Positions 1-64,000 of a stretch of DNA of 64,000 nt are shown here, piece after piece. The notes beneath the pieces were generated by a model that worked only from the letters and a program-made list of their open reading frames with translations, had not been told where the DNA came from and ran no database searches. Origin of the DNA: Cinnamomum chago (lineage: Eukaryota > Streptophyta > Magnoliopsida > Laurales > Lauraceae). Location: assembly GCA_038049695.1 (NCBI GenBank), contig CP142452.1, positions 107,331,001-107,395,000 on the forward strand. The letters are read 5' to 3'. The stretch's first letter is position 1. Each line of letters starts with the position of its first letter. The translations under genes and the position numbers were made by a program.

Positions 1-569
1 TTTTGCATACATAGAGTGTTTGTGTGAGTTTGTATTACACTTTCATATCCGCCTATTTAAGAGGCAATTTCTTTGAGCTAAAATTGTAATCTCTTAGAGT
101 GTTGAGTAAACACTTTCTTTGAGAAATCTTGAATTGTGTAAGGTTATTGCTTAGCCTAAGAAAAGCATATTGTAAGGTTATTGCTTAGCCTAAGAAAAGC
201 ATTTTGTAAAGGTTATTGCTTAGCCTAGAAAAGCACATAGAGAGGTTGTTGTTTAGCCTTGAAAAGAAACTTTGTAAGGGTTATTGCTTAGCCTTTGAAA
301 AAGCATAAATAGTGGAAATCCGGTGGGGTGATTGGATTCACAAGCCGGTAGTGGATGTAGGCATTTAGGCCGAACCACTATAAACATTGGTGTTGTGGTG
401 CATGCTATGTGGTGATTGTTTTTGTTTAGCTTCCGCATACTGAATGTTTAATCATCACATGTGACTAGTTTATGTTTAGAAATTAAAATTGGTTTAAATT
501 GGTCACAATTGTAGCTCACCCTATTCACCCCCCCCCCCCCTCTAGGGTTAGGATCCTCGTGGACTTTCA
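1..569 (+). mobile_element. LTR fragment, plus orientation, cut by window edge
   Basis: This is the 3' part of an LTR lying in the orientation opposite to the main array. It carries the features shared by all LTRs here: the block of AGGCTAAGC-type repeats in reverse complement (about 140-305), the conserved CCGGTGGGGTG stretch near 320, a C-run, and the terminus GGATCCTCGTGGACTTTCA ending at 569. Its last 20 bases match the A/B subfamily rather than the plus-strand LTR at 55543-57271, so it is probably not the mate of that LTR. No primer-binding site follows it. The sequence passes straight into a piece of 3' internal region. Confidence 0.85.
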
Positions 570-788
570 AATACATATCTTACCAAAGGGAGAGAAAGGC
601 ATGGTCAAAGGGGGAGAGCAAATAGAAGAAAGAAAGCTTGGAGCTAAAAGAAGATGCTTGGCTAAAGAGAGGAAGATGGAAAGAAAGCTTGAAGAATGAT
701 CAAGCACCAAGCATCAAGAAGATTGAAGAAAAGAGCCCAAGAGCCCAAGCTAAGAGAAGGAGCATCCAAGAAGATTTCAAGACTTGTC
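570..788 (+). mobile_element. 3' internal fragment of the plus-strand host element, left of the array
   Basis: The sequence matches, in reverse complement, the PPT-proximal internal region of the array units (compare 8650-8870). It includes AAAGGGGGAGAG-type purine tracts. It runs up to ..AAGACTTGTC at 788, where the array begins. The continuation (CAGCTTAGGGGGAGC..) is found at 55466, so 570-788 and 55461-55542 were once contiguous and the array was inserted between them. The left border at 569/570 is abnormal because an LTR end abuts internal sequence with no PBS. A solo LTR inserted here would leave AATAC as its duplication, but the other copy would lie outside the window. Confidence 0.85.
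784..788. repeat. Left target-site duplication TTGTC of the whole array
   Basis: TTGTC at 784-788 directly precedes the LTR start TGAAAGTCC at 789. The same five bases directly follow the last LTR end ..CTCTAACA at 55460. Five-base duplications are the norm for copia integrases. The pair shows that everything from 789 to 55460 occupies a single integration site. Confidence 0.9.
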
Positions 789-1048
789 TGAAAGTCCACG
801 AGGATCCTAACCCTAGAGGGGGGGGGGGTGAATAGGGTGAGCTACAACTATGACCAATTTAAACCAATTTTAATTTCTTAAACAAAACTAGTCACATGTG
901 ATGAATAATCAATCAATATGCGGAAGCTAAACAAATCAATCACCACATAGCAATCACCACAACACAATATTTATAGTGGTTCGGCCAACGTGCCTACATC
1001 CACTACCGGCTTGTGTATCCAACACCCCACCGGATTTCACTATTTATG

Positions 1049-1182
1049 CTTTTTACTAGGCTAAGCAATAACCCTTACAAAGTTGTTTTTCTAGGCTAAA
1101 CAACAACCTCTCAATGTGCTTTTAGAGGCTAAGCAATAACCTTTACAATGTGCTTTTCAAGGCTAAGCAATAACCTTTACAA
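1049..1182 (-). repeat. Leader tandem repeat of LTR-B, 4 units here and 5 in other B LTRs
   Basis: Units of about 32-37 bp have the form GCTTTT-n-AGGCTAAGCAATAACCTTACAA. Full B LTRs have five units and A LTRs have six. The unit missing here lies between two ACAATGT words, consistent with slippage. The block lies roughly 800-900 bp downstream of the TATA box in sense, so it would be in the transcribed leader. Confidence 0.85.
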
Positions 1183-1972
1183 ATCAAGATTTCTCAAAGA
1201 AAGTGTCTTCACAAAAGAACACTCCAAGAGATACAATTTAAGCTCAATTTAATTTGCCTCTAAATAGGCGGATATGAAAATTAAAACTAACTCACACAAA
1301 CACTCAAAGAAATGCAAAGATGTATGCTTATGAAGTGTAAGTGTGAAAACTTCAATCAAGTTTAAAAGTAAGCTCAATCAATTTGTGCTTAATGCACTTT
1401 GAAAGTTTAAGGCACAAAAAGATATGATTGAAGTTCTATGCAAATCACTTGAACAATTACACACTTGTGAATGATATGAAAATCTAAAGATCACAAGTTG
1501 TATGAAAGTGTTTAAGCCTAATCAAGTGATGCATGTGCAATGTTGTTTTCAAAAACTAATTTGACTAAAGATTAAATGAATGAAAACAACAAGGGAAGTT
1601 TCAACCAAGTGAAGTAATCATGCAATAAAGGAAATCAAAGATTTATGGCTAAGCATGATTAAGAAAGTTTAAAACAAAACTTGGGTTGAAATCAAAGTGA
1701 TGAATCCAATCTTGAATATCAAAGATGGAGGGAAGAAAGGATTCAACACATCATTGTTATCATGCTTGAAATCATTTTCTAAAGTTTCAAATAAAGCACA
1801 TAACAAATGATTAATTAAAAGTAAAACTTACTTGGAGATTTAACTTAGTTGATCCAAGCTTAAGCTTCACTTAATGACCCCTTGATGTCTCTTAGATCAT
1901 CCCCTTTGTCTTGTCTCAAAGCTCCTCAAAGAAGGCTTAAAAATCTCCAACCAAAGACAAAGGAAAGAACTC

Positions 1973-2176
1973 ATTTATATCCCCAAAACAGCCCAACGGC
2001 TAGTTTACCCGGTCAACCGGCCATAACAGGCAGGTTAACCGGCCAAGCACAACGGTCATAAAAAGAGCCGTTGTGTTTTGGGTCATCCTGCACTGTGGCC
2101 GGTTAACCGGGCTAACATGGCCGGTTAACCGGCTACACTGCGGGTTGACCACCCCGGTTAACCCCATGGTTAACCC
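1973..2176 (-). promoter_or_regulatory. LTR-B promoter box: TATA, palindromic GGTTAACC sites, AACGG cores
   Basis: The TATA box (plus strand ATTTATAT) is at 1973-1980. Upstream in sense are GGTCAACC at 2011, GGTTAACC at 2033, 2101, 2123, 2156 and 2169, and GGTTGACC at 2143. Two pairs are exactly 22 bp apart (2011/2033 and 2101/2123). CCCAACGGCTA at 1992-2002 fits the plant MSA consensus YCYAACGGYYA, and further AACGG/CCGTT cores lie at 2051 and 2068. The same box occurs in the other B LTRs, with TATA at 17511, 42667, 48713 and 54759. MSA elements bind three-repeat MYB factors in G2/M genes. That role is an inference here. Confidence 0.6.
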
Positions 2177-2675
2177 CGCAGCACCAAAATTCCCAAAAAA
2201 TGCATTTTTCACAGTTTTGCTTGGGGGAACTTTTTGGCCACTAAATCAAGCTTGGAAAACATGTTTTAAAGATTCTAAAGGTTTTTAAAACATGACATAA
2301 AAAGCCTAAAAAGTTTCAAAACTTTTAAAACAAAGGCTTGCTTGATTTCTTGAAAACTCTTTTCAAATGAAATTGCATACACAAATGATTCTTTTTGTGA
2401 TGAATGTATGCAAAACTCAAACCTAAATTCACAAGATGATTTTCCAAATATAATGCACAAGGAATTAGGTTTTCAAAAGAGTTTTGGGTTCTAAAACCAA
2501 TGCATCCAAGTTTAAAACCAAACCATGCATAAAACAAAAGCTTTCCCAAATCTTAAAAGCTATGCATGTATAAAACTAGATTTCAAGATATTTTAAATCA
2601 ATGCATGTGTGTGAATTCAAAAGATGCCAATATGCAAATGCATCCATCAAATTGCAAATACAAAATCTCTAACAA

Positions 2676-3165
2676 TCTCCCCCTTTGCAATTTGATGGCA
2701 ACTTACTCATCATTGAAATTACACACTTAGTCTTCAGCTCCCCTTAAGCTGGACAAGTCTAGAAATCTTCTTGGATGCTCCTTCTCTTAGCCTGGGCTCT
2801 TTGGCTCTTTTCTTCAATCTTCTTGATGCTTGGAGCTTGATCATTCTTCAAGCTTTCTCTTCTCATCTTCCTCTTTATGGCCAAGCATCTTCTTTAGCTC
2901 CAAGCTTTCCTTCTTCTATTTGCTCTCCCCCTTTGTCCATGCCTCTCTCTTCCTTTGGCAAGATATGCATTCACTCCCTTTGTAGAAGATCATACACAAC
3001 TCTCCTTAGGAAGCTTGGACATTCTCTTCACCCTTCTTGAGAACTTGAATTCTTTCTCCCCCTTTGATGGATAGGAGATCTTCGAGTACTTGAACTCTCG
3101 AACTCTCTCCCCCTTTGAAGAGTAGGAGATCTTTGAGTCACACTTGAACTCTCTCTCCCCCTTTG
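2676..3165 (-). repeat. Five copies of the PPT-like 12-mer CAAAGGGGGAGA in unit B1
   Basis: On the plus strand TCTCCCCCTTTG occurs at 2676-2687, 2924-2935, 3055-3066, 3106-3117 and 3154-3165. The first is the true polypurine tract, ending next to the LTR. The last three lie in about 50-bp degenerate repeats (3035-3170) that also share ACTTGAACTCT and TAGGAGATCTT. A units keep only three copies (near 8573, 8821 and 8955). Extra tracts could prime additional plus strands during reverse transcription, as central PPTs do in some retroelements. That is inference. Confidence 0.75.
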
Positions 3166-3362
3166 ACATTAAATTGCAAAGGTACCTACACACATGAGAC
3201 AAGAAAAATACCTTTAGTAGCACCTGTTAACAAATGAAATCGAAAATGAAATTCATAACAGGCTATCATGTATGTAAGTTAACTCTAAGGGCTCAAAGGC
3301 AATCCAAGGGTGAATTTGATCAAAACTAATACTTCCTATGAAGGTTTACACTCCCCCTCAAT

Positions 3363-5138
3363 CCATTCTCTTCTTTTGTCAAACTTTTGACAAGATATAA
3401 CTATTAGATTCAAGAAGTAGATGGTTTAACCAAGTGAGGGTCAACTTCAAGGAAAGGATTAGATTCATATAACTATAAGGCTCATATGATCAAATTACCA
3501 AAAGAGAGCAAGGTCTAAAGGGAAAAACGATCATGGATACCAATTGAAATAAACATATCAATTGAGATTAAAGGATGTGACTATAAACTCAATCACTCTA
3601 AAATGGATTTAAGAGAATATAACTAATAGGATAAAATCCAAGTTAGAGCTATCCATGATGCAATGGGGTTTTACTAAAACATAGCATCAATCAATATAAC
3701 TTATGAAAATCATATGCTATGTAAGTTTTGAACTCATTTCATTCAATTAATAAATATGACTATTAAAGTTCAAGATGAGTGAAATGAAATTCAAACATGA
3801 AGCCAACCTCAAATAATAACCAACCAATATTATTAACACATAAACATGGTGGTCATGAGATATACCTATAGGAGCAAAGGAGGTGGCAACATGAGCATTA
3901 TGATGCTAATGGTGTGTGACATGGAACAATCATATTACTATCAAGCTCAATCCATTGTACACAAGGTCTATCACATACACAAGAAATCAAATCAATCAAA
4001 AATTATACCAATAGAAACCAATTGAATTTGATAACATGATAAAGAGCAAGAATGCGGCAAACTCCATCAAGCATCATAAATGTATATTCATCACTTTAAA
4101 AATATAACTATTGAGCATAGTGATGAACATGGTAAATTGCAATGCAAAAGAATATTACTTGGTAATGCATGCAATTTCCAAAGTGTCAAAATCATATGAA
4201 TTCAACATCTAAGATATCCATCAAACATATAGAAATACAATGAATGGATTTCAAAGATATTCATATGATCAAGAACACTACTATGAGGTTGAAACATGTA
4301 TAAGGATGATATCAAGAGAGTCTACATGAATCAACATCATAACCATCCAAAAAGAAATGACTAGAAAGCATAGAGGATGGATTTGGGTTCTAGTATGGTT
4401 TCTACAAGTGTAACTAAGGTCACAACCATACATGGAACCAAATGTCATTTGCATATTAAAAGAATAACTAAATGAGCATAGATGCAAACAACATTCATTT
4501 CCATTTCTAAGATAATGAAACCAAAAGAAAAGGAAATGATAACATGGAACATGCTTAGAAGATTATAACTAATGATGTTAAAAAACATTTCCATTCAACC
4601 AATCTTCAAATCATTTTGATAAACAAAATCCAACAATGAGCATAAAAGAATGATTTTGAAGATCAATTTTCAACATGTATATTAAAAGATATAACTTAAT
4701 TGAAACACATACAAGTTGAATTTTCAAAACAATGATTTTCCATATAAAAATATAACTTAGAAATCCATGGAAAAACTTGAATTGAATCAAATCATTTGAT
4801 TTACAAAAAGGATCTAACTAAGACATCCATCAAATGATTTAACAACAATTGATCATGAAAAATCTAGCTATAAAGCTTTTGAAATCACAATCAATTGCTC
4901 ATGTAGAAATGCAATGCAAAACATAAAACTAAATGAGTGCAAAAAGCAAATCAAACATGATGAAATTATAATCAAGAGATTTTGAAAACCATGACATGTA
5001 ACTTAGAATGGTGTATGAAAACAAAATCAATTGATCATAAAGAAGCAATGCATTTTAAGAAATGTAACTAAGAAGGAACAAAATGCAAATGCAACATGAC
5101 CAACAAAGTGATTTAACTATTAAAGAATAGGTTGGTCA
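3363..5138 (-). other. Hairpin train with TATAACTA loop motif, unit B1
   Basis: At least 20 consecutive inverted repeats have arms of 6-13 bp and loops mostly of 23-30 nt, and the loops hold variants of TATAACTA. The clearest, as left arm/right arm, are 3679-3687/3714-3722 (9 bp), 4087-4095/4119-4127 (9), 4134-4146/4166-4177, 4386-4400/4424-4439, 4669-4680/4709-4720 (11 of 12), 4736-4743/4767-4774 (8), 4789-4800/4829-4840 (12), 5049-5056/5080-5087 (8) and 5097-5104/5131-5138 (8). Others lie at 3363-3424, 3465-3489, 3561-3593, 3604-3640, 3735-3786, 3926-3958, 4343-4380, 4448-4488, 4558-4607, 4846-4897 and 4978-5028. A few strong hairpins lack the motif (3223-3262, 4191-4269, 4603-4662). No open frame spans the region. 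Confidence 0.8.
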
Positions 5139-5153
5139 AGAGGGGTCAAGGCC

Positions 5154-6701
5154 TTAAGGTTTGTCTAGGTAAATAACTTTAGGAATCCACCTAAGGTCTT
5201 GAGAGGGTTGAACTTTGAGGTCTTGTTTTGGAGTCCCACCAACTATAGGAGATTTGACTTGATAAATTTTCAATTTAAACTTATCACCATGATATTTAGA
5301 TTTGACTAAATTTAGCTTAGATTGGTGATTAGTCTTTTGAGGTTGGTGAGTTTTCTTCTTAGGGGATTGATTCATTTTTCTTTTCTTCTTATTTTCTCCC
5401 TTTCTTTGACTTTTGAAATTTAGATTTAACTTTGTAATTTTCTTCAAAAGTTCTTTCATGTTTTGACTTAAGGGAGGTAGGTTGAGAAGCTTTTTGTTCA
5501 TAGATTCTTTTAAGCTTGGTTTGACTTGTTTAACCTTTTTAGAATCTATCTTAGGAGACTCCATTTTAAATGATTTAACTTGTTTAGTCTTTTTGGAGTC
5601 TTCTTTGATTTTTAGTGTCTTACCCTTCATTGATTTTGATTCTATCTTCTTGAGTTCAAAGATGGGTTTAGACACATGGCTTCTCTTTCTTAGTTTGCAC
5701 TCAAACCTAAAATGTCCTTCATTGCCACAATAATCACATTTTGTTTTAGGCAAGGGACAAAGAGTGCTAGAGAAAGAGGACTCACCTTTCACAAAAGTGT
5801 TGGTGAATTTAGGGTCATAAGACATATTCCTATTAAATCCAATACCCGTCCTATCTCCATGAGATTTACCCAATTTGAATAATTTTTCAAGTTTCTCTTC
5901 ACTTTGGGTAAACTTGCACTCATACTTTTGTTTATAGCTTTCAAGTTGAGTGACTTTGGTTATAAGGATTGAATTTTCATTTCTAACTTTTGAAAGTTCA
6001 TTTTCAATTTCCTTATATTTGAATAGCTCTTCATTGGCAAGTTTTAATTCAAGCTTTAGTTCATCAATAACATTAGATCCAAGCTCTTGAGTTTTTAACT
6101 TACTTTTGATCATCTTGGCTTCTAAATTGTTAAAGTCTTTATCTTGTCTTTTAATTGTATCTCTTAGGTTCAAATTTTCATTTTTAAGCTCATCACAATT
6201 TATCTTAATCTCATTTAATTCATCTTGAGCATTAGATTAATTTTCCTTAGAGATAGTCAATTTAGATTCAAGATTGTTAAAGTCTTTATCTTGCCTTTTT
6301 ATTTGATCTCTTAGAATTAAATTTTCCTTATTGACATTATCATAATCCATCTTTAATTCTCTTAGTTCATCTTGAATGTTAGATAGATTATTTAAAGAGA
6401 TCATGAACTTAGATTCTACACAATTTATAAATTCATCTTTTTCTCTAAGTTCATTTTTAGAAGAGTCTAATTCTTGGTTTAGCCTTATAGAATCTTCTTT
6501 TAATCTTTTATTTTTCTTGGAAACCTCTAAGGACCATGTGTACAACTCCTCATAGGCTTCAAGTTCATCATATTCTTCTTCTTTTAATTCAAGTTGAGAT
6601 TCTTTAATTTCAATTTTTGAATCTCCATAAGATGGAAGAATGAGGGGTCTAGAAGAATCTACAAGGTCTAGCATAGTGGAGTCCATTCTAATGATTTTCA
6701 T
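5154..6701 (-). pseudogene. gag, C-terminal half (coiled coil + CCHC), broken copy B1
   Basis: The frame starts at an ATG at 6701 and would be 515 codons, but codon 155 is TAA (6239-6237) where family A has a leucine codon. Beyond the stop the frame stays open to 5154. Upstream of the stop is an acidic N-terminus and the start of the coiled coil. Downstream are the rest of the coiled coil, one CCHC knuckle (CDYCGNEGHFRFEC) and a lysine-rich tail ending YLDKP. The N-terminal gag domain normally found in copia polyproteins is missing, and nothing of protease remains. All four B copies share this stop, so it predates the amplification. If expressed, the product would be a 154-residue coiled-coil peptide without the zinc knuckle. 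Confidence 0.85.
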
Positions 6702-6787
6702 ATAAGGACAACTCTAGGGTTTTAACTCTAGGTTTTTACACCTAATCAAGAGTTCCAAACACTTGATCCTAAGGGATTAGAGCACTT

Positions 6788-6800
6788 GGCTCTGATACCA
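6788..6800 (-). other. Primer-binding site, unit B1
   Basis: The sense strand reads TGGTATCAGAGCC, two bases inside the 5' LTR end. This is the standard plant copia PBS, complementary to the 3' end of initiator tRNA-Met. It fixes the sense of the unit as minus. Confidence 0.95.
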
Positions 6801-7061
6801 ATTGAAAGTCCACGAGGATCCTAACCCTAAAGGGGGGGGTGAATAGGGTGAGCTACAACTATGACCAATTTCGACCAATTTTAATTTCTTAAACTAAACT
6901 AGTCACATGTGATGATTAAACAAACAAGATGCGGAAGCTAATACAAAATCAATCACCACATAGCATGCACCACAACACCAATATTTATAGTGGTTCGGCC
7001 AACGTGCCTACATCCACTACCGGCTTGTGTCTCCAACACCCCACCGGATTCCACTAATTAT

Positions 7062-7265
7062 GCTTTTTACTAGGCTAAGCAATAACCCTTACAAAGTTGT
7101 TTTTCTAGGCTAAACAACAACCTCTCAATGTGCTTTTATAGGCTTAGCAATAACCTTACAATATGCTTTTATTAGGCTAAGCAATAACCTTACAATATGC
7201 TTTTCTTAGGCTAAGCAATAACCTTACAAGTTGCTTTTCAAAGGCTAAGCAATAACCTTTACAAA
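7062..7265 (-). repeat. Leader tandem repeat of LTR-A, six units
   Basis: Six units of 32-37 bp have the core AGGCTAAGCAATAACCTTACAA separated by GCTTTT-type spacers. The same block recurs in every A LTR. Its first unit is the homologue of the site in LTR-B where the A element integrated (22620). Confidence 0.9.
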
Positions 7266-7886
7266 TGAGGATTTCTCAAAGAAGGTGTCTTTACAAAAGA
7301 TCACTCTAAGAGATTACAATTTAAGCACAATGGAATTTGCCTCTTAAATAGGCTAATAGGAAAATGAAATTCCAATTACAAACATACACTAAAATAAACT
7401 AAAGTGTGTGCACAAAGTGTATGTATGAGTTTCTTCAATCAATTTTAACAATGAAGCTTTTAAATGAATGCATGATGCATTTTAAAATCAAGGTTTATAA
7501 AATGATGATTGAAGAGAAAACTAATCACATGAAAGATTCACACAACTTGAAGAAATGATCTAAAACATGTTGTATGAATATAAAAGTCTAAGAACACATG
7601 TGATTTAGGTGAGAGTGATTGCAAACCATTCTAATATACCAAAGAAGATAATGAGTTTGCAAAACACCTCTTGAAATCATGCACAAGTGAAAAGCAAAGA
7701 TTTAAACATGCATGGATTTCATTTTAATGAAAATCAAAATACAAGTAAAGTGTACCTTTTTAAGAACTCATGTATTTGATTTCCAAATGGCCCTCTAGCC
7801 TTTCCAACTTCTTCCCCTTTCCTTGGCTCCAAAATGGTCTCAAAAGTTCATGTATCAAGCCTTCAAAAAGGTTGGAAATGAATGGA

Positions 7887-8059
7887 CTTTATAGCCAAAA
7901 AGTAGCCAACGGCTAGTTCTCGGTCGACCGGCAAAGAGGTCTCGGTCGACCGAGAAAGCACAACGGATAGATTTCTGACCGTTGGGGCTACAGAATAGGA
8001 TTCTGCAGAAATGACCTGCAGTAGTCTCGGTCGACCGAGACCTGTGTCTCGGTCGACCG
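7887..8059 (-). promoter_or_regulatory. LTR-A promoter box: TATA, four CGGTCGACCG palindromes, MSA-like element
   Basis: The TATA box (sense CTATAAAG) is at 7894-7887. Upstream in sense are four perfect 10-bp palindromes CGGTCGACCG at 7921, 7943, 8028 and 8050, in two pairs each 22 bp apart. Sense CCCAACGGTCA (7986-7976) matches the MSA consensus YCYAACGGYYA, with more AACGG cores at 7908 and 7962. Equivalent boxes have TATA at 13666, 23708, 29487, 35266 and 41045. The paired spacing, about two helical turns, suggests binding of a dimeric factor. That is inference. Confidence 0.6.
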
Positions 8060-9161
8060 GCGACACTGCCGGAAAACCCCAAAAAATTCCAACTTTAGCA
8101 TTTTGAAGATTTTCTTTGTGGAATTTTGTGGGTCACTAAACCAAGCTAGAAAACAAGTTTTAAGATATTCTAAGATGATTAAAACACATGGAAAACACAA
8201 AGCCTAAAATGATTTGAAACTTTGAACCAAAGGCTAGCTTGATTTGAAAAACTCCTTTTTCCAAAAACAATGCATACAAAAGTGATTCTTAAAGAGATGA
8301 ATGTATGCAAAGCTCAAACCTAAATACCTAACATGATTTTCCAAATGTAGTGCACAAGGAAATAGGTTTTCAAAAAGAGTTTGGGTTTCAAAACCAATGC
8401 ATCCAACTTTAAAACCAAAACATGCATAAGGCAAAGACTTTTCCAAATCTTAAAAGCTATGCATGTATAAAACTAGATTTCAAGGTTTTCTAAAACAATG
8501 CTAGTGTGTGAATCCAAATGATGCTAAAGTGCAAATGCATCCATCAAATTGCAAAAACAAAAGACCTAACAATCTCCCCCTTTGCAATTTGATGGCAACT
8601 TACTCATCATAGAAATTACACACTAAGTCTTCAGCTCCCCCTAAGCTAGACAAGTCTTGAAATCTTCTTGGATGCTCCTTCTCTTAGCTTGGGCTCTTGG
8701 GCTCTTTTCTTCAATCTTCTTGATGCTTGGAGCTTGATCATTCTTCAAGCTTTCTCTTCTCATCTTCCTCTCTTTAGCCAAGCATCTTCTATAGCTCCAA
8801 GCTTTCTTTCTTCTATTTGCTCTCCCCCTTTGACCATGCCTCTTTCTTCCTTTGGCAAGGTATGTATTCTCTCCCCTTGTAGAAGATCATACACAACACT
8901 CCCCTTTGGAAGCTTGGACTTTCTCTTCACCCTTTTGAGAACATGCATAATTTCTCCCCCTTTGCCATTAAATTGCAAAGGTACCTACACACATGAAACA
9001 AGGAAAATACCTTTAGTAGCACCTGTTAACAAATGAAATCGAAAAAGAAATACATAACAGGCTATCATGTGAGGTAGTAGTCTCTAAGGGCTCAAAGGCA
9101 TTCCAATGGTCAATTTGATCACAACTAATACTTCCTATGAAGGTTTACACTCCCCCTCAAT

Positions 9162-10925
9162 CCATTCTCTTCTTTTGTCAAACTTTTGACAAAGATTTAA
9201 CTATTAAGTGCAAGAAGAAGATGGTTTAACCAAGTGAGGGTCAACTTCAAGGAAAGGATTAGATTCATATAATTATAAAGCTCATATGATCAAATTACCA
9301 AAAGAGAGCAAGGTCTAATGGGAAAAGCAATCATGGATACCAATTGAAATAAACATATCAATTGAGATTAAAGGATGTGACTATAAACTCAATCACTCTA
9401 AAATGGATTAAAAAGTATAACTATTATGAGAAATCCAAATTAGAGCTATCCATGATATGGGGTTTACTCAAACATAGCATCAATCAATATAACTATGAAA
9501 ATCATATGCTATGAAAGTTTTGAAAATCATTTCATTCAATCAAAAAATATGACTTATTAATGTGCAAATTGAGTGAAATGAAATTCAAACATGAAGCCAA
9601 CCTCAATTAATAACCAACCAATATTATGAACACATAAACATGGTGGTCATGAGATATACCTATAAGAGCAAGTGAGGAGGCAATCATGAACATCATGATG
9701 TTAATGGTGTGTGACATGGAACAATTATATAACTATCAAGCTCAATCCAATGTACACATGGTCTATCACATACACAAGATAAGATATCAATTGGATATTA
9801 AATCAATGGAAAGTTCAAACCAATTGAATATGATAACATGATTAAAAGCAAGGATGTGACAAACACAAGATTCCATCAAGCATCATAAATGCATATTCAT
9901 CACTTTTAAAGATATGACTATTGAGCATAGTGATGAACAAGGTAAATTGCAATGCAAAAGGATATTACTTTTTAAAACATGCAATTTTCAAAGTGTCCAA
10001 ATCATATGAATTCAACTACTAAGATATCCATCAACCAACATAAATGCAAGGAATGGATTTCAAAGAGATTCATATGATTAAGAACACTACTTATGAAGTT
10101 GAAACATGTATAAGGATGACATCAAGAAAATCTACATGAATCAACATCATAACCATCCATAAAGATATGACTATAAGGCATAGAGGATGGATTTGGGTTC
10201 TAGTATGGTTTCTATAAATAAAACTAAGATCACAACCATACATGGAACCAAAAGTCATTTGCATATAAAAAGAAAGTAAATAAACAAGCAAGGATGCAAA
10301 CAACATACATTTCCATTTCTAAGATAATAAAACCAAAAGAAAAAGGAAATGAGTACATGGAACATGCTTAGAAGATTATAACTAATGATGTTATGGAGCA
10401 TTTCCATCCAAACAATCTTCAAATCATTTTAACAAACAAAATCCAACAATGAGCATAAAGAGAATGATTTTGAAGATCAATTTTCAACATTGTATTTGAA
10501 AAGATATAACTTAATTGAAATACATACAAGTTGATTTTTCAAAACAATGATTTCCATATAAAAATATAACTTAGAAGTCTATGGAAAAACTTGAATTGAG
10601 TCAAATCATTTGTTCAAATAGTCTTACAAATGATTCAACAACAATTGATCATGAATAAATTAGCTATGAAAGCTTTTAAAGACACAATCAATTAATCATG
10701 TAGAAATGCAATGCAAAACATATGAGTGCAACAAGCAAATCAAACATGATGAAATTATAATCAAAAGATTTTGAAAACCATGAAGTGTAACTTAAAATGG
10801 TGCAAGAAAACAAAATCAAATGATCATAAAGAAGCAATGCATTTTAATAAATGTAACTAAAAGAAACAAAATGCAAAGCAATCATGACCAACAAAAGGTT
10901 TAACTTATAAAGCATAGGTTGGTCA
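9162..10925 (-). other. Hairpin train with TATAACTA loop motif, unit A1
   Basis: This is the homologue of 3363-5138. Examples are arms 9162-9174/9212-9224 around GATTTAACTATTA, arms 10604-10613/10626-10635 (10 bp, perfect) and arms 10885-10892/10918-10925 (8 bp) around GTTTAACTTATAA. At the second site the stem survives although A and B differ. A B A:T pair (4799/4830) is T:A in A (10613/10626), a change on both sides of the stem. That hairpin has lost the loop motif in A. Confidence 0.75.
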
Positions 10926-10940
10926 ATGAGGTCCAAGGCC

Positions 10941-12467
10941 TTAAGGTTTGTCTAAGTATAAAACTTTGGGAATCCACCTAAGGTCTTGTGAGGGTTGAAC
11001 TTTGAGGTCTAGTTTGGATTTCTCACCAACTATAGGAGATTTGACTTGATAAATCTTCAATTTAAACTTATCACCATGATATTTAGATTTTACTAAATTT
11101 GGCTTAGAATGGTGATTAGTCTTTTGATGTTGGTGAATTTGTTTCTTAGGGGATTGCTTCACTTTTCTTTTCTTCTTATTTTCTCCCTTTACTTGACTTT
11201 TGAATTTTAAATTTAACTTAGCAACTTTATTCAAAAGTTCTTTCATAGGTTGATATAAGGGAGGTAGGTTGAGAAGCTTTTTGTTAATAGATTCTTTGAT
11301 TTTTGGTTTAACTTGTTTAAGCCTTTTAGAATCTATCTTGGGAGACTCCTTGTTACTTGGTTTAACTTGTTTAAGCTTTATGGAGTCTTCCTTGGTTTTT
11401 AGTGTCTTACCCTTCAAGTTTGATTTTACTTTCTTTGGTTCAAAGATGGGATTAGACACATTGCTTCTTCTTAGTTTGCACTCAAACCTAAAGTGTCCTT
11501 CAATGCCACAATAATTACATTTAGACATGGGCAAAGAAGTGTGAGTGCTAGAGAATGAGGACTCACCTTTCACAAAAGTGTTGGTGAATTTAGGGTCATA
11601 AGATATATTCCTATTAAATCCAATACCCGTCCTATCTCCATGATGTTTACCCAATTTAAATAATTTTTCAAGTCTATCTTCACTTTGGGTAAACTTGCAC
11701 TCATACTTTTGTTTATAGGTTTCAAGTTGAGTGACTTTGGTTATAAGGATTGAATTTTCATTTTTAACTTTTGAAAGTTCATTTTCAAGTTCCTTATATT
11801 TGATTAGCTCTTCATTGGCAAGTTGTAATTTATGTTTAAGGTCATTAACAACATTAGTTCCAAGCTCTTGAGTTTTTAACTTACTTTTGATCAACTTGGC
11901 TTCTAAGTTGTTAAAGTCTTTATCTTGTCTTTTAATTGTATCTCTTAGGTTTAAATTTTCATTTTTAAGCTCATCATAATTTATCTTAATCTCATTTAAT
12001 TCATCTTGAGCATTAGATAAATTTTCCTTAGAGATAGTCAATTTAGATTCAAGATTGTTAAAGTCTTTATCTTGCCTTTGTAATTGATCTCTTAGTTTTA
12101 GATTTTCCTTATTGACATTTTCATAATCCATCTTTAATTCTTTTAGTTCATCTTGAATGTTAGATAGATTATTTAAAGAGATCATGAACTTAGATTCTAC
12201 ACAATTTATAAATTCATCTTTTTCTCTAAGTTCATTTTTAGAAGAGTCTAATTCTTGGTTTAGCCTTATAGAATCTTCTTTTAATCTTTTATTTTTCTTG
12301 GAAACCTCTAAGGACCATGTGTACAATTCCTCATAGGCTTCAAGTTCATCATATTCTTCTTCTTTTAATTCAAGTTGAGATTCTTTAATTTCAATGTTTG
12401 AATCTCCATAAGATGGAAGAATGAGGGGTCTAGAAGAATCTACAAAGTCTAGCATAGTGGAGTCCAT
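10941..12467 (-). CDS. gag-like protein (coiled coil + CCHC zinc knuckle), intact copy A1
   Basis: This is a 508-codon frame from the first ATG (12467). The same frame extends five codons upstream to a TTG where family B has its ATG. Residues about 30-265 are predicted coiled coil, rich in E, K and L, with a 49-residue duplication (about 100-148 and 149-197, both containing LRD and RQDKDFNNLE). The CCHC knuckle has C317, C320, H325 and C330 (CNYCGIEGHFRFEC). The last 160 residues are lysine-rich and end RWIPKVLYLDKP. In copia polyproteins protease would follow about here, but a TAA comes instead. The usual N-terminal gag domain is also missing. A role in RNA binding and particle assembly, perhaps alongside an autonomous partner's Gag, is inferred from the family. 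Confidence 0.85.
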   Translation of the reverse strand: MDSTMLDFVDSSRPLILPSYGDSNIEIKESQLELKEEEYDELEAYEELYTWSLEVSKKNKRLKEDSIRLNQELDSSKNELREKDEFINCVESKFMISLNNLSNIQDELKELKMDYENVNKENLKLRDQLQRQDKDFNNLESKLTISKENLSNAQDELNEIKINYDELKNENLNLRDTIKRQDKDFNNLEAKLIKSKLKTQELGTNVVNDLKHKLQLANEELIKYKELENELSKVKNENSILITKVTQLETYKQKYECKFTQSEDRLEKLFKLGKHHGDRTGIGFNRNISYDPKFTNTFVKGESSFSSTHTSLPMSKCNYCGIEGHFRFECKLRRSNVSNPIFEPKKVKSNLKGKTLKTKEDSIKLKQVKPSNKESPKIDSKRLKQVKPKIKESINKKLLNLPPLYQPMKELLNKVAKLNLKFKSQVKGENKKKRKVKQSPKKQIHQHQKTNHHSKPNLVKSKYHGDKFKLKIYQVKSPIVGEKSKLDLKVQPSQDLRWIPKVLYLDKP

Positions 12468-12567
12468 TTCAATGATTTTCAAATAAGCACAACTCTAGGG
12501 TTTTTACTCTAGGTTTTTACACCTAATCAAGAGTTCCAAACACTTGATCCTAAGGGATAGAGCACTT

Positions 12568-12580
12568 GGCTCTGATACCA
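12568..12580 (-). other. Primer-binding site, unit A1
   Basis: Sense TGGTATCAGAGCC lies 2 bp inside the LTR. It is 101 bp upstream of the gag ATG. Confidence 0.95.
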
Positions 12581-13935
12581 ATTGAAAGTCCACGAGGATC
12601 CTAACCCTAGAGGGGGGGTGAATAGGGTGAGCTACAAGTATGACCAATTTCGACCAATTTTAATTTCTTAAACTAAACTAGTCACATGTGATGATTAAAC
12701 AAACAAGATGCGGAAGCTAATACAAAATCAATCACCACATAGCATGCACCACAACACCAATATTTATAGTGGTTCGGCCAACGTGCCTACATCCACTACC
12801 GGCTTGTGTCTCCAACACCCCACCGGATTCCACTAATTATGCTTTTTACTAGGCTAAGCAATAACCCTTACAAAGTTGTTTTTCTAGGCTAAACAACAAC
12901 CTCTCAATGTGCTTTTATAGGCTTAGCAATAACCTTACAATATGCTTTTATTAGGCTAAGCAATAACCTTACAATATGCTTTTCTTAGGCTAAGCAATAA
13001 CCTTACAAGTTGCTTTTCAAAGGCTAAGCAATAACCTTTACAAATGAGGATTTCTCAAAGAAGGTGTCTTTACAAAAGATCACTCTAAGAGATTACAATT
13101 TAAGCACAATGGAATTTGCCTCTTAAATAGGCTAATAGGAAAATGAAATTCCAATTACAAACATACACTAAAATAAACTAAAGTGTGTGCACAAAGTGTA
13201 TGTATGAGTTTCTTCAATCAATTTTAACAATGAAGCTTTTAAATGAATGCATGATGCATTTTAAAATCAAGGTTTATAAAATGATGATTGAAGAGAAAAC
13301 TAATCACATGAAAGATTCACACAACTTGAAGAAATGATCTAAAACATGTTGTATGAATATAAAAGTCTAAGAACACATGTGATTTAGGTGAGAGTGATTG
13401 CAAACCATTCTAATATACCAAAGAAGATAATGAGTTTGCAAAACACCTCTTGAAATCATGCACAAGTGAAAAGCAAAGATTTAAACATGCATGGATTTCA
13501 TTTTAATGAAAATCAAAATACAAGTAAAGTGTACCTTTTTAAGAACTCATGTATTTGATTTCCAAATGGCCCTCTAGCCTTTCCAACTTCTTCCCCTTTC
13601 CTTGGCTCCAAAATGGTCTCAAAAGTTCATGTATCAAGCCTTCAAAAAGGTTGGAAATGAATGGACTTTATAGCCAAAAAGTAGCCAACGGCTAGTTCTC
13701 GGTCGACCGGCAAAGAGGTCTCGGTCGACCGAGAAAGCACAACGGATAGATTTCTGACCGTTGGGGCTACAGAATAGGATTCTGCAGAAATGACCTGCAG
13801 TAGTCTCGGTCGACCGAGACCTGTGTCTCGGTCGACCGGCGACACTGCCGGAAAACCCCAAAAAATTCCAACTTTAGCATTTTGAAGATTTTCTTTGTGG
13901 AATTTTGTGGGTCACTAAACCAAGCTAGAAAACAA

Positions 13936-13940
13936 GTTTT
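13936..13940. repeat. Target-site duplication GTTTT, left copy (right copy 16159-16163)
   Basis: GTTTT flanks both ends of the solo LTR. Undisturbed A LTRs have a single GTTTT at this place (ACAAGTTTTAAG). Confidence 0.93.
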
Positions 13941-16158
13941 TGTTAGGAATTTTCTAGATTGCAATTTGATGGATGCATTATCATTCAAGCATCATTTGAT
14001 TTACACACATGCATTGTTTTAGATAAACTTGAAATCTTGATTTATTCATGCATTACTTTTAAGAGTTGTAAAAGTTTTGATTTATGCATGATTTGTTTTT
14101 AAATCTTGGATGCATTTGTTTTAGAAAAGAGTTTTCAAGAAATCAAGCAAGCCTTTATTTTAAAAGTTTTGAATCTTTTTAGGCTTTTTATGGCATGTTT
14201 TAAAAACCTTTAGAATCCTTAAAACATGTTTTCCAAGCTTGATTTAGTGGCCAAAAGGTCCCCCAAAGAAAAACCTTCAAATATGCAAAAGTTGCATTTT
14301 TTGCTAATAGGGGGGAGTCCCGGCAGTGTCGCCGGTCGACCGAGAGGCAGGTCTCGGTCGACCGAGACAACTGGAGGTAATTTCTGCAGTTTTGAACTGA
14401 AACCTCCAACGGTCAGAAATCTGACCGTTGTGCCTTCCCGGTCGACCGAGACCTCTTTGCCGGTCGACCGAGAACTAGCCGTTGGCCACTTTTCCCTATA
14501 AATATGAGTTCTTTCCCTTGCCAAAAGTTGGGAATTTTTAGCCCCTCCTTGAGAGGATTTGAGGCATATCAAAAGGGAAAAGAACCAAGGGATGAAGGGG
14601 AAGATTAGGAAAGCTAAAGCTTGGATTAATGAAGTTAAACCACCAAGTAGGCTCTTCCTTTCTTAATCATATGTTTGCATGCTCTTGTTTTATTTTTGGT
14701 AAATCATTTCTAGCATGTTAAACTATGTTTGTGTTGTGTCCTTAACATATTTTATGTTTTGAGTTGATTTATTGTTTTGGATACAACACCATATGATTCA
14801 ATCCAAGTAGTACTTGAATTGGTAAATCAAAGTAGATCATGTTAATGAAAGAAACTTGGTAAATCATATGTAACATGATTCCTATACTTGGTTGAATCTT
14901 TGGTTGTTGTTTTCCATCATAAGAAAATCACTTTCAAAAGTATCTTATGTTTTGGACTCAACTTCTTTACAAATCATATGTTTTCATGTTTTGTTTTATC
15001 ATTGGTAAATCTTAGTAACATGTTAACCTATGATGTGTTGTATCCTTAGCATGTGTTATATTTTGAATAGATCTATTGTTTTGGATACATCACCATTGAT
15101 TCATCAAAGTAGTACTTTATCTTTGGTAAATCTAAGTAGATCATGTTAATGAAATATGTAACATGATTCATATACTTTGTTGAATCATTGGTTGTTGTTT
15201 TTCCATCATAAGAAAATCTCTCTCAAATGTATCTTATGTTTTGGATCCAACATCTTTACAAATCATATGTGTATTATTGTTTTAATGCTTCACAACTTGC
15301 CTTACTTTGATTGGTAAATCATTTTCAAGTTGTCTTTATAATTACATATGATTTGTCCCCTAATTTCAATCAAATCTATTTTTATGTTTTGAGCTTCATT
15401 GATGATTTGATTGACATCCCTATGCATCACATGTTTAGAGCTAATCCATTTCATACAACTTGTGTAACTTTGATATCATTAACAAGTTGTTACTTTTAAC
15501 ATGTGATTGCATTACATCCTCAATCATAAATGTTTTTGAGCTAAAACTTTCAAAAGCCTTAGGCATACATTTATGAACTTTCATTTTCAAAATGATTGAG
15601 GATCACACACACACACTTCATTTGTTTTCATCTTTGCATTCATAGTGTGAGTGTGTATTTGTATTTCACTTCCATATCCGCCTATTTTAGAGGCAAATGT
15701 AATGAGCTAAAATGAATCTCCATCTAGTGTATTAAAGACACAACTTAGTGAGATAACCAACCATGTGGTTGAAGAGGTTATTGCTTAGCCTATAAAAGCA
15801 TAATGGATAGGTTGATGTTAAGCCTTGAAAAACATCATTGTAAGGTTATTGCTTAGCCTTGGAAAGCATATTGTAAAGGTTATTGCTTAGCCTATTGAAA
15901 AGCATAAATAGTGGAAATCCGGTGGGGTGTTGGATCACAAGCCGGTAGTGGATGTAGGCATTGAGGCCGAACCACTATAAATCCTTGTGTGATGGTGCTT
16001 GCTTTGTGGTGATTATTTTGTTAGCTTCCGCATCTTGTATGTTTAATCATCACATGTGACTAGTTTGTTTTAAAGAAGTTAAAATTGTTAAAATTGGTCA
16101 TAAAAGAAGCTCACCCTATTCACCCCCCCTCTAGGGTTCGGATCCCCATGGACTTACA
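13941..16158 (+). mobile_element. Solo LTR, plus orientation, nested in LTR-A
   Basis: It runs from TGTTAGGAATT to ATGGACTTACA, 2218 bp, with a perfect 5-bp duplication. It is related to the A/B LTRs but a distinct subfamily. It has four CGGTCGACCG palindromes at 14333, 14355, 14439 and 14461 (two pairs 22 bp apart), an MSA match TCCAACGGTCA at 14405-14415, TATA CTATAAAT at 14496-14503, and the AGGTTATTGCTTAGCC leader repeats near 15775-15890. Its extra length comes largely from an internal tandem duplication (14666-15260). Confidence 0.93.
14666..15260 (+). repeat. Tandem duplication of about 300 bp inside the solo LTR
   Basis: Two diverged copies begin AATCATATG at 14666 and 14972, with a third start at 15262. 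Shared words in order include GGTAAATC, AGCATGTTA-like, TTGTTTTGGATACA, AGTAGATCATGTTAATGAAA and CCATCATAAGAAAATC. The other LTRs here do not show this duplication. Confidence 0.8.
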
Positions 16159-16573
16159 GTTTTAAGATATTCTAAGATGATTAAAACACATGGAAAACAC
16201 AAAGCCTAAAATGATTTGAAACTTTGAACCAAAGGCTAGCTTGATTTGAAAAACTCCTTTTTCCAAAAACAATGCATACAAAAGTGATTCTTAAAGAGAT
16301 GAATGTATGCAAAGCTCAAACCTAAATACCTAACATGATTTTCCAAATGTAGTGCACAAGGAAATAGGTTTTCAAAAAGAGTTTGGGTTTCAAAACCAAT
16401 GCATCCAACTTTAAAACCAAAACATGCATAAGGCAAAGACTTTTCCAAATCTTAAAAGCTATGCATGTATAAAACTAGATTTCAAGGTTTTCTAAAACAA
16501 TGCTAGTGTGTGAATCCAAATGATGCTAAAGTGCAAATGCATCCATCAAATTGCAAAAACAAAAGACCTAACA

Positions 16574-18212
16574 ACCCTTACAAAGTTGTTTTTCTAGGCT
16601 AAACAACAACCTCTCAATGTGCTTTTAGAGGCTAAGCAATAACCTTTACAATGTTGCTTTTCAAAGGCTAAACAACAACCTTACAATGTGCTTTTCAAGG
16701 CTAAGCAATAACCTTTACAAATCAAGATTTCTCAAAGAAAGTGTCTTCACAAAAGAACACTCCAAGAGATACAATTTAAGCTCAATTTAATTTGCCTCTA
16801 AATAGGCGGATATGAAAATTAAAACTAACTCACACAAACACTCAAAGAAATGCAAAGATGTATGCTTATGAAGTGTAAGTGTGAAAACTTCAATCAAGTT
16901 TAAAAGTAAGCTCAATCAATTTGTGCTTAATGCACTTTGAAAGTTTAAGGCACAAAAAGATATGATTGAAGTTCTATGCAAATCACTTGAACAATTACAC
17001 ACTTGTGAATGATATGAAAATCTAAAGATCACAAGTTGTATGAAAGTGTTTAAGCCTAATCAAGTGATGCATGTGCAATGTTTTTTTCAAAAACTAATTT
17101 GACTAAAGATTAAATGAATGAAAACAACAAGGGAAGTTTCAACCAAGTGAAGTAATCATGCAATAAAGGAAATCAAAGATTTATGGCTAAGCATGATTAA
17201 GAAAGTTTAAAACAAAACTTGGGTTGAAATCAAAGTGATGAATCCAATCTTGAATATCAAAGATGGAGGGAAGAAAGGATTCAACACATCATTGTTATCA
17301 TGCTTGAAATCATTTTCTAAAGTTTCAAATAAAGCACATAACAAATGATTAATTAAAAGTAAAACTTACTTGGAGATTTAACTTAGTTGATCCAAGCTTA
17401 AGCTTCACTTAATGACCCCTTGATGTCTCTTAGATCATCCCCTTTGTCTTGTCTCAAAGCTCCTCAAAGAAGGCTTAAAAATCTCCAACCAAAGACAAAG
17501 GAAAGAACTCATTTATATCCCCAAAACAGCCCAACGGCTAGTTTACCCGGTCAACCGGCCATAACAGGCAGGTTAACCGGCCAAGCACAACGGTCATAAA
17601 AAGAGCCGTTGTGTTTTGGGTCATCCTGCACTGTGGCCGGTTAACCGGGCTAACATGGCCGGTTAACCGGCTACACTGCGGGTTGACCACCCCGGTTAAC
17701 CCCATGGTTAACCCCGCAGCACCAAAATTCCCAAAAAATGCATTTTTCACAGTTTTGCTTGGGGGAACTTTTTGGCCACTAAATCAAGCTTGGAAAACAT
17801 GTTTTAAAGATTCTAAAGGTTTTTAAAACATGACATAAAAAGCCTACAAAGTTTCAAAACTTTTAAAACAAAGGCTTGCTTGATTTCTTGAAAACTCTTT
17901 TCAAATGAAATTGCATACACAAATGATTCTTTTTGTGATGAATGTATGCAAAACTCAAACCTAAATTCACAAGATGATTTTCCAAATATAATGCACAAGG
18001 AATTAGGTTTTCAAAAGAGTTTTGGGTTCTAAAACCAATGCATCCAAGTTTAAAACCAAACCATGCATAAAACAAAAGCTTTCCCAAATCTTAAAAGCTA
18101 TGCATGTATAAAACTAGATTTCAAGATATTTTAAATCAATGCATGTGTGTGAATTCAAAAGATGCCAATATGCAAATGCATCCATCAAATTGCAAATACA
18201 AAATCTCTAACA
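16574..18212 (-). mobile_element. LTR-B, right part, border copy 1 of the A-in-B insertion
   Basis: This 1639-bp piece of LTR-B begins ACCCTTACAAAG, with ACCCT the duplicated target. Its missing 284-bp left part has the form seen at 22341-22624. The same border recurs at 41730. Confidence 0.92.
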
Positions 18213-18900
18213 ATCTCCCCCTTTGCAATTTGATGGCAACTTACTCATCATTGAAATTACACACTTAGTCTTCAGCTCCCCTTAAGCTGGACAAGTCTAG
18301 AAATCTTCTTGGATGCTCCTTCTCTTAGCCTGGGCTCTTTGGCTCTTTTCTTCAATCTTCTTGATGCTTGGAGCTTGATCATTCTTCAAGCTTTCTCTTC
18401 TCATCTTCCTCTTTATGGCCAAGCATCTTCTTTAGCTCCAAGCTTTCCTTCTTCTATTTGCTCTCCCCCTTTGTCCATGCCTCTCTCTTCCTTTGGCAAG
18501 ATATGCATTCACTCCCTTTGTAGAAGATCATACACAACTCTCCTTAGGAAGCTTGGACATTCTCTTCACCCTTCTTGAGAACTTGAATTCTTTCTCCCCC
18601 TTTGATGGATAGGAGATCTTCGAGTACTTGAACTCTCGAACTCTCTCCCCCTTTGAAGAGTAGGAGATCTTTGAGTCACACTTGAACTCTCTCTCCCCCT
18701 TTGACATTAAATTGCAAAGGTACCTACACACATGAGACAAGAAAAATACCTTTAGTAGCACCTGTTAACAAATGAAATCGAAAATGAAATTCATAACAGG
18801 CTATCATGTATGTAAGTTAACTCTAAGGGCTCAAAGGCAATCCAAGGGTGAATTTGATCAAAACTAATACTTCCTATGAAGGTTTACACTCCCCCTCAAT

Positions 18901-20676
18901 CCATTCTCTTCTTTTGTCAAACTTTTGACAAGATATAACTATTAGATTCAAGAAGTAGATGGTTTAACCAAGTGAGGGTCAACTTCAAGGAAAGGATTAG
19001 ATTCATATAACTATAAGGCTCGTATGATCAAATTACCAAAAGAGAGCAAGGTCTAAAGGGAAAAACGATCATGGATACCAATTGAAATAAACATATCAAT
19101 TGAGATTAAAGGATGTGACTATAAACTCAATCACTCTAAAATGGATTTAAGAGAATATAACTAATAGGATAAAATCCAAGTTAGAGCTATCCATGATGCA
19201 ATGGGGTTTTACTAAAACATAGCATCAATCAATATAACTTATGAAAATCATATGCTATGTAAGTTTTGAACTCATTTCATTCAATCAATAAATATGACTA
19301 TTAAAGTTCAAGATGAGTGAAATGAAATTCAAACATGAAGCCAACCTCAAATAATAACCAACCAATATTATTAACACATAAACATGGTGGTCATGAGATA
19401 TACCTATAGGAGCAAAGGAGGTGGCAACATGAGCATTATGATGCTAATGGTGTGTGACATGGAACAATCATATTACTATCAAGCTCAATCCATTGTACAC
19501 AAGGTCTATCACATACACAAGAAATCAAATCAATCAAAAATTATACCAATAGAAACCAATTGAATTTGATAACATGATAAAGAGCAAGAATGCGGCAAAC
19601 TCCATCAAGCATCATAAATGTATATTCATCACTTTAAAAATATAACTATTGAGCATAGTGATGAACATGGTAAATTGCAATGCAAAAGAATATTACTTGG
19701 TAATGCATGCAATTTCCAAAGTGTCAAAATCATATGAATTCAACATCTAAGATATCCATCAAACATATAGAAATACAATGAATGGATTTCAAAGATATTC
19801 ATATGATCAAGAACACTACTATGAGGTTGAAACATGTATAAGGATGATATCAAGAGAGTCTACATGAATCAACATCATAACCATCCAAAAAGAAATGACT
19901 AGAAAGCATAGAGGATGGATTTGGGTTCTAGTATGGTTTCTACAAGTGTAACTAAGGTCACAACCATACATGGAACCAAATGTCATTTGCATATTAAAAG
20001 AATAACTAAATGAGCATAGATGCAAACAACATTCATTTCCATTTCTAAGATAATGAAACCAAAAGAAAAGGAAATGATAACATGGAACATGCTTAGAAGA
20101 TTATAACTAATGATGTTAAAAAACATTTCCATTCAACCAATCTTCAAATCATTTTGATAAACAAAATCCAACAATGAGCATAAAAGAATGATTTTGAAGA
20201 TCAATTTTCAACATGTATATTAAAAGATATAACTTAATTGAAACACATACAAGTTGAATTTTCAAAACAATGATTTTCCATATAAAAATATAACTTAGAA
20301 ATCCATGGAAAAACTTGAATTGAATCAAATCATTTGATTTACAAAAAGGATCTAACTAAGACATCCATCAAATGATTTAACAACAATTGATCATGAAAAA
20401 TCTAGCTATAAAGCTTTTGAAATCACAATCAATTGCTCATGTAGAAATGCAATGCAAAACATAAAACTAAATGAGTGCAAAAAGCAAATCAAACATGATG
20501 AAATTATAATCAAGAGATTTTGAAAACCATGACATGTAACTTAGAATGGTGTATGAAAACAAAATCAATTGATCATAAAGAAGCAATGCATTTTAAGAAA
20601 TGTAACTAAGAAGGAACAAAATGCAAATGCAACATGACCAACAAAGTGATTTAACTATTAAAGAATAGGTTGGTCA
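18901..20676 (-). other. Hairpin train, unit B2
   Basis: Near-identical copy of 3363-5138, offset 15538. I saw no difference that removes a hairpin, though G at 19022 weakens one weak arm. Confidence 0.75.
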
Positions 20677-20691
20677 AGAGGGGTCAAGGCC

Positions 20692-22239
20692 TTAAGGTTT
20701 GTCTAGGTAAATAACTTTAGGAATCCACCTAAGGTCTTGAGAGGGTTGAACTTTGAGGTCTTGTTTTGGAGTCCCACCAACTATAGGAGATTTGACTTGA
20801 TAAATTTTCAATTTAAACTTATCACCATGATATTTAGATTTGACTAAATTTAGCTTAGATTGGTGATTAGTCTTTTGAGGTTGGTGAGTTTTCTTCTTAG
20901 GGGATTGATTCATTTTTCTTTTCTTCTTATTTTCTCCCTTTCTTTGACTTTTGAAATTTAGATTTAACTTTGTAATTTTCTTCAAAAGTTCTTTCATGTT
21001 TTGACTTAAGGGAGGTAGGTTGAGAAGCTTTTTGTTCATAGATTCTTTTAAGCTTGGTTTGACTTGTTTAACCTTTTTAGAATCTATCTTAGGAGACTCC
21101 ATTTTAAATGATTTAACTTGTTTAGTCTTTTTGGAGTCTTCTTTGATTTTTAGTGTCTTACCCTTCATTGATTTTGATTCTATCTTCTTGAGTTCAAAGA
21201 TGGGTTTAGACACATGGCTTCTCTTTCTTAGTTTGCACTCAAACCTAAAATGTCCTTCATTGCCACAATAATCACATTTTGTTTTAGGCAAGGGACAAAG
21301 AGTGCTAGAGAAAGAGGACTCACCTTTCACAAAAGTGTTGGTGAATTTAGGGTCATAAGACATATTCCTATTAAATCCAATACCCGTCCTATCTCCATGA
21401 GATTTACCCAATTTGAATAATTTTTCAAGTTTCTCTTCACTTTGGGTAAACTTGCACTCATACTTTTGTTTATAGCTTTCAAGTTGAGTGACTTTGGTTA
21501 TAAGGATTGAATTTTCATTTCTAACTTTTGAAAGTTCATTTTCAATTTCCTTATATTTGAATAGCTCTTCATTGGCAAGTTTTAATTCAAGCTTTAGTTC
21601 ATCAATAACATTAGATCCAAGCTCTTGAGTTTTTAACTTACTTTTGATCATCTTGGCTTCTAAATTGTTAAAGTCTTTATCTTGTCTTTTAATTGTATCT
21701 CTTAGGTTCAAATTTTCATTTTTAAGCTCATCACAATTTATCTTAATCTCATTTAATTCATCTTGAGCATTAGATTAATTTTCCTTAGAGATAGTCAATT
21801 TAGATTCAAGATTGTTAAAGTCTTTATCTTGCCTTTTTATTTGATCTCTTAGAATTAAATTTTCCTTATTGACATTATCATAATCCATCTTTAATTCTCT
21901 TAGTTCATCTTGAATGTTAGATAGATTATTTAAAGAGATCATGAACTTAGATTCTACACAATTTATAAATTCATCTTTTTCTCTAAGTTCATTTTTAGAA
22001 GAGTCTAATTCTTGGTTTAGCCTTATAGAATCTTCTTTTAATCTTTTATTTTTCTTGGAAACCTCTAAGGACCATGTGTACAACTCCTCATAGGCTTCAA
22101 GTTCATCATATTCTTCTTCTTTTAATTCAAGTTGAGATTCTTTAATTTCAATTTTTGAATCTCCATAAGATGGAAGAATGAGGGGTCTAGAAGAATCTAC
22201 AAGGTCTAGCATAGTGGAGTCCATTCTAATGATTTTCAT
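20692..22239 (-). pseudogene. gag, C-terminal half, broken copy B2
   Basis: Same frame as B1, with ATG at 22239 and the family-B TAA at 21777-21775. The segment after the stop is open to 20692 and encodes the rest of the coiled coil, the CCHC knuckle and the lysine-rich tail, identical to B1 as far as I can read. Confidence 0.85.
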
Positions 22240-22325
22240 ATAAGGACAACTCTAGGGTTTTAACTCTAGGTTTTTACACCTAATCAAGAGTTCCAAACAC
22301 TTGATCCTAAGGGATTAGAGCACTT

Positions 22326-22338
22326 GGCTCTGATACCA
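22326..22338 (-). other. Primer-binding site, unit B2
   Basis: Sense TGGTATCAGAGCC. The LTR begins at 22341. Confidence 0.95.
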
Positions 22339-22340
22339 AT

Positions 22341-22624
22341 TGAAAGTCCACGAGGATCCTAACCCTAGAGGGGGGGGTGAATAGGGTGAGCTACAACTAT
22401 GACCAATTTAAACCAATTTTAATTTCTTAAACAAAACTAGTCACATGTGATGAATAATCAATCAATATGCGGAAGCTAAACAAATCAATCACCACATAGC
22501 AATCACCACAACACAATATTTATAGTGGTTCGGCCAACGTGCCTACATCCACTACCGGCTTGTGTATCCAACACCCCACCGGATTTCACTATTTATGCTT
22601 TTTACTAGGCTAAGCAATAACCCT
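22341..22624 (-). mobile_element. LTR-B, left part, interrupted by the A block
   Basis: The first 284 bp of an LTR-B run from TGAAAGTCC to ..AAGCAATAACCCT. ACCCT (22620-22624) is the left target-site copy. The LTR-A start TGAAAGTCC follows at 22625. Together with 41730-43368, less one ACCCT, it makes a complete 1918-bp LTR-B. Confidence 0.93.
22620..22624. repeat. Target-site duplication ACCCT of the A block (right copies 41730-41734 and 16574-16578)
   Basis: One left copy and two right copies exist. One insertion followed by duplication of its right border explains the numbers. The site is in the first leader repeat of LTR-B. Confidence 0.92.
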
Positions 22625-24392
22625 TGAAAGTCCACGAGGATCCTAACCCTAGAGGGGGGGTGAATAGGGTGAGCTACAAGTATGACCAATTTCGACCAAT
22701 TTTAATTTCTTAAACTAAACTAGTCACATGTGATGATTAAACAAACAAGATGCGGAAGCTAATACAAAATCAATCACCACATAGCATGCACCACAACACC
22801 AATATTTATAGTGGTTCGGCCAACGTGCCTACATCCACTACCGGCTTGTGTCTCCAACACCCCACCGGATTCCACTAATTATGCTTTTTACTAGGCTAAG
22901 CAATAACCCTTACAAAGTTGTTTTTCTAGGCTAAACAACAACCTCTCAATGTGCTTTTATAGGCTTAGCAATAACCTTACAATATGCTTTTATTAGGCTA
23001 AGCAATAACCTTACAATATGCTTTTCTTAGGCTAAGCAATAACCTTACAAGTTGCTTTTCAAAGGCTAAGCAATAACCTTTACAAATGAGGATTTCTCAA
23101 AGAAGGTGTCTTTACAAAAGATCACTCTAAGAGATTACAATTTAAGCACAATGGAATTTGCCTCTTAAATAGGCTAATAGGAAAATGAAATTCCAATTAC
23201 AAACATACACTAAAATAAACTAAAGTGTGTGCACAAAGTGTATGTATGAGTTTCTTCAATCAATTTTAACAATGAAGCTTTTAAATGAATGCATGATGCA
23301 TTTTAAAATCAAGGTTTATAAAATGATGATTGAAGAGAAAACTAATCACATGAAAGATTCACACAACTTGAAGAAATGATCTAAAACATGTTGTATGAAT
23401 ATAAAAGTCTAAGAACACATGTGATTTAGGTGAGAGTGATTGCAAACCATTCTAATATACCAAAGAAGATAATGAGTTTGCAAAACACCTCTTGAAATCA
23501 TGCACAAGTGAAAAGCAAAGATTTAAACATGCATGGATTTCATTTTAATGAAAATCAAAATACAAGTAAAGTGTACCTTTTTAAGAACTCATGTATTTGA
23601 TTTCCAAATGGCCCTCTAGCCTTTCCAACTTCTTCCCCTTTCCTTGGCTCCAAAATGGTCTCAAAAGTTCATGTATCAAGCCTTCAAAAAGGTTGGAAAT
23701 GAATGGACTTTATAGCCAAAAAGTAGCCAACGGCTAGTTCTCGGTCGACCGGCAAAGAGGTCTCGGTCGACCGAGAAAGCACAACGGATAGATTTCTGAC
23801 CGTTGGGGCTACAGAATAGGATTCTGCAGAAATGACCTGCAGTAGTCTCGGTCGACCGAGACCTGTGTCTCGGTCGACCGGCGACACTGCCGGAAAACCC
23901 CAAAAAATTCCAACTTTAGCATTTTGAAGATTTTCTTTGTGGAATTTTGTGGGTCACTAAACCAAGCTAGAAAACAAGTTTTAAGATATTCTAAGATGAT
24001 TAAAACACATGGAAAACACAAAGCCTAAAATGATTTGAAACTTTGAACCAAAGGCTAGCTTGATTTGAAAAACTCCTTTTTCCAAAAACAATGCATACAA
24101 AAGTGATTCTTAAAGAGATGAATGTATGCAAAGCTCAAACCTAAATACCTAACATGATTTTCCAAATGTAGTGCACAAGGAAATAGGTTTTCAAAAAGAG
24201 TTTGGGTTTCAAAACCAATGCATCCAACTTTAAAACCAAAACATGCATAAGGCAAAGACTTTTCCAAATCTTAAAAGCTATGCATGTATAAAACTAGATT
24301 TCAAGGTTTTCTAAAACAATGCTAGTGTGTGAATCCAAATGATGCTAAAGTGCAAATGCATCCATCAAATTGCAAAAACAAAAGACCTAACA
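22625..24392 (-). mobile_element. LTR-A, left end of the A2-A4 block
   Basis: It is 1768 bp, TGAAAGTCC..GACCTAACA. It has A markers throughout (seven-G run, CTACAAGTATG), so unlike 6803-8571 it is not recombinant. TATA at 23715-23708. Confidence 0.95.
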
Positions 24393-24982
24393 ATCTCCCC
24401 CTTTGCAATTTGATGGCAACTTACTCATCATAGAAATTACACACTAAGTCTTCAGCTCCCCCTAAGCTAGACAAGTCTTGAAATCTTCTTGGATGCTCCT
24501 TCTCTTAGCTTGGGCTCTTGGGCTCTTTTCTTCAATCTTCTTGATGCTTGGAGCTTGATCATTCTTCAAGCTTTCTCTTCTCATCTTCCTCTCTTTAGCC
24601 AAGCATCTTCTATAGCTCCAAGCTTTCTTTCTTCTATTTGCTCTCCCCCTTTGACCATGCCTCTTTCTTCCTTTGGCAAGGTATGTATTCTCTCCCCTTG
24701 TAGAAGATCATACACAACACTCCCCTTTGGAAGCTTGGACTTTCTCTTCACCCTTTTGAGAACATGCATAATTTCTCCCCCTTTGCCATTAAATTGCAAA
24801 GGTACCTACACACATGAAACAAGGAAAATACCTTTAGTAGCACCTGTTAACAAATGAAATCGAAAAAGAAATACATAACAGGCTATCATGTGAGGTAGTA
24901 GTCTCTAAGGGCTCAAAGGCATTCCAATGGTCAATTTGATCACAACTAATACTTCCTATGAAGGTTTACACTCCCCCTCAAT

Positions 24983-26746
24983 CCATTCTCTTCTTTTGTC
25001 AAACTTTTGACAAAGATTTAACTATTAAGTGCAAGAAGAAGATGGTTTAACCAAGTGAGGGTCAACTTCAAGGAAAGGATTAGATTCATATAATTATAAA
25101 GCTCATATGATCAAATTACCAAAAGAGAGCAAGGTCTAATGGGAAAAGCAATCATGGATACCAATTGAAATAAACATATCAATTGAGATTAAAGGATGTG
25201 ACTATAAACTCAATCACTCTAAAATGGATTAAAAAGTATAACTATTATGAGAAATCCAAATTAGAGCTATCCATGATATGGGGTTTACTCAAACATAGCA
25301 TCAATCAATATAACTATGAAAATCATATGCTATGAAAGTTTTGAAAATCATTTCATTCAATCAAAAAATATGACTTATTAATGTGCAAATTGAGTGAAAT
25401 GAAATTCAAACATGAAGCCAACCTCAATTAATAACCAACCAATATTATGAACACATAAACATGGTGGTCATGAGATATACCTATAAGAGCAAGTGAGGAG
25501 GCAATCATGAACATCATGATGTTAATGGTGTGTGACATGGAACAATTATATAACTATCAAGCTCAATCCAATGTACACATGGTCTATCACATACACAAGA
25601 TAAGATATCAATTGGATATTAAATCAATGGAAAGTTCAAACCAATTGAATATGATAACATGATTAAAAGCAAGGATGTGACAAACACAAGATTCCATCAA
25701 GCATCATAAATGCATATTCATCACTTTTAAAGATATGACTATTGAGCATAGTGATGAACAAGGTAAATTGCAATGCAAAAGGATATTACTTTTTAAAACA
25801 TGCAATTTTCAAAGTGTCCAAATCATATGAATTCAACTACTAAGATATCCATCAACCAACATAAATGCAAGGAATGGATTTCAAAGAGATTCATATGATT
25901 AAGAACACTACTTATGAAGTTGAAACATGTATAAGGATGACATCAAGAAAATCTACATGAATCAACATCATAACCATCCATAAAGATATGACTATAAGGC
26001 ATAGAGGATGGATTTGGGTTCTAGTATGGTTTCTATAAATAAAACTAAGATCACAACCATACATGGAACCAAAAGTCATTTGCATATAAAAAGAAAGTAA
26101 ATAAACAAGCAAGGATGCAAACAACATACATTTCCATTTCTAAGATAATAAAACCAAAAGAAAAAGGAAATGAGTACATGGAACATGCTTAGAAGATTAT
26201 AACTAATGATGTTATGGAGCATTTCCATCCAAACAATCTTCAAATCATTTTAACAAACAAAATCCAACAATGAGCATAAAGAGAATGATTTTGAAGATCA
26301 ATTTTCAACATTGTATTTGAAAAGATATAACTTAATTGAAATACATACAAGTTGATTTTTCAAAACAATGATTTCCATATAAAAATATAACTTAGAAGTC
26401 TATGGAAAAACTTGAATTGAGTCAAATCATTTGTTCAAATAGTCTTACAAATGATTCAACAACAATTGATCATGAATAAATTAGCTATGAAAGCTTTTAA
26501 AGACACAATCAATTAATCATGTAGAAATGCAATGCAAAACATATGAGTGCAACAAGCAAATCAAACATGATGAAATTATAATCAAAAGATTTTGAAAACC
26601 ATGAAGTGTAACTTAAAATGGTGCAAGAAAACAAAATCAAATGATCATAAAGAAGCAATGCATTTTAATAAATGTAACTAAAAGAAACAAAATGCAAAGC
26701 AATCATGACCAACAAAAGGTTTAACTTATAAAGCATAGGTTGGTCA
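24983..26746 (-). other. Hairpin train, unit A2
   Basis: Copy of 9162-10925 at offset 15821. The arms and loops read the same. Confidence 0.72.
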
Positions 26747-26794
26747 ATGAGGTCCAAGGCCTTAAGGTTTGTCTAAGTATAAAACTTTGGGAAT

Positions 26795-28288
26795 CTACCT
26801 AAGGTCTTGTGAGGGTTGAACTTTGAGGTCTAGTTTGGATTTCTCACCAACTATAGGAGATTTGACTTGATAAATCTTCAATTTAAACTTATCACCATGA
26901 TATTTAGATTTTACTAAATTTGGCTTAGAATGGTGATTAGTCTTTTGATGTTGGTGAATTTGTTTCTTAGGGGATTGCTTCACTTTTCTTTTCTTCTTAT
27001 TTTCTCCCTTTACTTGACTTTTGAATTTTAAATTTAACTTAGCAACTTTATTCAAAAGTTCTTTCATAGGTTGATATAAGGGAGGTAGGTTGAGAAGCTT
27101 TTTGTTAATAGATTCTTTGATTTTTGGTTTAACTTGTTTAAGCCTTTTAGAATCTATCTTGGGAGACTCCTTGTTACTTGGTTTAACTTGTTTAAGCTTT
27201 ATGGAGTCTTCCTTGGTTTTTAGTGTCTTACCCTTCAAGTTTGATTTTACTTTCTTTGGTTCAAAGATGGGATTAGACACATTGCTTCTTCTTAGTTTGC
27301 ACTCAAACCTAAAGTGTCCTTCAATGCCACAATAATTACATTTAGACATGGGCAAAGAAGTGTGAGTGCTAGAGAATGAGGACTCACCTTTCACAAAAGT
27401 GTTGGTGAATTTAGGGTCATAAGATATATTCCTATTAAATCCAATACCCGTCCTATCTCCATGATGTTTACCCAATTTAAATAATTTTTCAAGTCTATCT
27501 TCACTTTGGGTAAACTTGCACTCATACTTTTGTTTATAGGTTTCAAGTTGAGTGACTTTGGTTATAAGGATTGAATTTTCATTTTTAACTTTTGAAAGTT
27601 CATTTTCAAGTTCCTTATATTTGATTAGCTCTTCATTGGCAAGTTGTAATTTATGTTTAAGGTCATTAACAACATTAGTTCCAAGCTCTTGAGTTTTTAA
27701 CTTACTTTTGATCAACTTGGCTTCTAAGTTGTTAAAGTCTTTATCTTGTCTTTTAATTGTATCTCTTAGGTTTAAATTTTCATTTTTAAGCTCATCATAA
27801 TTTATCTTAATCTCATTTAATTCATCTTGAGCATTAGATAAATTTTCCTTAGAGATAGTCAATTTAGATTCAAGATTGTTAAAGTCTTTATCTTGCCTTT
27901 GTAATTGATCTCTTAGTTTTAGATTTTCCTTATTGACATTTTCATAATCCATCTTTAATTCTTTTAGTTCATCTTGAATGTTAGATAGATTATTTAAAGA
28001 GATCATGAACTTAGATTCTACACAATTTATAAATTCATCTTTTTCTCTAAGTTCATTTTTAGAAGAGTCTAATTCTTGGTTTAGCCTTATAGAATCTTCT
28101 TTTAATCTTTTATTTTTCTTGGAAACCTCTAAGGACCATGTGTACAATTCCTCATAGGCTTCAAGTTCATCATATTCTTCTTCTTTTAATTCAAGTTGAG
28201 ATTCTTTAATTTCAATGTTTGAATCTCCATAAGATGGAAGAATGAGGGGTCTAGAAGAATCTACAAAGTCTAGCATAGTGGAGTCCAT
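26795..28288 (-). CDS. gag-like protein, copy A2, C-terminally shortened
   Basis: This is a 497-residue frame from ATG 28288. A private TGG-to-TAG change replaces the tryptophan of the RWIPK tail motif, so the last 11 residues are lost. The coiled coil, the 49-residue duplication and all four CCHC ligands are intact. The change is G-to-A on the coding strand, as expected from cytosine deamination on the other strand. Whether the tail matters is unknown. Confidence 0.85.
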   Translation of the reverse strand: MDSTMLDFVDSSRPLILPSYGDSNIEIKESQLELKEEEYDELEAYEELYTWSLEVSKKNKRLKEDSIRLNQELDSSKNELREKDEFINCVESKFMISLNNLSNIQDELKELKMDYENVNKENLKLRDQLQRQDKDFNNLESKLTISKENLSNAQDELNEIKINYDELKNENLNLRDTIKRQDKDFNNLEAKLIKSKLKTQELGTNVVNDLKHKLQLANEELIKYKELENELSKVKNENSILITKVTQLETYKQKYECKFTQSEDRLEKLFKLGKHHGDRTGIGFNRNISYDPKFTNTFVKGESSFSSTHTSLPMSKCNYCGIEGHFRFECKLRRSNVSNPIFEPKKVKSNLKGKTLKTKEDSIKLKQVKPSNKESPKIDSKRLKQVKPKIKESINKKLLNLPPLYQPMKELLNKVAKLNLKFKSQVKGENKKKRKVKQSPKKQIHQHQKTNHHSKPNLVKSKYHGDKFKLKIYQVKSPIVGEKSKLDLKVQPSQDLR

Positions 28289-28388
28289 TTCAATGATTTT
28301 CAAATAAGCACAACTCTAGGGTTTTTACTCTAGGTTTTTACACCTAATCAAGAGTTCCAAACACTTGATCCTAAGGGATAGAGCACTT

Positions 28389-28401
28389 GGCTCTGATACC
28401 A
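28389..28401 (-). other. Primer-binding site, unit A2
   Basis: Sense TGGTATCAGAGCC. The LTR begins at 28404. Confidence 0.95.
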
Positions 28402-28403
28402 AT

Positions 28404-30171
28404 TGAAAGTCCACGAGGATCCTAACCCTAGAGGGGGGGTGAATAGGGTGAGCTACAAGTATGACCAATTTCGACCAATTTTAATTTCTTAAACTAAACT
28501 AGTCACATGTGATGATTAAACAAACAAGATGCGGAAGCTAATACAAAATCAATCACCACATAGCATGCACCACAACACCAATATTTATAGTGGTTCGGCC
28601 AACGTGCCTACATCCACTACCGGCTTGTGTCTCCAACACCCCACCGGATTCCACTAATTATGCTTTTTACTAGGCTAAGCAATAACCCTTACAAAGTTGT
28701 TTTTCTAGGCTAAACAACAACCTCTCAATGTGCTTTTATAGGCTTAGCAATAACCTTACAATATGCTTTTATTAGGCTAAGCAATAACCTTACAATATGC
28801 TTTTCTTAGGCTAAGCAATAACCTTACAAGTTGCTTTTCAAAGGCTAAGCAATAACCTTTACAAATGAGGATTTCTCAAAGAAGGTGTCTTTACAAAAGA
28901 TCACTCTAAGAGATTACAATTTAAGCACAATGGAATTTGCCTCTTAAATAGGCTAATAGGAAAATGAAATTCCAATTACAAACATACACTAAAATAAACT
29001 AAAGTGTGTGCACAAAGTGTATGTATGAGTTTCTTCAATCAATTTTAACAATGAAGCTTTTAAATGAATGCATGATGCATTTTAAAATCAAGGTTTATAA
29101 AATGATGATTGAAGAGAAAACTAATCACATGAAAGATTCACACAACTTGAAGAAATGATCTAAAACATGTTGTATGAATATAAAAGTCTAAGAACACATG
29201 TGATTTAGGTGAGAGTGATTGCAAACCATTCTAATATACCAAAGAAGATAATGAGTTTGCAAAACACCTCTTGAAATCATGCACAAGTGAAAAGCAAAGA
29301 TTTAAACATGCATGGATTTCATTTTAATGAAAATCAAAATACAAGTAAAGTGTACCTTTTTAAGAACTCATGTATTTGATTTCCAAATGGCCCTCTAGCC
29401 TTTCCAACTTCTTCCCCTTTCCTTGGCTCCAAAATGGTCTCAAAAGTTCATGTATCAAGCCTTCAAAAAGGTTGGAAATGAATGGACTTTATAGCCAAAA
29501 AGTAGCCAACGGCTAGTTCTCGGTCGACCGGCAAAGAGGTCTCGGTCGACCGAGAAAGCACAACGGATAGATTTCTGACCGTTGGGGCTACAGAATAGGA
29601 TTCTGCAGAAATGACCTGCAGTAGTCTCGGTCGACCGAGACCTGTGTCTCGGTCGACCGGCGACACTGCCGGAAAACCCCAAAAAATTCCAACTTTAGCA
29701 TTTTGAAGATTTTCTTTGTGGAATTTTGTGGGTCACTAAACCAAGCTAGAAAACAAGTTTTAAGATATTCTAAGATGATTAAAACACATGGAAAACACAA
29801 AGCCTAAAATGATTTGAAACTTTGAACCAAAGGCTAGCTTGATTTGAAAAACTCCTTTTTCCAAAAACAATGCATACAAAAGTGATTCTTAAAGAGATGA
29901 ATGTATGCAAAGCTCAAACCTAAATACCTAACATGATTTTCCAAATGTAGTGCACAAGGAAATAGGTTTTCAAAAAGAGTTTGGGTTTCAAAACCAATGC
30001 ATCCAACTTTAAAACCAAAACATGCATAAGGCAAAGACTTTTCCAAATCTTAAAAGCTATGCATGTATAAAACTAGATTTCAAGGTTTTCTAAAACAATG
30101 CTAGTGTGTGAATCCAAATGATGCTAAAGTGCAAATGCATCCATCAAATTGCAAAAACAAAAGACCTAACA
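28404..30171 (-). mobile_element. LTR-A shared by A2 and A3
   Basis: 1768 bp with TG..CA ends. It is the 5' LTR of A2 and the 3' LTR of A3. No target-site duplication separates the units, as expected for recombination products. TATA at 29494-29487. Confidence 0.95.
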
Positions 30172-30761
30172 ATCTCCCCCTTTGCAATTTGATGGCAACT
30201 TACTCATCATAGAAATTACACACTAAGTCTTCAGCTCCCCCTAAGCTAGACAAGTCTTGAAATCTTCTTGGATGCTCCTTCTCTTAGCTTGGGCTCTTGG
30301 GCTCTTTTCTTCAATCTTCTTGATGCTTGGAGCTTGATCATTCTTCAAGCTTTCTCTTCTCATCTTCCTCTCTTTAGCCAAGCATCTTCTATAGCTCCAA
30401 GCTTTCTTTCTTCTATTTGCTCTCCCCCTTTGACCATGCCTCTTTCTTCCTTTGGCAAGGTATGTATTCTCTCCCCTTGTAGAAGATCATACACAACACT
30501 CCCCTTTGGAAGCTTGGACTTTCTCTTCACCCTTTTGAGAACATGCATAATTTCTCCCCCTTTGCCATTAAATTGCAAAGGTACCTACACACATGAAACA
30601 AGGAAAATACCTTTAGTAGCACCTGTTAACAAATGAAATCGAAAAAGAAATACATAACAGGCTATCATGTGAGGTAGTAGTCTCTAAGGGCTCAAAGGCA
30701 TTCCAATGGTCAATTTGATCACAACTAATACTTCCTATGAAGGTTTACACTCCCCCTCAAT

Positions 30762-32525
30762 CCATTCTCTTCTTTTGTCAAACTTTTGACAAAGATTTAA
30801 CTATTAAGTGCAAGAAGAAGATGGTTTAACCAAGTGAGGGTCAACTTCAAGGAAAGGATTAGATTCATATAATTATAAAGCTCATATGATCAAATTACCA
30901 AAAGAGAGCAAGGTCTAATGGGAAAAGCAATCATGGATACCAATTGAAATAAACATATCAATTGAGATTAAAGGATGTGACTATAAACTCAATCACTCTA
31001 AAATGGATTAAAAAGTATAACTATTATGAGAAATCCAAATTAGAGCTATCCATGATATGGGGTTTACTCAAACATAGCATCAATCAATATAACTATGAAA
31101 ATCATATGCTATGAAAGTTTTGAAAATCATTTCATTCAATCAAAAAATATGACTTATTAATGTGCAAATTGAGTGAAATGAAATTCAAACATGAAGCCAA
31201 CCTCAATTAATAACCAACCAATATTATGAACACATAAACATGGTGGTCATGAGATATACCTATAAGAGCAAGTGAGGAGGCAATCATGAACATCATGATG
31301 TTAATGGTGTGTGACATGGAACAATTATATAACTATCAAGCTCAATCCAATGTACACATGGTCTATCACATACACAAGATAAGATATCAATTGGATATTA
31401 AATCAATGGAAAGTTCAAACCAATTGAATATGATAACATGATTAAAAGCAAGGATGTGACAAACACAAGATTCCATCAAGCATCATAAATGCATATTCAT
31501 CACTTTTAAAGATATGACTATTGAGCATAGTGATGAACAAGGTAAATTGCAATGCAAAAGGATATTACTTTTTAAAACATGCAATTTTCAAAGTGTCCAA
31601 ATCATATGAATTCAACTACTAAGATATCCATCAACCAACATAAATGCAAGGAATGGATTTCAAAGAGATTCATATGATTAAGAACACTACTTATGAAGTT
31701 GAAACATGTATAAGGATGACATCAAGAAAATCTACATGAATCAACATCATAACCATCCATAAAGATATGACTATAAGGCATAGAGGATGGATTTGGGTTC
31801 TAGTATGGTTTCTATAAATAAAACTAAGATCACAACCATACATGGAACCAAAAGTCATTTGCATATAAAAAGAAAGTAAATAAACAAGCAAGGATGCAAA
31901 CAACATACATTTCCATTTCTAAGATAATAAAACCAAAAGAAAAAGGAAATGAGTACATGGAACATGCTTAGAAGATTATAACTAATGATGTTATGGAGCA
32001 TTTCCATCCAAACAATCTTCAAATCATTTTAACAAACAAAATCCAACAATGAGCATAAAGAGAATGATTTTGAAGATCAATTTTCAACATTGTATTTGAA
32101 AAGATATAACTTAATTGAAATACATACAAGTTGATTTTTCAAAACAATGATTTCCATATAAAAATATAACTTAGAAGTCTATGGAAAAACTTGAATTGAG
32201 TCAAATCATTTGTTCAAATAGTCTTACAAATGATTCAACAACAATTGATCATGAATAAATTAGCTATGAAAGCTTTTAAAGACACAATCAATTAATCATG
32301 TAGAAATGCAATGCAAAACATATGAGTGCAACAAGCAAATCAAACATGATGAAATTATAATCAAAAGATTTTGAAAACCATGAAGTGTAACTTAAAATGG
32401 TGCAAGAAAACAAAATCAAATGATCATAAAGAAGCAATGCATTTTAATAAATGTAACTAAAAGAAACAAAATGCAAAGCAATCATGACCAACAAAAGGTT
32501 TAACTTATAAAGCATAGGTTGGTCA
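30762..32525 (-). other. Hairpin train, unit A3
   Basis: Copy of 9162-10925 at offset 21600. Confidence 0.72.
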
Positions 32526-32540
32526 ATGAGGTCCAAGGCC

Positions 32541-34067
32541 TTAAGGTTTGTCTAAGTATAAAACTTTGGGAATCCACCTAAGGTCTTGTGAGGGTTGAAC
32601 TTTGAGGTCTAGTTTGGATTTCTCACCAACTATAGGAGATTTGACTTGATAAATCTTCAATTTAAACTTATCACCATGATATTTAGATTTTACTAAATTT
32701 GGCTTAGAATGGTGATTAGTCTTTTGATGTTGGTGAATTTGTTTCTTAGGGGATTGCTTCACTTTTCTTTTCTTCTTATTTTCTCCCTTTACTTGACTTT
32801 TGAATTTTAAATTTAACTTAGCAACTTTATTCAAAAGTTCTTTCATAGGTTGATATAAGGGAGGTAGGTTGAGAAGCTTTTTGTTAATAGATTCTTTGAT
32901 TTTTGGTTTAACTTGTTTAAGCCTTTTAGAATCTATCTTGGGAGACTCCTTGTTACTTGGTTTAACTTGTTTAAGCTTTATGGAGTCTTCCTTGGTTTTT
33001 AGTGTCTTACCCTTCAAGTTTGATTTTACTTTCTTTGGTTCAAAGATGGGATTAGACACATTGCTTCTTCTTAGTTTGCACTCAAACCTAAAGTGTCCTT
33101 CAATGCCACAATAATTACATTTAGACATGGGCAAAGAAGTGTGAGTGCTAGAGAATGAGGACTCACCTTTCACAAAAGTGTTGGTGAATTTAGGGTCATA
33201 AGATATATTCCTATTAAATCCAATACCCGTCCTATCTCCATGATGTTTACCCAATTTAAATAATTTTTCAAGTCTATCTTCACTTTGGGTAAACTTGCAC
33301 TCATACTTTTGTTTATAGGTTTCAAGTTGAGTGACTTTGGTTATAAGGATTGAATTTTCATTTTTAACTTTTGAAAGTTCATTTTCAAGTTCCTTATATT
33401 TGATTAGCTCTTCATTGGCAAGTTGTAATTTATGTTTAAGGTCATTAACAACATTAGTTCCAAGCTCTTGAGTTTTTAACTTACTTTTGATCAACTTGGC
33501 TTCTAAGTTGTTAAAGTCTTTATCTTGTCTTTTAATTGTATCTCTTAGGTTTAAATTTTCATTTTTAAGCTCATCATAATTTATCTTAATCTCATTTAAT
33601 TCATCTTGAGCATTAGATAAATTTTCCTTAGAGATAGTCAATTTAGATTCAAGATTGTTAAAGTCTTTATCTTGCCTTTGTAATTGATCTCTTAGTTTTA
33701 GATTTTCCTTATTGACATTTTCATAATCCATCTTTAATTCTTTTAGTTCATCTTGAATGTTAGATAGATTATTTAAAGAGATCATGAACTTAGATTCTAC
33801 ACAATTTATAAATTCATCTTTTTCTCTAAGTTCATTTTTAGAAGAGTCTAATTCTTGGTTTAGCCTTATAGAATCTTCTTTTAATCTTTTATTTTTCTTG
33901 GAAACCTCTAAGGACCATGTGTACAATTCCTCATAGGCTTCAAGTTCATCATATTCTTCTTCTTTTAATTCAAGTTGAGATTCTTTAATTTCAATGTTTG
34001 AATCTCCATAAGATGGAAGAATGAGGGGTCTAGAAGAATCTACAAAGTCTAGCATAGTGGAGTCCAT
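32541..34067 (-). CDS. gag-like protein, intact copy A3
   Basis: 508 codons from ATG 34067, same sequence as A1 at the protein level. It ends YLDKP and then TAA. Confidence 0.85.
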   Translation of the reverse strand: MDSTMLDFVDSSRPLILPSYGDSNIEIKESQLELKEEEYDELEAYEELYTWSLEVSKKNKRLKEDSIRLNQELDSSKNELREKDEFINCVESKFMISLNNLSNIQDELKELKMDYENVNKENLKLRDQLQRQDKDFNNLESKLTISKENLSNAQDELNEIKINYDELKNENLNLRDTIKRQDKDFNNLEAKLIKSKLKTQELGTNVVNDLKHKLQLANEELIKYKELENELSKVKNENSILITKVTQLETYKQKYECKFTQSEDRLEKLFKLGKHHGDRTGIGFNRNISYDPKFTNTFVKGESSFSSTHTSLPMSKCNYCGIEGHFRFECKLRRSNVSNPIFEPKKVKSNLKGKTLKTKEDSIKLKQVKPSNKESPKIDSKRLKQVKPKIKESINKKLLNLPPLYQPMKELLNKVAKLNLKFKSQVKGENKKKRKVKQSPKKQIHQHQKTNHHSKPNLVKSKYHGDKFKLKIYQVKSPIVGEKSKLDLKVQPSQDLRWIPKVLYLDKP

Positions 34068-34167
34068 TTCAATGATTTTCAAATAAGCACAACTCTAGGG
34101 TTTTTACTCTAGGTTTTTACACCTAATCAAGAGTTCCAAACACTTGATCCTAAGGGATAGAGCACTT

Positions 34168-34180
34168 GGCTCTGATACCA
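34168..34180 (-). other. Primer-binding site, unit A3
   Basis: Sense TGGTATCAGAGCC. The LTR begins at 34183. Confidence 0.95.
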
Positions 34181-34182
34181 AT

Positions 34183-35950
34183 TGAAAGTCCACGAGGATC
34201 CTAACCCTAGAGGGGGGGTGAATAGGGTGAGCTACAAGTATGACCAATTTCGACCAATTTTAATTTCTTAAACTAAACTAGTCACATGTGATGATTAAAC
34301 AAACAAGATGCGGAAGCTAATACAAAATCAATCACCACATAGCATGCACCACAACACCAATATTTATAGTGGTTCGGCCAACGTGCCTACATCCACTACC
34401 GGCTTGTGTCTCCAACACCCCACCGGATTCCACTAATTATGCTTTTTACTAGGCTAAGCAATAACCCTTACAAAGTTGTTTTTCTAGGCTAAACAACAAC
34501 CTCTCAATGTGCTTTTATAGGCTTAGCAATAACCTTACAATATGCTTTTATTAGGCTAAGCAATAACCTTACAATATGCTTTTCTTAGGCTAAGCAATAA
34601 CCTTACAAGTTGCTTTTCAAAGGCTAAGCAATAACCTTTACAAATGAGGATTTCTCAAAGAAGGTGTCTTTACAAAAGATCACTCTAAGAGATTACAATT
34701 TAAGCACAATGGAATTTGCCTCTTAAATAGGCTAATAGGAAAATGAAATTCCAATTACAAACATACACTAAAATAAACTAAAGTGTGTGCACAAAGTGTA
34801 TGTATGAGTTTCTTCAATCAATTTTAACAATGAAGCTTTTAAATGAATGCATGATGCATTTTAAAATCAAGGTTTATAAAATGATGATTGAAGAGAAAAC
34901 TAATCACATGAAAGATTCACACAACTTGAAGAAATGATCTAAAACATGTTGTATGAATATAAAAGTCTAAGAACACATGTGATTTAGGTGAGAGTGATTG
35001 CAAACCATTCTAATATACCAAAGAAGATAATGAGTTTGCAAAACACCTCTTGAAATCATGCACAAGTGAAAAGCAAAGATTTAAACATGCATGGATTTCA
35101 TTTTAATGAAAATCAAAATACAAGTAAAGTGTACCTTTTTAAGAACTCATGTATTTGATTTCCAAATGGCCCTCTAGCCTTTCCAACTTCTTCCCCTTTC
35201 CTTGGCTCCAAAATGGTCTCAAAAGTTCATGTATCAAGCCTTCAAAAAGGTTGGAAATGAATGGACTTTATAGCCAAAAAGTAGCCAACGGCTAGTTCTC
35301 GGTCGACCGGCAAAGAGGTCTCGGTCGACCGAGAAAGCACAACGGATAGATTTCTGACCGTTGGGGCTACAGAATAGGATTCTGCAGAAATGACCTGCAG
35401 TAGTCTCGGTCGACCGAGACCTGTGTCTCGGTCGACCGGCGACACTGCCGGAAAACCCCAAAAAATTCCAACTTTAGCATTTTGAAGATTTTCTTTGTGG
35501 AATTTTGTGGGTCACTAAACCAAGCTAGAAAACAAGTTTTAAGATATTCTAAGATGATTAAAACACATGGAAAACACAAAGCCTAAAATGATTTGAAACT
35601 TTGAACCAAAGGCTAGCTTGATTTGAAAAACTCCTTTTTCCAAAAACAATGCATACAAAAGTGATTCTTAAAGAGATGAATGTATGCAAAGCTCAAACCT
35701 AAATACCTAACATGATTTTCCAAATGTAGTGCACAAGGAAATAGGTTTTCAAAAAGAGTTTGGGTTTCAAAACCAATGCATCCAACTTTAAAACCAAAAC
35801 ATGCATAAGGCAAAGACTTTTCCAAATCTTAAAAGCTATGCATGTATAAAACTAGATTTCAAGGTTTTCTAAAACAATGCTAGTGTGTGAATCCAAATGA
35901 TGCTAAAGTGCAAATGCATCCATCAAATTGCAAAAACAAAAGACCTAACA
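34183..35950 (-). mobile_element. LTR-A shared by A3 and A4
   Basis: 1768 bp, non-recombinant A type. TATA at 35273-35266. Confidence 0.95.
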
Positions 35951-36540
35951 ATCTCCCCCTTTGCAATTTGATGGCAACTTACTCATCATAGAAATTACAC
36001 ACTAAGTCTTCAGCTCCCCCTAAGCTAGACAAGTCTTGAAATCTTCTTGGATGCTCCTTCTCTTAGCTTGGGCTCTTGGGCTCTTTTCTTCAATCTTCTT
36101 GATGCTTGGAGCTTGATCATTCTTCAAGCTTTCTCTTCTCATCTTCCTCTCTTTAGCCAAGCATCTTCTATAGCTCCAAGCTTTCTTTCTTCTATTTGCT
36201 CTCCCCCTTTGACCATGCCTCTTTCTTCCTTTGGCAAGGTATGTATTCTCTCCCCTTGTAGAAGATCATACACAACACTCCCCTTTGGAAGCTTGGACTT
36301 TCTCTTCACCCTTTTGAGAACATGCATAATTTCTCCCCCTTTGCCATTAAATTGCAAAGGTACCTACACACATGAAACAAGGAAAATACCTTTAGTAGCA
36401 CCTGTTAACAAATGAAATCGAAAAAGAAATACATAACAGGCTATCATGTGAGGTAGTAGTCTCTAAGGGCTCAAAGGCATTCCAATGGTCAATTTGATCA
36501 CAACTAATACTTCCTATGAAGGTTTACACTCCCCCTCAAT

Positions 36541-38304
36541 CCATTCTCTTCTTTTGTCAAACTTTTGACAAAGATTTAACTATTAAGTGCAAGAAGAAGA
36601 TGGTTTAACCAAGTGAGGGTCAACTTCAAGGAAAGGATTAGATTCATATAATTATAAAGCTCATATGATCAAATTACCAAAAGAGAGCAAGGTCTAATGG
36701 GAAAAGCAATCATGGATACCAATTGAAATAAACATATCAATTGAGATTAAAGGATGTGACTATAAACTCAATCACTCTAAAATGGATTAAAAAGTATAAC
36801 TATTATGAGAAATCCAAATTAGAGCTATCCATGATATGGGGTTTACTCAAACATAGCATCAATCAATATAACTATGAAAATCATATGCTATGAAAGTTTT
36901 GAAAATCATTTCATTCAATCAAAAAATATGACTTATTAATGTGCAAATTGAGTGAAATGAAATTCAAACATGAAGCCAACCTCAATTAATAACCAACCAA
37001 TATTATGAACACATAAACATGGTGGTCATGAGATATACCTATAAGAGCAAGTGAGGAGGCAATCATGAACATCATGATGTTAATGGTGTGTGACATGGAA
37101 CAATTATATAACTATCAAGCTCAATCCAATGTACACATGGTCTATCACATACACAAGATAAGATATCAATTGGATATTAAATCAATGGAAAGTTCAAACC
37201 AATTGAATATGATAACATGATTAAAAGCAAGGATGTGACAAACACAAGATTCCATCAAGCATCATAAATGCATATTCATCACTTTTAAAGATATGACTAT
37301 TGAGCATAGTGATGAACAAGGTAAATTGCAATGCAAAAGGATATTACTTTTTAAAACATGCAATTTTCAAAGTGTCCAAATCATATGAATTCAACTACTA
37401 AGATATCCATCAACCAACATAAATGCAAGGAATGGATTTCAAAGAGATTCATATGATTAAGAACACTACTTATGAAGTTGAAACATGTATAAGGATGACA
37501 TCAAGAAAATCTACATGAATCAACATCATAACCATCCATAAAGATATGACTATAAGGCATAGAGGATGGATTTGGGTTCTAGTATGGTTTCTATAAATAA
37601 AACTAAGATCACAACCATACATGGAACCAAAAGTCATTTGCATATAAAAAGAAAGTAAATAAACAAGCAAGGATGCAAACAACATACATTTCCATTTCTA
37701 AGATAATAAAACCAAAAGAAAAAGGAAATGAGTACATGGAACATGCTTAGAAGATTATAACTAATGATGTTATGGAGCATTTCCATCCAAACAATCTTCA
37801 AATCATTTTAACAAACAAAATCCAACAATGAGCATAAAGAGAATGATTTTGAAGATCAATTTTCAACATTGTATTTGAAAAGATATAACTTAATTGAAAT
37901 ACATACAAGTTGATTTTTCAAAACAATGATTTCCATATAAAAATATAACTTAGAAGTCTATGGAAAAACTTGAATTGAGTCAAATCATTTGTTCAAATAG
38001 TCTTACAAATGATTCAACAACAATTGATCATGAATAAATTAGCTATGAAAGCTTTTAAAGACACAATCAATTAATCATGTAGAAATGCAATGCAAAACAT
38101 ATGAGTGCAACAAGCAAATCAAACATGATGAAATTATAATCAAAAGATTTTGAAAACCATGAAGTGTAACTTAAAATGGTGCAAGAAAACAAAATCAAAT
38201 GATCATAAAGAAGCAATGCATTTTAATAAATGTAACTAAAAGAAACAAAATGCAAAGCAATCATGACCAACAAAAGGTTTAACTTATAAAGCATAGGTTG
38301 GTCA
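36541..38304 (-). other. Hairpin train, unit A4
   Basis: Copy of 9162-10925 at offset 27379. Confidence 0.72.
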
Positions 38305-38319
38305 ATGAGGTCCAAGGCC

Positions 38320-39846
38320 TTAAGGTTTGTCTAAGTATAAAACTTTGGGAATCCACCTAAGGTCTTGTGAGGGTTGAACTTTGAGGTCTAGTTTGGATTT
38401 CTCACCAACTATAGGAGATTTGACTTGATAAATCTTCAATTTAAACTTATCACCATGATATTTAGATTTTACTAAATTTGGCTTAGAATGGTGATTAGTC
38501 TTTTGATGTTGGTGAATTTGTTTCTTAGGGGATTGCTTCACTTTTCTTTTCTTCTTATTTTCTCCCTTTACTTGACTTTTGAATTTTAAATTTAACTTAG
38601 CAACTTTATTCAAAAGTTCTTTCATAGGTTGATATAAGGGAGGTAGGTTGAGAAGCTTTTTGTTAATAGATTCTTTGATTTTTGGTTTAACTTGTTTAAG
38701 CCTTTTAGAATCTATCTTGGGAGACTCCTTGTTACTTGGTTTAACTTGTTTAAGCTTTATGGAGTCTTCCTTGGTTTTTAGTGTCTTACCCTTCAAGTTT
38801 GATTTTACTTTCTTTGGTTCAAAGATGGGATTAGACACATTGCTTCTTCTTAGTTTGCACTCAAACCTAAAGTGTCCTTCAATGCCACAATAATTACATT
38901 TAGACATGGGCAAAGAAGTGTGAGTGCTAGAGAATGAGGACTCACCTTTCACAAAAGTGTTGGTGAATTTAGGGTCATAAGATATATTCCTATTAAATCC
39001 AATACCCGTCCTATCTCCATGATGTTTACCCAATTTAAATAATTTTTCAAGTCTATCTTCACTTTGGGTAAACTTGCACTCATACTTTTGTTTATAGGTT
39101 TCAAGTTGAGTGACTTTGGTTATAAGGATTGAATTTTCATTTTTAACTTTTGAAAGTTCATTTTCAAGTTCCTTATATTTGATTAGCTCTTCATTGGCAA
39201 GTTGTAATTTATGTTTAAGGTCATTAACAACATTAGTTCCAAGCTCTTGAGTTTTTAACTTACTTTTGATCAACTTGGCTTCTAAGTTGTTAAAGTCTTT
39301 ATCTTGTCTTTTAATTGTATCTCTTAGGTTTAAATTTTCATTTTTAAGCTCATCATAATTTATCTTAATCTCATTTAATTCATCTTGAGCATTAGATAAA
39401 TTTTCCTTAGAGATAGTCAATTTAGATTCAAGATTGTTAAAGTCTTTATCTTGCCTTTGTAATTGATCTCTTAGTTTTAGATTTTCCTTATTGACATTTT
39501 CATAATCCATCTTTAATTCTTTTAGTTCATCTTGAATGTTAGATAGATTATTTAAAGAGATCATGAACTTAGATTCTACACAATTTATAAATTCATCTTT
39601 TTCTCTAAGTTCATTTTTAGAAGAGTCTAATTCTTGGTTTAGCCTTATAGAATCTTCTTTTAATCTTTTATTTTTCTTGGAAACCTCTAAGGACCATGTG
39701 TACAATTCCTCATAGGCTTCAAGTTCATCATATTCTTCTTCTTTTAATTCAAGTTGAGATTCTTTAATTTCAATGTTTGAATCTCCATAAGATGGAAGAA
39801 TGAGGGGTCTAGAAGAATCTACAAAGTCTAGCATAGTGGAGTCCAT
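38320..39846 (-). CDS. gag-like protein, intact copy A4
   Basis: 508 codons from ATG 39846, protein-identical to A1 and A3 by eye. Confidence 0.85.
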   Translation of the reverse strand: MDSTMLDFVDSSRPLILPSYGDSNIEIKESQLELKEEEYDELEAYEELYTWSLEVSKKNKRLKEDSIRLNQELDSSKNELREKDEFINCVESKFMISLNNLSNIQDELKELKMDYENVNKENLKLRDQLQRQDKDFNNLESKLTISKENLSNAQDELNEIKINYDELKNENLNLRDTIKRQDKDFNNLEAKLIKSKLKTQELGTNVVNDLKHKLQLANEELIKYKELENELSKVKNENSILITKVTQLETYKQKYECKFTQSEDRLEKLFKLGKHHGDRTGIGFNRNISYDPKFTNTFVKGESSFSSTHTSLPMSKCNYCGIEGHFRFECKLRRSNVSNPIFEPKKVKSNLKGKTLKTKEDSIKLKQVKPSNKESPKIDSKRLKQVKPKIKESINKKLLNLPPLYQPMKELLNKVAKLNLKFKSQVKGENKKKRKVKQSPKKQIHQHQKTNHHSKPNLVKSKYHGDKFKLKIYQVKSPIVGEKSKLDLKVQPSQDLRWIPKVLYLDKP

Positions 39847-39946
39847 TTCAATGATTTTCAAATAAGCACAACTCTAGGGTTTTTACTCTAGGTTTTTACA
39901 CCTAATCAAGAGTTCCAAACACTTGATCCTAAGGGATAGAGCACTT

Positions 39947-39959
39947 GGCTCTGATACCA
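39947..39959 (-). other. Primer-binding site, unit A4
   Basis: Sense TGGTATCAGAGCC. The LTR begins at 39962. Confidence 0.95.
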
Positions 39960-39961
39960 AT

Positions 39962-41729
39962 TGAAAGTCCACGAGGATCCTAACCCTAGAGGGGGGGTGA
40001 ATAGGGTGAGCTACAAGTATGACCAATTTCGACCAATTTTAATTTCTTAAACTAAACTAGTCACATGTGATGATTAAACAAACAAGATGCGGAAGCTAAT
40101 ACAAAATCAATCACCACATAGCATGCACCACAACACCAATATTTATAGTGGTTCGGCCAACGTGCCTACATCCACTACCGGCTTGTGTCTCCAACACCCC
40201 ACCGGATTCCACTAATTATGCTTTTTACTAGGCTAAGCAATAACCCTTACAAAGTTGTTTTTCTAGGCTAAACAACAACCTCTCAATGTGCTTTTATAGG
40301 CTTAGCAATAACCTTACAATATGCTTTTATTAGGCTAAGCAATAACCTTACAATATGCTTTTCTTAGGCTAAGCAATAACCTTACAAGTTGCTTTTCAAA
40401 GGCTAAGCAATAACCTTTACAAATGAGGATTTCTCAAAGAAGGTGTCTTTACAAAAGATCACTCTAAGAGATTACAATTTAAGCACAATGGAATTTGCCT
40501 CTTAAATAGGCTAATAGGAAAATGAAATTCCAATTACAAACATACACTAAAATAAACTAAAGTGTGTGCACAAAGTGTATGTATGAGTTTCTTCAATCAA
40601 TTTTAACAATGAAGCTTTTAAATGAATGCATGATGCATTTTAAAATCAAGGTTTATAAAATGATGATTGAAGAGAAAACTAATCACATGAAAGATTCACA
40701 CAACTTGAAGAAATGATCTAAAACATGTTGTATGAATATAAAAGTCTAAGAACACATGTGATTTAGGTGAGAGTGATTGCAAACCATTCTAATATACCAA
40801 AGAAGATAATGAGTTTGCAAAACACCTCTTGAAATCATGCACAAGTGAAAAGCAAAGATTTAAACATGCATGGATTTCATTTTAATGAAAATCAAAATAC
40901 AAGTAAAGTGTACCTTTTTAAGAACTCATGTATTTGATTTCCAAATGGCCCTCTAGCCTTTCCAACTTCTTCCCCTTTCCTTGGCTCCAAAATGGTCTCA
41001 AAAGTTCATGTATCAAGCCTTCAAAAAGGTTGGAAATGAATGGACTTTATAGCCAAAAAGTAGCCAACGGCTAGTTCTCGGTCGACCGGCAAAGAGGTCT
41101 CGGTCGACCGAGAAAGCACAACGGATAGATTTCTGACCGTTGGGGCTACAGAATAGGATTCTGCAGAAATGACCTGCAGTAGTCTCGGTCGACCGAGACC
41201 TGTGTCTCGGTCGACCGGCGACACTGCCGGAAAACCCCAAAAAATTCCAACTTTAGCATTTTGAAGATTTTCTTTGTGGAATTTTGTGGGTCACTAAACC
41301 AAGCTAGAAAACAAGTTTTAAGATATTCTAAGATGATTAAAACACATGGAAAACACAAAGCCTAAAATGATTTGAAACTTTGAACCAAAGGCTAGCTTGA
41401 TTTGAAAAACTCCTTTTTCCAAAAACAATGCATACAAAAGTGATTCTTAAAGAGATGAATGTATGCAAAGCTCAAACCTAAATACCTAACATGATTTTCC
41501 AAATGTAGTGCACAAGGAAATAGGTTTTCAAAAAGAGTTTGGGTTTCAAAACCAATGCATCCAACTTTAAAACCAAAACATGCATAAGGCAAAGACTTTT
41601 CCAAATCTTAAAAGCTATGCATGTATAAAACTAGATTTCAAGGTTTTCTAAAACAATGCTAGTGTGTGAATCCAAATGATGCTAAAGTGCAAATGCATCC
41701 ATCAAATTGCAAAAACAAAAGACCTAACA
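39962..41729 (-). mobile_element. LTR-A, right end of the A2-A4 block
   Basis: 1768 bp ending GACCTAACA, immediately followed by the ACCCT duplication and LTR-B interior. TATA at 41052-41045. Confidence 0.95.
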
Positions 41730-43368
41730 ACCCTTACAAAGTTGTTTTTCTAGGCTAAACAACAACCTCTCAATGTGCTTTTAGAGGCTAAGCAATAACC
41801 TTTACAATGTTGCTTTTCAAAGGCTAAACAACAACCTTACAATGTGCTTTTCAAGGCTAAGCAATAACCTTTACAAATCAAGATTTCTCAAAGAAAGTGT
41901 CTTCACAAAAGAACACTCCAAGAGATACAATTTAAGCTCAATTTAATTTGCCTCTAAATAGGCGGATATGAAAATTAAAACTAACTCACACAAACACTCA
42001 AAGAAATGCAAAGATGTATGCTTATGAAGTGTAAGTGTGAAAACTTCAATCAAGTTTAAAAGTAAGCTCAATCAATTTGTGCTTAATGCACTTTGAAAGT
42101 TTAAGGCACAAAAAGATATGATTGAAGTTCTATGCAAATCACTTGAACAATTACACACTTGTGAATGATATGAAAATCTAAAGATCACAAGTTGTATGAA
42201 AGTGTTTAAGCCTAATCAAGTGATGCATGTGCAATGTTGTTTTCAAAAACTAATTTGACTAAAGATTAAATGAATGAAAACAACAAGGGAAGTTTCAACC
42301 AAGTGAAGTAATCATGCAATAAAGGAAATCAAAGATTTATGGCTAAGCATGATTAAGAAAGTTTAAAACAAAACTTGGGTTGAAATCAAAGTGATGAATC
42401 CAATCTTGAATATCAAAGATGGAGGGAAGAAAGGATTCAACACATCATTGTTATCATGCTTGAAATCATTTTCTAAAGTTTCAAATAAAGCACATAACAA
42501 ATGATTAATTAAAAGTAAAACTTACTTGGAGATTTAACTTAGTTGATCCAAGCTTAAGCTTCACTTAATGACCCCTTGATGTCTCTTAGATCATCCCCTT
42601 TGTCTTGTCTCAAAGCTCCTCAAAGAAGGCTTAAAAATCTCCAACCAAAGACAAAGGAAAGAACTCATTTATATCCCCAAAACAGCCCAACGGCTAGTTT
42701 ACCCGGTCAACCGGCCATAACAGGCAGGTTAACCGGCCAAGCACAACGGTCATAAAAAGAGCCGTTGTGTTTTGGGTCATCCTGCACTGTGGCCGGTTAA
42801 CCGGGCTAACATGGCCGGTTAACCGGCTACACTGCGGGTTGACCACCCCGGTTAACCCCATGGTTAACCCCGCAGCACCAAAATTCCCAAAAAATGCATT
42901 TTTCACAGTTTTGCTTGGGGGAACTTTTTGGCCACTAAATCAAGCTTGGAAAACATGTTTTAAAGATTCTAAAGGTTTTTAAAACATGACATAAAAAGCC
43001 TAAAAAGTTTCAAAACTTTTAAAACAAAGGCTTGCTTGATTTCTTGAAAACTCTTTTCAAATGAAATTGCATACACAAATGATTCTTTTTGTGATGAATG
43101 TATGCAAAACTCAAACCTAAATTCACAAGATGATTTTCCAAATATAATGCACAAGGAATTAGGTTTTCAAAAGAGTTTTGGGTTCTAAAACCAATGCATC
43201 CAAGTTTAAAACCAAACCATGCATAAAACAAAAGCTTTCCCAAATCTTAAAAGCTATGCATGTATAAAACTAGATTTCAAGATATTTTAAATCAATGCAT
43301 GTGTGTGAATTCAAAAGATGCCAATATGCAAATGCATCCATCAAATTGCAAATACAAAATCTCTAACA
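41730..43368 (-). mobile_element. LTR-B, right part, border copy 2 of the A-in-B insertion
   Basis: 1639 bp, starting ACCCTTACAAAG exactly as 16574-18212. It completes the LTR begun at 22341. TATA at 42674-42667. Confidence 0.93.
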
Positions 43369-44056
43369 ATCTCCCCCTTTGCAATTTGATGGCAACTTAC
43401 TCATCATTGAAATTACACACTTAGTCTTCAGCTCCCCTTAAGCTGGACAAGTCTAGAAATCTTCTTGGATGCTCCTTCTCTTAGCCTGGGCTCTTTGGCT
43501 CTTTTCTTCAATCTTCTTGATGCTTGGAGCTTGATCATTCTTCAAGCTTTCTCTTCTCATCTTCCTCTTTATGGCCAAGCATCTTCTTTAGCTCCAAGCT
43601 TTCCTTCTTCTATTTGCTCTCCCCCTTTGTCCATGCCTCTCTCTTCCTTTGGCAAGATATGCATTCACTCCCTTTGTAGAAGATCATACACAACTCTCCT
43701 TAGGAAGCTTGGACATTCTCTTCACCCTTCTTGAGAACTTGAATTCTTTCTCCCCCTTTGATGGATAGGAGATCTTCGAGTACTTGAACTCTCGAACTCT
43801 CTCCCCCTTTGAAGAGTAGGAGATCTTTGAGTCACACTTGAACTCTCTCTCCCCCTTTGACATTAAATTGCAAAGGTACCTACACACATGAGACAAGAAA
43901 AATACCTTTAGTAGCACCTGTTAACAAATGAAATCGAAAATGAAATTCATAACAGGCTATCATGTATGTAAGTTAACTCTAAGGGCTCAAAGGCAATCCA
44001 AGGGTGAATTTGATCAAAACTAATACTTCCTATGAAGGTTTACACTCCCCCTCAAT

Positions 44057-45832
44057 CCATTCTCTTCTTTTGTCAAACTTTTGACAAGATATAACTATTA
44101 GATTCAAGAAGTAGATGGTTTAACCAAGTGAGGGTCAACTTCAAGGAAAGGATTAGATTCATATAACTATAAGGCTCGTATGATCAAATTACCAAAAGAG
44201 AGCAAGGTCTAAAGGGAAAAACGATCATGGATACCAATTGAAATAAACATATCAATTGAGATTAAAGGATGTGACTATAAACTCAATCACTCTAAAATGG
44301 ATTTAAGAGAATATAACTAATAGGATAAAATCCAAGTTAGAGCTATCCATGATGCAATGGGGTTTTACTAAAACATAGCATCAATCAATATAACTTATGA
44401 AAATCATATGCTATGTAAGTTTTGAACTCATTTCATTCAATCAATAAATATGACTATTAAAGTTCAAGATGAGTGAAATGAAATTCAAACATGAAGCCAA
44501 CCTCAAATAATAACCAACCAATATTATTAACACATAAACATGGTGGTCATGAGATATACCTATAGGAGCAAAGGAGGTGGCAACATGAGCATTATGATGC
44601 TAATGGTGTGTGACATGGAACAATCATATTACTATCAAGCTCAATCCATTGTACACAAGGTCTATCACATACACAAGAAATCAAATCAATCAAAAATTAT
44701 ACCAATAGAAACCAATTGAATTTGATAACATGATAAAGAGCAAGAATGCGGCAAACTCCATCAAGCATCATAAATGTATATTCATCACTTTAAAAATATA
44801 ACTATTGAGCATAGTGATGAACATGGTAAATTGCAATGCAAAAGAATATTACTTGGTAATGCATGCAATTTCCAAAGTGTCAAAATCATATGAATTCAAC
44901 ATCTAAGATATCCATCAAACATATAGAAATACAATGAATGGATTTCAAAGATATTCATATGATCAAGAACACTACTATGAGGTTGAAACATGTATAAGGA
45001 TGATATCAAGAGAGTCTACATGAATCAACATCATAACCATCCAAAAAGAAATGACTAGAAAGCATAGAGGATGGATTTGGGTTCTAGTATGGTTTCTACA
45101 AGTGTAACTAAGGTCACAACCATACATGGAACCAAATGTCATTTGCATATTAAAAGAATAACTAAATGAGCATAGATGCAAACAACATTCATTTCCATTT
45201 CTAAGATAATGAAACCAAAAGAAAAGGAAATGATAACATGGAACATGCTTAGAAGATTATAACTAATGATGTTAAAAAACATTTCCATTCAACCAATCTT
45301 CAAATCATTTTGATAAACAAAATCCAACAATGAGCATAAAAGAATGATTTTGAAGATCAATTTTCAACATGTATATTAAAAGATATAACTTAATTGAAAC
45401 ACATACAAGTTGAATTTTCAAAACAATGATTTTCCATATAAAAATATAACTTAGAAATCCATGGAAAAACTTGAATTGAATCAAATCATTTGATTTACAA
45501 AAAGGATCTAACTAAGACATCCATCAAATGATTTAACAACAATTGATCATGAAAAATCTAGCTATAAAGCTTTTGAAATCACAATCAATTGCTCATGTAG
45601 AAATGCAATGCAAAACATAAAACTAAATGAGTGCAAAAAGCAAATCAAACATGATGAAATTATAATCAAGAGATTTTGAAAACCATGACATGTAACTTAG
45701 AATGGTGTATGAAAACAAAATCAATTGATCATAAAGAAGCAATGCATTTTAAGAAATGTAACTAAGAAGGAACAAAATGCAAATGCAACATGACCAACAA
45801 AGTGATTTAACTATTAAAGAATAGGTTGGTCA
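44057..45832 (-). other. Hairpin train, unit B3
   Basis: Copy of 3363-5138 at offset 40694. Confidence 0.74.
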
Positions 45833-45847
45833 AGAGGGGTCAAGGCC

Positions 45848-47395
45848 TTAAGGTTTGTCTAGGTAAATAACTTTAGGAATCCACCTAAGGTCTTGAGAGG
45901 GTTGAACTTTGAGGTCTTGTTTTGGAGTCCCACCAACTATAGGAGATTTGACTTGATAAATTTTCAATTTAAACTTATCACCATGATATTTAGATTTGAC
46001 TAAATTTAGCTTAGATTGGTGATTAGTCTTTTGAGGTTGGTGAGTTTTCTTCTTAGGGGATTGATTCATTTTTCTTTTCTTCTTATTTTCTCCCTTTCTT
46101 TGACTTTTGAAATTTAGATTTAACTTTGTAATTTTCTTCAAAAGTTCTTTCATGTTTTGACTTAAGGGAGGTAGGTTGAGAAGCTTTTTGTTCATAGATT
46201 CTTTTAAGCTTGGTTTGACTTGTTTAACCTTTTTAGAATCTATCTTAGGAGACTCCATTTTAAATGATTTAACTTGTTTAGTCTTTTTGGAGTCTTCTTT
46301 GATTTTTAGTGTCTTACCCTTCATTGATTTTGATTCTATCTTCTTGAGTTCAAAGATGGGTTTAGACACATGGCTTCTCTTTCTTAGTTTGCACTCAAAC
46401 CTAAAATGTCCTTCATTGCCACAATAATCACATTTTGTTTTAGGCAAGGGACAAAGAGTGCTAGAGAAAGAGGACTCACCTTTCACAAAAGTGTTGGTGA
46501 ATTTAGGGTCATAAGACATATTCCTATTAAATCCAATACCCGTCCTATCTCCATGAGATTTACCCAATTTGAATAATTTTTCAAGTTTCTCTTCACTTTG
46601 GGTAAACTTGCACTCATACTTTTGTTTATAGCTTTCAAGTTGAGTGACTTTGGTTATAAGGATTGAATTTTCATTTCTAACTTTTGAAAGTTCATTTTCA
46701 ATTTCCTTATATTTGAATAGCTCTTCATTGGCAAGTTTTAATTCAAGCTTTAGTTCATCAATAACATTAGATCCAAGCTCTTGAGTTTTTAACTTACTTT
46801 TGATCATCTTGGCTTCTAAATTGTTAAAGTCTTTATCTTGTCTTTTAATTGTATCTCTTAGGTTCAAATTTTCATTTTTAAGCTCATCACAATTTATCTT
46901 AATCTCATTTAATTCATCTTGAGCATTAGATTAATTTTCCTTAGAGATAGTCAATTTAGATTCAAGATTGTTAAAGTCTTTATCTTGCCTTTTTATTTGA
47001 TCTCTTAGAATTAAATTTTCCTTATTGACATTATCATAATCCATCTTTAATTCTCTTAGTTCATCTTGAATGTTAGATAGATTATTTAAAGAGATCATGA
47101 ACTTAGATTCTACACAATTTATAAATTCATCTTTTTCTCTAAGTTCATTTTTAGAAGAGTCTAATTCTTGGTTTAGCCTTATAGAATCTTCTTTTAATCT
47201 TTTATTTTTCTTGGAAACCTCTAAGGACCATGTGTACAACTCCTCATAGGCTTCAAGTTCATCATATTCTTCTTCTTTTAATTCAAGTTGAGATTCTTTA
47301 ATTTCAATTTTTGAATCTCCATAAGATGGAAGAATGAGGGGTCTAGAAGAATCTACAAGGTCTAGCATAGTGGAGTCCATTCTAATGATTTTCAT
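45848..47395 (-). pseudogene. gag, C-terminal half, broken copy B3
   Basis: ATG at 47395 and the shared TAA at 46933-46931. The remainder is open to 45848 with an intact CCHC knuckle. Confidence 0.85.
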
Positions 47396-47481
47396 ATAAG
47401 GACAACTCTAGGGTTTTAACTCTAGGTTTTTACACCTAATCAAGAGTTCCAAACACTTGATCCTAAGGGATTAGAGCACTT

Positions 47482-47494
47482 GGCTCTGATACCA
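47482..47494 (-). other. Primer-binding site, unit B3
   Basis: Sense TGGTATCAGAGCC. The LTR begins at 47497. Confidence 0.95.
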
Positions 47495-47496
47495 AT

Positions 47497-49414
47497 TGAA
47501 AGTCCACGAGGATCCTAACCCTAGAGGGGGGGGTGAATAGGGTGAGCTACAACTATGACCAATTTAAACCAATTTTAATTTCTTAAACAAAACTAGTCAC
47601 ATGTGATGAATAATCAATCAATATGCGGAAGCTAAACAAATCAATCACCACATAGCAATCACCACAACACAATATTTATAGTGGTTCGGCCAACGTGCCT
47701 ACATCCACTACCGGCTTGTGTATCCAACACCCCACCGGATTTCACTATTTATGCTTTTTACTAGGCTAAGCAATAACCCTTACAAAGTTGTTTTTCTAGG
47801 CTAAACAACAACCTCTCAATGTGCTTTTAGAGGCTAAGCAATAACCTTTACAATGTTGCTTTTCAAAGGCTAAACAACAACCTTACAATGTGCTTTTCAA
47901 GGCTAAGCAATAACCTTTACAAATCAAGATTTCTCAAAGAAAGTGTCTTCACAAAAGAACACTCCAAGAGATACAATTTAAGCTCAATTTAATTTGCCTC
48001 TAAATAGGCGGATATGAAAATTAAAACTAACTCACACAAACACTCAAAGAAATGCAAAGATGTATGCTTATGAAGTGTAAGTGTGAAAACTTCAATCAAG
48101 TTTAAAAGTAAGCTCAATCAATTTGTGCTTAATGCACTTTGAAAGTTTAAGGCACAAAAAGATATGATTGAAGTTCTATGCAAATCACTTGAACAATTAC
48201 ACACTTGTGAATGATATGAAAATCTAAAGATCACAAGTTGTATGAAAGTGTTTAAGCCTAATCAAGTGATGCATGTGCAATGTTGTTTTCAAAAACTAAT
48301 TTGACTAAAGATTAAATGAATGAAAACAACAAGGGAAGTTTCAACCAAGTGAAGTAATCATGCAATAAAGGAAATCAAAGATTTATGGCTAAGCATGATT
48401 AAGAAAGTTTAAAACAAAACTTGGGTTGAAATCAAAGTGATGAATCCAATCTTGAATATCAAAGATGGAGGGAAGAAAGGATTCAACACATCATTGTTAT
48501 CATGCTTGAAATCATTTTCTAAAGTTTCAAATAAAGCACATAACAAATGATTAATTAAAAGTAAAACTTACTTGGAGATTTAACTTAGTTGATCCAAGCT
48601 TAAGCTTCACTTAATGACCCCTTGATGTCTCTTAGATCATCCCCTTTGTCTTGTCTCAAAGCTCCTCAAAGAAGGCTTAAAAATCTCCAACCAAAGACAA
48701 AGGAAAGAACTCATTTATATCCCCAAAACAGCCCAACGGCTAGTTTACCCGGTCAACCGGCCATAACAGGCAGGTTAACCGGCCAAGCACAACGGTCATA
48801 AAAAGAGCCGTTGTGTTTTGGGTCATCCTGCACTGTGGCCGGTTAACCGGGCTAACATGGCCGGTTAACCGGCTACACTGCGGGTTGACCACCCCGGTTA
48901 ACCCCATGGTTAACCCCGCAGCACCAAAATTCCCAAAAAATGCATTTTTCACAGTTTTGCTTGGGGGAACTTTTTGGCCACTAAATCAAGCTTGGAAAAC
49001 ATGTTTTAAAGATTCTAAAGGTTTTTAAAACATGACATAAAAAGCCTAAAAAGTTTCAAAACTTTTAAAACAAAGGCTTGCTTGATTTCTTGAAAACTCT
49101 TTTCAAATGAAATTGCATACACAAATGATTCTTTTTGTGATGAATGTATGCAAAACTCAAACCTAAATTCACAAGATGATTTTCCAAATATAATGCACAA
49201 GGAATTAGGTTTTCAAAAGAGTTTTGGGTTCTAAAACCAATGCATCCAAGTTTAAAACCAAACCATGCATAAAACAAAAGCTTTCCCAAATCTTAAAAGC
49301 TATGCATGTATAAAACTAGATTTCAAGATATTTTAAATCAATGCATGTGTGTGAATTCAAAAGATGCCAATATGCAAATGCATCCATCAAATTGCAAATA
49401 CAAAATCTCTAACA
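47497..49414 (-). mobile_element. LTR-B shared by B3 and B4
   Basis: Full-length 1918 bp with five leader-repeat units (the fourth is the one LTR 789-2674 lacks). TATA at 48720-48713. Confidence 0.95.
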
Positions 49415-50102
49415 ATCTCCCCCTTTGCAATTTGATGGCAACTTACTCATCATTGAAATTACACACTTAGTCTTCAGCTCCCCTTAAGCTGGACAAGTCT
49501 AGAAATCTTCTTGGATGCTCCTTCTCTTAGCCTGGGCTCTTTGGCTCTTTTCTTCAATCTTCTTGATGCTTGGAGCTTGATCATTCTTCAAGCTTTCTCT
49601 TCTCATCTTCCTCTTTATGGCCAAGCATCTTCTTTAGCTCCAAGCTTTCCTTCTTCTATTTGCTCTCCCCCTTTGTCCATGCCTCTCTCTTCCTTTGGCA
49701 AGATATGCATTCACTCCCTTTGTAGAAGATCATACACAACTCTCCTTAGGAAGCTTGGACATTCTCTTCACCCTTCTTGAGAACTTGAATTCTTTCTCCC
49801 CCTTTGATGGATAGGAGATCTTCGAGTACTTGAACTCTCGAACTCTCTCCCCCTTTGAAGAGTAGGAGATCTTTGAGTCACACTTGAACTCTCTCTCCCC
49901 CTTTGACATTAAATTGTAAAGGTACCTACACACATGAGACAAGAAAAATACCTTTAGTAGCACCTGTTAACAAATGAAATCGAAAATGAAATTCATAACA
50001 GGCTATCATGTATGTAAGTTAACTCTAAGGGCTCAAAGGCAATCCAAGGGTGAATTTGATCAAAACTAATACTTCCTATGAAGGTTTACACTCCCCCTCA
50101 AT

Positions 50103-51878
50103 CCATTCTCTTCTTTTGTCAAACTTTTGACAAGATATAACTATTAGATTCAAGAAGTAGATGGTTTAACCAAGTGAGGGTCAACTTCAAGGAAAGGATT
50201 AGATTCATATAACTATAAGGCTCATATGATCAAATTACCAAAAGAGAGCAAGGTCTAAAGGGAAAAACGATCATGGATACCAATTGAAATAAACATATCA
50301 ATTGAGATTAAAGGATGTGACTATAAACTCAATCACTCTAAAATGGATTTAAGAGAATATAACTAATAGGATAAAATCCAAGTTAGAGCTATCCATGATG
50401 CAATGGGGTTTTACTAAAACATAGCATCAATCAATATAACTTATGAAAATCATATGCTATGTAAGTTTTGAACTCATTTCATTCAATCAATAAATATGAC
50501 TATTAAAGTTCAAGATGAGTGAAATGAAATTCAAACATGAAGCCAACCTCAAATAATAACCAACCAATATTATTAACACATAAACATGGTGGTCATGAGA
50601 TATACCTATAGGAGCAAAGGAGGTGGCAACATGAGCATTATGATGCTAATGGTGTGTGACATGGAACAATCATATTACTATCAAGCTCAATCCATTGTAC
50701 ACAAGGTCTATCACATACACAAGAAATCAAATCAATCAAAAATTATACCAATAGAAACCAATTGAATTTGATAACATGATAAAGAGCAAGAATGCGGCAA
50801 ACTCCATCAAGCATCATAAATGTATATTCATCACTTTAAAAATATAACTATTGAGCATAGTGATGAACATGGTAAATTGCAATGCAAAAGAATATTACTT
50901 GGTAATGCATGCAATTTCCAAAGTGTCAAAATCATATGAATTCAACATCTAAGATATCCATCAAACATATAGAAATACAATGAATGGATTTCAAAGATAT
51001 TCATATGATCAAGAACACTACTATGAGGTTGAAACATGTATAAGGATGATATCAAGAGAGTCTACATGAATCAACATCATAACCATCCAAAAAGAAATGA
51101 CTAGAAAGCATAGAGGATGGATTTGGGTTCTAGTATGGTTTCTACAAGTGTAACTAAGGTCACAACCATACATGGAACCAAATGTCATTTGCATATTAAA
51201 AGAATAACTAAATGAGCATAGATGCAAACAACATTCATTTCCATTTCTAAGATAATGAAACCAAAAGAAAAGGAAATGATAACATGGAACATGCTTAGAA
51301 GATTATAACTAATGATGTTAAAAAACATTTCCATTCAACCAATCTTCAAATCATTTTGATAAACAAAATCCAACAATGAGCATAAAAGAATGATTTTGAA
51401 GATCAATTTTCAACATGTATATTAAAAGATATAACTTAATTGAAACACATACAAGTTGAATTTTCAAAACAATGATTTTCCATATAAAAATATAACTTAG
51501 AAATCCATGGAAAAACTTGAATTGAATCAAATCATTTGATTTACAAAAAGGATCTAACTAAGACATCCATCAAATGATTTAACAACAATTGATCATGAAA
51601 AATCTAGCTATAAAGCTTTTGAAATCACAATCAATTGCTCATGTAGAAATGCAATGCAAAACATAAAACTAAATGAGTGCAAAAAGCAAATCAAACATGA
51701 TGAAATTATAATCAAGAGATTTTGAAAACCATGACATGTAACTTAGAATGGTGTATGAAAACAAAATCAATTGATCATAAAGAAGCAATGCATTTTAAGA
51801 AATGTAACTAAGAAGGAACAAAATGCAAATGCAACATGACCAACAAAGTGATTTAACTATTAAAGAATAGGTTGGTCA
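50103..51878 (-). other. Hairpin train, unit B4
   Basis: Copy of 3363-5138 at offset 46740. Confidence 0.74.
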
Positions 51879-51893
51879 AGAGGGGTCAAGGCC

Positions 51894-53441
51894 TTAAGGT
51901 TTGTCTAGGTAAATAACTTTAGGAATCCACCTAAGGTCTTGAGAGGGTTGAACTTTGAGGTCTTGTTTTGGAGTCCCACCAACTATAGGAGATTTGACTT
52001 GATAAATTTTCAATTTAAACTTATCACCATGATATTTAGATTTGACTAAATTTAGCTTAGATTGGTGATTAGTCTTTTGAGGTTGGTGAGTTTTCTTCTT
52101 AGGGGATTGATTCATTTTTCTTTTCTTCTTATTTTCTCCCTTTCTTTGACTTTTGAAATTTAGATTTAACTTTGTAATTTTCTTCAAAAGTTCTTTCATG
52201 TTTTGACTTAAGGGAGGTAGGTTGAGAAGCTTTTTGTTCATAGATTCTTTTAAGCTTGGTTTGACTTGTTTAACCTTTTTAGAATCTATCTTAGGAGACT
52301 CCATTTTAAATGATTTAACTTGTTTAGTCTTTTTGGAGTCTTCTTTGATTTTTAGTGTCTTACCCTTCATTGATTTTGATTCTATCTTCTTGAGTTCAAA
52401 GATGGGTTTAGACACATGGCTTCTCTTTCTTAGTTTGCACTCAAACCTAAAATGTCCTTCATTGCCACAATAATCACATTTTGTTTTAGGCAAGGGACAA
52501 AGAGTGCTAGAGAAAGAGGACTCACCTTTCACAAAAGTGTTGGTGAATTTAGGGTCATAAGACATATTCCTATTAAATCCAATACCCGTCCTATCTCCAT
52601 GAGATTTACCCAATTTGAATAATTTTTCAAGTTTCTCTTCACTTTGGGTAAACTTGCACTCATACTTTTGTTTATAGCTTTCAAGTTGAGTGACTTTGGT
52701 TATAAGGATTGAATTTTCATTTCTAACTTTTGAAAGTTCATTTTCAATTTCCTTATATTTGAATAGCTCTTCATTGGCAAGTTTTAATTCAAGCTTTAGT
52801 TCATCAATAACATTAGATCCAAGCTCTTGAGTTTTTAACTTACTTTTGATCATCTTGGCTTCTAAATTGTTAAAGTCTTTATCTTGTCTTTTAATTGTAT
52901 CTCTTAGGTTCAAATTTTCATTTTTAAGCTCATCACAATTTATCTTAATCTCATTTAATTCATCTTGAGCATTAGATTAATTTTCCTTAGAGATAGTCAA
53001 TTTAGATTCAAGATTGTTAAAGTCTTTATCTTGCCTTTTTATTTGATCTCTTAGAATTAAATTTTCCTTATTGACATTATCATAATCCATCTTTAATTCT
53101 CTTAGTTCATCTTGAATGTTAGATAGATTATTTAAAGAGATCATGAACTTAGATTCTACACAATTTATAAATTCATCTTTTTCTCTAAGTTCATTTTTAG
53201 AAGAGTCTAATTCTTGGTTTAGCCTTATAGAATCTTCTTTTAATCTTTTATTTTTCTTGGAAACCTCTAAGGACCATGTGTACAACTCCTCATAGGCTTC
53301 AAGTTCATCATATTCTTCTTCTTTTAATTCAAGTTGAGATTCTTTAATTTCAATTTTTGAATCTCCATAAGATGGAAGAATGAGGGGTCTAGAAGAATCT
53401 ACAAGGTCTAGCATAGTGGAGTCCATTCTAATGATTTTCAT
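51894..53441 (-). pseudogene. gag, C-terminal half, broken copy B4
   Basis: ATG at 53441 and the shared TAA at 52979-52977. The remainder is open to 51894. Confidence 0.85.
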
Positions 53442-53527
53442 ATAAGGACAACTCTAGGGTTTTAACTCTAGGTTTTTACACCTAATCAAGAGTTCCAAAC
53501 ACTTGATCCTAAGGGATTAGAGCACTT

Positions 53528-53540
53528 GGCTCTGATACCA
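53528..53540 (-). other. Primer-binding site, unit B4
   Basis: Sense TGGTATCAGAGCC. The LTR begins at 53543. Confidence 0.95.
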
Positions 53541-53542
53541 AT

Positions 53543-55460
53543 TGAAAGTCCACGAGGATCCTAACCCTAGAGGGGGGGGTGAATAGGGTGAGCTACAACT
53601 ATGACCAATTTAAACCAATTTTAATTTCTTAAACAAAACTAGTCACATGTGATGAATAATCAATCAATATGCGGAAGCTAAACAAATCAATCACCACATA
53701 GCAATCACCACAACACAATATTTATAGTGGTTCGGCCAACGTGCCTACATCCACTACCGGCTTGTGTATCCAACACCCCACCGGATTTCACTATTTATGC
53801 TTTTTACTAGGCTAAGCAATAACCCTTACAAAGTTGTTTTTCTAGGCTAAACAACAACCTCTCAATGTGCTTTTAGAGGCTAAGCAATAACCTTTACAAT
53901 GTTGCTTTTCAAAGGCTAAACAACAACCTTACAATGTGCTTTTCAAGGCTAAGCAATAACCTTTACAAATCAAGATTTCTCAAAGAAAGTGTCTTCACAA
54001 AAGAACACTCCAAGAGATACAATTTAAGCTCAATTTAATTTGCCTCTAAATAGGCGGATATGAAAATTAAAACTAACTCACACAAACACTCAAAGAAATG
54101 CAAAGATGTATGCTTATGAAGTGTAAGTGTGAAAACTTCAATCAAGTTTAAAAGTAAGCTCAATCAATTTGTGCTTAATGCACTTTGAAAGTTTAAGGCA
54201 CAAAAAGATATGATTGAAGTTCTATGCAAATCACTTGAACAATTACACACTTGTGAATGATATGAAAATCTAAAGATCACAAGTTGTATGAAAGTGTTTA
54301 AGCCTAATCAAGTGATGCATGTGCAATGTTGTTTTCAAAAACTAATTTGACTAAAGATTAAATGAATGAAAACAACAAGGGAAGTTTCAACCAAGTGAAG
54401 TAATCATGCAATAAAGGAAATCAAAGATTTATGGCTAAGCATGATTAAGAAAGTTTAAAACAAAACTTGGGTTGAAATCAAAGTGATGAATCCAATCTTG
54501 AATATCAAAGATGGAGGGAAGAAAGGATTCAACACATCATTGTTATCATGCTTGAAATCATTTTCTAAAGTTTCAAATAAAGCACATAACAAATGATTAA
54601 TTAAAAGTAAAACTTACTTGGAGATTTAACTTAGTTGATCCAAGCTTAAGCTTCACTTAATGACCCCTTGATGTCTCTTAGATCATCCCCTTTGTCTTGT
54701 CTCAAAGCTCCTCAAAGAAGGCTTAAAAATCTCCAACCAAAGACAAAGGAAAGAACTCATTTATATCCCCAAAACAGCCCAACGGCTAGTTTACCCGGTC
54801 AACCGGCCATAACAGGCAGGTTAACCGGCCAAGCACAACGGTCATAAAAAGAGCCGTTGTGTTTTGGGTCATCCTGCACTGTGGCCGGTTAACCGGGCTA
54901 ACATGGCCGGTTAACCGGCTACACTGCGGGTTGACCACCCCGGTTAACCCCATGGTTAACCCCGCAGCACCAAAATTCCCAAAAAATGCATTTTTCACAG
55001 TTTTGCTTGGGGGAACTTTTTGGCCACTAAATCAAGCTTGGAAAACATGTTTTAAAGATTCTAAAGGTTTTTAAAACATGACATAAAAAGCCTAAAAAGT
55101 TTCAAAACTTTTAAAACAAAGGCTTGCTTGATTTCTTGAAAACTCTTTTCAAATGAAATTGCATACACAAATGATTCTTTTTGTGATGAATGTATGCAAA
55201 ACTCAAACCTAAATTCACAAGATGATTTTCCAAATATAATGCACAAGGAATTAGGTTTTCAAAAGAGTTTTGGGTTCTAAAACCAATGCATCCAAGTTTA
55301 AAACCAAACCATGCATAAAACAAAAGCTTTCCCAAATCTTAAAAGCTATGCATGTATAAAACTAGATTTCAAGATATTTTAAATCAATGCATGTGTGTGA
55401 ATTCAAAAGATGCCAATATGCAAATGCATCCATCAAATTGCAAATACAAAATCTCTAACA
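53543..55460 (-). mobile_element. LTR-B, 5' LTR at the right end of the array
   Basis: Full-length 1918 bp, ending CTCTAACA and followed by the TTGTC duplication and plus-strand host-element sequence. In sense it would be the promoter furthest upstream. TATA at 54766-54759. Confidence 0.95.
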
Positions 55461-55542
55461 TTGTCCAGCTTAGGGGGAGCTGAAGACTTGGTGTGTAATT
55501 TCAATGATGAGTAAGTTGCCATCAAATTGCAAAGGGGGAGAT
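55461..55542 (+). mobile_element. 3' internal end and PPT of the plus-strand host element
   Basis: It begins with the right TTGTC copy, continues CAGCTTAGGGGGAGC, and ends in the polypurine tract AAAGGGGGAGAT (55531-55542) directly before an LTR start TGTTAGGG. It joins seamlessly to 570-788 when the array and one TTGTC are removed, matching the undisturbed sequence of the array units near 8600-8670. Confidence 0.93.
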
Positions 55543-57271
55543 TGTTAGGGATTTTGTATTTGCAATTTGATGGATGCATTTGCACTTTAGCATCATTTGA
55601 ATTCTCACACTTGCATTGTTTTAGAAAACCTTGAAATCTAGTTTTATACATGCATAGCTTTTAAGATTTGGAAAAGTATTTGTTTTATGCATGTTTTGGT
55701 TCTAAACTTGGATGCATTAGTGTTAGATCCCAAACTCTTTTGAAAACCTATTTCCTTGTGCATTACATTTGGAAAATCATCTTGTGAATTTAGGTTTGAG
55801 TCTTGCATACATTCTTCACAAAAAAAACATTTTTGTATGCATTTTCATTTGAAAAGAGTTTTATCAAATCAAGCTAGCCTTTGGTTTTAAACTTTTGAAT
55901 CATTTTAGGCTTTGGGTGTTTCATGTTTTTAAACATCTTAGAATGTCTTAAAACATGTATTCTAGCTTGGTTTAGTGGCCCAAAAATCCCCCCAAAGAAA
56001 TACCTTCAAATATGCAAATTTTGGGAATTTTGGTCCCAGGCCAGAAACGCAGTGTTCCAGGTCGACCGAGCCTGGCCTAGGTCGACCGAGAACACTACCG
56101 TTGGCCATTTTTCCAACGGTCAGAAAACTAGCCGTTGTGTGGTCTAGGTCGACCGAGACCCCTTCCTGGTCAACCGAGAGACTAGCCGTTGGACTGTTTT
56201 GTGCTATAAAGTCCATTCATTTCCAACCTTTTTCAAGGCTTGACACATGAACTTTTGAGAGCATTTTGGAGCCAAAGAAAGGGGAAGAAGTTGGAAAGGC
56301 TAGAGGGCCATTTGGAAATCAAATGCTTGAGATTTAAAAAGGTAGACCTTACTTATCATTTTGATTTCCATTAAAATTAGAATCTATGCATGTTAAATCT
56401 TTGTATTTTGTTTTATGCATGATTTCTAGTTTTTAAAGAGTTGTTTTGCAAACTTTTTATCATCTTTGGAATATTAAGAATAGTTTGCAAACTCTCTTGA
56501 CTAATTCACATGTTCTTAGACTTTTATATTCATACAACTTGTTTAACTTATTTCTTCAAAGTTGTTTGAATCTTTTATGTGATTAGTCTTATCTTCAATC
56601 ATCATTTTATAAGCCTTGATTTTAAAATGCATCATGCATTCATTTAAGAGCTTCCTTGTTGAAATTGATTGAAGAAACACATTCATACACTTGTGCACAC
56701 ACTTTAACTTGTTTTGGTGTATGTTTGTAATTTGTTATTCACTTTCACATTAGCCTATTTAAGAGGCAATTTCATTGAGCTTTAAATTGTATCTCTTAGA
56801 GTGATCTTTTGTGAAGACACTTTCTTTGAGAAATCTTTATCTTGTAAGGTTATTGCTTAGCCTAAGAAAAGCATCTTGCAAGGTTATTGCTTAGCCTAAG
56901 AAAAGCATTTTGTAAAGGTTATTGCTTAGCCTATAAAAGCACATTGAGAGGTTGTTGTTTAGCCTAGAAAAACAACATTGTAAGGGCTATTGCTTAGCCT
57001 AGTAAAAAGCATAAATAGTGGAAATCCGGTGGGGTGATTGGATTACAAGCCGGTAGTGGACATAGGCATTGAGGCCGAACCACTATAAATCTGTGTGTAG
57101 TGGTGTTTGCTTTGTGATGATTGTTTTATTAGCTTCCGCATTTTGATTGTTTATCATCACTTGTGACTAAGTTATGTTAAGAAATTAAAATTGGTCTAAA
57201 ATTGGTCATAGTTGTAGCACACCCTATTCACCCCCCCCCCCCTCTAGGGTTAGGATCCCAAGGAACTTTCA
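55543..57271 (+). mobile_element. 3' LTR of the plus-strand host element
   Basis: 1729 bp, TGTTAGGGATTT..GGAACTTTCA. It has degenerate paired palindromes (GGTCGACC near 56060, 56080 and 56148, GGTCAACC near 56169), the MSA match TCCAACGGTCA at 56112-56122, TATA CTATAAAG at 56204-56211, and leader repeats at about 56845-57010. The CCAAGGAACTTTCA terminus differs from the A/B end. The next bases are a G-run, probably a GGGGG duplication inside another LTR. Confidence 0.9.
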
Positions 57272-58909
57272 GGGGGGGTGAATAGGGTGCTCTACAAATT
57301 ATGACCAATTTAAAATTATATGAAGATAAACAAGTCACATAAGATGGTTTACCAGACAAGATGCGGAAGATAAGAAAACAAGCACCACAAGCAACCACCA
57401 CAACACCAAGGTTTATAGTGGTTCGGCCTCAATGCCTACGTCCACTACCGGCTTGTGATCCAATCACCCCACCGGATTTCCACTAACTATGCTTTTTACT
57501 AGGCTAAGCAATAACCTTTATAATGTTGTTTTTCTAGGCTCAACAACAACCTTTACAAGATGCTTTTCAAGGCTAAGCAATAACCTTTACAATGTGCTTT
57601 TCTAAGGCTAAGCAATAACCTTTACAAAGATGAATTTTCTCTAAGAAGGTGTCTCTTCAAGAATACTCTAAGAGATACAATTTTAGCTCAAATAAAATGC
57701 CTCTACATAGGCTGATATGAAGGTGTAATTCAAATCACAAACATACACTAAAACAAGCTAAAGTGTGTGCACAAGTGTATGTATGTTATACTTCAATCAA
57801 ACTCAACAATGAAGCTCTAAAAGGTATGCTTGATGCAATTTAAAAATAAAGCTTTAGAAGATGATGATTGAAGGTGAATGCTAATCACATGAAGAAATCA
57901 AACAACTTAAAGAAAAGATCTAAAACAAGTTGTATGAAAAGTAAAGTCTAAGAACACATGTGATTTAGGCATGAGAGTTTGCAAACCATTGTTAATATAC
58001 CAAAGATGATAATAAGTTTGCAAAACAACTCTTTAAGAACTAGAAATCATGCATAAATGGAAATACAAAGATTTAAACATGCATTGATTCTAATTTGAAT
58101 GGAAATAAAAAAGATTAGTAATGTGTACCTTTTAAAAACTCATGTATTTGATTTCCAAAAAGCTCTCTAGCCTTTTCACTTCATTCCCCTTTCCTTGGCT
58201 CCAATATGGTCTCAAAAGTTCATCTATCAAGCCTTGAAAAAGGTTGGAAATGAATGGACTTTATAACAAAAAACAGTCCAACGGCTAGTCCTCGGTCGAC
58301 CTAGAAATAGGCCTCGGTCGACCTAGACCACACAACGGGCAGAAAAATGACCGTTGGTGCTTCAGGTGGCAGTCACCCTGCAGTTGTCTCGGTCGATAGA
58401 GATACAGGTCTCGGTCGACCGGCGACACTGCCGGGTGAGTGCCCTGGGACCAAAAATCCAACTTTTTCTCATTTCAAAGTTTTTCCTTGGGGGATCTTTT
58501 GGCCACTAAATCAAGCTTGAAAAACATGTTTTAAAGATTCTAATGGTTTTTAAAACATGAACATAAAAAGCCTGAAATGATTTGAAACTTTAAACCATAG
58601 GCTAGTTTGATTTGATAAAACTCTTTTCAAATGAAAATGCATACACAAATGATTCTTTATGTGAAGAATGTATGCAAGGCTCAAACCTAAATTCTCAAAA
58701 TGATTTTCCAAACATAATGCACAAAAATTAGGTTCTCAAAAGAGTTTGGGTTCTAAAACATGCATGAATCAAATTCATTTTAAAAGCATGTGTAAATGCA
58801 TGAAAGAAACCAAGATCCAAAAGTCAAAACTTAAGAGCTTATGTGTGTGATCATTTCAAAGTGAAAGAGAGTGCATCCATCAACAATTGCAACAACCAAG
58901 GGCCTAACA
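57272..58909 (-). mobile_element. LTR, minus orientation, left end missing, nested in copia pol
   Basis: It begins within the G-run (GGGGGGGTGAATAGGG), lacking about 30-35 bp of its terminus, and ends GGGCCTAACA at 58909. It is related to the A/B LTRs but diverged. It has leader repeats near 57500-57620, the MSA match TCCAACGGCTA at 58277-58287, and decayed CGGTCGACC/CGGTCGATAG boxes at 58293-58430. The missing end probably lies left of the window, displaced when the plus-strand element inserted into the G-run. Whether it is a solo LTR cannot be decided here. Confidence 0.82.
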
Positions 58910-59976
58910 CCACGAGCATGGAATGCTCGTATAGACAATTATCTAGAAGAAAACGGGTTTTCCAAATCCCTGTATGAGCATTCAGTCTACACAAAAAGAA
59001 ATGCTCATGGAGAAATGCTCATAGTATGCCTCTATGTTGATGACTTACTATTCACTGGGAACAGCCCCAAGATGTTCCAAGAATTTAAGCATGCTATGTT
59101 CAAGGAGTTCGATATGACCAATTGCGGACTAATGTCCTTCTTCCTGGGTATAGAGGTCAAACAGCAAGAAGATGGAATTTCTATCTCACAGAAAAATATG
59201 CTAAAAAACTCCTTGAAAAATTCAGAATGAGCAACTGCAATCCTGTAAACACCCCTGTAGCAACAGGTCTGAGACTAACGAAAGAAGGAGAAGGAATAGA
59301 CATTAATCCGACACTATTCAAAAGCCTGATTGGAAGCCCAAGGTATCTCACAATCATGAGGCCAGATATTGTTTATGGTGTCGAACTTTTGAGCTGATAT
59401 ATGGAAAGACCAATGGAGTTGCACTGGGTCGCAACAAAAAGAATCTTACGGTACATCAAAGGTACCATGAATATTGGTCTTTTCTATGGCTATGGCAATG
59501 AAGCCAAGTTATATGGATATTCGGATAGTGACTGGGGAGGTGATCAAGATGAAAGAAAGAGCACTACTGGGTATGTGTTCTATCTTGGATCTACGGCTTT
59601 CACATGGGTTTCAAAGAAACAAAGCATTGTAGCTTTATCAACATGTGAAGATGAATATGTAGCAGCCTCAGCAGCAGTCTGTGAAGTTATATGGTTAAGA
59701 AACCTCTTAGAAGAATTTGATCACCCACAAGTTGAATCTACATCTATACATGTGGATAACAAATTTGCCATTGAACTTGCTAAGAATCCTATACAGCATG
59801 GAAGGAGTAAGCATATTGACATCAGGTGTCATTTCATAAGAGACCATGTAAAGCAGAAGACGGTGAAACTGGAGTACTGCAGCACCATAGAACAAGTGGC
59901 AGACATCTTCACTAAGGCTTTACCAACCGACACGTTCACAAGACTAAGGGCAAAGCTTGGTATGGAAAAAATATGA
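58910..59976 (+). pseudogene. Ty1-copia pol remnant: reverse transcriptase C-terminal part + RNase H
   Basis: The recognisable sequence starts in the RT domain (PRAW.ARID), includes the catalytic YVDD within LIVCLYVDDLLFTG, then FFLGIEVKQ. A frameshift near 59190-59200 moves the reading to another frame (KKLLEKFRMSNCNPVNTPVA). A TGA at 59395-59397 interrupts it (arginine is usual there). RNase H follows (YSDSDWGGD, STTGYVFYLG, VALSTCEDEYVA, DNKFAIELAKNP, HIDIRCHFIRD, DIFTKALP) and a normal stop ends it at 59976. Everything 5' of 58910 is displaced by the nested LTR. It belongs with the LTR at 60000, not with the array. Confidence 0.93.
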
Positions 59977-59983
59977 AGGTCAG

Positions 59984-59999
59984 TTTTGAGGGGGAGTAT
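59984..59999 (+). other. Polypurine tract of the copia element
   Basis: GTTTTGAGGGGGAGTAT directly precedes the LTR start TGTTAGTCAAC at 60000. Confidence 0.85.
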
Positions 60000-60611
60000 T
60001 GTTAGTCAACACTGACTCAAAAAAGTGAGTCTCTAGAACTCTCTTTCCCCTTCTCGCCTTTTACTAGAAGAGCCCATTCTAGAACAACTTGCCCATTCTA
60101 GAGAAGTCAGAACCGACTTCATGGATATTAAGCCACATGGACTGTTTCTAGAATCCTCAAGAACCTACACTACCTCCTCACACAAACCGACATTAACATT
60201 GGTGAATAAGTAAGCCACGTGAACCACTTAAGACCCACATGCTCTTAACCGACTCAAGTCCCATTAGGCTATAAATAGAGGTGCATGGCATGGAATGAAG
60301 ACACACTGAAGTGAAGTCAAGTCTAGCTCTCTAGTGTAGTGAGTAAAGAGTGAAGTGAGACACACTGAAGTGTGTATTGAGAAATTAGAGTGAGTGCTTC
60401 TTTGTAGTGAGTGAGTGTATTGTGTAAAGTATAGTGAGTGAGTTTCTTTCTTGTAAAAGTGTGTAGGTTTAAAAGTGTATTCCTTTGTAATAGTGTATTT
60501 GTGTAAAATTTAGAAAGTGGGTTCTTGTTTTTAGTGTAATTTGTATTTTGTAATTAAGCTGTAGCTAGTTAGTATCTCCCATTGTCCAAGTATCAAAGCC
60601 ATCTTCCAACA
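60000..60611 (+). mobile_element. 3' LTR (612 bp) of the decayed copia element
   Basis: It runs from TGTTAGTCAAC to CTTCCAACA and has a TATA box CTATAAATA at 60269-60277. It is unrelated to the long LTRs. It abuts receptor-kinase exon sequence, so the element inserted in that gene. The left flank needed to confirm a duplication (expected AAAAC) is outside the window. Confidence 0.88.
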
Positions 60612-61772
60612 AAAACAGCTCTGAATTGGGACCAGCGACTACGGATAGCATTGGATATTGCACAAGGTTAACATGACTTTGTGGTTTTTTTTTCCGTTAT
60701 TTCAAGTTATCTTTTGTACTATTGTGTTCGACGGTCAGTTTGAGTTTTTTATGTAGGATTGGAGTATTTGCATACTGGTTGCAAAGCATCGATAATTCAC
60801 AGAGATATGAAGACGACAAACATCCTATTGAATGAAAGATTTGAGGCCAAGATAGGGGACTTTGTGTTGTCCAAGGTTTTCTTTAATGATGATGAGCAAA
60901 CTCACATTTCAACATTAGTCAAGGGAACCTCTAGGTACCTTGATCCAGAGTACGTTCTCAGTCACTTGCAAATGAATTTGCTTTCATTTGCCTTTCAAGA
61001 GAAACTTTGTTGATATCTTTTTAGGCCATGAGTTTGTGCATGGTAAGCCAATCATATTTCATACCATTCATCTCAAAGGACTAACCATAGATAGAGCATC
61101 ACCCCCAAAAATATAAAAAATTATTTTGAGGGACTACATGAATGTATACTATTTTGTCCTCTTTTTGAGGGATTAGATGACACCACGGGAAGATATTTTC
61201 GGTTACGGTCAGTGGGACCCATGGGATGAACAACATGCATTGTTAAACACTGGGTCTGCCGTGATGTTGAGGATTCTATAATTCCTCCTGGTTTAGAGGA
61301 CCTTATTGCTTAGTCATCATTATCAAGGCCTCTTCCATGTATAATTTGTTCACAATTAAGTAGCTTATGTAAGAATGTCTTTCTTTGTAGGTACTTCCAT
61401 TCCAACAACTTGACTGAGTAAAGCGACGTCTATGGCTTTGGAGTCGTCCTGTTAGAGATGATCACAGGCCAGCCCCCAATTATCCGAAGTAGTACAAATT
61501 ATGAGAAGAGGAACCTAGTCTATTGGGCAAGGCCTATAATTGCAACAAGAGACATACAAGCTGTTTTGGACCCAAGGTTGGAAGGTGACTATGATGCTAA
61601 TTTCCTTTCAGAAGTCGCAGAAATTGCACTGGCGTGCACGCCACCAAGATCCATAGAGCGGCCGACCATGACCACCATTGTAGCTGAGTTAAAGGACTGT
61701 CTAGGAACTGAGACAGCTGTTGAAATAAGCTGCAGCCCGGAGATCGGACAAGTGGGAACGATGTCCAGTTGA
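60612..61772 (+). pseudogene. LRR receptor-like kinase, kinase-domain remnant
   Basis: Three exon pieces are visible: 60612-60666 (LNWDQRLRIALDIAQ), 60757-60949 (GLEYLHTGC, then [11 protein letters not shown], then [19 protein letters not shown]) and 61391-61772 (YFHSNNLTE, VYGFGVVLLEMITGQP, to the C-terminus). Splice sites are good (AG at 60755-60756, GTACGT at 60950, TTCTTTGTAG to 61390), with introns of 90 and 441 bp. The order is that of plant LRR-type receptor kinases, with HRD and the catalytic-loop N present. Defects: the 5' half is cut off by the copia LTR, DFG is DFV (60858-60866), and a TAA lies at 61419-61421. Non-functional as it stands. Confidence 0.9.
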
Positions 61773-61944
61773 AGAAATGACTTTTCCAAGGTAGTGGGAC
61801 TTGGCATCACATGTAGTTCGAGTTCCAGGTGAAGAAATGATTTTTAAATGCTACTTTAGATGGCTTTGGTTCAGTAAAACATTTTTACAGGTAAATAGTC
61901 ATATCTCATACCATAAGAATGATATATATATATATATATATATA

Positions 61945-62131
61945 GGACTGCTCCCCTACACTGTAGTCCTCCTTAATATCAGCTGCAGGTATGTGAAACC
62001 ATGCCTTCACATGCCCTACACTGCTCCCCTCACATGCCTGCAGGTGATATTAAGAAGTGCTGCAGTGTAGGGGAGCAGCCCTAATATATGCAGCTAATAT
62101 TAAGGAGGGTTGCAGTGTAGGGGAGCAACCC
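61945..62131. mobile_element. MITE-like fold-back element between TA microsatellites
   Basis: The left end GGACTGCTCCCCTACACTG.. (61945-61988) is repeated in inverted orientation at 62045-62081 and again at 62091-62131 (..GTGTAGGGGAGCAACCC). Each arm also shares CCTTAATATYAGCTGCAG. Long (TA)n runs flank both sides (61922-61944 and 62134-62150), compatible with insertion into TA repeats. No coding capacity. I cannot assign a superfamily. Confidence 0.6.
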
Positions 62132-62155
62132 TCATATATATATATATATATTGTG

Positions 62156-63478
62156 ATACTGTGTCGTGACTTGTCACATTTGGTTGTTTATAAATACCTA
62201 AGTAGTTTCTAAACAATGATGACTTGTTTTTTAGATTTGTGGTATTACTAGTGTACTTGCATTTCCTTAATTGCTAGTGTGACACACTCAAAATCCATAT
62301 CAATACCCGTACCAAGCACAAACATTTAAGGCTTAAATGGAGAGAATTTCAATTTTAATAGATGAGAAAGACAAATTAAAGAAATCACCACAGATTCAGC
62401 CATGAATAGAAATCTTTTAAGTGGTATTTCCTCATTTTAAAAAAATTCAACACTTTGTATCAATTTCCACCGCTAGAGCAAAGGAGGAGCAGATTCAAAC
62501 ATGTTTTCGATTTTCAAATTCGAAACCCTAGAACAAAGAGGGATTCAAAGAATTCCGGTAGCAATTTATAATAGGGGAAATGAAAATCAAAGTCAAAATA
62601 CCTAAAAACAAAGATTAGTGCGAACCAATTCCAGCCTTGGAGTCTGGATGCAACTTTTTCTTCGCTCCTTTTCTACCAAATCGTGATTCGTCGTGACTCG
62701 TCAGCAACTAAAATACCTCTGGTGTAGTAGGGCCCACCTAAACTGCTAAGTATGTATGTACCCTCACTAATCACTCAGATAAGATAAGGGAGATGGGCCC
62801 TCATCATATAAGAAATGCTTGAGATTTTTTTTAATGTTCTAATCAAAGTGTATTAAACATGATCAATCAAAATTGCAAAAGCTGGGTTGGGACCTTTTGG
62901 ACAATCGAGAGAAGGTAAGAATTAAGATTTGGCTTGAATTAAATGCGGGGCTTTTAAAGATGTAAGGGGATTGGTTTGTGGACTGGTTCAGGGACTGCAA
63001 TTATACAGTTCCTGTAACTGGAAAAATATAGACAGAGTTGTTTTAGTCAAAAGGTTTGGTGGGGCTGATTTGTGCTGGATTTGAAAGGCATATCGTAGAG
63101 TTATGGTTTAGGATTTAATATGAATCCAAAAATAGTTTAGTCACAATAATAGCAGCAGTAGTTCACCGATCAAAACAATAAATAATGGAGGATGGATCAA
63201 AGTGGAGTCTTCACATACATCTTTGAGCCGATACTGGTCTTTTGAAAATCTTTTGATGTGTTTCAAGATACCATGCCATAAGTTCCTTGTAGCAAAGATA
63301 TTAAGATCGGGTCCAGGATTACGAGAAAGCGCAGCTAAACAAGAAACTCTAGAGCCAAGTGAAGATGAAATGTGGCTAACTAACATATAAGTGAAGACAT
63401 CATAAACATGAAAAGAAGGCTAGTAGAAGCATAATGAGTAGCATCAGCAAAAAGAATAAAATGAATTAACAAAATAAC
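62156..63478. other. Intergenic or intronic sequence without recognised genes
   Basis: I see no convincing exon, RNA gene or repeat boundary here. Short frames exist on both strands (63141-63390), but they match nothing I know. If the GOS12 exon at 63479 belongs to a live gene, the part next to it would be its intron, and the following exon (EFRRIKGN-type in the family) was not found. Confidence 0.5.
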
Positions 63479-63676
63479 CTGTGTAAACTCATGAAGTATG
63501 TCCCTGTGCCTCGTCAGCTTCTGTGCAACTGAAGTAGTAGGGGTTGCAGATGTAGCACATCGACTCATTGCATCATTGATATCTAGTAGCTTCTCAAGCA
63601 AGGACTGGATTTCCATTTCCATGGACTGCCATGACCGATTGGATCCAACGGTTGGTGATCCAATATCAGCATAAGC
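63479..63676 (-). CDS. GOS12: GOS12-type Golgi SNARE, one internal exon (partial gene)
   Basis: This 198-bp exon is flanked by AG acceptor (63678-63677) and GT donor (63478-63477) in sense. It encodes 66 residues including DIGSPTVGSNRSWQSMEME, IQSLLEKLLDIND and KLTRHRDILHEFTQ. These match the N-terminal region of plant GOS12, a Qb-SNARE of Golgi membranes that takes part in vesicle fusion between Golgi and ER or within the Golgi. No stop or frameshift lies within the exon. Neighbouring exons were not found: the one upstream would lie beyond CACTA-like sequence at 63720, the one downstream left of 63478. The gene could be live with long introns or a fragment. Confidence 0.82.
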
Positions 63677-63719
63677 TGAACCAATATTATAATTAACAGT
63701 GAGAGACAAGGCGTTTATC

Positions 63720-64000
63720 CACTACAAAAAAAAAGGCTTTTAGTCTCGCTTTTAAATTGCGCTTTTGTGTCGCTTTTACAATAAATTGACATAGTATGGT
63801 CTGATATGTTACTTTAGAGGAGGAGTAAACGATGAGGAGGTTTGTTGTGTCACTTTTATATAACACAACACACAAAACAAATCTATGTCTCATTTTATTC
63901 TTAAAGTGACACTAGCGGAGCAAGTTTTTAAAATAATCACTACACCATTTGGGTAATTTTGCAACGTTTTGCCCCCCAAAGCCCCAATGCCCCAAGCCGA
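63720..64000 (+). mobile_element. CACTA-like transposon ends
   Basis: CACTACAAAAAAAAAGGCTT at 63720 resembles the terminus of plant CACTA transposons, followed by the sub-terminal TTTTAGTCTCGCTTTTAAAT. A second, different terminus-like sequence, CACTACACCATTTGGG, begins at 63938, suggesting a nested insertion. Neither opposite end is in the window, so this rests on the terminal motifs only. Confidence 0.45.

What the first reader, a model, noticed from the sequence alone, without database searches (positions are those of the whole stretch)
3363..5138. Train of about 20 hairpins, each displaying a TATAACTA-type motif in its loop
Seen directly: between the gag stop and the PPT segment, unit B1 holds successive inverted repeats (arms 6-13 bp, loops mostly 23-30 nt). 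Loops carry TATAACTA or close variants such as TATGACTA, TGTAACTA, TCTAACTA or TTTAACTA. Examples: 12-bp perfect arms 4789-4800/4829-4840, and 9-bp perfect arms 4087-4095/4119-4127 and 3679-3687/3714-3722. In RNA sense each loop shows UAGUUAUA-like sequence. Arm sequences differ from hairpin to hairpin while loop motif and geometry recur. That is unlike a decayed tandem repeat and suggests selection or a generating mechanism for stem plus loop motif. Possible roles, all inference: Gag or packaging binding sites, display for a host RNA-binding protein, a small-RNA source, or replication cis-signals for a non-autonomous element.
Basis: partly seen in the sequence, partly recalled or inferred. 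Interest (0 to 1): 0.9.

Follow-up and report, generated by a model that had tools for sequence, protein, structure and literature searches.

The report
Retrotransposon RNA hairpin train with shared loops
A plant mobile element carries about twenty back-to-back hairpins whose stems all differ but whose loops often show the same short motif, and related elements without the gag gene still keep the array, which suggests it is a signal that a protein reads.

Summary
Region 3363-5138 (element sense = minus strand) forms about 20 hairpins, far beyond dinucleotide shuffles (10 strong stems, shuffle mean 0.6). AGTYA sites lie inside stems far more than chance (z 12.8). The host is a non-autonomous, Sirevirus-like Ty1/copia element with thousands of genomic copies. 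Across 32 copies, variants shared between copies are rare in stems (0.10 per site) and common in loops (0.35); lone variants differ less. AGTYA hairpins also occur in the gag-like frame, one LTR region and divergent env-bearing relatives. With the first stem intact at 5948 places, 5578 matches carry AGTYA. Fourteen of 30 sampled loci have a primer-binding site but no gag before hairpin 1, yet keep the train. Three gag stems show C-G to T-A double changes, in nearly the same nine rows. Best reading: a selected, cis-acting stem-loop array read repeatedly by a protein, most likely Gag during packaging. Selection and cis-action are well supported; Gag binding is inference. Covariation in the train proper is not above its controls, and RNA versus DNA level is unproven.

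The parts
3363..5138 (-). hairpin train B1 (noncoding, between gag-like stop and multiple PPTs)
5097..5138 (-). hairpin 1, stem TGACCAAC/GTTGGTCA, loop AGTTAAA; found in divergent families and gag-less relatives
5049..5087 (-). hairpin 2, 8-bp stem, loop AGTTACA
4966..5040 (-). hairpin 3, 19-nt arms, loop AGTTACA; one A-T to G-C double change in 9 of 60 rows
4844..4899 (-). hairpin 4, loop variant TAGCTAGA
4787..4842 (-). hairpin 5, perfect inner 12-bp stem, loop AGTTAGA
4736..4774 (-). hairpin 6, 8-bp stem, loop AGTTATA
4669..4720 (-). hairpin, loop AGTTATA
4432..4504 (-). hairpin, 23-nt arms (78% complementary), loop AGTTATT
4381..4443 (-). hairpin, 20-nt arms, loop AGTTACA (overlaps 4432-4504; alternative or tiled)
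4282..4341 (-). hairpin without AGTYA in loop
4204..4261 (-). hairpin without AGTYA in loop
4127..4184 (-). hairpin, loop AGTAATA variant
4084..4130 (-). hairpin, loop AGTTATA
3725..3796 (-). hairpin, 21-nt arms, loop AGTCATA
3679..3722 (-). hairpin, 9-bp stem, loop AGTTATA
3592..3652 (-). hairpin, 19-nt arms, loop AGTTATA
3363..3424 (-). hairpin, loop AGTTATA (this site is not significant in the enclosing-stem test)
5146..5202 (-). hairpin over the gag-like stop; stem kept in gag-less relatives although the loop diverged
5277..5335 (-). gag-region hairpin, loop AGTCA here; C-G to T-A double change between families; AGTYA in 4 of 14 C-G rows and 9 of 9 T-A rows
5409..5451 (-). gag-region hairpin, loop AGTTA
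5500..5549 (-). gag-region hairpin, loop AGTCA here; C-G to T-A double change; AGTYA in 13 of 13 C-G rows but 1 of 9 T-A rows
5548..5609 (-). gag-region hairpin, loop AGTTA; C-G to T-A double change; AGTYA in 11 of 13 and 5 of 9 rows
6403..6454 (-). gag-region hairpin; motif absent in this copy's loop, AGTYATA or AGTRATA in many relatives
5154..6113 (-). C-terminal piece of gag-like ORF with CCHC zinc knuckle (B1 frame is interrupted)
6237..6701 (-). N-terminal piece of the same interrupted gag-like ORF
10941..12467 (-). 508-aa gag-like ORF of the second family with zinc knuckle (below Pfam's cut-off); no Pfam capsid or pol match
9162..10925 (-). hairpin train B2 (88.5% identical to B1)
18901..20676 (-). 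further copy of train B1 (2 differences)
44057..45832 (-). further copy of train B1 (2 differences)
50103..51878 (-). further copy of train B1 (1 difference)
24983..26746 (-). identical copy of train B2
30762..32525 (-). identical copy of train B2
36541..38304 (-). identical copy of train B2
6789..6804 (-). 5' LTR end plus PBS: CA/ATTGG + TATCAGAGC, the published Sirevirus junction
2673..2684 (-). terminal PPT AGGGGGAG plus AT/TG attachment site
2925..3358 (-). five upstream copies of the PPT octamer (2925, 3056, 3107, 3155, 3351)
2644..2698 (-). inverted repeat around the PPT/3' LTR junction
789..2674 (-). 3' LTR of unit 1 with CGG-CCG palindromes (2099-2132) and C-rich stretch (818-828); its ends are read by eye

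Best explanation
The train is a cis-acting array of stem-loops in the element's RNA, kept by selection on the stems and on a degenerate loop core AGUYA (often AGUUAUA, AGUCAUA or AGUUAAA). Shown here: hairpin excess, core in loops, slow stems and fast loops, retention where gag is absent, recurrence of the design in train, gag frame and divergent families. Inferred: that it acts as RNA, and that a protein reads the loops many times on one RNA. The most likely reader is a zinc-knuckle Gag, the element's own gag-like protein or that of an autonomous Sirevirus partner, so that the transcript is collected into particles, as with dispersed packaging signals of some RNA viruses. Gag-less relatives would then be parasites that survive by keeping the array.
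For: Hairpins beyond shuffles, with a stretch of the same window (59000-60700) showing no excess. AGTYA enclosed by stems: z 12.8 (B1), 6.4 (B2), 4.8 and 4.6 (gag), 3.1 (LTR region of B1, 4 sites); of seven control patterns in B1 only TCAWT reached z 4.1, and none exceeded 1.4 in B2. AGTTA ranks first of 124 5-mers in B1 and first in both gag regions. B1 to B2 divergence: 4.1% in paired stems, 3.3% in AGTYA, 15.6% in the rest of loops. In 32 copies, shared variants per site are 0.097 in stems, 0.138 in AGTYA, 0.346 in loops (Fisher 6e-16; rotation 0 of 1716); lone variants 0.147, 0.262, 0.260. Gag-less cluster: PBS 282-288 nt before hairpin 1 and no long frame in 14 of 14 loci; train kept; stems slower than loops (0.056 against 0.161). 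Three gag stems with C-G to T-A on both sides and no half-changed row among 22-23. Hairpin 1: 5948 intact-stem places (52 for the backwards pattern), 5578 AGTYA-bearing matches (0 backwards). The element encodes a CCHC protein (below Pfam's cut-off).
Against: No binding, packaging, expression or probing data. 8 of 23 and 12 of 22 hairpins lack AGTYA. In the gag-less set AGTYA is not clearly slower than other loop sites (0.200 and 0.100 against about 0.16). In gag hairpins the core turns over: AGTYA in 1 of 9 T-A rows at 5500-5549 and 4 of 14 C-G rows at 5277-5335. Covariation in the train is thin: 4 pairs and 14 double cells of 4203, no better than a slid control (6 pairs, 18 cells at -2), though 93% of cells pair against at most 49% slid (similar). 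The gag double changes fall in nearly the same nine rows, so one or two branches. Folding is as unusual on the antisense strand. Wobble bias is mixed: shared GU to AC 13:2 (12:2 on rerun) in six strong hairpins, 11:7 and 15:9 in the whole train, 12:19 and 9:13 in gag, 9:3 and 6:4 gag-less. Accessibility: p 0.0006 and 0.003 (B1, B2), 0.05-0.07 in three gag-less loci, 0.17 and 0.04 in gag, 0.80 and 0.04 in E1 and E2 with 2-3 sites. No pol-bearing partner with the train was found, and the gag-like protein has no recognised capsid domain.
Confidence: 0.42

Rival explanations
1. The array is read by a host RNA-binding protein or export factor (nuclear export, stability or localisation of unspliced retroelement RNA), not by Gag.
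For: Same cis-acting evidence as the best explanation. Gag-less and env-bearing relatives share the design. The motif is short, U-rich and degenerate, as host RNA-binding sites often are (recalled).
Against: No host protein site was identified or searched for. The element keeps a zinc-knuckle ORF in several families, which is the simpler reader.
Confidence: 0.22
2. The whole RNA is generally structured (genome-scale ordered RNA structure, evading single-strand-specific decay or silencing), and the loop motif is secondary.
For: gag and LTR are hairpin-rich as well, z -5 to -9; a third to half of hairpins lack AGTYA, and the core turns over in gag hairpins.
Against: One specific core is enriched in loops of unrelated hairpins in train, gag and divergent families.
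Confidence: 0.17
3. The hairpins are processed into small RNAs, or are a host or decoy silencing substrate.
For: Maize Copia elements, Sireviruses among them, are rich in miRNA-like structure with small-RNA matches (PMC10760457, passages read).
Against: Arms here are mostly 8-23 nt with mismatches and differ from hairpin to hairpin; that would not explain a shared loop core. No small-RNA data here.
Confidence: 0.1
4. Selection acts on DNA: palindromes with a protein site, or cruciforms.
For: Antisense folding is as strong and the wobble test is mixed. CGG-CCG palindromes are known in Sirevirus LTRs (PMC2829016).
Against: Loops of 20-30 nt between arms are unusual for DNA-binding palindromes (recalled). 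AGTYA is almost absent on the other strand of the train (1 and 2 sites away from the ends). Gag stems keep pairing through double changes, which a DNA palindrome could also show.
Confidence: 0.1
5. By-product of template switching or other palindrome-making events, or chance in AT-rich DNA.
For: Reverse transcriptase can snap back; local palindromes arise by mutation (recalled).
Against: Shuffles; slow stems and fast loops, strongest for variants shared between copies; the same pattern in gag-less relatives.
Confidence: 0.03

Closest known systems
Dispersed packaging signals of ssRNA viruses (STNV, MS2; multi-site stem-loops)
   Same: Many stem-loops with different stems and a short degenerate loop motif along one RNA (STNV loop A.X.X.A; PMC3662417, abstract and passages seen).
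   Different: STNV and MS2 signals are supported by binding, assembly or structural data; here there is no binding evidence. Loops are 20-30 nt and the host is a plant LTR retrotransposon.
LARD and TRIM non-autonomous LTR retrotransposons
   Same: Gag-less relatives have an LTR end, PBS and a non-coding core; [quoted passage not shown]
   Different: The structures described in the passages seen are LTR super-hairpins of Cassandra; a train of small hairpins sharing a loop motif is not mentioned in them.
Sirevirus (Ty1/copia) linker domain
   Same: PBS junction, multiple AGGGGGAG PPTs, AT/TG site, junction inverted repeat, CGG-CCG repeats, C-rich signal (PMC2829016, abstract and named sections read).
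   Different: In the parts read (abstract, background, sections 6-9, 12, 13, 17) that survey reports no hairpin train or AGTYA loop motif; these elements lack pol.
TR-GAG elements
   Same: Terminal repeats plus a gag-type ORF only (name seen in a search listing; details recalled).
   Different: The ORF here matches no Pfam capsid family; the hairpin train is extra.

Membership tests
Sirevirus (Ty1/copia) | PBS junction CA/ATTGG + TATCAGAGC | tested here: met
   8 of 8 PBS sites found in the window read CAATTGGTATCAGAGC; definition
Sirevirus (Ty1/copia) | several AGGGGGAG PPTs upstream of the 3' LTR, the last followed by AT/TG | tested here: met
   six octamers in 2677-3358, terminal one AGGGGGAGATTG at 2673-2684; definition
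Sirevirus (Ty1/copia) | inverted repeat around the PPT/3' LTR junction | tested here: met
   2644-2698, 15-nt arms; definition
Sirevirus (Ty1/copia) | CGG-CCG palindromic repeats in the LTR and a C-rich integrase signal | tested here: met
   CCGGTTAACCGG (2 exact) and CGGTCGACCG (4 exact), C runs at 818-828 and 6832-6839; definition. The exact copy numbers are below the published minimum of 8, and distances were not measured
Sirevirus (Ty1/copia) | RT phylogeny within the Sirevirus clade | not testable with these tools
   no RT-encoding frame of 150 aa or more is listed in the units
Dispersed packaging signals | many stem-loops sharing a degenerate loop motif | tested here: met
Dispersed packaging signals | loops bind the coat or Gag protein and promote assembly | not testable with these tools
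   no binding or assembly data
LARD-type non-autonomous element | LTRs, PBS, no protein coding, conserved structured core (gag-less relatives) | tested here: inconclusive
   14 of 14 cluster-6 loci: PBS 282-288 nt before hairpin 1, longest frame 104 aa upstream and 115 aa downstream within 1.5 kb; structured core. Whole elements and their 3' LTRs were not fetched
Rfam RNA families | match to a described RNA family | tested here: not met
   no match at E up to 1 in window 1-13000

The most novel reading that the evidence does not exclude
A multi-site packaging code in a plant LTR retrotransposon: about twenty stem-loops per RNA, with unrelated stems, display one degenerate core to a zinc-knuckle Gag. 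The same code is used by gag-bearing, env-bearing and gag-less members of one superfamily with thousands of copies, so the array, not any gene, defines the mobile unit.
Probability: 0.3. Interest if true: 0.9.

Novelty: new variant of a known kind. Interest (0 to 1): 0.77.

Why it matters
How plant retrotransposon Gag picks its RNA, and how gene-less elements get mobilised in trans, is largely open (recalled). Here is a defined motif and a set of natural variants that make the question testable by in vitro binding, probing and particle RNA sequencing. It would also extend the dispersed packaging-signal idea from RNA viruses to LTR retrotransposons, and offer a signature for finding gag-less elements.

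Tried and rejected
Wobble asymmetry as a strand test: first try 14 GU against 6 AC in B1 and 9 against 9 in B2, later tries mixed; not used as support. Covariation in the train as proof: not above a slid control. Relatives in other collections: 5, 43 and 119 pattern stretches but no tblastn-confirmed relative of the gag-like protein in viral contigs and genome contigs. The PPT-junction pattern gave 1 viral and 11 prokaryote contigs, not studied further; taken as chance. Partner search by the env-like protein: 105 matches scored, upstream sequence fetched for 2. L112 showed gag, then hairpins, then the env start; L111 showed neither a gag frame nor a pol-like frame by eye in 2.6 kb. Rfam: nothing. 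Decayed tandem repeat: none reported there. Pairing of the loop motif with the primer tRNA anticodon loop was considered from recall only and dropped because AGTCA loops would break it; no call tested it.

Rows dropped: 10 of the 40 scored copies (4 are the window's own, 6 tandem duplicates). From the six-hairpin alignment I left out six env-bearing rows and, by mistake, five partial copies that do hold the 5' part, while keeping four that lack it; one search repeats the count with that put right (67 rows, 60 after removing identical ones) and gives the same picture. Ten gag-less rows were left out of gag counts because gag is absent. The gag-less set was reduced from 14 loci to 10 distinct ones. 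Many of the rows were fetched by a pattern that demands AGTYA, so their hairpin-1 motif count (57 of 59) is biased.
Full report
What it sits in. The window lies in a 1.06-Gb, 14-contig genome. It is built of tandem and inverted copies of LTR elements whose sense strand is the minus strand. Eight hairpin regions are present: four B1-type copies (at least 99.8% identical) and four B2-type copies, 88.5% identical to B1. The units have published Sirevirus marks: the CA/ATTGG-TATCAGAGC junction at 8 of 8 PBS sites; and, checked in the first unit or two, several AGGGGGAG tracts, the AT/TG site, the junction inverted repeat, CGG-CCG palindromes and a C-rich stretch (definitions in PMC2829016, abstract and named sections). 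The frames of 150 aa or more in the units encode a gag-like protein whose zinc knuckle scores just below Pfam's cut-off, with no capsid or pol match. It is one 508-aa frame in three B2 units (497 aa in the fourth) and interrupted in B1 units. Two public relatives are 75% and 61% identical over nearly their whole length, among 7988 candidates scored.

Is the train real. A greedy scan gives 23 hairpins in B1 and 22 in B2, with the loop motif in 15 and 10 of them. Against 120 dinucleotide shuffles, B1 has 10 stems of score 12 or more (shuffle mean 0.62, maximum 3) and B2 has 5 (maximum 3). A stretch of the same window at 59000-60700 shows no excess. The gag-like frame shows a smaller excess and the LTR one nearly as large. 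RNAfold with span 120 gives z -10.0 sense and -7.9 antisense for B1, -10.2 and -11.0 for B2 (60 shuffles each), so folding alone does not choose a strand.

Is the motif in loops. For 19 sites within one mismatch of AGTTATA in B1, the summed best enclosing stem is 185 against 110.5 (sd 6.7) when the 45-nt flanks are shuffled; for 18 sites in B2 it is 158 against 104.5. With the shorter core AGTYA, z is 12.8 (15 sites), 6.4 (12), 4.8 (11, gag B1), 4.6 (8, gag B2) and 3.1 (4, LTR region of B1); the LTR region of B2 has no such site. Seven control patterns in four regions gave 27 usable tests, 24 of 27 below z 2.2; the exceptions are TCAWT in B1 (4.1) and two in the LTR region (2.5 each). In an open ranking AGTTA is first of 124 5-mers in B1, first of 133 and 145 in the two gag regions and fifth of 130 in B2, but not among the top 14 in either LTR region or in gag and LTR pooled. 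AGTYA is nearly absent on the other strand of the train. Predicted accessibility supports display in B1 and B2 (p 0.0006, 0.003), is marginal in three gag-less loci (0.05-0.07) and mixed in gag (0.17, 0.04) and in E1 and E2 (0.80, 0.04; 2 and 3 sites).

Evolution of stems and loops. Between B1 and B2 the paired stem positions differ at 17 of 412 sites, AGTYA at 2 of 60, other loop sites at 59 of 377, outside at 69 of 813. I fetched 30 of the 40 scored genomic copies and aligned 32 rows. Variants shared by two or more copies, which should mostly date from the active life of the family, are 0.097 per site in stems, 0.138 in AGTYA and 0.346 in other loop sites. Lone variants, which should mostly be later decay, are 0.147, 0.262 and 0.260. 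The stem deficit is strongest where selection on active elements should act, although lone variants also show a milder deficit (p 0.0016).

Beyond the given coordinates. Tblastn with P0002 found divergent families in the same genome. Of 20 fetched downstream stretches, 10 are B-like and 10 show no blastn match to the train. Of these 10, palindromes of the RM kind were seen in the two printed (L060, L074) and env-like frames in the two read (L060, L076). Hairpin 1 is recognisable in 8 of the 10 by a fixed pattern, with stem GACCAAC/GTTGGTC unchanged and AGTYA in the loop. A second hairpin with arms of 22-24 nt and AGTTA or AGTCA in the loop is listed at p<0.06 in 7 of the 10. Z for the first 700 nt is 1.2 to 3.5 over the 10 loci; further downstream it is 0.9 to 3.5 in the five E1 loci and -1.0 to 1.5 in the five E2 loci. 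Two E2 loci that hold the gag frame and about 2 kb upstream of it give z 3.1 (15 sites) and 6.6 (8 sites).

Genome-wide count. GACCAAC...GTTGGTC with 15-35 nt between occurs at 5948 places (52 for the backwards pattern), and the pattern with AGTYA inside has 5578 matches (0 backwards). About 94% of intact stems thus carry the core. This is one hairpin of one superfamily, not independent events.

The strongest point. The loci of the first 30 matches (by position, all on contig C1, tandem copies included) were fetched with 1.5 kb on each side. Fourteen form a cluster in which the PBS lies 282-288 nt before hairpin 1 and the longest frame is 51-104 aa upstream and at most 115 aa downstream; of the other 16 loci, 12 have an upstream frame of 466-494 aa and four 180-418 aa. 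The 14 have no gag there. They nevertheless keep the train: 15-19 hairpins of score 9 or more against shuffle means near 7 in ten distinct loci. The stem of the hairpin that overlaps the gag stop in B1 also survives there, while its loop has changed. In the ten rows (mean identity 0.91) stems again vary less than loops (0.056 against 0.161 shared variants per site with L085 as reference, 0.047 against 0.159 with L103), but AGTYA itself is not clearly slower. A segment of L085 without a blastn match to B1 (444-1175) still gives z 4.0 over 4 AGTYA sites; the like segments of L096 and L102 (1 and 2 sites) do not.

Compensatory change. In 23 gag-bearing rows at 0.69-1.0 identity to B1, three gag stems each show one C-G pair replaced by T-A in 9 rows with no half-changed row; the five stems examined give 5 double types and 30 cells, against at most 3 types and 6 cells when the partner is slid by 1-4. 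The nine rows are the same for two stems and differ by one row for the third, so this may be one or two branches. The loop core is not steady there: at 5500-5549 AGTYA is in 13 of 13 C-G rows but 1 of 9 T-A rows, at 5277-5335 in 4 of 14 and 9 of 9, at 5548-5609 in 11 of 13 and 5 of 9. In the train proper stems vary so little that covariation is thin: 4 pairs and 14 double cells of 4203 in 60 rows, not above a slid control (6 pairs, 18 cells at -2), though 93% of cells pair against at most 49% slid. The wobble test is mixed.

Interpretation. A feature kept by relatives with gag, with env, and without gag must act in cis for the element's own spread. Many different stems that present one degenerate core are what a protein that reads stem-loops repeatedly would select. 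Among proteins present, the family's own zinc-knuckle protein or a partner Gag is the simplest reader; this step is inference. The closest working analogy is the dispersed packaging signals of STNV and MS2 (PMC3662417, abstract and passages). LARD and TRIM elements are already said to have conserved RNA structure (PMC7215508, passages), so conserved structure in a non-coding element is not new. I did not see a recurring loop core in a train of unrelated hairpins in the listings of nine library searches or in the passages read; subscription papers are largely outside that library.

Noticed in passing
L060:1307-2494 (and L112 near its 3' end): Env-like frame of divergent relatives begins MARTKQTARR, which contains the start of the histone H3 tail (H3 tail recalled); a possible chromatin mimic in an env-like protein. 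One paper search (8 of 967 listed) showed no paper on it.
   Followed up: partly
window 22341-55466 and 6803-13000: Tandem head-to-tail arrays of units, with periods of 5779 (B2 type) and 6046 (B1 type) bases; other tandem runs with periods of 3400 to 6432 bases occur elsewhere in the genome.
   Followed up: no
window 2-569 with 786 onward; 13940-16159; 55537-57272 with 57272 onward: LTR pieces in opposite orientation side by side, as if head-to-head elements had lost their middles.
   Followed up: no
window 6126-6416, 11890-12197 and copies: A 147-base tandem duplication inside the gag-like frame, in both families.
   Followed up: no
window 137-307, 1058-1182, 7059-7264: 34-base tandem repeats within LTRs around GGTTATTGCTTAGCC, in several copies.
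   Followed up: no
window 59401-59976: Frame that reads like a copia RNase H end (judged by eye from recall; no Pfam match above its cut-off), not shown to belong to these units.
   Followed up: no
window 4381-4443 and 4432-4504: Neighbouring hairpins share an arm, so the train may be tiled and able to switch between alternative folds.
   Followed up: no
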